DNA from: Cloeon dipterum
Lineage: Eukaryota; Arthropoda; Insecta; Ephemeroptera; Baetidae
DNA length: 64,000 nt
NCBI RefSeq assembly: GCF_949628265.1
Contig: NC_088788.1
Location: 2,294,001 to 2,358,000 of the forward strand
Reading direction: 5' to 3'
Position numbers and translations under genes: made by a program. The notes under the pieces were generated by a model. That model was not told the origin of the DNA. It was given only the letters and a program-made list of their open reading frames with translations, and searched no databases. This document shows, one piece after another, positions 1 to 64,000 of the stretch (within the stretch, counting starts at the first letter, position 1; each line of letters begins with the position of its first letter).

Positions 1-62
1 AGATCAACTTTTCAGCCACAAGGAGAAACCAAACAATCGGTTTTCTGCTCATTAAAAGCAAT
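1..62. repeat. Edge of a CCAAT-foldback (MITE-like) element
   Basis: The first 60 bases match, in inverse orientation, the outer part of a foldback family seen again near 14570 and 57100. They share the AGATCAAC start, a run resembling CTTTAGCTGCAA, and GGTTTTCTGCTCA. Only the edge of this copy lies in the window. It sits in the intron before the first visible exon. Confidence 0.5.
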
Positions 63-160
63 TTTCCAGGGAGATTTTTATATATAGGAGGAAAAAAAGG
101 AAACCATTTTCATCAATGTCCCTGAATGGACACATTAATCGTTTTTATTTTGTCCGGCAG

Positions 161-599
161 GTTGGAATGGAAGAGGCCCTGCTGCGTCAGTGGCTGGACG
201 TGTGCGTGAGCGAGGGTGGCCTCTTAGTGGCGCAGCAGAGACTGGATAAGCGGCCGTTGCTAGTGGCGCAGATGATCGAAGAGTGGCTGAACCACTACAG
301 ACGCCTCGCGTGAGTCCACAGTTTTAATTCTCTATTATCCTTGAATGCCGCTGATGAGTTTTAGCCAAATACGAGCGTTCGGCAATCGACATTGTCTTGA
401 GCTCCGTGACTTTACTTTTTTCATGGCGAGAGCGATTTTTTTCTGAGTCTAAATCTTTTAATATCAAATCGTCTAATGAAATGAAATGGTTTGTGTTAAT
501 TTTGGATTTGCTTGTTGCAGGCAAACCGCGTCTGCGCCGTTCAGCAGGGCTGTGGCCGTGCAAGACTACTCAAGCGATGGTGACTCGGATGACGAGTAG
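161..599 (+). CDS. C-terminal exons of an unrecognised protein with an acidic tail (partial)
   Basis: Two exons are visible: 161-309, after a TTTTATTTTGTCCGGCAG acceptor and ending at a GTGAGT donor, and 521-599, after CTTGTTGCAG and ending in TAG. Together they encode about 75 residues. These comprise a helical stretch rich in Leu, Arg and Gln (EEALLRQWLDVC, then QMIEEWLNHYRRLA) and an acidic end, DYSSDGDSDDE. The frame is kept across the splice. The gene starts upstream of the window. I do not recognise the family. The acidic tail suggests an intracellular protein but gives no function. Confidence 0.65.
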
Positions 600-838
600 A
601 CAATTCCAAAATGAAGAAGATATAAGAGTTAATTTTAGCGTTTTCGTTTTTCCGTCTAGAGGGTTTGATTAGTCCCCGCAATGCAAATCGTGAGCGTGCG
701 CGCATGTGTGATTCTAGTTGAGTAATTTTTGACACTCTATGAGAGCAAGTGGCTAATCTGCAGATTTTGTTGTCTCCAAGCACATTGACTTGTGATATTT
801 GTTTTATTGATGATGCATATTCTATCGAGTCTGTTGTT

Positions 839-844
839 GAATAA
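839..844 (+). terminator. Poly(A) signal of the first gene
   Basis: An AATAAA lies about 240 bases after the stop and is followed by a TG-rich stretch (GTGGTGTGTCTG), the usual layout of an animal cleavage site. A second AATAAA lies near 889. Confidence 0.5.
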
Positions 845-899
845 ATCTATAGTGGTGTGTCTGCCTGCTGCGTTCAGGTTCGAGTAAAATAAATTCTAA

Positions 900-1506
900 T
901 TATATGTTCAATAAGACAATTCAATGATAAAAATTAGCCGTGCATTCTGTAATCGTCAGGAGCACACGTCATACAAATTCTATCAAACCAATCAATAGCT
1001 GTATAGGATTGTTATTAATGCAGGTATGAAGAATTCAATTAAAACCCGTGGAGGAAAAAACATCAACGCCTTTCTTTTCACTCACCAGAAAAAATTCCAG
1101 CAATGCTTTAGAAGAGAAAGAAAATGCTCCAACTTGCAATAAAATTATTAAATTGAGGGAGCCAGCGACAAATTTAATAAAGCCGGAATGAGCCCAGAGG
1201 AAAACGTAACAAATTTAAATCATGTCTCTTAAAATTAACCGGACAGAAAACATCGCACACTCTTCTTGCGCCTTGCGCGGAGAATACTGTGCCGCTGAAC
1301 AGTCGTTCAGTGCGGGTGGTATAATTACCATGATTTTGTTTATTCTTTATCCATGATTAGATATTAAGCTCCACTCATCCTTTTTTCAATTTTTTAAGCC
1401 TTTTAGTTCTATTCCATCAGAACACATAAAAAACAGCACGTTTTTGTATTGCTTAGAGACCTAAAATCGATCAAAAAAAGTCGCGCCAAAGGCATAACAA
1501 CCCCAT
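900..1506. other. Intergenic DNA, no gene seen
   Basis: AT-rich sequence between the first gene and the transposon. I see no convincing exon, RNA gene or repeat. It ends with the target-site copy of the transposon. Confidence 0.5.
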
Positions 1507-1515
1507 GTTAAAATA
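1507..1515. repeat. Left target-site duplication of the MULE (GTTAAAATA)
   Basis: The 9-mer GTTAAAATA directly abuts the left end of the element and is repeated exactly at 14540-14548 after the right end. MULE insertions typically duplicate 8-11 bp. The empty site would have read CCCCAT-GTTAAAATA-CCTTCGG. Confidence 0.88.
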
Positions 1516-1523
1516 GGAAATAG

Positions 1524-1835
1524 ATATATATACAACAAAGTTGTATATACAACAATGTATATCCTATATATACAACAATGTTGTATACCTACAACAACGG
1601 TATATCCTATATATACAACAATGTTGTATACCTACAACAACGGTATATCCTATATATACAACAATGTTGTATACCTACAACAACGGTATATCCTATATAT
1701 ACAACAATGTTGTATACCTACAACAACGGTATATCCTATATATACAACAATTGTTGTATACCTACAACAACGGTATATCCTATATATACAACAATTGTTG
1801 TATACCTACAACAACGGTATGTCCTATACCTACAA
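1524..1835 (+). repeat. Subterminal 43-bp palindrome-rich tandem array
   Basis: About six copies of a 43-bp unit containing ATATATACAACAATGTTGTA, CCTACAACAACGGTAT and ATCCTATATA. Some copies form the perfect 20-bp palindrome TATACAACAATTGTTGTATA. The mate array at about 14300-14530 has about four copies. Tandem subterminal motifs are where transposases of this class often bind. That role here is inference. Confidence 0.85.
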
Positions 1836-1931
1836 CAATAGCAATCTGGCAACATCGCAGAATGGGCGGCAACGACAAGCACTGAAAAGCCCGTGGACGA
1901 CACCGACTGCCGGCGCCGGCTCACGGTCGTC

Positions 1932-1943
1932 GCCGCCATCTTG
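1932..1943 (+). promoter_or_regulatory. YY1-like motif in the GC-rich arm block, candidate transposon promoter
   Basis: GCCGCCATCTTG lies in a CpG-rich block whose composition is unlike the AT-rich surroundings. The inverse copy is at 14196-14207. This motif is a common core-promoter element placed near transcription starts. It sits upstream of the 174-bp units that carry splice-like sites, so a transposon transcript could begin here. No TATA box is evident at the right distance. The call is inference. Confidence 0.35.
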
Positions 1944-2263
1944 CCAAGCGGAGAGCGGAGCGCGGACCGGAGCGGAACTGTGAAAATTCCGGAAAACGAA
2001 GCCACGAGCACCAGAAAACAGGAAATGCTAGTGGTAAGCGAACAAAGAAAGCGGTCGCCAACTTTGCAAATCACACAGGAAGATTCGCCGTATTGTTCAC
2101 AGGGACAAACGACCTGGGGACGACCCTGCGCGTCCAAGTCTGGACGGTGCCGATTCCCGCGTGGCATGGACACGACCCGAGGAAGGAAGGATTTGGCCTT
2201 GTTGAGGTGAGTTTTAGCAGTGAAATTAGCACTGTGGGCTAATAATAAACCTGCCTTGTCTAG

Positions 2264-3794
2264 GTTGAGCAGCAGGCCCAGCAAATGTCGTCCGCAGTGG
2301 CGTTCAAATGCAAAACATGACACCTGGACGGTGCAGATTTTTGTGCGGTCGAGGAAGGAAGGGTTAGGCCTTGTTGAGGTGAGTATTTTAGCAGTGAAAT
2401 TAGCACTGTGGGCTAATAATAAACCTGCCTTGTCTAGGTTGAGCAGCAGGCCCAGCAAATGTCGTCCGCAGTGGCGACGAAATGCAAAACAGGACACCTG
2501 GACGGTGCCGATTTTTGTTCGGTCGAGGAAGGAAGGGTTAGGCCTTGTTGAGGTGAGTATTTTAGCAGTGAAATTAGCACTGTGGGCTAATAATAAACCT
2601 GCCTTGTCTAGGTTGAGCAGCAGGCCCAGCAAATGTCGTCCGCAGTGGCGACGAAATGCAAAACAGGACACCTGGATGGTGCCGATTTTTGTTCGGTCGA
2701 GGAAGGAAGATTTTTGTGCGGTCGAGGAAGGAAGGGTTAGGCCTTGTTGAGGTGAGTATTTTAGCAGTGAAATTAGCACTGTGGGCTAATAATAAACCTG
2801 CCTTGTCTAGGTTGAGCAGCAGGCCCAGCAAATGTCGTCCGCAGTGGCGTTCAAATGCAAAACATGACACCTGGACGGTGCAGATTTTTGTTCGGTCGAG
2901 GAAGGAAGGGTTAGGCCTTGTTGAGGTGAGTATTTTAGCAGTGAAATTAGCACTGTGGGCTAATAATAAACCTGCCTTGTCTAGGTTGAGCAGCAGGCCC
3001 AGCAAATGTCGTCCGCAGTGGCGTTCAAATGCAAAACATGACACCTGGACGGTGCAGATTTTTGTGCGGTCGAGGAAGGAAGGGTTAGGCCTTGTTGAGG
3101 TGAGTATTTTAGCAGTGAAATTAGCACTGTGGGCTAATAATAAACCTGCCTTGTCTAGGTTGAGCAGCAGGCCCAGCAAATGTCGTCCGCAGTGGCGACG
3201 AAATGCAAAACAGGACACCTGGACGGTGCCGATTTTTGTTCGGTCGAGGAAGGAAGGGTTAGGCCTTGTTGAGGTGAGTATTTTAGCAGTGAAATTAGCA
3301 CTGTGGGCTAATAATAAACCTGCCTTGTCTAGGTTGAGCAGCAGGCCCAGCAAATGTCGTCCGCAGTGGCGTTCAAATGCAAAACATGACACCTGGACGG
3401 TGCAGATTTTTGTGCGGTCGAGGAAGGAAGGGTTAGGCCTTGTTGAGGTGAGTATTTTAGCAGTGAAATTAGCACTGTGGGCTAATAATAAACCTGCCTT
3501 GTCTAGGTTGAGCAGCAGGCCCAGCAAATGTCGTCCGCAGTGGCGTTCAAATGCAAAACAGGACACCTGGATGGTGCCGATTTTTGTTCAGTCGAGGAAG
3601 GAAGGGTTAGGCCTTGTTGAGGTGAGATTTAGCAGTGAAATTAGCACTGTAGGCTAATAATAAACCTGCCTTGTCTAGGTTGAGCAGCAGGCCCAGCAAA
3701 TGTCGTCCGCAGTGGCGACGAAATGCAAAACAGGTCACCTGGACGGTGCCGATTTTTGTTCGGTCGAGGAAGGAAGGGTTAGGTCTTGTTGAGG
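2264..3794 (+). repeat. 174-bp tandem array with splice-like borders, nine units
   Basis: Units begin (GTTGAGCAG) at 2264, 2438, 2612, 2811, 2985, 3159, 3333, 3507 and 3679. Spacing is 174 except for 199 after unit three (an internal 25-bp duplication) and 172 before the last. Each unit is a 115-bp GC-richer block ending TTGTTGAG, followed by 59 bp that begin GTGAGT, contain GGGCTAATAAT and end CCTTGTCTAG. Those 59 bp look like a short intron. Two variants of the 115-bp block occur: TTCAAATG..CATGAC..GTGCAG, and GACGAAATG..CAGGAC..GTGCCG. Since 174 is a multiple of three, long frames stay open on both strands. I regard these as by-products of repetition, not genes. Confidence 0.92.
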
Positions 3795-3829
3795 TGAGTT
3801 TTAACAGTGAAATTAGCACTGGGCTGATT

Positions 3830-5437
3830 TGGATCTGTATTTTGGGCCATTATTTCTCGATTTTCTTTGGTGGAACTTGATTTTCTATTCATAATAATCA
3901 TACATAAACAGATTGCATATAATATGTATGGCGGAGACACAATTCTGGGCCAGTCCACACTTCTGGGCCACTTCCATAAGAAAAGCATTGATTTTATGGA
4001 TTTTATTGTTGTGACCCACGTGATTTTAAATTGAACCAATTGGTTCAAAGTTTTTTGGTTCAAAGGGGGACAAAAATTGAACCAAATCCTTAATGCAATG
4101 ATTTCAAATAAAGAACCAATTGGTTTAATGAATAAATTTTCAAAATTTTAAATATATTTTAAATTTAGATGCAATTTGCACTTTTCGCACCTAAGGATGA
4201 ATAGACTGATTAAGTCTTGTAATTTAATTGGCTGAAAACACATAACTTAATTAGTTCTTACCTGGATTCGAACCTTGTGATTTGTGAGCACATCCTCTAC
4301 CCTCTGCACCACTCGCGTAACGGTATATGTTTTAAAAATTTGACGTATATATATCAAATAGGAAAAAACCGTGGAAGATGCGCCTGCTTTTAGTGACTAA
4401 TCAGCCATTATGTGAGAAAACGTCCTGATTTAACTTATATTCTACTCTCATTGGGCCAGTTGCAACATTAAATATACCTACAAAAACTTATTAATAAAGA
4501 TTTCCGGGGTTATGTACCAATAAAATTTTCAAATTTTTATAAAAGGTTTGTTTTTTGGCATTTGGTTATTTGCAAGAAATTAAAAAATGATTGCACACAC
4601 CATTTGATGTTGGCAAATAATGAGTTAATAAACTGAAAAAAATTGAGAAATTTTTAATTTTGTGGTACTGAAACATATGAAGTTTTTGGTTCTCTGAATG
4701 AAAACAGCAATGTAGCAAAATTATACATTCCACCCCATCAATACTTAAAATGTTATTCTATATTGAAACCTAAAAAATATGAACCAAATTCCCTGTTTTC
4801 TTGTGCATAGTGATTGTTTAATTAATGAAAGGAGTTAAAATTTAATCGGATCATAACATAATTTTTAAGATGTTCATATGGAAAAAATCCAAAGTTTTTA
4901 TTCGTTTTTTCCTAAATATTAACCAAAATATTTACATTATTCTGAGTCAAAAATACATACGAATGCTTGAAGTTTTGATTCTTTGTTGCAAATTATTGAA
5001 CCAATAGATACTCTTAAACAAACTTTGCTTCTATTTTTTAGAAATAAAGAACCAAAACTCTGTTACAGACATGATTTGATTCTTTATTTTAAAAAATTGA
5101 ACCAAAACTTCTGTATGTTGCTTCATTAAAACAAAAAATTGAACCAACTTGGTTCATTGATTTGATTTTGAACCAAAATTGGTTCTATTAATAGGATAAT
5201 TGCATCAATTGGTTCAAAAAAGTGCAATCTTTGAACCAAATGACCAAAATTGAACCAATTGGTTCAATTTAAAATCACGTGGGGACCCATCAACAATGAA
5301 AACAATGCTATTTAAATGGAAGTGGCCCAGAAGTGTGGAATGGCCCAGAATTGTGTCTCCGCCATATGTAAAATATTATCAAAATGCAAACAGAGAATGT
5401 ATACATGCAAATATATGTACCATAACTTTTAGCGCAT
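3830..5437. mobile_element. Nested foldback element A inside the MULE left arm
   Basis: The element splits a 174-bp unit: it reads AGCACTGGGCT on the left and resumes AAACCTGCCTTGTCTAG on the right. Arms at about 3918-4050 and 5245-5370 are inverted copies, sharing GGCGGAGACACAATTCTGGG, CACTTCTGGGCCACTTCCAT and CCACGTGATTTTAAATTGAA. The interior is very AT-rich and carries many GAACCAA / TTGGTTC motifs. I find no coding frame, so it is non-autonomous. The outermost bases are not clear, so the exact ends are approximate. Confidence 0.75.
4258..4330 (-). repeat. tRNA-like segment, likely head of a tRNA-derived SINE
   Basis: On the minus strand there is a perfect internal B box, GGTTCGAATCC (plus-strand 4264-4274). 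About 35 bases upstream is an A-box-like GTGGTGCAGAGGGTAGAG (4295-4312). A loop resembling CTCACAA lies between them. The anticodon stem pairs poorly and I cannot build an acceptor stem, so a working tRNA is unlikely. A SINE head or a tRNA relic carried in foldback A fits better. Confidence 0.5.
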
Positions 5438-5607
5438 TAAAACCTGCCTTGTCTAGGTTGAGCAGCAGGCCCAGCAAATGTCGTCCGCAGTGGCGTTCAA
5501 ATGCAAAACAGGACACCTGGACGGTGCCGATTTTTGTGCGGTCGAGGAAGGAAGGGTTAGGCCTTGTTGAGGTGAGTTTTAGCAGTGAAATTAGCACTGT
5601 GGGCTAA
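5438..5607 (+). repeat. Isolated 174-bp unit, separated from the array by foldback A
   Basis: It begins AAACCTGCCTTGTCTAGG and runs through one full 115-bp block to GAGGTGAGTTTTAGCAG and GGGCTAATAA. It is the displaced continuation of the arm array, so the original left arm reached at least to here before element A inserted. Confidence 0.85.
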
Positions 5608-5985
5608 TAATGCTTCTTTCTACACATACCTCAAATTGACAGTCATCCTTGCAAATGTTTATTCGCCATTCATTTTAGCATGAATCTTATGATCTCCCAA
5701 TCCAAAATATTGGTAAAGGGGGGGTATGTCAGTTTTTTGGAGAAAATATAATTAAATTACAGTTACCGTGAATTCAATTGTACCTAGTTTACTGTAAAAA
5801 TTTTTATTATATTATGGATGATGGGTGCACTGGACGTTGGTTGAATTAGAGGTGGATTTTGGATTGGGTGATCCATTAGATTTATGCTAAAATGAGTGGT
5901 GAGTAAACATTTTTCACGGATGACTGTCAATCACTTGAACCATCAATTTGAGGAATGTGTAGAAAGAAGCAGTGAAATTGGAATT
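5608..5985. mobile_element. Nested foldback element B
   Basis: Arms of about 115-130 bp are inverted copies: 5608-5720 begins TGCTTCTTTCTACACATACC, and the reverse complement of about 5850-5962 reads TGCTTCTTTCTACACATTCC. They share CTCAAATTGA, GACAGTCATCC, CATTTTAGCAT and CCCAATCCAAAAT. There is no coding frame. It abuts the isolated 174-bp unit, and both flanks contain GTGAAATT. Confidence 0.75.
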
Positions 5986-7131
5986 TGCAAAAATTATTCT
6001 GTTCCTGCTGTTACAGCACTTAGGACGAGCTGCGGCTGCTGTTCTGAAGAGCGAGCATTGGCCTTAAACAGAGCTACGACCGCACGAGATTTCGTCCTGT
6101 GACAAGTATTTTTAAGAGCTACGACAGCTCTTAAAAGTTTTTCAGTGTAGCATTACATATTTTGCTATACCTGGAATTTATTGTTACATAAGCAAACCTG
6201 TAATTCAATTCTCTTAAATTTAACGGTACCTACTATGATTTGCATTATTGTTACACAGGCAGTCAAATTTTATAACTTGCATTGGAACCATTATCAATAA
6301 ATTTTATCTCCCGCTGATGAATTCCTGCTTTGAATTTTTCATCACACCCAAGATCTTATACACAGTTTGAACTACCCATAGTCCGAGAAATGGAATATAA
6401 ATACTTATTACTCATTTTTGACCACTTCGATATCTTGACTCTCAGACGTGTTTGTAGAGTACACATAAAAGCTTATCATACAGTTACAAGTGACATCTAA
6501 AGGTTACAAACTAAGTTAACGCCAATAAGCGCGAACCGCTACAGTGCCCCCCCTTTCTGGATTTTCATTGCTGGGGGCCCTGATTGGAAGTCAAAATTTT
6601 GTACCCACTTAATTTTATTAATCCCTCGGTTCGGACCACCCCTTTGTTGGCTGGGGGTCCTGGTTTAGCCAGGAAATTCAGGAGGTAAAGCCGCCAGAGG
6701 TTGTGATTATATCCATTCCCGTATTTAAGATTTCATACGTCAAGATGTATATCGCTTGCACTGTAAATCTTAGCATCATGGAATCGACTGTACATGTAAG
6801 TAGCAGAGAACTCCAATGTTTATGAAATTCATAATAAATGTTCTGGTGTCGATGGGAAAACACAATCAGTGTTTTATTAATACAATTTTTTACAATAACT
6901 TTTTTGTGAATCTGCGGCAGCTAGATTGGCTACAAATACATAAACATCATTCTCCAAACAAAAAGAGGTGACAGCACAGTATTATTATTGCATCTTCACT
7001 TGCAATCAGGGAATGGAACTTTGAGAGTGTAAGAGGGGGAACAGCAGGCAAACAGAACATGTTTCAACACTGCTCAAATTCAATTAGATCTGCAGCTCTG
7101 GGTACTCTTTGCTTGTGCTCCTGCTCTTTAG
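5986..7131. other. Transposon interior upstream of its gene
   Basis: AT-rich DNA with a palindrome TTTTAAGAGCT..AGCTCTTAAAA near 6110-6137. There is also a partly duplicated G-rich phrase (GCTGGGGGCCCTG near 6570, GCTGGGGGTCCTGG near 6650). At 7116-7131 a pyrimidine-rich run ends in CTCTTTAG, a strong splice acceptor 36 bases before the transposase ATG. I see no other gene. Confidence 0.5.
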
Positions 7132-7167
7132 TCTGTATGTGATCTGTGATTCAAGCGGTTTTGTAAA

Positions 7168-10100
7168 ATGGCACAAACACTGTCAATCACAAATGGCAAG
7201 ACCTTCAAAAGTTTTAGTGATCTTTCAGAGGCAATTAAGGCATTGGAACAAGAAACCTTCATTGTGTATACATGCCTAAGCAGCAACTACATAAAAATCT
7301 CTGACAAGGTGGTTGATGCAGCGGCCAGGGCCAAATTGGAGACAAAGAAGAACAAATTGGTCATTAGATCTGCCAAATATGCATGTATCCATTATGGAGA
7401 TCCCGTTGATGGTCGTTCGACAGGGCAGCGCCCCAATCAGAAGTAAATATACATTACATATTTTCCAACATGTGCATTCAGTTATGAGGGATTTTGAGCA
7501 ATTGGAAACATGAGAATAATTTGCACTACACTGTGCCCTTAATTTGAAAATTGTGATTATTTGTAATACATTAATACAAAAACTTCACATATCCTTAATG
7601 CTAAGCACATATTATTCTGATTTTTGTATGCAATACATATTATCCAAATTTTTTCTTTCAATATTGCATATCATTAGCTACATTGTTATAAGGAACAATA
7701 ATTTTTCAGATCCTACAAACTTGGCTGTGGTGCCTATTTCAAGGTGGGCACTCGTAATGAAATGCTATACATCTACGACTGTCACGTGACCACAGACGTA
7801 CATGAAAAGGTGCACAAACCATGTCCGGCTGATTTTGCACAATACCCTAAGCAGCGTAGATTGAACAACACAGAGAAGGAGCGTCTGCAGCAGCTTGACG
7901 ACCTTGGAGTGAATCCAACCAAGATAAGAGAGGTTATCATGAAGGAGACGGGGAAAGCAGTCCTACCCAAGGATCTGGACAATGAGAAGTAATATATCAA
8001 TATAACACATAAAAATCTGGCTACAAAATTTTCTATTGATTATAAAATGGTATACTTTCACATGTAAATATTCTAAAGATGGTTATATGATTAAAATCGA
8101 GTCTCTCAAGTAGTGAACTCTCGATGACAGCACATTTTGATTTCATTAGGTATTATCTTGTCTCCATGCACCTTTAGTTCTCGTTTCAGAGGGTTTGAAT
8201 ATTATTTATGACATTCGCATACCAGCATATTTTTTTGCCAATGGAGATCCACCATCCGGAATCTGAAAAAATAGGAGCTCACAAAGTACACATTTATCAA
8301 CTTGTTATGTTTCACTTATCTGACACCAGGCTTTCTCAATCCTTTAGACCCCAAGTCCTGAACCATATCATGCCAATAGATTGCCTGAAAAAAAATAAAC
8401 AAATTTAGAATTTACTTGAAACAGGTTTATATTCATCTTTTTATCACAGACAAAGGAAGAAGAGGGAAGAAACCGAAAAATATGCAAATTTTGAGCCACA
8501 TGAGAGGGAATTGATGCTTGCAGCAGAAACTATGAGGGATTTGTTTGAAAAGGACTCTGAAGGTATCCAGTGTTTATGAAAATGTCAGCTAAATTGAGCT
8601 TACCATTGCATATTATGTTTGTAATTAGGATCATACACAATCATCACTGGTCCGGAGGGCAACTTCTCATGTCTTTTCATCGCAACCTCAGAGATGAAGA
8701 AGAATTACGCAAAATTTCCAGAGCTGCTCCTGTTTGATTCAACCTACAACAAAAATGCATATCGGTTACCAATCACATGCTTCATGGTGGTCGATGGAAA
8801 TAGAGCAGGGAGAGTGGTTGGTTATAGTGTTTTGGCTGACGAGAGGGCTTCAACAGTGACATCTGCCCTGCAAGCACTGCAAGAAGCACACAAGAATTAC
8901 ACTGGGGAGCTTAAGACTGTCTTTATCGATAAGGACATGTCAGAATTCGCAGCCATTCAAGCTGTTTTCCCACATGCTCAAGTTGACTACTGTCTGTTCC
9001 ATAGCAGCAAGCACTTGCGAAATGAAGCTAGAACAGCAGCACCACCAGAAGTCAAAGAAGAAATTCAGGCCATTGTCGAGAAACTAATGTTCGAAGCACG
9101 AACAGAAGCTGTATACATGGAACTCTACAACAAACTGTGCCAACTGATTCCGGATAGCAAGCAGAAGTTCAGGGCCTACTATGACAAGAATTGGCACAGT
9201 TGCAAAGAAATGTGGACTGCTTTTGGCAGGTCCATGTCAGAGAACTTCGGAATCCGGACGACAAATCATTGTGAATCGCACAATAAAGCCTTATCCATGG
9301 TTCTTAAACGGAATGGATCCCTAGTGTTTACTATCAAAAAGCTCATCATGCTCCAATATGACAAAACCGTAAGCCTTGAATACAAGAAGCACTGCTACAC
9401 AACAAAGGTTAGCACATACAGGCCACAACAGGGAGCAGAGGTCTCGGAGGCACGAAAAGCTCTCAAAGATTATACCGAGTACTGCATCACTCTGCTCGAA
9501 AAGCAAGAAAAATATGTGCCTTTGTGCAAGAGGGAATACTTCACTACTTACAAAACTACAGAGCTAAACTGTCAATGCCCTTTCTATAAGGGCATTAAAT
9601 TACCTTGCTACCACATCATGGCTCTGAGGAAGGAAATTGGGCTTCCCATGATCGATGCTGTGGAAATCCCAATGCGCTGGACCATTCAATACCAAACTTG
9701 TGAGCAGCAGCTGCCTCCTTCTGAAACAAATGATGAGGTATGTGGTACAATATTGAACTTTGGTTTAGTATTTTTAATTAAAATGTATTTCAGAGTCAGC
9801 TAGTGCAAATTCCGAGAAGGGCTACCAAAGCACAGAGCCGAGAACAAAAATACAACAGAGCTCTGGCCATCTGCAAGCAAATTGCTGATTCTGCATCACA
9901 CCTTGGCACAAAGCAATTTGACGATAGTCTATTGAACCTGCAGCAGATTAAGCAATTAATTGACACTGAAGGAGCTTTCTTTGTAGCTGGAAAAAATTGT
10001 AATTTTACATAATAATATGATTTGTACTAGAAATTTACATTAATTCACATTTATAGCTGGCAGAAATGCGAATGTGTTGCGTCCAGTGGAAGACGTAGGA

Positions 10101-12312
10101 GTTTTTGACGTTGAAGAAGTCTGCTCTGTCTCTTGCGAAGATGATGGAAATAATGTTGAGGCACAGGCAAACTATTCTGTGCAAGCTGAGGAGTCACAGG
10201 GTCGGGAAATTGGCTCTGCGGAAGACGGATTGGCGCTGGTTGAAGTGTCAGAAGTTGAATCTGCTGGGCAAGAGGCAGGCAAGGATTTCGAGGAGGATAA
10301 AGATGGCTCGGTGGAAATTGCAGTGGCTCATGAAGAAGAATCTGCAATTGAGGAATTTGGCTCTAGGGGTCAAGACGCTGGCAAGGATTTAGAGAATGAG
10401 AAAGATAGCTCTGGGGAAGTCGAGGTTTATGAGAAGAGCGATGATGTGAAAGAGGCCAAAGCTGGACCACCACTAATTAGCAGCACGCCTAAAAAAGTGA
10501 TAGAAATTGATCTTACAATAGGTAAAAACTCCGTTCCCTAAGAGTATTTTATCCACTAACAATCAATGTTACAAGATGAATCTGATGAAATGATAAATGC
10601 AACAACAAGCGTTACCAAAAGTGAGAAAGCAGAGGTTGATGCTGTTGAACAGGATGATGGTATTTTTAGTTTACAGCAACAATATCTTGTATAATGTTGA
10701 TAAAAACTATCTCCCGTAGCTCTCGATGACGAGGCGCTGAGACAAATTTCACAAATAGAAGACATTGCTCTTTCTCAGAGAGAGAGGCAGGAGCAGAGCA
10801 AACTGAGTGGTACTGAGATGATTGTAAAGTATGAAATTATTAATTTTTCTTTTTTCTGCGTTCAGATGAAATCAGCGAGTATGGTTTACAACAGATAAGC
10901 CAGGCTGAGATTTCAGCTCTCAGCACTGGAATCAATTCTGGCTTGGACAGCAAGCAATCAGAAGGTGGTATGTGTGTAAGACAAATGTAAATTTTTCACC
11001 AAAACAATGTATTCGATTTCAGAGAACAATGCAGGCAGAAATGAGGCAAGTAAGAGCAGAGATATTGCAACTGAGCCTGGATTTGATACAATCAGAATTA
11101 CTTCAGGTACAAAAATCATGATTAATAAATTATGAGCATACTAATTATAACTCACTTCTTCCAGCATCAGAGTTTTTGAGAAACATCACTTCTCAGCAGA
11201 AGATTGGTTTTCCACTAAAACCAAAGGTCCGTGGTCGACCAAAAGGGACAAGTAACGAGCACCGGGACAAGCTGAAGAAGCACGCGCAGAGCAAGAATCC
11301 AGCTGGAAATGATGATGGTATATTGTAAAAAAATTACAATTTGCAATTATATTATGAAGCATATATAATGATCAAATGAGTTACGTTAATGAAATTTGCA
11401 AAATTTCTTAATATTATAGAAAAACTGAAGGAGCTACTCATGGAAAAAACATCTTTTAGTGTGAAACTGATTGAAGAATTTTTCGACAACAACATTGAGG
11501 TGCCTGATGACTTTGTGGCCATGTTTATTGAGAAGCTGGACAAAGAAGAAAAATATCAAGGACTTCAGTCACCTGCACTGGTGCAATTGCAAGTAGACTG
11601 TTACCAAGCTTGTCTTAAAAAAGAATACGTGCAGATTTTGCACACCCTTGCGCATTGGATTACCGTTAGGTTTGATGGAAAGGAATTTTTCTACTACGAT
11701 TCAAAGCGAAATAGGCCAATTGCAGATTCTACAGAAATTCAGTTTGCTCATATCGCCAAAGATTGTGACTTAAATGAGTTGAAAATTAACAAGATGGTCT
11801 GTCAATATCAAAAGAAGGATGCTAACAATTGTGGACTGTTTGCTATTGCAAATGCAACAGAGATTGCTATGTATGGCCATGTTGATCCCAACAAGCATTT
11901 TGTAACAAATTTGATGAAGCGCCATTTGGCCTATTTACTTGTGACTGACAAACTGATTGCTTTCCCTTCGAAGGCAAAGCCTGGTCCCAAGAACACAACT
12001 TCTGTCCGAGAAGTCATTACTGTCCCCCTCTACTGCATTTGCAAAATGCCCCAATCGTTTGACAAACGCACAATGCAGTGTCCTGTTTGTGAAAATTGGC
12101 TACATCCAAGGTGTATTGGACACCCTAGAGCAGAAATTGAGGGTGACCTGAATTTATCATTCAAGGAAATTGCCAACTGGAAATGTGGTCTATGTGGTGA
12201 CAAAAATTTGAGTGCAACAGTCACTATCAGGCAGACGCCAATCAAAGAGTTTGGCCTAAATGACTCAGACAGTGCTAGTTCAACTTGTGAAGATTCGCAA
12301 GTAAATGATTGA
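7168..12312 (+). CDS. MULE transposase fused to AT-hook, ULP1-like protease and PHD finger
   Basis: Twelve exons: 7168-7442, 7710-7988, 8450-8562, 8629-9737, 9794-9998, 10057-10521, 10576-10659, 10720-10809, 10866-10967, 11023-11106, 11165-11317, 11420-12312. They total 3852 bases, 1283 residues, with no internal stop. Residues 1-130 resemble the N-terminal domain of vertebrate ZSWIM1/ZSWIM3. A MULE DDE core follows, with likely catalytic D259 (FDST), D323 (FIDKD) and E438 (NHCESHNK). A SWIM zinc motif CxC-x9-CxH lies at 537-551, and RW..QYQ follows as in ZSWIM3. A long acidic linker then spans residues 680-940. An AT-hook (RGRPKG) is near 959. A C48/ULP1-type protease has H1065 (LAHW), D1080 (YYDS), a Gln near 1115-1117 and C1124 (NNCGLF). 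A C4HC3 PHD finger is at 1192-1245. Family knowledge says the DDE core cuts and joins DNA. The protease and PHD roles (SUMO/ubiquitin processing, chromatin reading) are inference. The start has good context (AAAATGGC). Confidence 0.9.
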
Positions 12313-12423
12313 CATTAGAGAGCAAGTTGTGAACATGTAAAACAATATGAATTTCTGTTCATGTGTGTCAGTTCAATAGGTTCACATTTGATTGTAAACA
12401 ATTATTTATTACAAATACTTGTC

Positions 12424-12429
12424 AATAAA
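12424..12429 (+). terminator. Poly(A) signal of the transposase gene
   Basis: AATAAA about 110 bases after the stop, with a second AATAAA about 16 bases later, both before the right arm. Confidence 0.6.
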
Positions 12430-12943
12430 AGCAAAATTTAATAAAATTTCCATTCATTAACACTCAGCGTTTAATTCTTAAAAATTTAAAAATACTGGTA
12501 GATACTCGCCGCGAACATTAGTTTTCATTCATAAAACAAGCAGATCTACAATTTATTTTAAACAAAATCCTTTTCCAAATAAAATGTGAATTAATTTTTG
12601 ACTATGATGATTAAATGCAAATTCTTAACATCGCAGTTCTACCAGTTACTCTTGTGTCTTTGAAGGTCACACTCTCATTGCCATTCAGTCGCATATTATT
12701 GATAGAAATTATATTCACTTCCATTAATATCGCATATTACGGAAATGTTTTAAAAAATCCTCAATATTTATTAATGGAAACAATGTTAATTAAATTGCAT
12801 TATAAATGCTTCCATATACCAATACTTTTAATTGCTGCTGTCAATGCAACTCTGAAATTTTAATTACCATGGATATCCAATCAAGTCCAAGGAGATTATG
12901 ACAGCTCCCTCCATATCCATGGTTACTTGCACTGAATCTTAAT
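12430..12943. other. Transposon interior before the right arm
   Basis: AT-rich DNA with no gene. A small inverted pair, ACCATGGATAT (about 12867) and ATATCCATGGT (about 12912), lies just before the arm begins. Confidence 0.5.
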
Positions 12944-14539
12944 CGCCACTGCGGACGGCATTCACCTGGCCTGCTGCTCAACCTAGACAAGGCAGGTTTA
13001 TTATTAGCCCACAGTGCTAATTTCACTGCTAAAATACTCACCTCAACAAGGCCTAACCCTTCCTTCCTCGACCGCACAAAAATCTGCACCGTCCAGGTGT
13101 CATGTTTTGCATTTGAACGCCACTGCGGACGACATTTGCTGGGCCTGCTGCTCAACCTAGACAAGGCAGGTTTATTATTAGCCCACAGTGCTAATTTCAC
13201 TGCTAAAATACTCACCTCAACAAGGCCTAACCCTTCCTTCCTCGACCGCACAAAAATCTGCACCGTCCAGGTGTCATGTTTTGCATTTGAACGCCACTGC
13301 GGACGACATTTGCTGGGCCTGCTGCTCAACCTAGACAAGGCAGGTTTATTATTAGCCCACAGTGCTAATTTCACTGCTAAAATACTCACCTCAACAAGGC
13401 CTAACCCTTCCTTCCTCGACCGCACAAAAATCTTCCTTCCTCGACCGAACAAAAATCGGCACCATCCAGGTGTCCTGTTTTGCATTTCGTCGCCACTGCG
13501 GACGACATTTGCTGGGCCTGCTGCTCAACCTAGACAAGGCAGGTTTATTATTAGCCCACAGTGCTAATTTCACTGCTAAAATACTCACCTCAACAAGGCC
13601 TAACCCTTCCTTCCTCGACCGCACAAAAATCTGCACCGTCCAGGTGTCCTGTTTTGCATTTGAACGCCACTGCGGACGACATTTGCTGGGCCTGCTGCTC
13701 AACCTAGACAAGGCAGGTTTATTATTAGCCCACAGTGCTAATTTCACTGCTAAATCTCACCTCAACAAGGCCTAACCCTTCCTTCCTCGACCGAACAAAA
13801 ATCGGCACCGTCCAGGTGTCCTGTTTTGCATTTCGTCGCCACTGCGGACGACATTTGCTGGGCCTGCTGCTCAACCTAGACAAGGCAGGTTTATTATTAG
13901 CCCACAGTGCTAATTTCACTGCTAAAACTCACCTCAACAAGGCCAAATCCTTCCTTCCTCGGGTCGTGTCCATGCCACGCGGGAATCGGCACCGTCCAGA
14001 CTTGGACGCGCAGGGTCGTCCCCAGGTCGTTTGTCCCTGTGAACAATACGGCGAATCTTCCTGTGTGATTTGCAAAGTTGGCGACCGCTTTCTTTGTTCG
14101 CTTACCACTAGCATTTCCTGTTTTCTGGTGCTCGTGGCTTCGTTTTCCGGAATTTTCACAGTTCCGCTCCGGTCCGCGCTCCGCTCTCCGCTTGGCAAGA
14201 TGGCGGCGACGACCGTGAGCCGGCGCCGGCAGTCGGTGTCGTCCACGGGCTTTTCAGTGCTTGTCGTTGCCGCCCATTCTGCGATGTTGCCAGATTGCTA
14301 TTGTTGTAGGTATAGGACATACCGTTGTTGTAGGTATACAACAATTGTTGTATATATAGGATATATACCGTTGTTGTAGGTATACAACAATTGTTGTATA
14401 TATAGGATATACCGTTGTTGTAGGTATACAACATTGTTGTATATATAGGATATACCGTTGTTGTAGGTATACAACATTGTTGTATATATAGGTTATTCAT
14501 TGTTGTATATACAACTTTGTTGTATATATATCTATACCC
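12944..14539 (-). repeat. Right inverted arm of the MULE
   Basis: Reverse-complement copy of the left arm. It has one truncated and about five full 174-bp units (12944-13930), the GC-rich block (about 13930-14300) and about four 43-bp units. The unit with the 25-bp internal duplication is third from the outside in both arms, showing that the arrays correspond despite different copy number (about six here against nine). The outermost unit is the GACGAAATG variant here but the TTCAAATG variant on the left. Confidence 0.9.
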
Positions 14540-14548
14540 GTTAAAATA
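14540..14548. repeat. Right target-site duplication of the MULE (GTTAAAATA)
   Basis: Exact copy of 1507-1515, directly abutting the GGG/CCC tip of the right arm. Confidence 0.88.
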
Positions 14549-14564
14549 CCTTCGGTAAATCACT

Positions 14565-14835
14565 TACCATTCTGCTTCTGGTGAGCGGAAAACCGATTTT
14601 TTGGTGTCAACTTGCAGCTAAAGAGTTGATCTATTAATATATAATCATAGAACAACAAAAAAGATGGTTTCATTGCATGTGAAGGGATACACTAAAATCG
14701 CAGCAAGAATTATTTTGCTCGAAGATTTCTCGACGCTGATTGGCTGCATGCATTCAATTGAAAGTGTATCGCAAATCGCGCGGAGCTACTAAGCGCGTTT
14801 GTGCCAGTCAATCATTAAAATCAAAGTATTCTTGT
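14565..14835. repeat. CCAAT-foldback (MITE-like) copy, decayed
   Basis: It contains GAGCGGAAAACCGATTTT, CTAAAGAGTTGATCT, GCAGCAAGAATT and CGACGCTGATTGGCTG, all hallmarks of the family seen at 20785, 36470, 57075, 59900 and 61590. The second arm is eroded (CCAGTCAATCATT). Confidence 0.6.
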
Positions 14836-15151
14836 TAATTAGGTAGAGTTCCTTGAGATCATTCTTTATTCTAACAGTGCGTGCGTGTACATAGCCGTGT
14901 CCATATTCAAATAAGAACCAAAGAACCTATCTCCTTTTCTAAATCCCCTTCCCTGCTTTGATTGAACTACGCCCACGCCCACCTGCTACTGTTTTGACTT
15001 TTGAGTTGTGGCTGGCTCGCTGGCTGCTGGCTGTCAGGATGGGAGTTTCCCGATCGTAGATTGCTCGATTTTCTTGTTATAAATCGCGAATGAATCATCT
15101 AGGGTGATCTTCTGGACATATTCAAGAGTGACCGCACATTTTTAATTAGAA
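14836..15151 (+). promoter_or_regulatory. Upstream region of Exo84
   Basis: The 316 bases before the Exo84 ATG contain no other gene. No clear TATA box is visible at a useful distance. A C-rich stretch (CCACGCCCACCTGC near 14970) could be a promoter element. The call rests on position alone. Confidence 0.35.
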
Positions 15152-18100
15152 ATGGCAGACATATCGGGCCGGAAAATCAGCGCCCCTGATTTCAATCCAG
15201 ATAAATGTGAGTACACAGTTTTGTTTTGTCAGTTGAAAATAGATCCATCAATTAATAATAATTTATAGACGTGAGGGAGCTATCGCAAAGATGTGTCGGG
15301 AGAATGGAGCTGGTGACCCAGCGTCAGAAAATGCAGAAGCTGGCTGAGGACACGAATGAACAGCTGAAGAAGAACGTCTACGACAACTACGTGCAGTTCA
15401 TCGAAACTTCCAAGGAAATATCCCGTATGTAGACTAAATTAATTTGAGTCCAATTATTTTAATGTGCTCGCAGATGTGGAGAGCGAGATGTACCAGCTGT
15501 CCCATTTTCTCTCGGAGCAGAGGGAGCTTCTGTCCAACTTGCTCGACACCTCGATTGTAGGAAGTCGTGGTACGTTACTAGACAAAGAAAAAATCCCTGA
15601 GGCTGAAGACAGCCGAAACAATGAGGAAGAGCAGAGGAGGAAACTCGCGTCCATCATCGAAAAAGTGGAAGGCTGTGTTGTGAGTGCTGCTTGAATTCTA
15701 GTGTCTTTTCTTTTAAATTACTTTGAGCGAATTGCAGTCTTTGCTGGAGGTGCCTGGCAGAGTTCTTCTCCACGACAGCGACCTGATCGAGCTGGACATC
15801 AACGACAACTCGGCAATTCAGAGATATCACGGATACCTTTTAAATGACAGTGTTGTTTTGGCTTCTTGGATCACAAACAAGTAATAAATTTGTTTATTTT
15901 GTATCAACACTTTTAAAAGATAAATAATTTCAGGAGAGGTCCAGTGCGGTACAAATTCCAAGTGCAGTACCCACTCGAGAGTTTGGCTGTGGTTAACGTT
16001 CGTGATTTGGGAAATGTGAAGCACGCCTTCAAATTCCTCGCTTTTCCCGATACCAGAATCTTCCAGTGCTCAACGAGTGCTCACAAGGTAGGGTTGAAAA
16101 CTAAGTTTTGGTCTGATGTTACGTCCTAAAATTTGCAGAATGAGTGGATGGATGCATTCCACACGGCCAAGAACCCCACCCCGAAAAGTCAGCAAAAACA
16201 AAGAGAGTCTGCGTCTGAAAGACCGGTTTCTATGATTTCTAGAGGCGACTCCACCGAATCAAACAATCGTAAGACTTTATTTGCCTCCTTGGATTTGAAT
16301 TTAAAATTGTGCGTAGCTTTCGAGGATCCTGTACCGGAGCCAACTCCCGACCAGCTGGTTCCGGAGTGGTTGGCTGAGGCTCCGGATGATCTGGACGTCT
16401 TCATTGCCCAGCGGCACTTCGAGGACGCCTACAACTTGATCATCAAGTGCAAGGACGGCTGGGCAGAACTGCCTCCCAGCTCCAAATTGCATCTCATTCA
16501 GTGAGTAACATTTTTGCTTGTTAAAAAATATTCCAAGCCCTTAAAGAGTGAATTTACCCGCCAAATCGTTTGACACTCATACAGATTAGAATCCTGAGGA
16601 TCATATATAGTAAACAAAATTCATAGGTAGTGTAAATATGTAAATTTTGGAGAAAACTGAAAAAACGTCTGAATCGGCCAACAGAGAGAGGGGCGTGTCA
16701 CGCACTTTTCCGCTGTCGTGGCTTAATCTCACTTAAAGACCATCTTTAACGAAGCTTCTGAGCACACCAATCGATTCTTGAGGGTCGAATTAGGTAAAAT
16801 GGATAATTTTACCCTCCAAAAAAGTGCAGCGTGACGTGCGAACTTTTTTCCCGCCAAAACAGTATGAATGCGAGAACTACGCATGCGTCAGAGCTGGTTT
16901 GAGCACTTGCAGAGAGACCGCCTGTACGTCACATCCAGCCAGCAATGACGCATGCGCACTTCTCGCATTCATATTGTTTTGGCGGGAAAAAAGTTCGCAC
17001 GTCACACTGCACTTTTTTAGAGGGTTAAATTATCCACTTTACCTATTTCGACCCTCAAGAATCGATTGGTGTGCTCAGAAACTTCGTCAAAGACTTCAAA
17101 TTTCCTACTTTCGCATAATTCAGGCGGAAGATCGACGCGCGCGTGCGCAACCTGACGGAGGTGTTGATGAAAGAGCTGGAGGTGTCCCCCGAGCGGAGCT
17201 TCCAGGGGGGTCTGCGAGCGGCTCGCAGGGCCGTGCGGCTGCTCAATTTGCTGGGCTGCTCGACGCAGGCGTGCAAACTGTTCCTGGACCTGAGCAGCTC
17301 TGTGATCAAGACGCAGCTGAAGCGGACGATGCGCGAAGGTGTCACCGTGCAGTTCATCACGCAACTCGGCGACATTTTCTTCTCGAACGTCAAGGACGTG
17401 ATGCAGGAGTTCCTCAAGTCGTTCCCCTCCACCTCCAGCTGCCTCTCCTCCTTTGTCGTTTGGGCCGGACTCGAGCTCACCGCCTTTGTCGCCCTGCTCA
17501 ACAAGCACATTTTCCTGCCGCAGTCCTCCCTGGACGCCATTGCAGAGTGCTTCACGTCGATCAGAAAACTTTGCACAGAGGTTTGTTATCGAGGAATCTG
17601 GAAACCTTGAATTATTGTTGTTTTTCAGCTAGGTGAGCTCGGTCTGGACATCGTTTACATGCTGGACGGTCTGCTGAGGTCTCCCCTGACCCGAGCCATC
17701 CAGGACAACACGCGGAAGACGGTGGACTCGATTAGATTGAAAGCGGCCGACGACACTTGGCGCCAAACCAACCTGATGAGCAAGGATGCCAGGGCAAAGT
17801 TTGTGCAGGAGTTTGTCGACCTGGGTCTCGCCAACACATCCTCTTACACCTACGGTAGGGCTATTTTTTATTTATTTCCTACCATTTGTTTACAAGGAAA
17901 CCCGACTTTTTAATTTCTGGGAAAACTATTTAAAAATGGCGCAGATTTTGGGGTCGTTGGCGGTGGCGAAAATCAGGTCATAAAGATGCAGAATTTAAAA
18001 TGTGAATCGATGCTACATTTATCTGGGATTATTTAAAGACCAAATTCGGGCCGATCCGATCAAAATTGCAGGAGAAAATTATTTACCTTTAAAAACGGGA

Positions 18101-19036
18101 TTTTTGCACTTAGGCCATCGAAAAATTGCGATATTTTTGCAAACGCAGCAAAATCGCAGGGTTTTACCAACTCCATCGAACGTGAAGTACTACCGCCAGT
18201 CTGGATACTGATTTTCATATTTTTCAAGCCCATAGAAAAATTAAATTTATTTTTTTACGGTGTTTCGGCTTCGCGCGACGAAATTGATTTTATTTTTGTT
18301 AAAATTCGGCCGTTCATCCTATCGTCAACCACGACCCCTTATCGGACAGGTCTCGTGCGGCTCTTTGACTAGGGGTATCCTATCGACCCTTTTCAGGGTA
18401 CCCCGACCTGAAATCCGCTCCCAAGCTGGTTTTCAATGTTTTTTTTCAGTAATTTCGAGCACATTAAGCGAAACCTGACGACTTTTTTCACCCTTGCCTG
18501 TGAACGACCTTCCTCAGGTCACGAGCAACCTGAGATCAGGCCCCAGAATGTTTTTTGCGCTTTTGCCGGCGTTATATCGCATATATTTGGGTCTTTTGAT
18601 CAATTTCAGCCTCGACGGACTTTTTTTCACTTACATCAGGCTTTAATTATTTTATTTAAATGTGCCCGTGTCAGGTGAAACGTGGGTCTACCTGACGTCC
18701 AACACAATTTCGTTCACCCGTCGGTACGTGCAGTTGGTCGACTCGTCGCTCAGCCTGTGTTTTCCGGAGCTGGAATTTGTGGTACGCAAGTCAATCGAGA
18801 GTGTGCTCAGCGAACAGCTAAAACACGTGCAGGAGAGTTCGGTGATTAGAAGTTACGACCAGGCCACCGTTGAGAAAAACGGCAACTTCCTTGTCGGCGA
18901 GCTGTTGCCGCTTGCGTTGAAGAAGTTCAGCCGAGCGAACGGACACCAGTGCGAGGAACTGTTGCAACTGGCCAAAAAATACGCCAACTTGGCACCAAAG
19001 TCTGTTACGAAATATTCCACTACTGTCTATATTTAA
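15152..19036 (+). CDS. Exo84: Exocyst complex component 8 (Exo84)
   Basis: Nine exons: 15152-15206, 15269-15424, 15474-15679, 15738-15880, 15934-16087, 16139-16500, 17124-17580, 17629-17854, 18675-19036. They total 2121 bases, 706 residues, close to the usual length of about 720. The order is: an N-terminal helical segment conserved in Vps51/Exo84 proteins (YVRELSQRC, QKLAEDTNEQLKKNVY), a PH domain at about 140-248, then the helical Exo84 C-terminal domain from about 317 (PEWLAEAPDDLDVFIAQRHF). Exo84 is a subunit of the exocyst, which tethers secretory vesicles to the plasma membrane; its PH region binds Ral GTPase in mammals. Intron 6 holds a foldback element and intron 8 an interspersed repeat. 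Within exon 6 a stretch of 48 bases (16269-16316) starts GTAAGA, ends GTAG and could be skipped without breaking the frame. Confidence 0.93.
16735..17096. mobile_element. E2F-motif foldback (MITE-like), copy 1, in Exo84 intron 6
   Basis: Two inverted arms share CTGAGCACACCAATCGATTC, AGGGTCGAATTAGGTAAA and CGTGCGAACTTTTTTCCCGC, followed by GCCAAAACA and GCATGCGTC. No coding capacity. Related copies lie at 28200 and 55334. Confidence 0.85.
17900..18670 (+). repeat. Intron-resident interspersed repeat, Exo84 intron 8
   Basis: It shares phrases with introns of GDI and WASHC4: AAAATTCGGCCGTTCATCC, CACGACCCC..ATCGGACA, TTTTCAGGGTACCCCGACCT, ATCCGCTCC and ATTTCGAGCAC. It ends a few bases before the next acceptor. 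No terminal repeats or coding frame seen; class unknown. Confidence 0.65.
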
Positions 19037-19257
19037 ATTTCGTTGTTATGTAATAATAAAATGTTGATTAACCACTAAAACTCAATTGATGGCGTGTCTA
19101 GCTGCTTCATTTTTTTTAATAGCGTCGATTTTGCTTATCAATTGCACAAATATTTTATTATTTTAGAATTCATTAGAATAAAACAATCCCACACGAGTTC
19201 ATGCTGGCTGGTATCTCGGATTCAGTCTTTCAATCCAATCGTTGAGGCCTCCTGCAA

Positions 19258-20185
19258 TCAGCCCTCGTCAGGTTCCACACTCTTGGAGGCGGTGCTCAAG
19301 TCTCCGTGGCTCAGCTTTTGTCTCTTGCGTTCGCGCATGTCGGCCAGAGTTTGCTCAATGGACCGCTGATCCTTTTTGTTCTCGGCAGGAACTGATTTTT
19401 TATATTTTACATAAATAATAGAAAAGTAAAACACAATTATTTAAACCTACCGAATCCGTACTGTTTGTTTGTGACGGTTTTCTTGGCAGCGTCCAGCGCT
19501 GACTCCTTGCCTATCAGGTGCTCGTATTTTTCTTTGTAATTTTTCGTAGGCTCGGTTTCCGGACCTTTTTTTAAATCAAGCTCACGCTGCTGCTTCTCCT
19601 CGGTCTCCCTCTGCAAGTTGAGAAAATATTAAGCCATCAAATAAATACAAAATGAAACAACTGAATACCTCTTCGATAATTTGTTGAGCCTCGTCGAGAT
19701 CTGTAACGCCCGTGCGGCGCGCCTCTTCGAGTATTTTCTCCGAAGGTACGGTCTCCTTTTTGTAAATCTGGATGTGTCGGTCGAGCCCTTCAGTGCCGAG
19801 CGAGAAGGCGGGCAGGCCTGCTATTTCGGCGACGTCGTGTCTAATGACAGCGATGATTAATGATCGAAAATTTCGATAAAGCAGGACATTCTTACACGAC
19901 GGCGCGGTGCACCTTGTCCATGGTTTCAAACACGATTTTCGGCTTTGTCACGTCTTTGACGAAATCGTTGACCATGCCCTCGATTTTGGCCCTGAAGTCG
20001 GACAAGTGTTTCTTTTCGGCCAGCTTTATCTTTTCGTAGGCGGCTTGTTGGTCTGAAAGATTAGCGTTAAAGAATTTTTAATTATATAATAATTAACATA
20101 TCTCACCTTTTTGCGCCTTCTTCTCGCGGTCGTTCACGCGCGGCGGCTTGTCCATCGCGTTCATAATCGAACTTAGCAGGTCCAT
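19258..20185 (-). CDS. SPAG7: SPAG7-like R3H-domain protein
   Basis: Five exons on the minus strand: 20185-20107, 20052-19896, 19840-19669, 19610-19451, 19391-19258. They total 702 bases, 233 residues; human SPAG7 is 227. The N terminus (MDLLSSIMNAMDKPP) matches the family start. An R3H domain lies at about 35-110, with its R-x3-H motif in HRAVVHDVAEIAGL. The later blocks KNYKEKYEHLIGKESALDAA and TNKQYGF are also typical of the family. R3H domains bind single-stranded nucleic acid. The cellular role of SPAG7 is poorly defined, and I claim only the family. It converges on Exo84, with about 220 bases between the two stops. Confidence 0.9.
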
Positions 20186-20784
20186 TTTAAGAGATTTGAT
20201 CTGCAAAACGGGTGAGAAGCGGAAGAATTCGGTTTAGTGGTGTTTGTTTCGATGAACTAAGTAGAAAACAAAACATCAGGCACGGGGGGCGTGGCCAATT
20301 TAGTTTAAAAGGCTGACATTTTGTACCGGTTTTTTTTTAAATTCTTGCTGTTCTTTCACAAGCTCCCATTCATTTAAATGACAAAAATTATTAACTTAAA
20401 ATGAAGAAAGAAAATCATTAATTTTTATTATACACATGAAAGTGAGTAAAATAACGTTTTCTGCAGCCATATTCTAACCGGTATGCAAATCAGTTATTTT
20501 TTAAAAAATTCTTTGCTTCGGGAAGCGGGCGGGCAATTCTCTTTGCCGCACAATCTCTCGAGATGTTTAGCAATCCGCCACCGACTGCAATGCAACCAAG
20601 CGAACAATCAATAATGCTATTCATAAATACTTCTCACCACTCAATTTCATGGTGAATGAAATGGAAGTACTTCTTATTTATTTAGCCGTATTTAGAGACC
20701 AACAATCAGGAACGCTTATTTTTTCCCTTGTTAAATGTTCTCTCAAGGTTTGCAAAGCTTATTTCTTAAGTGTTTATTTGCAGC
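20186..20784. other. Intergenic DNA upstream of the SPAG7-like gene
   Basis: AT-rich DNA that should hold the SPAG7 promoter. No clear core element and no other gene seen. Confidence 0.4.
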
Positions 20785-21050
20785 TTGAGTTTGTCAATCG
20801 ATTTATAATTGAGAAACACATTGAAAGATGGTTTAAACCAACAATGTCAAAAATTCTTTCCTCAACGCTGATTGGCTGACGCATATTAATTCAGCTTGCG
20901 TCAGCCAATCAGCGTCGTGCAAAGAATTTTTCGAATTTTCGCCGATTTGCGTGTTTTAACTCCTAATTAATTCGGTTTAAACCAACTTTTAGCGCGTTTC
21001 TACAGTTATAAATTGATAGGATAACTCTTTAGCTATTAAACAATCACGGT
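20785..21050. mobile_element. CCAAT-foldback (MITE-like) copy
   Basis: The centre has CAACGCTGATTGGCTGACGC and, inverted, GCGTCAGCCAATCAGCGTCG. The arms extend into GGTTTAAACCAAC, AAATTGATAGGATAACTC and TTTAGCT. No coding frame. Confidence 0.75.
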
Positions 21051-21549
21051 AGCAGAAAAAGAGAAGCAGGAAAAATGTGTTTGGCGGCTTTATTTATCTC
21101 TGTAGCTATGTAATTGAATAATGAATGACCTTCAAAAAGTCATGATACTCGTTGCGATCAGCTCGTGACAGCAATTAATTATTTTAAATCGGATTTGAGG
21201 TGAGTTAAAGGCTGTATTAATTGGATTTGTATATTATTTATTTCGCTCATAATTTATTAAATATACATTTATATATATTATTTGAACTTGCACACACTCT
21301 CACGTTCAACTCAGTCGACATTTGAGCATTCATGCTGAGATCTGTACTCGCACACAGTCATACACAGTACTACTTTCACGCTTTCAATATGTGAAAAACA
21401 TCCAAAATGAAAATTGAGTCGAAGAATTGGATGCGGCTTGTTTAACGAGTGATAATGCATTTAGATTTGTTGCAAGGCTGAGACTTCGACACGGATATAT
21501 ATCACACACGATCGACTCTCGGGGCTTCGCCGTGGGCGCGCACTCTTCT

Positions 21550-24500
21550 TTACCAGTTTCCGTGGAAGGCGGACCTGCCGAAGCTGCGACCGGCTGAAAT
21601 CAGCGAAAAATACGCATCATTAACAACGGAAGAAATAGAAACCACAAATATGGTGTGCCCCTGACCTCGCGTTGGTTGTGTTTTTTTTATTTATTTATTT
21701 ACACGGCGAATATGATTACGTCAAAAGACATGATCAATGGAATGGCATTCAACTTGGGCAACTGCTGGCTATGGCTGCTGCTTTCACGATGGAGTACGTG
21801 TGTGCGTTATGCTCCGATAAGCAGGCAGCCGGCGTATGTGTAGCAAAGGTTGAGTCTCGTGATGCAAAATGTAATCAGTATGTGTGTCTATGACATAACA
21901 TACGGCGATCGCCAGCCAGCATGTGGGTGTTTTATTCATGGAATTAATAATTTGTGTCTCTATCCGAGAGAGAATGAGTGAGGCAAGACGCCGTTCGGTA
22001 ATCGCTTCCTACTCTCGTGATTTCACGCCCGGACACAGCTTTTCGCACTTGGTTTTGTCACCGGCGCGAACATTAACTCATCAGTGCTCATGCAGCGCGG
22101 CTATTTGCAACAGAAAGGAAGCCATGCGTGCGTCGTGTGAAATATATTATATAAAATGCGCTGGCACGTGCGCGCACAATTTGAAGCTTTGCGTTTCACG
22201 ATCAAGACAAAACAACACTCTCCAATTAGCACTGATGAAAATAAAAATTTGTAATTTGTATTAAACCCAATGCGCAGAAAAATGGCGTCTGCTAGAGTTC
22301 GGCGGGAAAGTTTCAAACGCGGCTTGGAAAATTAATCAGCAAAATGAATATTTTTGTTGTTAAATCTTTAATAACAGCTGATTATGCGGGTAATTGGCGA
22401 ATCGACCGTTAGATTGCACATCAGGCTGATGGAAATTTAACAAAATTCGCGGGAATGAAATTATTAGCTCGACACGCCCCCTTTTTCGACGCCATATTTA
22501 ATTCTGACCGCGGGAACCAATACAGATCAGAAACTCACCTCCAGGCTGGACGAATCCATAGCCGGAGGCACCGGGAACGACTCCGCTGGTCTCGGAGCTC
22601 AACGGCGCCGAGGGGAACACGACGGGTCCTGAAATCAGATAGGAAACGGGTTACCATGAGGGTAAAAACCGCTTTTTTAATGGCACTGACCAACGTCACT
22701 GCTTCCGCCGGGCAGGGATCCGCTTCCGAATTGGGGGCCGGGGTAGAAGAAGCTCTGGGCACCCTGGTAGTAGGCCTCAGCTCCGAAAATGGCGGCAAGA
22801 GCGCAGATGAGGATAGCGAACTGAAACATGACATAAGAGAAAAGGTTTTAAAATTAGGTTGTACTGAAAATTGGTGAAAAATCCTTTTTATCTTTGATTA
22901 AAAATTAGATAAAATTAAAAATTTACATTTTTGAGAGAATCAGCTCGAAATTTTGCAATAATCAACTGGCTCCTTACTGTAAAATCACGAAAATTCGCAC
23001 AAAATTGGAAAGATCAAGCGACAAACAGTTTCATCAACATTAATTTATTTTTTCAAATCAATTAACGCAAGAGAAAATGTAATTCTATAATTAAAAAGCA
23101 ACTTTTCCGCAAAAGGAAAGTGGTCATTTTGCCACTGTACGAATTAATTGCCGCACTGGCATCTTCGACTTGGCAATTAATCGATGCTATTTACAGAGGA
23201 AGACTTTTCTGCAGGCTGTCCAAGTGGAAAGCAAGCGCAAGAAGTGCATTCATTCAGTTAATTTATTACAAAGTGGTTACTCAAGGAGCGCGCGCGCGCC
23301 AGCCAGCGATCCGTGCGAGTTGCTCTTTTGATTTACTGTCAACCCGTCGCTGGATGGAATTACGGCAGAAAAGAGCGAATTTATCGGCTGCTGCACGCTG
23401 GTGTTTCAACAGCTCACCGGCCAGATGAGCTTCAGTTCCGAGTCTTGCTCAATCGGCGGCATTATATTAATAGCCGCTCGAATAATCGCGCCTTTCCAAC
23501 CGACAAAAAGCAGCCGTTTTCCAACAATAATCGTTTAAGAATTTACACCGGGGTCCAAATTGCGATTTGAGTTGGTTCCCGCCGGTCAGAATTCAAAATG
23601 GAGTCGAAATTAAGGGAGATATTCCAGCGGCCAGTGAGAAGCGCCAAAAAAAGGAGCGTGCCCGAACGAAGAATTTCATCCCCGCGAATTTTGTTAGCCT
23701 GATGTGGCGTCTAACGGTCGATTCGCCCATTACAGGGCTAATCAGCTGTTAATAAGACAAACCGCGTGTGAATTTATTTTTTGTTTGTTCCAATTGATTA
23801 CGGTTGGTGCCCGTATAAGCGGAGTTCGCAGTCGAGTGTCGCGCGCGTCCCGCCAAGTGTGGCCGGTTGCATAAGCGAAATTGACCTGGATTGCGGCTGG
23901 CCGATTATGTCAGAATTGCTCTGTGCAGCTGCAAACAAGCACAAAACAAGGAGACAAACAAACAAACCATCTCAACGAGCGTGAAAATGTCCTGTTTTTA
24001 TGCAGCGCCGCCGATTTTGCGCAATTAACTATCGACGATTTTGGTGCGTTCCTCGTGAGGCAAGACGCAGACACTATTATGAGTGTGCATTGATTCTTGA
24101 CCAATTGTGTAATTGCGTGAGTGTTGCGCACACACACACACGCTCTCGAAAGGATCTCGGAAGTTGAACAAGGTTAAAGTCAACTGGTGACTGTGAAATA
24201 TTGTTACACAGCTCGTTCGATTCGGATTTTTACAATAAATGGAATGTGAATGGCAGCTCTCGGATTTCTTTAATCAATTTTATGTTTCTCGCTCCTCGCT
24301 TGAGTGTTTTTTCTTGACACGAGCCATAAATTAAATTTTAAACTTAACAAAACAATAAAAAAATATTATTTCTGCCGAAATTCTCGTGGTTTTATTTGTT
24401 CAGGATATTAATGCGGAAAGCGACGCATAACTCGGCCCGCCGGAGGCGAATTTGCGATCGTTTGCAGCAATTACGAGCGGCGGCTAGGCCGACGAAGGCC

Positions 24501-25101
24501 AATGCTAAGTGTGGCCGGCGGCGAATTTCTTATTTTCTTTCTTTTTACTACACCGAGCCTCTTGATCCGCGGGATAGAGGAAGCAACAATGCGGAAGTGT
24601 CCATTTTTTTTCAATGCTAATGAGGCAATAAAATCAAAAGCTCAGGGAACAAGAGATTGTTTCGCGGAAGGAACATAAATCTCAGCCGCCGCGTACAACA
24701 CACGATTTACGTAATTAATGTAAGCCAACGGAATAATTTAACAAATCGCATTGCGTTTCTATTGAAAATGTATTTCAAAGTAGATCACGAATGAAAAAAC
24801 AAACAAGAAAACGAGCTATAATCGCATCATAAATAGATCATTGCTTGCAAAATATTGCACTTCACGCGATCAATCGTGCGGTAAAAGGCCTCCGCAAATG
24901 CGGATAATTACGTAGTTGTTGCGTCTATGCGCCGACAATAACACAATTGAAACCGGATTTGATTGGCAAAAATGCAAATAATATGTGTGTGATACAATAT
25001 TTCACTTTCGAATAATTTAAACTTTGCGTCTAATTAATTCTCACGAGGGAATAAATAATTTTGTCAATCAGGGTGTATATTTTGTTACTCACCACCTTCA
25101 T
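21550..25101 (-). CDS. Small secreted protein, 90 residues, family not recognised
   Basis: Four coding exons: 25101-25093 (only ATG AAG GTG), 22820-22691, 22628-22539 and 21593-21550. They total 273 bases. All donors (GTGAGT, GTCAGT, GTGAGT) and acceptors (TTTCAG) are good. The protein begins MKVFAILICALAAIFGAEA, a textbook signal peptide with likely cleavage before YYQG. The mature part is rich in Gly, Ser and Pro (GPQFGSGSLPGG, then GASGYGFVQPG) and ends AGRSFGRSAFHGNW. There are no cysteines after the signal peptide, no membrane segment and no dibasic cleavage site. An ATATATT TATA-like box lies about 90 bases before the ATG. Cuticle, secreted structural or peptide-precursor roles are possible. 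I cannot choose among them. Confidence 0.7.
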
Positions 25102-25192
25102 GGCTGGTTGCGGTTGGGGGTTTGCGGTCGGGGCTGCTGCGGCGCTTTTGATGGCGGACTGGATTATTGTGCCGAATCGCGGCCGGCTCGCA

Positions 25193-25200
25193 ATATATAT
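25193..25200 (-). promoter_or_regulatory. TATA-like box of the small secreted protein gene
   Basis: On the minus strand GATATATATTGCG lies about 90 bases upstream of the ATG, with a GC-rich leader after it. This spacing would put the transcription start near 25165. Confidence 0.4.
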
Positions 25201-25319
25201 CACCTGTGTAGGAAGGAAGCGGCGGTGGTGGGAATCTGTCTCTCGTCGTCTCTACCTTCGGCACGCGCTCTCGTGGGGGGCGGCACCTCGGGAAGGGAGC
25301 CTACGTGTCTAAGAATCGC

Positions 25320-25855
25320 TTATTTTATTTTATTTTTTGTCCCCTGAAAAGTAAACTGCTTCCTTCCTTCCGGCACGCCGACCTTTCTTGACGAGACACT
25401 AAGCTAAAAAAAAATGTGCGCCTGACGTGAATGTACCAATAGAGTCAGTCGAATCGAATCACGGTCGCGCATGAAAGTTGAATTATTGCCTCTGTCAATA
25501 AATGCGAGCATTGTCTGTATTCGCCATTTTCGAGCTCGCTTCCCTTTTAGGCCAAGTTCATTTAATTATTACTTACGATTATTTCGTGAATTAAACTATA
25601 AAACAAATTCATTTGGAATTATTGCAGTTTTTAGTTGTCTCTTCGCAAAAAAAACACGAGGTCGTTTGGATTAGTTTGCTTGTTCTTCTGATTATATGTA
25701 ATTAAATTTAAAAAGAAAGTACATGGCCAAATATTTAATGATCATCAGGCATAAATTCCGACTTGGCCTGCGGAAACGAAATTAAAATATCAAATAGGCA
25801 CTTTGTAGAACAGCAATTACCGTCTTAAGTTCGCCAAAACACTTTTTAACTCAAA
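25320..25855. other. Intergenic DNA, nothing recognised
   Basis: AT-rich sequence between the small secreted protein gene and a local duplication. No gene or repeat seen. Confidence 0.4.
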
Positions 25856-25859
25856 AATC

Positions 25860-26270
25860 GATGAAGAGCACAATTCTGTGAGCTCTAAAAATTAAATTGT
25901 AATCTTTAAAAATTATCAAAAATATTTTAGGAGCTCAAAAATGTTTTTTTCGTCCAATTTTGTGTCAGGAATGGTGCTTATCGATTTTCTACAGCAATTT
26001 TAATTCAATTTTTTAAGTGAAGATTGGCTATATAAGCGTTTTTACGCTCTTTGGAATGGTTTTGAATGGCTCTAGATATTTTAAAATACCGATTTAGACG
26101 TAGAGAACAATTCTGAGAGCTCTAAAAATATTAAACAAGATTAAATATATTTTAGGAGCTCAAATCGAGCTTTCCGTCCGGTTTTGAGTCAGGAATGGTG
26201 CTTATCGATTCACTACAGCAATTTTCGCAATTTTAATGCAGAATTCAAGTGAATATCAGCTGGAAAATGG
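25860..26270 (+). repeat. Local tandem duplication, about 240-bp unit
   Basis: Two copies share CAATTCTG.GAGCTCTAAAA, TATTTTAGGAGCTCAAA, and TCAGGAATGGTGCTTATCGA followed by CTACAGCAATTTT. A third, more diverged copy may run on to about 26650 (GATTCTGAGC, TTTCTACATCGATTT). No coding potential. Confidence 0.6.
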
Positions 26271-26914
26271 ATATTTTGATGGTTTTAATTTCGAAAATAA
26301 TTCATTTCGTCTAGAAAAATGACGGAGCGAGCACCAAAAGTGTTTTGGAACATTTGTTAAGCTCACTAAAATTTTAAAATTGAACTATCCAAAGCGTAAC
26401 ACAATTTTGCAATGTCCAAGAGTTTAAATTGCTCTAGAAATTTTAAAAAATCGATTTAGAATAAATATTTGACAGGAGAGCACGATTCTGAGCTTCAGAA
26501 ATATTTTAGAATTCATTTTTAATTAATTATATGTGTAATTAACAACCGATCAGTAGAAAAATAAAAATTGGAAGCTTTAAAATGATGAAAATACATGTTT
26601 TTCAGTCGACAATAGCACTTTTAGATTTTTCTACATCGATTTAAATGTATTTTTTAAATGAAAATTGGATAAAATAGAACCAAAAATGTTAAATTAGTAA
26701 ATTATTACTCTAGCTGAAACTGCTGGTTGTGCAAATTATTATTTTCGTAAAAATAATTCAAATTTATCTGCCTGATTTTTATGATATTTTTCTTCTAATA
26801 AATCAATCTAGTCAAAAATATAAAAAGGAGCATTTAATTTGCTCTCATTTTCAAAACTTCAATATTTTTTTTTTCATTTTTCCCATTCAAAAATATTATA
26901 GATTGTTAAAATTC

Positions 26915-27060
26915 ATGGCTAACCAGCGCCTGAAGGCTGCTGATATTGACCCAGAGCTTTTTTTAATACCCCTGCGCTATGGTCAACTGAAATTGGAAGG
27001 GAACCTTTCTTTGCTGCGGTATAGACATAAAGTATTTATTGTTCACGGAGACATACTTTT
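26915..27060 (+). CDS. Weak candidate exon of unknown function
   Basis: An ATG followed by 48 open codons (MANQRLKAADIDPELF...) stands out from AT-rich DNA by its more even base use, and it ends exactly at a strong donor, CTTTT-GTAAGTGAA. I find no partner exon and no family resemblance. It may be a chance frame or a degraded exon. Confidence 0.2.
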
Positions 27061-27064
27061 GTAA

Positions 27065-28199
27065 GTGAATTTAAAGACCCAAGTGAAACAATTAAAACAC
27101 AAAAAATAAGGTTTATGAACAACAGAAACTGATCTTCAAGCTATTTTTTCAATTTTTTCTTATAAATTGCATGACGTTAAATTAATAAGAGGCTGCAGAA
27201 ATGAAAATGTAATAATCTTTTTCTAAACTTCATTTTTAAAAATTAGATAAACATTTAAAAACAATTCTCTGCTTGTACCGGACACATTTGCATACTTATT
27301 TTAATGAGGTGTGCAAGCAAATTGCTTTTTCTCGTCGTCATCTTTTGAACTTCACCTTGGAACCGCTTTTTTCGTCGCCACGAAAATGAAAATTATATCC
27401 ACCTAGCGCGTGATACAAAGATCTCTTTCTTCCGGTTCACGCCGCGCGCGAGGATGGTAGTTTTATTCGGCATTGTGTGCAACAAGTGGAGTAGCGTACG
27501 TCATGTGCGTGCATGAAATTTTTCGCACCTTGAGAGCAGCGCAGGTGAACGTCTCCTTCTTTCTATATATCTCCGGTTCTCGGCGCGCGCGGAGCCGGTA
27601 GTACTCAGGTGACTCCACACTCGCGCCGCTCAGGTAAAGGTCGCCGCCGCCGCGCTAGCTGCTACCGATCAAGGTCGCTGCCCGCCAGTTTGTTTCCCTT
27701 TCGACACAAAAAAAAATAAAATAAAAATGAATTGCCGGGTGGTAAAAATACACACGAGTCGCGCGATCTGTCACGTATGCACTCGCACTCGTCCATTCAA
27801 CGCATTTCCGTTTATTTGTGCAATGCAATTGAACTCTGTGACAATCAAACTGGTTTGAGTTTCTTCAAAACGCGCCGGCCTTATAGGAATAAAATGGAAA
27901 GATGGAAAAAAGACAGACGCTGCACGTGCAATCTTTTGTCATGTGTTTCGTGTCTGAGAATCGCAGTGAGCAAGTGAGTGAACGCTTAATCGAGCTGGAA
28001 ACCGGAAATAATATCAAGAGGAACAGGCTTTGATGATTATGATGATCTCATCCATGCACACGCAGGATTTTCTCTATCAAGGCCATATATAAGAGTTAAA
28101 AGCCAGGTTGCGTCACCAAATATTTTCTTTTTTAGTCATTCAATCGTTATGTAAATATGTTATTAATTAATTACCTCCCTCAAGGCCTTATTTTCTATT
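27065..28199. other. Intergenic DNA, partly CpG-rich
   Basis: Around 27420-27700 the sequence turns GC- and CpG-rich (CTCTCGGCGCGCGC-type phrases, GTCGCCGCCGCC) with AGGTGA/AGGTAA phrases. It could be an unassigned promoter or 5' exon. No coding exon can be supported. Confidence 0.3.
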
Positions 28200-28570
28200 T
28201 AAAGACCGTCTTAGACGAACTTTCTGATCACACGAATGGATTCTTGAGGGTCGGATTAAGTAAAGAGGATATTTTTTCCGTTAAAAAAGTGCAGCGCGAC
28301 GTGCGAAGTTTTTTCCCGCCAAAACAATATGAATGCGAGAAGCGCGCATGCGTCAGAGCTGGTTTGAGCACTTGCAGGGAGACAGCCTGTAAGAATTGAC
28401 TTCTTTGTCAAGCTCTGACGCATGCGCACTTCTCGCATTCATATTGTTTTGGCGGGAAAAAAGTTCGCACGTCGCGCTGGACGTTTTTGGTCGGGAAAAA
28501 CGTCCATTTTACCTAATTCGACCCTCAGGAATCGATTGGTGTGCTCAAAAACTTCGTCAAAGGTCTTTAA
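28200..28570. mobile_element. E2F-motif foldback (MITE-like), copy 2
   Basis: Bounded by TTTAAAGACC on the left and its inverse GGTCTTTAAA on the right. The arms share GATTCTTGAGGGTCG, ACGTGCGAAGTTTTTTCCCG and CGCATGCGTCAGAGC. Intergenic. Confidence 0.85.
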
Positions 28571-30055
28571 AAATGATTTAGAGTGCAAAATCCTGGAAAA
28601 TACTTATTGCCAGTGCGCATGAACGCATCTCTTAGAATTGAGTTGAAGCCAAAAATGCATTTTTTTGTGTTTTAGATAAGTGGCTGTAAAGTTAGCATTC
28701 TTTTCAAAGGTGAGAACTGTCTACTGTCTCCTTACTTGAAATTCTATTTAAATTTACAACAAAGAGTTTCCTTCCTTAAAACGCTGTTGGACAGATCTCG
28801 ACGAGAGGAATCAAAATCTGCCATGAAAATTTGGTCAACCACTGCCAATGTTGGCGAAAATATGTCAACTTTCATTTTGAAGCAAACGCAATTCAAATAA
28901 TTTTCAATTTTGTTGGCCTACATCAATTCACTTTGCGGATGGTAAATTGTGCAAAAATGTTTGTTCGGGTATTTTTATTACGAAAAATGGCATTCCCCGT
29001 GTGCGAACTAAATATGTACTACATGATAGCATTTAGACGCTATAAAGGTCGTTACATCACGGCTCTGGCCCGTATATTGTGTCACCGCTTTCCTCCTTTT
29101 GCTTGTTATTGTTTAGCGTAACAAAGTAGCAGCACACACACGTCGAGCAGCGAGCCTGTGCATGACGAAAATTAACTGAGTGAGTTTCTTAATGATTTAT
29201 AATTAACCTAGGTTGGGCTGACGTATTTTCAAGGCCACGCCATTATTAACTAGCTTTTAACAATCTATTTTTCCGCTCATGCATTTACTTCATTAGGACA
29301 TTTTAATTAATGATGTTTTTAGATTTTAACTCTAGAGAAAATTGGAAGAAAATAATTGAAAACCAACTTTATGATATAATTAGAGAGATAAATAACAGGT
29401 TTGGATTTTCTGTTAATTAAAATTATTGAATAACGCTGACAATTAGTGAGCAACTAGCGTTCCTGGAGTGCGTAGCTGGCTGCCTAGCTCCAATATCAGC
29501 AGGCGTTTCCGGTGACAGCCGTATTTTTTCAAATTATTTCGTAAAAAGTGGTTAGATTAATCCAATAGTTATTGTACTTTTAATTTTTCCCAAGCCAGTT
29601 GTCATAAAATCAAGCTTAATTTTGGCCATTTAATTTTTTTAAAGTACAAATCATCTTTTTAATCATTTTCCCAGCAAATTGTATTGATCAAGCTCTCCCA
29701 GCAGCTTAATTTTAGCCAAATAAGCGCTCGCCACTTATAAATTCGTCAATTCAATTTTTTTGGCCCAAAATAAAACCAAGAATTATTTTTAATGTGTGGT
29801 CAGTGGAGAGAAATAAAACAAGAGGTGCATTTTCATTCGTTTAGAGTAGATTTACTAATCTTTCGAATTGAACAAGAGTATTCTGCGTCACATCGTTCAA
29901 AAACAGGCTGGAATTGATGCTACTTGTCTTATCTGTGTTCTAGAGTGAAGAAGGGTATAATAGCCTCTTGGAATAAATACTTTTCAACGTGTGGCGGAAT
30001 CATTAAGAGTGTGGTCGAGAAGCCACTTATAGGCGGCTGCTGGACTAGGTTGTTT
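28571..30055. other. Intergenic DNA, nothing recognised
   Basis: AT-rich DNA without a supportable exon, RNA gene or clear repeat. A (CTTT)n tract at about 30077-30100 lies in the likely 3' UTR of Drp1. Confidence 0.45.
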
Positions 30056-30059
30056 GTTT

Positions 30060-30071
30060 GTTTATTTATTT
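30060..30071 (-). terminator. Candidate poly(A) signals of Drp1
   Basis: TTTATTTATT on the plus strand gives overlapping AATAAA on the minus strand, about 185 bases after the Drp1 stop. Confidence 0.4.
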
Positions 30072-30251
30072 GATTTCTTTCTTTCTTTCTTTCTTTTCTC
30101 TTACAAAGATGCAGCCGACACACGAACACACTCACTCTCGGCACATTCATACTCGCTTGCTCTGTGAACAGTCACTGTCTCTTTGTAACGTCTAAGTATA
30201 ACAATGAGAAGTCACTTCTCCAATAAAAAATGATCCAAATGCCGTCTACTT

Positions 30252-35446
<5,195 letters not shown>

Positions 35447-36166
35447 ATGTCGATTGCCCTCAGAAGGTGAGAAATTTTATTTTGCCTTAAACTATGCTAG
35501 TTTTCTGTAGCGAGTTTCTTAAAACCATCCATGAATCCAAGAAAAAAATTAAAGGGACTCTAGAACAAACAACAAACTATTTTTTATTTTGTACATTCCA
35601 GATTAATGGCCTGCCCAGGCCTTCATCGTGGGGCCTTCGGCGGCGTGATGGGCCCGCAAATCCGAACGGTCGTTCTGCGCTCGCAGCCGGCCGCCGTCAA
35701 GACAGCAGAGGACTTCTTTGAGAAGAACGAGCGGCTGAAGAGGCCGATGTCTCCTCACCTGACCATTTACAAGCCACAGATCACCTCGATGCTGTCCATT
35801 TCGCACCGCATCACCGGTATCGCCGTCACGGGCTACGTGTACGCCTTCAGCATTGGAATGATGTGCCTGCCGGCCTCGTTCCCGCATTACTGCGCCGCGC
35901 TGGCCACCGCCAGTCCCGCCCTGCTGTTCTCGGCCAAGTTCTTGCTCGCCTTCCCCTTCGCCTACCACACATGCAACGGCGTCAGGCATTTGGTAAAGGA
36001 TTTATTACATACAAAGTCAGGTGGAAGAATTAATTGGACTGATTTTTGGTTTCTTTTGTAGGTGTGGGACTTGGCTAAGGGCTTGGAAATCAGCCAGGTC
36101 TACAAGACTGGCTACACCATGTTGGCCGCCACCATCCTCCTCACCCTGGCTCTCCTCTCCTGCTGA
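35447..36166 (+). CDS. SdhC: Succinate dehydrogenase cytochrome b560 subunit (SdhC)
   Basis: Three exons: 35447-35466, 35602-35992, 36062-36166. They total 516 bases, 171 residues, typical for the family. An Arg-rich N-terminal stretch should be the mitochondrial targeting peptide. The mature part opens with the signature RPMSPHLTIYKPQITSML, continues SISHRITGIAVTGY and spans three membrane helices. The conserved YHTCNGVRHLVWDL contains the histidine that ligates haem b. SdhC anchors complex II in the inner membrane and helps to form the ubiquinone site. The first exon codes for only seven residues (MSIALRR), and its donor GTGAGA and acceptor TTCCAG are normal. Confidence 0.96.
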
Positions 36167-36231
36167 GCTAGTGTAAAATTAGCTGTTGATCTGGATCAGA
36201 AGGAGCCACTAGTTCTGTAAATAATATATTT

Positions 36232-36237
36232 AATAAA
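36232..36237 (+). terminator. Poly(A) signal of SdhC
   Basis: AATAAA 66 bases after the stop. Confidence 0.7.
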
Positions 36238-36469
36238 AACAAAAATGGAATTCTCACTCAGTTACTATATTGTAATTTTTTATTGTTACCGATTCAAAAA
36301 CATTAGTCAACCCTAGTCAAAATGATATGTAATAATTTTAAAGACCATATTAAGAGATAAAAGCGCCTTCAAAAATTCGTTGAATGTATGAATTTCCTCC
36401 CATAAGAGCCTCATTTCATGTTATTATCCTTGTAGTATATTTTTCTCCTTGTTCTGCTACCGATTATTT

Positions 36470-36830
36470 GATGTCTGTCACATAAAAAGTTGATTTAAAC
36501 TGCATTAATGGCGAGTAAAAAAACCAAAATCGGAGAAAACGGCGAAAAATTCTTTGCTTGAAAAATCCTCTACGCTGTATTGGCCAACACAAACGCGCAT
36601 GCGCGCGCATGTCAGCAGCTCCCGCGCGATTCACGAATATTAAAAGCTGACAGGGAGTTGAGTCATGTCAGCCAATCAGCGTTGAGGATTTTGCGAGCAA
36701 AGAATTCTTGCTGCTGCCTCCGATTTGGGAGTTTTCAACCGAAGTTTAATCAGTTTAAAACAACTTTTAGTTTGTCTCTGCGATTATAAATCGATAGAAA
36801 AACTCTTTAGCTGCAAAAATAGGAAAAATA
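36470..36830. mobile_element. CCAAT-foldback (MITE-like) copy between SdhC and GDI
   Basis: Features AAAGTTGATTTAAAC, CCAAAATCGGAGAAAA, AAATTCTTTGCTTGAAAAAT and TACGCTGTATTGGCC on one side. On the other are TCAGCCAATCAGCGTTGAGG, GCAAAGAATTCTTGCTG and CTCTTTAGCTGC. The interior is CpG-rich with GCGCATGCGCGCGCATG. Confidence 0.8.
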
Positions 36831-37284
36831 GACACCAAACATTCCAAAGCAGAAAAATATTAATTTAAAAATGGCGTCCTGCGACTTTTCTGAGAGCGCT
36901 TATCTCAGTCTTTCGTTTATTGTTTATTTTCAAATGTGTCACAATTTAATGCGCTCAAATGAGAATAATTTATAATAATACTTTTTATTTGCAAAATAAT
37001 AAAAATAACTATTTATCAACACTTTTAAAATTGCTTTTTATGATAGTGGTAGTAGTGGTGCCACCGTGCGCAATTAGACAGAATTAACGAATCACCAGGT
37101 TGACCCAGGTGGCAGCAGCGTCGTGGTTGAGGCCTGCCCCCTCGAACGTCAGATCTGCGCGATCGACCCGAGCCGAGACCGACAGCCAGCCGAATAATTA
37201 CGCAAAGCTGCTCGCCCTAGTGCCGATTGAAGACACGCAGTCTGCAGCTCGTTTCACCCGCCCTAGCACCCCGAATTCGTCGCC
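36831..37284 (+). promoter_or_regulatory. GDI upstream and 5' UTR region
   Basis: AT-rich, then GC-rich from about 37090 up to the start codon (GAATTCGTCGCCATGGATG, strong context). No TATA box at a convincing place. The GC-rich part is probably 5' UTR. Confidence 0.4.
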
Positions 37285-40200
37285 ATGGATGAGGAATACG
37301 ACGCCATCGTGCTCGGCACCGGCCTGAAGGTACGCACACGCCAGGGTCGCGGCGGAGAACGAACGGCGTTCGCTGGCTCGCTCGCTCGCTCACGTCGGTC
37401 GGGCGGCCCACTTGACGTGTCAGCGAATTCGCCGAAGCCGCCCTCGCGCGCACCAGTTCCGGCTTGGAGGTGCGGGGCCCTGAGAACGAACCCCTTTCCG
37501 GCGAGTGCGCGGCGGGCGAGGCGCGTGACCGACCAGTTTATTGCTCTCGCCCATTGTTTAAAAAGGGAAAATATTCGGTTTCAGATCTCGTGACGGCCGT
37601 TTAATCACGCTTTTGTTTGTATCTGATATAATTCTTTGTTTTGATCTCCAGGAATGCATTTTGAGCGGGATGCTGAGCGTGAGCGGCAAGAAGGTGCTGC
37701 ACATAGACCGGAACAAGTACTACGGCGGCGAGTCGGCGTCCATCACGCCCCTCGAGGACCTCTTCAGCAGGTTCAACGCGCCCAAGCCGGACGAGTCGTA
37801 CGGGCGCGGGCGCGACTGGAACGTCGACCTGATCCCCAAGTTCCTGATGGCGCACGGCCAGCTGGTGAAGCTGCTCATCCACACCGGGGTCACCCGCTAC
37901 CTCGAGTTCAAGTCCGTCGAGGGCAGCTACGTGTACAACAAGTCGGGCAAAATCTCCAAGGTGCCCGTCGACGAGAAGGAGGCCTTTTCCTCCGGTGCGT
38001 CCAATCGCGTCTGCTCCCTTCTCACCCTGATTTATTATTATTTTTATTAGATTTGATGGGGTTGTTTGAGAAGAGGCGCTTCAAAAACTTCCTCGTCTAC
38101 GTGCAGGACTTCAAGGAGGACGACCCCAAGACCTGGAAGGACATGAATCCCAACGTGACCACCATGAAAACGGTCTACGACAAATTCGGCCTTGACCCCA
38201 ACACCCAGGATTTCACTGGTCACGCTCTGGCTCTTTACAGGTATTCACTTTTTCTGACACAGAATTTTTATTTGCGGAAATAGCCGGAAAAGCTTTTACT
38301 ACGTAATTTATGAAAACAAAAAAAGCTAATTATAGTTTAGGCGTTTAGGCCACTTTGAAAACAAGTGATTTTGAAATGTAATTTGGTGACGTGCGTATTG
38401 TTTCATCATATCAATACAAGGAAATAAAATGCTGCCTTTAATTTTGAAAATTCTTAAATTTTTAAAACTCGATTTTTTTTTTAGAAAAAGGGACTTTTTG
38501 CACGGGTTTTAGGGGCCCTTTTTGTGTCCATCCGATGCGGAATTTTACTACGAGTCTAAAAAACATTGGTTTTTGGCTGTACGATTCTTTGGAGCCGAGT
38601 TATTGAATTTTAACAGCTGAAAAACCGTTATTTGGACATTCAAAAATATTAGTTTCGTGGCCCGGGAAGAGCCCTATGGGCCGGAGTCCCATGATTTTGG
38701 CACCAGTCGATGCCCCTCGGTGAGGCATTTCTCCCCGTGTGTGGTTTTCCGATACCAGACCATTTTTCGAATTACCGCGGTTTTTCAAAGGTCCAAATTT
38801 CGGAAAAACTCGAATTTTCTAAAATTTGTTTGTCTCAAACCCGATTTTCCCAGATATGACACCTATCCACCTTAAATGAGTATCAAATGAGGAACATTTT
38901 GTGAGATTTTAAACAAAAATTACCGTCGAGTTTTCGTTTAAATTTGAAATATTATGCGTTTTTTTAACGTTTTTTGACCTATTTTTACTTCCGCCAGCAG
39001 TATCTCCAATCCAGGAAAAAAAATACAAAATTGGATTTCATGGGCTCTCTGAGGAATTTAAATACGCGTTTTTTTACACCAAATTCCTCAATTTATCTCG
39101 AAAATTTGGTTTTGATCTCTAAAAACCGTGTTTTTTTATTTTTTTTAAAAGAATTGAATATTTGCTACGGAGATTTAAATTGTATTTTTAAGTCCAACTC
39201 CGGTTTGGAGAGCAATTTTGAGCTTTCTTGCGGCCATAAAAAAATTAATTTTAATTTTTTCGGTTTTTTCCACGATAAAGGTGTTTTTTCTGTTAAAAGT
39301 CGACAGGTTGATGAATTCCAAGTCACGAGTTCTCAAATTATAGGTCTCGTAGACCTTTTTCCTGGTATCTTTTTCCTGAGCTCGGTCCCTTTTCGTTTAA
39401 AACCAATTTTAAAATGACCAAAACCAACAAAACGCAATTCTCCATTTTAATTTTATCATCTGTATTCAATCAAGAAATATTTTTTGCGGCATTTCACAAA
39501 AAAAAACTGCTGAACAATTTTGTGAATGACTGTGCAACCCTGAAAGCAAGTTTTTCCCTTCTAAAATGATGTAACAATAATTCGGCAATACTGCTGATTT
39601 TCAGGGACGATGACTACCTGAACCTGCCTTCCCTGACCACGATCAAGCGCATCAAGCTGTACAGCGACTCGCTGGCCCGGTACGGAAAGTCGCCGTATCT
39701 TTATCCGATGTACGGCCTCGGAGAGCTTCCGCAGGGTTTCGCCAGACTAAGCGCCATCTACGGCGGCACCTACATGCTGGACAAGCCCGTGGACGAGTTG
39801 GTGATGGAGAACGGCCACGTCATCGGCGTGCGGTCCGGCGAGGAAATGGCCAGGTGCAAGCAGGTCTACTGCGACGCCTCCTACGTGCCTGACAAGGCCA
39901 GAAAGGTGCCCTAAAGCTTCCTCGCAAGAATTCAGCCTGTTTAATTGAATAAATATTTTTGTTGCAGACCGGCCAGGTGATTCGGTGCATTTGTCTGATG
40001 AGCCACCCCGTGCCAGGCACCAACGACGCCCTCTCTACGCAGATCATTATCCCCCAGAAGCAGGTCGGACGCAAATCGGGTAAGATATTTCACATTAAGA
40101 CCCGCTTTAATGTGGTGTGGACACTTTTAGTGAGTTCTCTTGAAAAAAATCGGCAAGGTTGCGAATTGTGGCGCAATACCCAAGAATTCGAGGCGTATTT

Positions 40201-41180
40201 AAAATTTAACAAATAATTTAAAATAAAAACTTTCAATTTTGGGGGCGACAATCAGGTCCATGAGACGCAGAATTTTATGGCGAGTCTAACCAACTTTGGT
40301 TTTTTACTCTACGACCCATAGAAGCTGAGTTGTTAATTTTCAAAGTCGAAAAAACGTGATTTGTGACATTTCAAATTTTGGGGCCCAGGCGGGGCCCTAT
40401 GGGCCGGATGGCACCGATTCTTGTACGAATCGATGCCCCTTAATGAGACGCGTCCACCCGTGTGCGGTTTTCCAAAGTCGGACCATTTTTTAAATTTAAA
40501 TTAATTTTTACTGGCCGATTTTTCGGAAAAGTCGAAAATTTCAAATTTATTTTTATTAAAATTCGGCCGTTTATCTGATCGTCGATCACGACCCCTCATC
40601 AGACACGTCTTGGACAGGGCTTTGACCTCTGGTACCCTAACGACCTGTATCAGGGTAACCCGACCTGAGATCCGCTACGAGGCCGATTTTTAATGCCTTT
40701 TCGCTAATTTCGAGCAGTTTTCCTGTCACCGACCTTTCTCAGGTCACGCAACACCTGTTTAATGTTATTTTTTGTTTTTTGCAGACATCTACGTGTCCCT
40801 GGTGAGCTACACGCATCAGGTGGCCGCCAAGAACTGGTTCGTGGCCATGGTGTCGACAACCGTGGAAACCGACCAGCCCGAGAACGAGATCCAGCACGGA
40901 CTCAAGCTGCTTGGCCCCATCACACAGAAGTAGGAGATGATCTGTGGTCTTGGAATTTTGCTAATTACTGAAATTAAATGGCAGGTTCATTTGGATACAA
41001 GATTACTACGAGCCGATTGACGACGGTCTGGCCTCTGGCATTTTCATCAGCAAGTCTTACGACGCAACAACCCACTTTGAAACAACCTGTCTCGACGTGC
41101 TCGACATTTTCCGTCGCGGCACTGGCGAGGACTTTGACTTTTCCAAAGTCAAGCACGACCTCGGAGATGAGGATCAGTAA
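37285..41180 (+). CDS. Gdi: Rab GDP-dissociation inhibitor
   Basis: Seven exons: 37285-37329, 37652-37994, 38051-38240, 39605-39905, 39968-40079, 40785-40929, 40985-41180. They total 1332 bases, 443 residues, the usual length. The N terminus [20 protein letters not shown] is the first conserved region of the GDI/REP superfamily. [38 protein letters not shown] and [11 protein letters not shown] follow in order. GDI extracts GDP-bound, prenylated Rab GTPases from membranes and keeps them soluble for re-delivery, so it acts in the cytosol on all vesicle routes. Introns 3 and 5 carry the interspersed repeat shared with Exo84 and WASHC4. Confidence 0.97.
38480..39420 (+). repeat. Intron-resident interspersed repeat, GDI intron 3
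   Basis: It shares GAGCCCTATGGGCCGGA, CAGTCGATGCCCCTCGGTG and GTGTGGTTTTCCGA with the copies near 40400 and 45260. The later part (from about 39030) may belong to the same or another element. Confidence 0.55.
40230..40770 (+). repeat. Intron-resident interspersed repeat, GDI intron 5
   Basis: Same family: CAGGCGGGGCCCTATGGGCC, CGAATCGATGCCCCTTAATG, AAAATTCGGCCGTTTATC, CACGACCCCTCATCAGACAC, GTAACCCGACCTGAGATCCG. It is in sense orientation and ends close to the acceptor at 40784. Confidence 0.65.
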
Positions 41181-42608
41181 TTCAATCGATTCCATTATTT
41201 CTTATAAAATTATGATTTCTAATTGGGGCTCAACTCCCTCAATTTCGCCACAAAATTTACGTACGGATAATGTCAAGTCCATTTTTCATGATTTTCTTTC
41301 TTAAGTTCACTGCTTTTTATTGTAATTTGGAAGGATCATGAAAGACGGGGATTGCCTGGTCACATATAATGTTGTTATTATAATTTTCTATTCGCTCTAT
41401 TCACCTTTACAATTATATATTTTGGTGTCACTCTGTGCTAAGGTCTTTCTCAATCGTGGCAGTTCATCTTGAGGTTTTCGGTGATACGTGGTGCCGCCTG
41501 TCATCTTACGTATTAATGATTTTTTTCTATTTGATTTTGAAAGATTTGTAATGTTGAGATAGCCTAACAGATCTAAAAAAAATGCTTGAGCGTGCAGTCT
41601 TTTCGGTCAACAAACTGCCAAATAAATTCTCCTCCAAATCGTGGCGTACCCAATTATTGTGAAAAAAAATTATTCAGGAGGCTGCTTCCCCAAAAGATAA
41701 TTCTATAGATGCATAGCATTTTTGATTGAAATGTTCATATCGTGTTGATTTCGCGCATTGACATGACACACACACGCACTGGCGATTATAAAATGAGTGT
41801 TTACCCTTTTTGTGCTATTGGACTGGAACAGCCAATTCGATAGAGAGAATTATGTGACAAATGAATGCTGAGCAAATGATTGTTTAATTAAAACGGAGCA
41901 AAATTATAATAAAGATATTACCTAATCACACAAATATACAAGTAATTTTATATTATTTAAAATGTATCCGAACCTTTTTTTAATTTAATTTCAAGAAATT
42001 AATAATGTTTGTGGTCGTGAACTCGTGTTATTTAAAGAATTTCAGTGAAATTTAAACAGCGAATTACCTACAATCCAGCGCGCGAATTTAAAACTAACGG
42101 AAAAGCGCAGAATTTGCTTTAATGCGTGTTTACACGAGAAATTAAAAGCTTAATCGTGTTTATTGGATTTCATTACTTTTGTCAAATTCTATCCATTGGT
42201 GGTCATTTTACTCTAATCAGCTGATAGGCTGCGATTTTAACAACAGTAATCTTATTTCGAACAAGAATTTCTCGGAATCACATGGGTGATTTTTGACTTG
42301 GATGAATGCATTTCGTCCATAATTGAATGCTGGAAGTTGGAATTTTCGATCTAAAATGCATTAAAAGCTTATTTATTCAATTTATTCGCTTTATTCTCGA
42401 AGTTCGATTTAGAGGGCGTGGCACGCTTGATCCTCCCGAGCTTACACCTCACCGGCAGTGCCATGAAATGAATTTCTTTATCAATCTATTTATTTATTTT
42501 GCGAGTGACAACAGTGGGAGCTAGGATTCACGTGAGCTGATGCCATTGCCCTTCGACAATGTGCCCGATATAGCTCGCGATCAGTTATTTGAATCTTCGT
42601 GAGTCAAA
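41181..42608. other. GDI 3' UTR and intergenic DNA before WASHC4
   Basis: AATAAA signals near 41622 and 41910 could end GDI transcripts. No gene, RNA or clear repeat seen. The last 200 bases should hold the WASHC4 promoter. Confidence 0.45.
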
Positions 42609-45600
42609 ATGTTTCAGAAGAACTCAAAAATCGGTAAGCTCAATTCAATTCTGTTGGAAAATTCGCTGATTCGTCTTTGAAGACATGGCAGGGGAGTTGC
42701 AGCTGAAGCGATTCGGTCGGCTCTTGGAGGAATTCTGTCAGCAGAGACAGAACCTGAGCAGCAGCACCTGCGTGGAGTCGCGGTGGGCGCCGGTTGCCCT
42801 GAGCACCGCTCCTTCGGAGCAGGCCGACCTGCTGCACTTGCTGACGTCGGCCTCGAGATGCAGCAGTTTCAACAAGGCGGCGGCCGCCGTGTCGGCGACG
42901 GTGGTGGCCGCCGACCAGGTGCACCGGGAGGCCACCGTCCTGTGCCAGGGCCTCTTGTTCTACGGCGAAGGCCCCATGAGGGACCCTTCGGAGGGCGCCG
43001 CCTACGTCAGCCGCATGCTGGCGCCCCTGCAGACCCTCAGGGTGGTCGTGGCGACGGCGGGCCGCGTGCTGGCCGCCGGCCTCGGCCACCTGGAAGCCCT
43101 GGCCACCCTGACCGAGGCCAAAGGCGGCCTCCTGTTCTCCTCGTGGACGCCCGAGCTGAGTTTGCACCAACTGGTCGACTCGATCGCGCAGGTGCTCTTC
43201 ACCCTGATCACCATTCAGGAGGTCATGTCCAGCTGCACCCTTCTGCAAACGCACTGGACCGTGTTCAAACGCACCCTGAAGGCGGCGGCTCAGGAGGCGG
43301 ACCACCTGAACAATAACAAACTCAACTGTCTGCAAGCCGTCGTGTCCGAACTGGAAAAGAAACTCATCTCCGGAGACGTCTTCAAGTCGAGTCTCAGAAG
43401 GGCCGTCGACGAGGCCAAACCGGGACTGTCGTCCACGACAATCGAGCACCTGATGCGCTACGTCAGGGTGCAAGTGACGGAACTGGACATGGAGGTCGGC
43501 AACCACGAGTGCTGGCTCAAGGCCTCTGCCGTCTACGTCCTGGCCGCACACCTCGGCGCCGCTGCCGACCGGAAGACCTTTAAATTGGTCTGGGAGCCGT
43601 ACAAAAAGGTTGGTAAGCAAGATGATCGGTAAATTAATAAATAAATAATTAAAATAAATAAGAAATTACCAAAATTAGTGGGACACGAATTTAATTAATT
43701 TTATTATCTCGGCTCAAGTGCAAATAAGACAAACTGAATGCCAATTAAAAGCAAATGAAGGGGATTAAAAATCGGCAATTAGGGTCAAGGTCGCTAAAAT
43801 TAGGTCGAATTTTTTAATTTGTGGTTTTTCGGGACCTGAGAAATTAAATTTAAAAAAAATAAACCCGATTTTGAGCAGACGCATTACTATAAACCGATTG
43901 TAAAAATTATTAATTACTGATTTGAGGGTTGGAATTGATAATCCAATCCTCAGGAGGTTTCCGAAGTTGGGTTTTAGTCACTTTTATCCAAAATTAACGT
44001 TCTTGGTGTCATTTCGTACGTTTTCCCCATCATATTTAGGTTATCTCTAGCTATTTAATTAATTTTTAATTATTTAATTCCAGATTTCGGCTGTAAACAT
44101 CATGGGCACAGTTTTGTGGCTTCCCGAGGTATTTTTCTCGGCATACCTTCCGAGCGGACAACAGCTGCTCGACAAGAAAAGCAAAGCCTCGGCGTCCGGA
44201 GGAAGGGAGTCGCAGCTGCAGCAGCGGTCTCAGGCGCTTCCCAAGGACGCACATGTTTACTTTTTCATCGTGAGATTTTCCCCTTCAATCAAAAATCCTA
44301 TAATAATTTAATTTTTCTTCATGCCAAGGTGTGTGACTGGTTGATCCAGTTGGACGCGTGCATGCGAAGAGACACGACGCAGCTCAAGCTGGACGACCTG
44401 CACACCAAGTGCGCCATCCTGCTCCAGGTTTCTACCCTTTTATATTAATCACCCTGAGACGCGATTTGCTAAATAATAATTTGTAACCTAGGGTTTAGAA
44501 TTTGTGCAGAGCATGAGCCAGATGGTGAAGACCTTTTTCAACCTGCACGCACACCTGGGCGTGCCGATCGCCAGGTCTTCCGTGGTCAATTTGTGCAAGC
44601 TAGTCGAGCTGATTAAGCACATCGAAGGTGCCTACCAGGTCAGGTCGATCGCGTTCGCCGAGTCGCTCAACCACCTGATCCAGCACCTCACTTATCAGCT
44701 TCTGCTCATCGTCGCCAGCATGAAGGTTTGATTTTTTTATTTACCGAACTAGCCGAATAATTAATTTAATTGCAGAAAAACCTTCCTGCTGACAACAAAC
44801 GCAACAGTTCAGCGAGGACGGAGGCGTTGGCGGCGCTGCAGGTGATGGAGCTGTGTCTGCAGGGGCCGTGCAGCGCCGAGAGACGCCTGCTGGTGCGGAC
44901 GTCGTTCAGCTGGGCCGCGCAGCTGCGGAGCGTCTCGCTTGAGGAGCTAAATTCCTTCCGCAGCCTGCTGTCCAAGCTGGATGCCATGTGCGAGTTGAGG
45001 GAAAGACTGCGGCACTCGGCCGACTGCTCCTTTCTCTACTGGCACCGTGTTGTCCTGCCCATCCACTTCAGCCGCATGCTCGACAACGCCGCTGACCTCG
45101 CAAGACTCAAAGTACGTTTCAAAATTTGTTTGGGGGCAACTGAGAAATTAGGCAGGGTTAATTTTTGATATGAATTAATTAGAACAAAAAATAAGTCGAA
45201 AAAGTGCGAAAAAAAATTTGTGACACTTGCCAACCGTGGTTTTTGGGGCCAGGCGGGGCCCCAATGGCTGAACGGCGCCGATTTTGGTACCAATCGATGC
45301 CCCTCGGTAGGACGCGTCCGTCTATGTGCGGTTTTCCAAAATCGGACCATTTTTAGAATTTTGACGAATTTTTTTCGGCCGATTTTCCGAAAGAGTTGAA
45401 ATTTTCAAAACAAATTTCCCTGATATGCCGCCTAGCCATCTCTGCTAGGCATTAATTCAAGAACATTTTGTTAGATTTTGATCAACTTCAATAGAGCCGT
45501 AGATTTTATTTTTTACAGAAGGGGAATTAAGCGTTTTTTCCCCCGACATCTTCCGACTTCCGCTTGCTTTATCTCTGGTCCCGGGCAAAAATTAAAAACT

Positions 45601-48600
45601 TGCTCCTCAATCGACGCGAAATTTGTCTGGGATCTTTTTAAGACCAAGTTCCAATCAAATTCCTAGGAGGAGATATATTTTCAAGATTGAAATACGTGAA
45701 ATTTGCACTTTCTCGATAAAGGACAACATGGAAAATCGGAAATTCACCATTTTTTCGTAACCCATCCAAATTGAAGGGTTTTACCGACTCCAACGCACGC
45801 AGAAGTTCTCTGCCGGTCTGGAAACCGATTTTCAGATTGTTTGCCACCATAGAAAAATTTAAATTAATTTTTTTCGGTTTTTCGGCTTGGCGACGCGCAA
45901 TGTTCACGGGCGGAAATGGTTTTATTTTTGCTAAAATTCGGCCGTTCGTCCCATCGTTGACCATGACCCCTCATCGGACACATCTCAGACAGGGCTTTGA
46001 CTTCCGGCACTGAAGTTACCTTTTTCAGGGTACCCCGACCTGAGATCCGCTCCAAGGCCGGTTTTTAATGCTTTTTTTCACTAATTTCGGGCACACTTGG
46101 CGAGATTCGGTGACCTTTGTTTTCTTCCTTGCCTGTCGCACGACCTGAGAACTGTTTTTTGCGGTTTTGAATCATTATTTTCTAAAAAAATCCCTTTTGT
46201 GTTTTGCAGTACCTCTTTGCCGCATTTCAAGACTGCTCGACTGCGATGGAAAATGTAAAGCACTTGGGTAGTCCCTCCACTCTCCAATCGCAGTTCAAAA
46301 ATGAAATGTTTGCTGTTCTGAAGTTAAAGGTAAAATGACGAGAAACAGAGTGAGACTCTCAATATCGAGAGTAAATTTCCAGTTGCTTGATCCGTTGTGC
46401 CAAGAGATTGAGACTGACTTGAGGCTGCGAGTGCACTCCCACCTTCAGGTGCCGGATGGCTCAAGGAGCAATTTCCAGTGCATGCTGCAGGCAATGCCGC
46501 TCAGATTTTTTGACGACCTCCTCAGCATCCCAGGTAATTTCAAATCGAAAAATTTCTACGATAATTAAATAGCTTTATTTATTTTGTAAATTAAACAGCC
46601 TACGTGGAACAGTACCTGAGCGCCACGTTCTACAACCTGACGACGGTGGCCCTGCACGACTGGAAGGCGTACGGCGAGATGCGCGTGGTGGCCCTGCACC
46701 GTTACGGCGTCAGCGCCGTCCAAGACCACCTGCCGAGTCACACCCTGGAGCAGGGTCTGGACGTGCTGCACGTCACGCGAAACCTTCCCGCCTTTGTCGC
46801 CAGCCATGTGTACAACCTGAACAACCAGGTCTTTGTCGAGAAGCACAGTGGCAACAAGTATCTCAACACCATCGGCGTGCAGCACGTCGCCAACTCTGTC
46901 AGGACGCACGGCACCGGCATCATCAACACCACGGTATGGAATTTTTTATGCCAGAAAATTTTTTGGGTGGTTTTAGACGGAAAAGCAGGGGCGGCGGAGT
47001 CGAGAAATATCGCGAAAATTGGCCTCGGGACTGATCTCAGGGTGTGATACCCTGGGAAAGGTCGTCGGGGTGTTTCACGTGGTAGGGCTCGTCGAGACCT
47101 TTCATTCAAGACCTCGTGACTTGAAATCCTTCGATCCGTTGAATTTAAATAAAAATAATACCATTTTCGTCTGTGTCGTGCGAGGGCAAAAAAATAGCAA
47201 AAACGAAATTTAATTTATCTACGGGCGCCAATTATGTCAAAATTTGTCTCCAGACCGTGTGCGATGGAACAGTGAAGTTCTCAATCTAATTCTCCGTGCG
47301 GGGAAAGTGACCAAGGGGAGGGGCTGTCGATGATTTTTTCTTTTTAAAGTGTAAAAATACTTAATAAATAGCTTGAGTGCTTTTTAATTTATTCCTCTCA
47401 TAAATCTTTTGCCTCATAAATTGCTTCTTAAAATATGTGTTGCGAGAAGTTCAGCCTTTTACGCATTTATTAATTATTTTTCCTTAATGTGACATCCAGG
47501 TGAACTTCACGTACCAGTTTCTGAAGAAGAACTTCCAGTCAGTGTCGCAATTTCTGTTTGACGCTCGCATCAAGTCGCGGCTGATGAAGGACTTGCGACA
47601 CTTCCACGAGACCAAGGAGCAGAGCGACCAAAAGTATTCCTTCTCACGCGCCGACAAGTTCAACCAGGGAATCCGCAAACTGGGCGTCGCGCCCGACGGC
47701 TCCAGCCTCTTGGACCAATTCAGAATGCTAGTCACGCAAATAGGTGGGTTCAACATTTTTTGTAATTATTAAATTAAATAATTTTGTTAGGAAATTCAAT
47801 GGGCTACGTCCGAATGATGCGCTCGGGGAGCAGGCTGTACATCTCGAAAGCGATCAGCTTCGTGCCCGACCTCGAGGACGTGGTGTCCTTTGAAAAACTG
47901 GCCTCGGAAGAAGGCCTGTCGGAGCTCAACCTTCAGGCGGCCAAAGAGCTCGATTTGGTGCTCAATTCGTTGCTCAGCAACTTTGACAAAGGCATCGAAT
48001 ACTTCCAGTTGCTGGTCGACGTTTTTACGTCGGTGTCCAAGGACCCGAAAAACTCTCACCTCAAGTTGTTCCACGCGATCGTGCCTCCGCTGACAATAAA
48101 CTTTGTTGAACACATGGTCACGTGCAAGGACAAGCTGAACAAGAATCTGCGAGAAGGCGCAGCTTTCACTGACGATGGCTTTGCCATGGGTATGTCCATG
48201 TCGGCTCGAGTCAATTGGCAGAGATCTGAACGCGGGGTTTTTCATGTTTCAGGCGTGGCCTACTTGCTCAAGGTCTTGGAACTGGATTCCGAGTTTGACT
48301 CTCTGCACTGGTTCCACTCCATCAAGGACAGGTACGAGTCTGAAAAGGTAGAGCTGAAGGAGCAAACCCTGAATATTAAAAAGGGCGACGAGAAGCTGAA
48401 GCAGACGCTGGTCCTCACGGAGAAACGAATCGAAACTTATCAGCAAGTAGGTTTAAATAGATTTTATTTGATTTTACAAGTTATCGGATTTTAAAAACAG
48501 GAATTTGAGCTGTTGTTCTTCAACCTGAGCAGTGCCAGGATATTTTTCAAAAGGTATACGGAGGCGATTGACGCAAAACCTGAAGCAGACACCCCTGTGA

Positions 48601-48605
48601 ATTAA
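42609..48605 (+). CDS. WASHC4: WASH complex subunit 4 (SWIP / KIAA1033)
   Basis: Thirteen exons: 42609-42633, 42683-43608, 44084-44269, 44329-44427, 44492-44725, 44776-45111, 46210-46329, 46383-46533, 46599-46933, 47500-47743, 47791-48189, 48253-48446, 48501-48605. They total 3354 bases, 1117 residues; human WASHC4 is 1173. Blocks align in order with the human protein: [110 protein letters not shown] and [18 protein letters not shown] is a scaffold of the WASH complex, which activates Arp2/3 on endosomes so that actin helps to sort cargo. Intron 6 carries about 900 bases of interspersed repeat. Confidence 0.96.
45225..46140 (+). repeat. Intron-resident interspersed repeat, WASHC4 intron 6
   Basis: The fullest copy in the window. 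It has GGGGCCAGGCGGGGCCCCAA, CAATCGATGCCCCTCGGTAG, TTTTACCGACTCCAACGCAC, AAAATTCGGCCGTTCGTCCC, CAGGGTACCCCGACCTGAGA and TCCGCTCC. It aligns in the same order with the copies in Exo84 intron 8 and GDI intron 5. It contains no clear open frame or terminal repeat. Confidence 0.7.
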
Positions 48606-49440
48606 TTGAATACGATTTCATGCGCTGCAATGTGATATTTTTATATAATCAAAAATGTTTGGAAATAATTTTATGTGAATTAACTGCTTGCCAAAGAAGG
48701 GTTTGTTTAATGGTTAAAAAAATATTTTTGTCTTCATAAAGGAGATCTAACTGCAACCTTTGTGTTTTATTTGGATTTAGATTACATCAAAATACTTTAA
48801 AAAACGGACAGAAAATAAAAACGAAATAAGTATCATATTTTGGCCTGTTTTTAGATCTTGGCACATCAAAAGAGATTAAATATTACGCACGTAGGCAGGA
48901 TTAAGATTACTAAAATCGAAATTAACCGTTGGTGCCATCTATTGGTGGCTTCAAACACTTTTTAATGGCGAATTTAAGATAATTTGAGCCTTTCCCCAGC
49001 CAAATTATTCATTATAAACCTGCAAATTCATCCTAAAATACAACAAACACCCAAATTTTCTCTGCCTAATCGATTACAGCCCATTTCCTGCGTTTGCTTT
49101 GTAGATCTATGCACAATAACCGCTATTTACCAAGAAGAATTCTTTATACTGTTATAATATTTATTCATAAAATCACTTTCAGATCGCATTTTGATAGCGT
49201 TGCGCCGCGATGTGTATGTTGTGTTGCGTTGTGCCATAAATTACTGCCTGAGTAAGTAGTGAAGTGAGCGGCAACAAAAACAATGAATGCTGAAAGAAGA
49301 AGTTTCCCATGCGCCTGTCAGGTTAGGCTTTCCGTCCGTCGGTGGTCGGTCGGCAGTCGTGCACTCGTGTCACTTGGCACAGCGACCGCTATTCGGGCTT
49401 GGCGCTGCGCACGCGCACCTCGCAGCCATCGCTTTCACTA
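48606..49440. other. WASHC4 3' UTR and intergenic DNA before MAGI
   Basis: An AATAAA near 48811 may end WASHC4. The rest is AT-rich, then GC-richer from about 49300 towards MAGI. No gene seen. Confidence 0.45.
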
Positions 49441-49445
49441 AAAAG

Positions 49446-49551
49446 AACCGGTTTTTTTTGGCGCGGAGCACCTGTCGTGTTGAGTAGCAACGTCGCGTTC
49501 TCAAGCGGTGTAGGTGCGAAAACCGGTTAAAATCGGCGTCAACAACCGGTT
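49446..49551. promoter_or_regulatory. Cluster of three AACCGGTT (Grainyhead-type) sites upstream of MAGI
   Basis: Exact AACCGGTT palindromes lie at 49446-49453, 49521-49528 and 49544-49551, all within 106 bases and about 210-310 bases before the MAGI ATG. AACCGGTT is the optimal site of Grainyhead, an epithelial regulator of junction genes. Binding is inference. Confidence 0.55.
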
Positions 49552-49759
49552 TTCAAGCAAGTGGGCCGTTAAACCGTAAATAAATGAGGACGAAGCTTGG
49601 AAGCTGAGGGGAAAAGTGACGGAAAATCGTGGTGTTTGATCGCGAGAATTTTTGAGCCGGTGCAATCGGGTGGTGAAGAGAAAAGTCAGGCAGGCAGGCA
49701 GCGGCAGCGCAGGCAGAAGGTCGAAGCGGGGTGTCGAGTGAGGCGATGGAGGCGACCTG

Positions 49760-62488
<12,729 letters not shown>

Positions 62489-62967
62489 CTTGCGCAGCAG
62501 ACTTCTTAATTAGTTATTCGGCAGTGCGGTGCGGTTCGTGAGTGCGTGGAAAGGGGAATTTTAACGCGAGGAAAAGTGAAAAATTGGATGGATTGAAAGC
62601 AACTCGTGCCTATATTAAAAGTTAAATGTGTTTTGCATTGCAGCTTCTCTCTTATTGTATAATGGTGCATATTATCGATATTTTTCACACACACATACAC
62701 ACTGTTTTTCCCAGCAGAGACAGCTACTTGTACATTCGGGAAATTTGGCTGATCTCAGTGTATTACGGTTTCATTGTTGCCCGCGTCACGTTGTTCTCTC
62801 GCTCGTTTTCCATCAAAATCTTTAATATTATGTGTAGTCTTTTAACCATTGAGCTTACTTAATTTGTATTGCATTTTACGCTGCCATTTGTAAAATTTTT
62901 ATCCCTTTATTATCACAGAAATCGCGAAACAAAACCAATGATATTTTATTGGGTAGAGCTATTATAA

Positions 62968-62977
62968 TAATAAATAA
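62968..62977 (+). terminator. Candidate MAGI poly(A) signals
   Basis: Overlapping AATAAA copies about 480 bases after the stop. A further AATAAA is at 63128-63133, followed by GT/TC-rich DNA. Confidence 0.5.
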
Positions 62978-63139
62978 ACATCCAAGCGCCTTTCCGGCAA
63001 ACTTTTTGCATTGTTATAACATAAAATATACATTCTAAGCATGTTAAAACGAATCCAGCACTCTGTAGGTTTAAAACTATGCGAAGTTATTCACATATTA
63101 AATACTTTATTCTTCGTAATGAAACCCAATAAATAATTT

Positions 63140-64000
63140 TAAACTGACGTCTCTCTTTTATTTCTCCTTCGCTCCATCTCTTTTGAACAAAGGAAATCAA
63201 TTGCATCCAGGGTGGGAAAATTTCATTGTGAGAAGATACAAAAATTATACTTTTGATTCTTGAGTTATTTTTTTATTTTTTCAAAAATTGCAGATTTACT
63301 AATGGGCCTGATTAATTGATAGTAGCGTCAATAAACTGCCTAAATTTAGAAAGCTGATTAAATTTCCAATTTTTCCCCATTGAAGAAATATTTCTCAAAT
63401 TTACCATTTTCGGAAAAAAAATCGTCTGAAAATTTCAGCTGGCCGTTAGAGAACCTTTAAAATTTTTAGGGAAAAATCAAAATACCTAAAATAAAGTTAA
63501 TATAAGTATATTTATGGGGGTCTAAATGAGAAAATGACCTTCGCCATATAAAAAAGGGAGTTTATTGGCGGAGTAGAATGGCTGCGTGTCGCTGACTCGG
63601 CCCTGGCTTTTCTTCTGGTTCGTCTTCTTCAGATCTTGTCAGCCTCTGGTTGGCGAATGAATGTCGCCGAATCTTCTCTCGCCTTTTATTTAAAATCTAA
63701 CAATGAGTTGATTGTTGAAAATTAATGTTGAGCGCCGAGCCAATCACGGTGCCCCTACATATTCAATAATCATTTCAGAAAAAAACATATTTTTCGTTTA
63801 ATAATTTCTATGATTTCTATTTATTTTCTTGTTTTATATTGTTCAGAAAAGGGAGTCAAGCTAGCTTGTCGTGCTGCAGACTTTTTTTGCAATCAAACAG
63901 AAGGATTTTGTTCTTCTATATCTACTTATTCAAACTTGAATTAGAGTATTCGACATTATTTCTTGGTATAGAACTAAAAATTAGTGTTCACACTCTGTCA
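63140..64000. other. Intergenic DNA to the window end
   Basis: AT-rich DNA with a GC-richer patch at about 63560-63760. No gene, RNA or certain repeat. Confidence 0.4.

Follow-up and report, generated by a model that had tools for sequence, protein, structure and literature searches.

A putatively autonomous Mutator-like transposon of Cloeon dipterum encoding a predicted composite transposase

Ulp1 and OTU domains have long been noted on transposons, and roles in repair have been suggested for them (references in PMC2836005). As stated in passages of the same paper, which cite Repbase Reports and were published in 2010, Ulp1 is encoded by Mutator (MuDR) elements of hydra and lancelet; according to the legend of its Figure 1e, the Ulp1 and PHD domains aligned there come from Ginger1 transposases, from transposases of Mutator elements and from a yeast protein. 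These animal Mutators resemble the element presented here in being Mutator transposons with Ulp1; the comparison is by description only. The hydra element Ginger1-9_HM is described there as encoding, in a gene with introns, a single transposase whose C-terminal part comprises Ulp1 and PHD domains. However, it has a Gypsy-integrase-type core, a 4-bp target site duplication (TSD) and terminal inverted repeats (TIRs) of 120 bp, whereas we found a MULE core, 9-bp TSDs and kb-long TIRs, and neither the CCGG-type 4-bp TSD nor the Gypsy-type integrase core of Ginger1.

Plant VANDAL and Kaonashi (KIU) MULEs likewise have an Ulp1 domain, but there the Ulp1 gene is one of several genes of non-TIR MULEs, and in the relevant passages of PMC13317346 its function is stated as unknown. 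According to the same passages, KIU-carrying elements counter silencing of related elements via motifs in non-coding parts. Muta1 of Aedes aegypti, as described in part of PMC5225508, is an animal MULE with 8-9 bp TSDs and near-identical copies; further shared features are a palindromic motif at the tip of the TIR and tandem repeats in its subterminal part, whereas its length of 3.2 kb and its 145-bp TIRs are unlike the element presented here. That part of the paper names neither a protease nor a PHD finger for Muta1. Judged by the 2010 descriptions in PMC2836005 (Ulp1 in animal Mutators, Ulp1 plus PHD in Ginger1-9_HM), combinations of this kind had been seen before, which lowers the novelty implied by the original prediction of this gene. 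In the present case, such parts are united in a single element whose ends are intact, and they recur in three families of one genome.

The predicted composite gene and its domains

The window, i.e. the whole stretch of 64,000 nucleotides that was analysed, very probably contains a complete Mutator-like (MULE) DNA transposon, which is apparently autonomous and moved very recently. The single gene of this element encodes a predicted transposase of 1,283 amino acids with added C-terminal domains (Table 1).

Table 1. Coordinates of the transposon, its terminal repeats and its predicted gene, given as positions in the window
Feature	Position	Strand	Remarks
Target site duplication, left, GTTAAAATA	1507..1515	.	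same 9 bases at 14540-14548
Complete MULE transposon	1516..14539	+	tips GGAAATAGATATATATACAACAAAG / GGGTATAGATATATATACAACAAAG (inverted); TSD on both sides; four more full copies
Left TIR (aligned stretch)	1516..3198	+	about 1.6 kb (about 4.2 kb in copy c23), pairs with 12943-14539
Outer 43-bp tandem array, left arm	1525..1839	+	TRF, 7.3 copies, 96% matches
Inner 174-bp tandem array, left arm	2178..3821	+	9.3 copies; additional unit at 5440-5611
Subterminal 1.5-kb segment	3900..5400	+	5' of the gene in the window copy and c18; 3' in c34 and c35; both sides in c23
Exon 1	7168..7442	+	start codon, first part of N-terminal ZSWIM3/FAR1-type domain; profile below cut-off here, above in L024
Exon 2	7710..7988	+	second part of N domain; by eye, acceptor position same in L024
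Exon 3	8450..8562	+	
Exon 4	8629..9737	+	predicted RNaseH-like MULE DDE core (D259, D323, E438) and SWIM finger (aa 528-555)
Exon 5	9794..9998	+	conserved segment after SWIM; 33% identical in L023
Exons 6-11	10057..11317	+	acidic linker (D+E = 23% over aa 676-985), AT-hook GRPKG at aa 959
Exons 6-11 singly	10057-10521, 10576-10659, 10720-10809, 10866-10967, 11023-11106, 11165-11317	+	
Exon 12	11420..12312	+	CE/C48-like protease domain (H1065, D1080, Q1117, C1124), C4HC3 PHD finger beginning near aa 1191; stop codon
Two AATAAA hexamers	12424..12445	+	about 110-130 nt past the stop codon
Right TIR	12943..14539	-	inner 174-bp array 12944-13961, outer 43-bp array 14300-14530
Target site duplication, right, GTTAAAATA	14540..14548	.	

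The open frame extends from the start ATG at 7168 to the stop codon ending at 12312; it comprises 3,852 nt in 12 predicted exons, which are separated by 11 GT-AG introns, and contains no internal stop. With the predicted splicing, the coordinates, the eleven introns and the one continuous frame of the original prediction are exact. The domains of the predicted protein follow each other in the order ZSWIM3/FAR1-type N domain, MULE DDE core, SWIM finger, acidic linker with AT-hook, protease-like domain and C4HC3 PHD finger. Two further families (L024 and L023), whose main domains show roughly 30-43% identity, have the same order; the fused arrangement is thus predicted for three families of one genome.

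The best Pfam family for the spliced protein is ZSWIM1-3_RNaseH-like (PF21056; 2.5e-26, 92.6 bits, cut-off 27.2), which supports nearness to the ZSWIM1/3 RNaseH domain; the originally proposed place close to the ancestry of ZSWIM1/3 may be correct. The MULE profile (PF10551; 5.8e-16, 59.2 bits, cut-off 27.6) is also exceeded, and the DDE residues D259, D323 and E438 are at the positions originally named and invariant in the three families aligned. The SWIM finger, likewise part of the original assignment, reaches 19.4 bits on the spliced protein (cut-off 19.6) and 21.1 bits on the exon alone. For the ZSWIM3_N profile, the window protein gave 19.8-21 bits (cut-off 27.8) and L024 gave 36.0 bits, which is above the cut-off. 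A profile search of the PDB with the MULE core returned no match at E up to 1.

The predicted AT-hook is supported in that its GRPK motif lies in open frames of all three families, and so is the PHD finger, whose C4HC3 ligands are conserved in 3/3 families. The PHD profile (cut-off 24) scores 20.2 bits on the spliced protein of the window and 22.7 bits on the exon alone; it is above the cut-off in L024 (31.6 bits) and in L023. The best PDB relatives of the window PHD are those of PHF2, BPTF and PHF8, which are readers of H3K4me. The PHDs of PHF2 and BPTF carry an aromatic cage, part of which is missing in the window PHD; in copy c18, Tyr1191 is replaced by Asn.

At aa 808, the linker contains VIEIDLTIDESDE, which we take to resemble a PIAS-type SUMO-interacting motif. 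We rejected this candidate: generic motifs of this kind occur in the linker at chance level (with at least three acidic neighbours, 1 seen versus 0.94 expected; with at least four, 0.34 expected, a number that 27.5% of shuffles attain). A narrower IDLT-type pattern turned up in 0.45% of shuffles, but it was picked after the fact and had no match in those pieces of the L024 and L023 linkers that were tried. A PDB search with the VIEIDLTIDESDE peptide returned nothing.

The protease-like domain appears to be only distantly C48/CE-like, as judged from motif register and weak matches. Residues H1065, D1080, Q1117 and C1124 form an H-D-Q-C order that the window family shares with L024, at 32% identity between the two in this region. 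PF02902 (Peptidase_C48) did not match the spliced protein, and this exon was not among the matches listed in a genome search with the same profile (9 places). Below threshold, the region matched the Pfam families ElaD/SseL C-terminal (0.0024) and Josephin (0.0036), as well as the unrelated MHC_II_alpha (0.024-0.029). When compared by profile with two CE proteases that this genome encodes, the region matched with its catalytic motifs in register and a score of 34.5 (P = 1.5e-4), the best of 200 column shuffles being 21.3. Most of this match is due to one SENP8-like protein, for which P alone was 0.002-0.003; for the other Ulp1 domain alone, P was 0.07-0.15. In a profile search of the PDB, designed helical repeats ranked on top (E = 5e-7), and SENP8, ataxin-3 and ULP_PROTEASE followed at E = 0.6-0.8. 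The corresponding L024 segment had no protease match in Pfam, NCBIfam or PDB; its weak matches were to the unrelated 5'-3' exonuclease (0.034) and ribonuclease A (0.014). Single-sequence structure models had mean pLDDT values of 32.9 (protease-like region) and 40.2, too poor for a fold search.

By themselves, these weak matches settle nothing about the identity of the protease. We consider a true CE-clan peptidase fold probable, and do not rate it higher because unrelated matches of similar weakness exist. The ULP1-like protease originally proposed is thus supported by the H-D-Q-C order and the CE register, but not by the C48 profile search; as no C48 profile matched, naming SUMO rather than ubiquitin or NEDD8 as the substrate is a guess. 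It had also been stated that all catalytic residues are intact, which holds for the window copy but not for L023, where D, Q and C of the protease are gone. At the sequence level, all three families keep core, SWIM finger, AT-hook and PHD; the protease residues are intact in two of them and lost in the third. Since L023 retains transposase and PHD, the protease may be dispensable. The reach of this argument is limited, as no TIRs of L023 were found within the 10 kb examined and L026, its sole near relative, is decayed; the ends of both elements were searched for and not found. The region could also be a structural or protein-binding domain (a pseudo-enzyme or Ubl binder) with no peptidase activity, a reading that we regard as unlikely: it would agree with scores below every family cut-off and with the loss of D, Q and C in L023 despite its retained PHD, but is opposed by the H-D-Q-C order shared with L024 and by the register with the host SENP8-like protein.

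The transposon around the gene

The original prediction recognized the protein domains, but overlooked the surrounding transposon with its TIRs, TSD and sister copies. The element is 13,024 bp long (1516-14539) and has long TIRs and a perfect 9-bp target duplication. Five full copies of this family are present in the genome, each with its own perfect and different 9-bp TSD; their cores are 99.86-99.95% identical, which corresponds to 3 to 9 substitutions per 6,386 bp. A TIR probe detected at least 10 arms, every listed arm lying within the five full elements; note that genome repeat counts are lower bounds. The L024 family also has complete elements, and both of its copies have perfect, different 9-bp TSDs, such that a perfect 9-bp TSD is found in 7/7 complete copies examined (five of the window family, two of L024). 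As the sequence shows, the element is mobile as one unit and produces 9-bp target duplications. For MULEs, long TIRs and TSDs of 8-11 bp are expected; here, TIRs measure from 1.6 kb (window) to 4.2 kb (c23) and the TSD 9 bp. Taking the sequence evidence together, we are almost certain that the protein is the composite transposase of a recently active MULE.

The protease-PHD exon has 10 matches in the genome. Eight of them belong to MULE loci with the same domain order, and two are PHD-only copies within the left TIR of the L024 family. Two scans of viral contigs confirmed no relatives, and PADLOC gave no match. Genes such as Exo84, WASHC4 and a MAGI-like gene point to an animal genome; a COX1 search yielded a single broken fragment below the cut-off. 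Tandem arrays with a period of 173-178 bp occur at four loci, without sequence likeness between their units in any of the 6 pairs compared; likewise, comparison of the 43- and 44-bp tandem units revealed no likeness.

The presence of a 9-bp TSD, a PHD finger and minisatellites, all tabulated for Rehavkus in the relevant part of PMC6446971, would also suit a member of this MULE outgroup rather than a canonical MULE. This assignment is quite unlikely, as the TIRs of 1.6-4.2 kb (about 1.6 kb in the window) contrast with the 26-400 bp tabulated there, arrays are present in both arms, SWIM finger and protease are not among the features listed for Rehavkus in that source, and the matches to the MULE and ZSWIM1-3 profiles are strong.

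Still less probable is the coexistence of two genes in one transposon, as in multi-gene plant MULEs: one gene would encode a transposase and consist of exons 1-4 or 1-5, and the other would encode protease and PHD and consist of exon 12 plus some of the exons before it. Exon 4 is open until a stop at 9801-9803, and retention of intron 4 would thus yield the transposase alone; moreover, six A(A/T)TAAA hexamers are located between exons 1 and 12 (8090, 8394, 9282, 9594, 9777, 11124), and the plant MULE group of Kaonashi has three coding genes, the Ulp1 gene among them, according to the passages used of PMC13317346. However, every exon phase is joinable into the one frame, L024 and L023 have the same order, and in L024 introns 1 and 11 retain their acceptor positions, as judged by eye. 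The splice sites were picked so as to suit the frame, and an open frame by itself is therefore no independent proof of the gene model; the same order in two diverged families is the better evidence for one frame. When the gene in the window is compared with those of L024 and L023, identity at codon positions 1 and 2 ranges from 0.53 to 0.59 for the protease-PHD part and from 0.52 to 0.69 for the core, and at third positions it is 0.32-0.36 for both parts alike. This similarity suggests constraint over the whole protein and, together with the fused order in three families, argues for the single protein originally claimed. Owing to TIRs and TSDs, near-identical copies and the fused order in further families, the composite frame most probably represents a single gene that belongs to an autonomous MULE.

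That the gene is instead a domesticated host gene similar to ZSWIM1/3 is hardly credible. It is intron-rich, its best Pfam family is ZSWIM1-3_RNaseH-like, and it shares the RNaseH-like core, the SWIM finger and apparently the type of N domain with vertebrate ZSWIM1 and ZSWIM3, which to our knowledge are host genes without TIR, TSD or protease-PHD tail. However, it lies between TIRs and TSDs in five near-identical dispersed copies, and for the window copy the TSDs refute this origin; L023, for which no TIR was found in the 10 kb examined, might still be such a host gene.

Possible roles of the added domains

In the mechanism that we propose, the N-terminal zinc domain would bind the palindromic tips and the tandem arrays of the TIRs, and the DDE core would cut the ends and join them to staggered, AT-rich targets. 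The complex would be held on host chromatin by AT-hook and PHD finger, and the protease would take SUMO (or ubiquitin or NEDD8) off nearby silencing or repair proteins; in consequence, the element's own ends might stay open, or repair after excision might be helped. Local deSUMOylation that counters silencing is plausible, although less likely than not as the main role of the protease, and help with post-excision repair is a rather doubtful candidate. We infer from the domains, in line with the original prediction, that the transposase might alter or escape SUMO marks and act as a chromatin reader. More speculative, and improbable as a whole, is an animal lineage whose transposase is fused to a chromatin toolkit: it would bind DNA at the tandem arrays in its own ends, with their period of about 175 bp, read histone H3 and, by means of a SUMO/ubiquitin-like protease, strip silencing marks where the arrays gather the protein. 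This would be a one-polypeptide animal counterpart of plant KIU/VANC anti-silencing, and nucleosome spacing would set the 173-178-bp period.

In the open-access literature examined, we found no tested role for transposon Ulp1 or OTU domains. The families described here offer a test bed: the first has five near-identical copies whose ends are known, the protease residues are intact in the second as well, and the third has lost them but retains transposase and PHD. A comparison of silencing, SUMO occupancy and mobility across the three families would show the value of the protease to the transposon.

The transposon, its gene and its copies

The window gene lies within a MULE transposon of 13,024 bp (1516-14539) with the tips GGAAATAGATATATATACAAC and GGGTATAGATATATATACAAC, flanked on either side by the target site duplication (TSD) GTTAAAATA. 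Its 12 exons (7168 to 12312), whose borders are all GT-AG and were chosen with the frame in view, join to 3,852 nt encoding 1,283 residues free of stops; the end of exon 9 is ambiguous (10964 or 10967). The continuous frame of the original prediction is borne out, and the DDE residues D259, D323 and E438 occupy the positions it had assigned to them. In the joined protein, Pfam detects ZSWIM1-3_RNaseH-like (2.5e-26) and MULE (5.8e-16); matches to PHD, SWIM and ZSWIM3_N fall under their cut-offs. An AT-hook, GRPKG, is located at residue 959, followed by the protease motifs AHW (H1065), YYDS (D1080), YQ (Q1117) and NNCG (C1124).

A search of the genome (190 Mb, 10 contigs; an animal genome judging from its gene content) gave four further full copies: c34 (13,681 bp, target AACCAAAAC), c35 (14,482 bp, TTCAATCAA), c18 (14,658 bp, AACAAAAAA) and c23 (17,093 bp, TTATAAATA). 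The duplication is perfect in all five copies, including that of the window. Compared with the window copy, a 6,386-bp core contains 3, 8, 9 and 6 substitutions in the four others, and exonic differences among the copies occur at four sites (E493V, S998P, Y1191N and one silent). A probe from the terminal inverted repeat (TIR), which yields lower bounds for repeat counts, found at least 10 arms in the genome, all within the five full copies; no solitary or shortened element was among the matches listed. Contig C3, about a fifth of the genome, carries four of the five copies, a clustering which may reflect local hopping or a chromosome effect. The window element itself is inserted close to Exo84/EXOC8 (window 14540-19033), about 0.6 kb 5' of what is likely the first coding exon of this gene.

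Coordinates of arrays and host-gene matches
Feature	Locus	Position	Strand
174-bp-period arrays	window	2178-3821 and 12944-13961	
175-bp-period array	L055	5922-8684	reverse complement
Exo84_C matches	window	16130 and 17119	
Host gene, succinate dehydrogenase cytochrome subunit	window	35564	
Host gene, Rab GDI	window	37562	
Host gene, WASH complex subunit	window	42670-48491	
Host gene, guanylate kinase + WW protein, MAGI-like	window	54185-55307	

Related families and the protease-like domain

A second, diverged family is represented by L024 on contig C2 and L025 on C4, which are 99.8% alike. N domain, core, SWIM, AT-hook, protease and PHD follow in the same order as in the window protein, with 29-43% identity by block; in L024, one search stretch meets a stop at an apparent intron. 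Both elements have perfect 9-bp duplications (ATTTTAGTT and TTTTTGTTT) and TIRs of 2.5 kb with 44-bp and 173-bp arrays. Because the TIR extends into the last coding exon, a PHD fragment sits in the left arm. The seven TSDs are AT-rich, G or C making up 9 of 63 bases; if a GC content of 43% is assumed, the binomial P is about 1e-6.

The third family, L023, retains core, SWIM, AT-hook and PHD. Its protease region has N in place of D and lacks the Q and C. The N domain was not found, nor was a TIR in the 10 kb searched. L026, a decayed relative of L023 (89% alike over 1.4 kb), comprises only the core and contains stops. In at least one lineage, represented by L023, the transposase frame has thus outlasted the protease residues, unless this lineage is dying. 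A 115-bp stretch beyond the inner arrays is 74% alike between L023 and L024 (reverse complement, 9220-9334 and 9434-9547), and no other long DNA match was found between their subterminal parts. The protease-PHD exon has 10 matches in the genome, of which eight are at MULE loci and two are the PHD fragments in the TIRs of the L024/L025 family.

When the window gene is compared with L024 and L023, the first two codon positions are conserved (0.50-0.69) and third positions are near saturation (0.32-0.37), the pattern being alike in the protease-PHD part and the core. By eye, introns 1 and 11 also have their acceptors at the same places in L024 and the window gene. Together these observations argue for one gene, constrained along its whole length. 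If intron 4 were retained, the resulting transposase would lack the added domains; this form could be a second product.

For the window protease region, several weak matches suggest a ubiquitin-type cysteine protease. Pfam gives ElaD/SseL (0.0024) and Josephin (0.0036), NCBIfam gives ElaD/SseL (0.04), and PDB gives ULP_PROTEASE 7fiu (0.033) and, in a profile search, SENP8 (0.74). Unrelated matches equally weak appear alongside, designed helical repeats reaching even 5e-7; for the L024 segment, Pfam, NCBIfam and PDB yielded no protease match. Better evidence comes from a profile of the window and L024 regions. It matched a profile built from two domains of this genome, one SENP8-like and the other the Ulp1 domain of the separate locus L052, with P 1.5e-4; the score was 34.5, and 200 column shuffles reached at most 21.3. 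Matched singly, the SENP8-like domain gave P 0.002-0.003 and L052 P 0.07-0.15. In the joint match all four catalytic residues (H, D, Q and C) are in register. The region does not match the Pfam C48 model. We consider it quite probable from these comparisons that the region is a CE-clan domain.

Terminal arrays and probable inner rearrangement

The TIRs of the window element contain an outer 43-bp and an inner 174-bp array. Arm make-up varies by copy. A 1.5-kb segment lies on the left in the window element and c18; c34 and c35 have it on the right, and c23 on both sides. The two tip types also exchange sides relative to the gene between the window element, c34 and c35 and the copies c18 and c23. 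The simplest reading is that the inverted arms recombine with each other, so that the inside of the element is inverted or exchanged unequally. In some copies of both the window and the L024/L025 family, the gene-bearing inside has the opposite orientation with respect to the tip types. When one tip from each of two families was folded as single-stranded DNA, both contained a short palindrome whose loop is 3 nt long (stems of 10 bp and 9 bp, z -2.7 and -3.9).

Tandem arrays of similar period lie in or beside four transposase-protease loci (window 174, L024/L025 173, L023 178, L055 175 bp), L023 having additional rows of 319 and 52 bp. The units showed no sequence likeness in any of the six pairs compared, and TRF found no array of 173-178 bp in 102,910 bp of flanking background. 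This period may be due to nucleosome spacing. The locus L052/L055 (G000:C2:36611099-36613399 and around), found once in this genome, has an open frame of 867 aa with DDE-like motifs by eye. Pfam finds nothing in the 711 aa scanned of its N-terminal part, and its C-terminal part is clearly a Peptidase_C48 (4e-10). It is a second, different predicted fusion of a transposase-like part with Ulp1, adjoining the 175-bp array.

Precedents and proposed action on chromatin

Ulp1 has been reported for Mutator elements from hydra, the lancelet and plants; the same paper assigns both Ulp1 and PHD to Ginger1-9_HM and aligns these domains from Ginger1 and Mutator transposases in a figure (PMC2836005). Elsewhere Rehavkus is listed as having PHD, a minisatellite and a 9-bp TSD, and an ovarian-tumour domain is given for MuDR-6_HM (PMC6446971). 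Subterminal repeats are described in mosquito MULEs (PMC5225508). This kind of element is therefore already known. The main text of an arthropod MULE paper (PMC13359780) contains no words beginning with Ulp, PHD, protease or peptidase. Since no description was found in the literature searched, four features are possibly new: a complete element whose kb-long TIRs carry paired arrays, the full domain set in one predicted protein, three families within one genome, and a family without protease residues.

The DNA-cutting part would work as in other MULEs. The added domains may have their effect on the chromatin of the element's ends. For such action the nearest model is provided by plant KIU-type elements, which carry a Ulp1 domain and escape silencing (PMC13317346); the 2010 Ginger paper instead proposed a role in repair (PMC2836005). 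In the mechanism we propose, the arrays would gather many transposases at the ends, the PHD would hold H3, and the protease would remove a ubiquitin-like mark.
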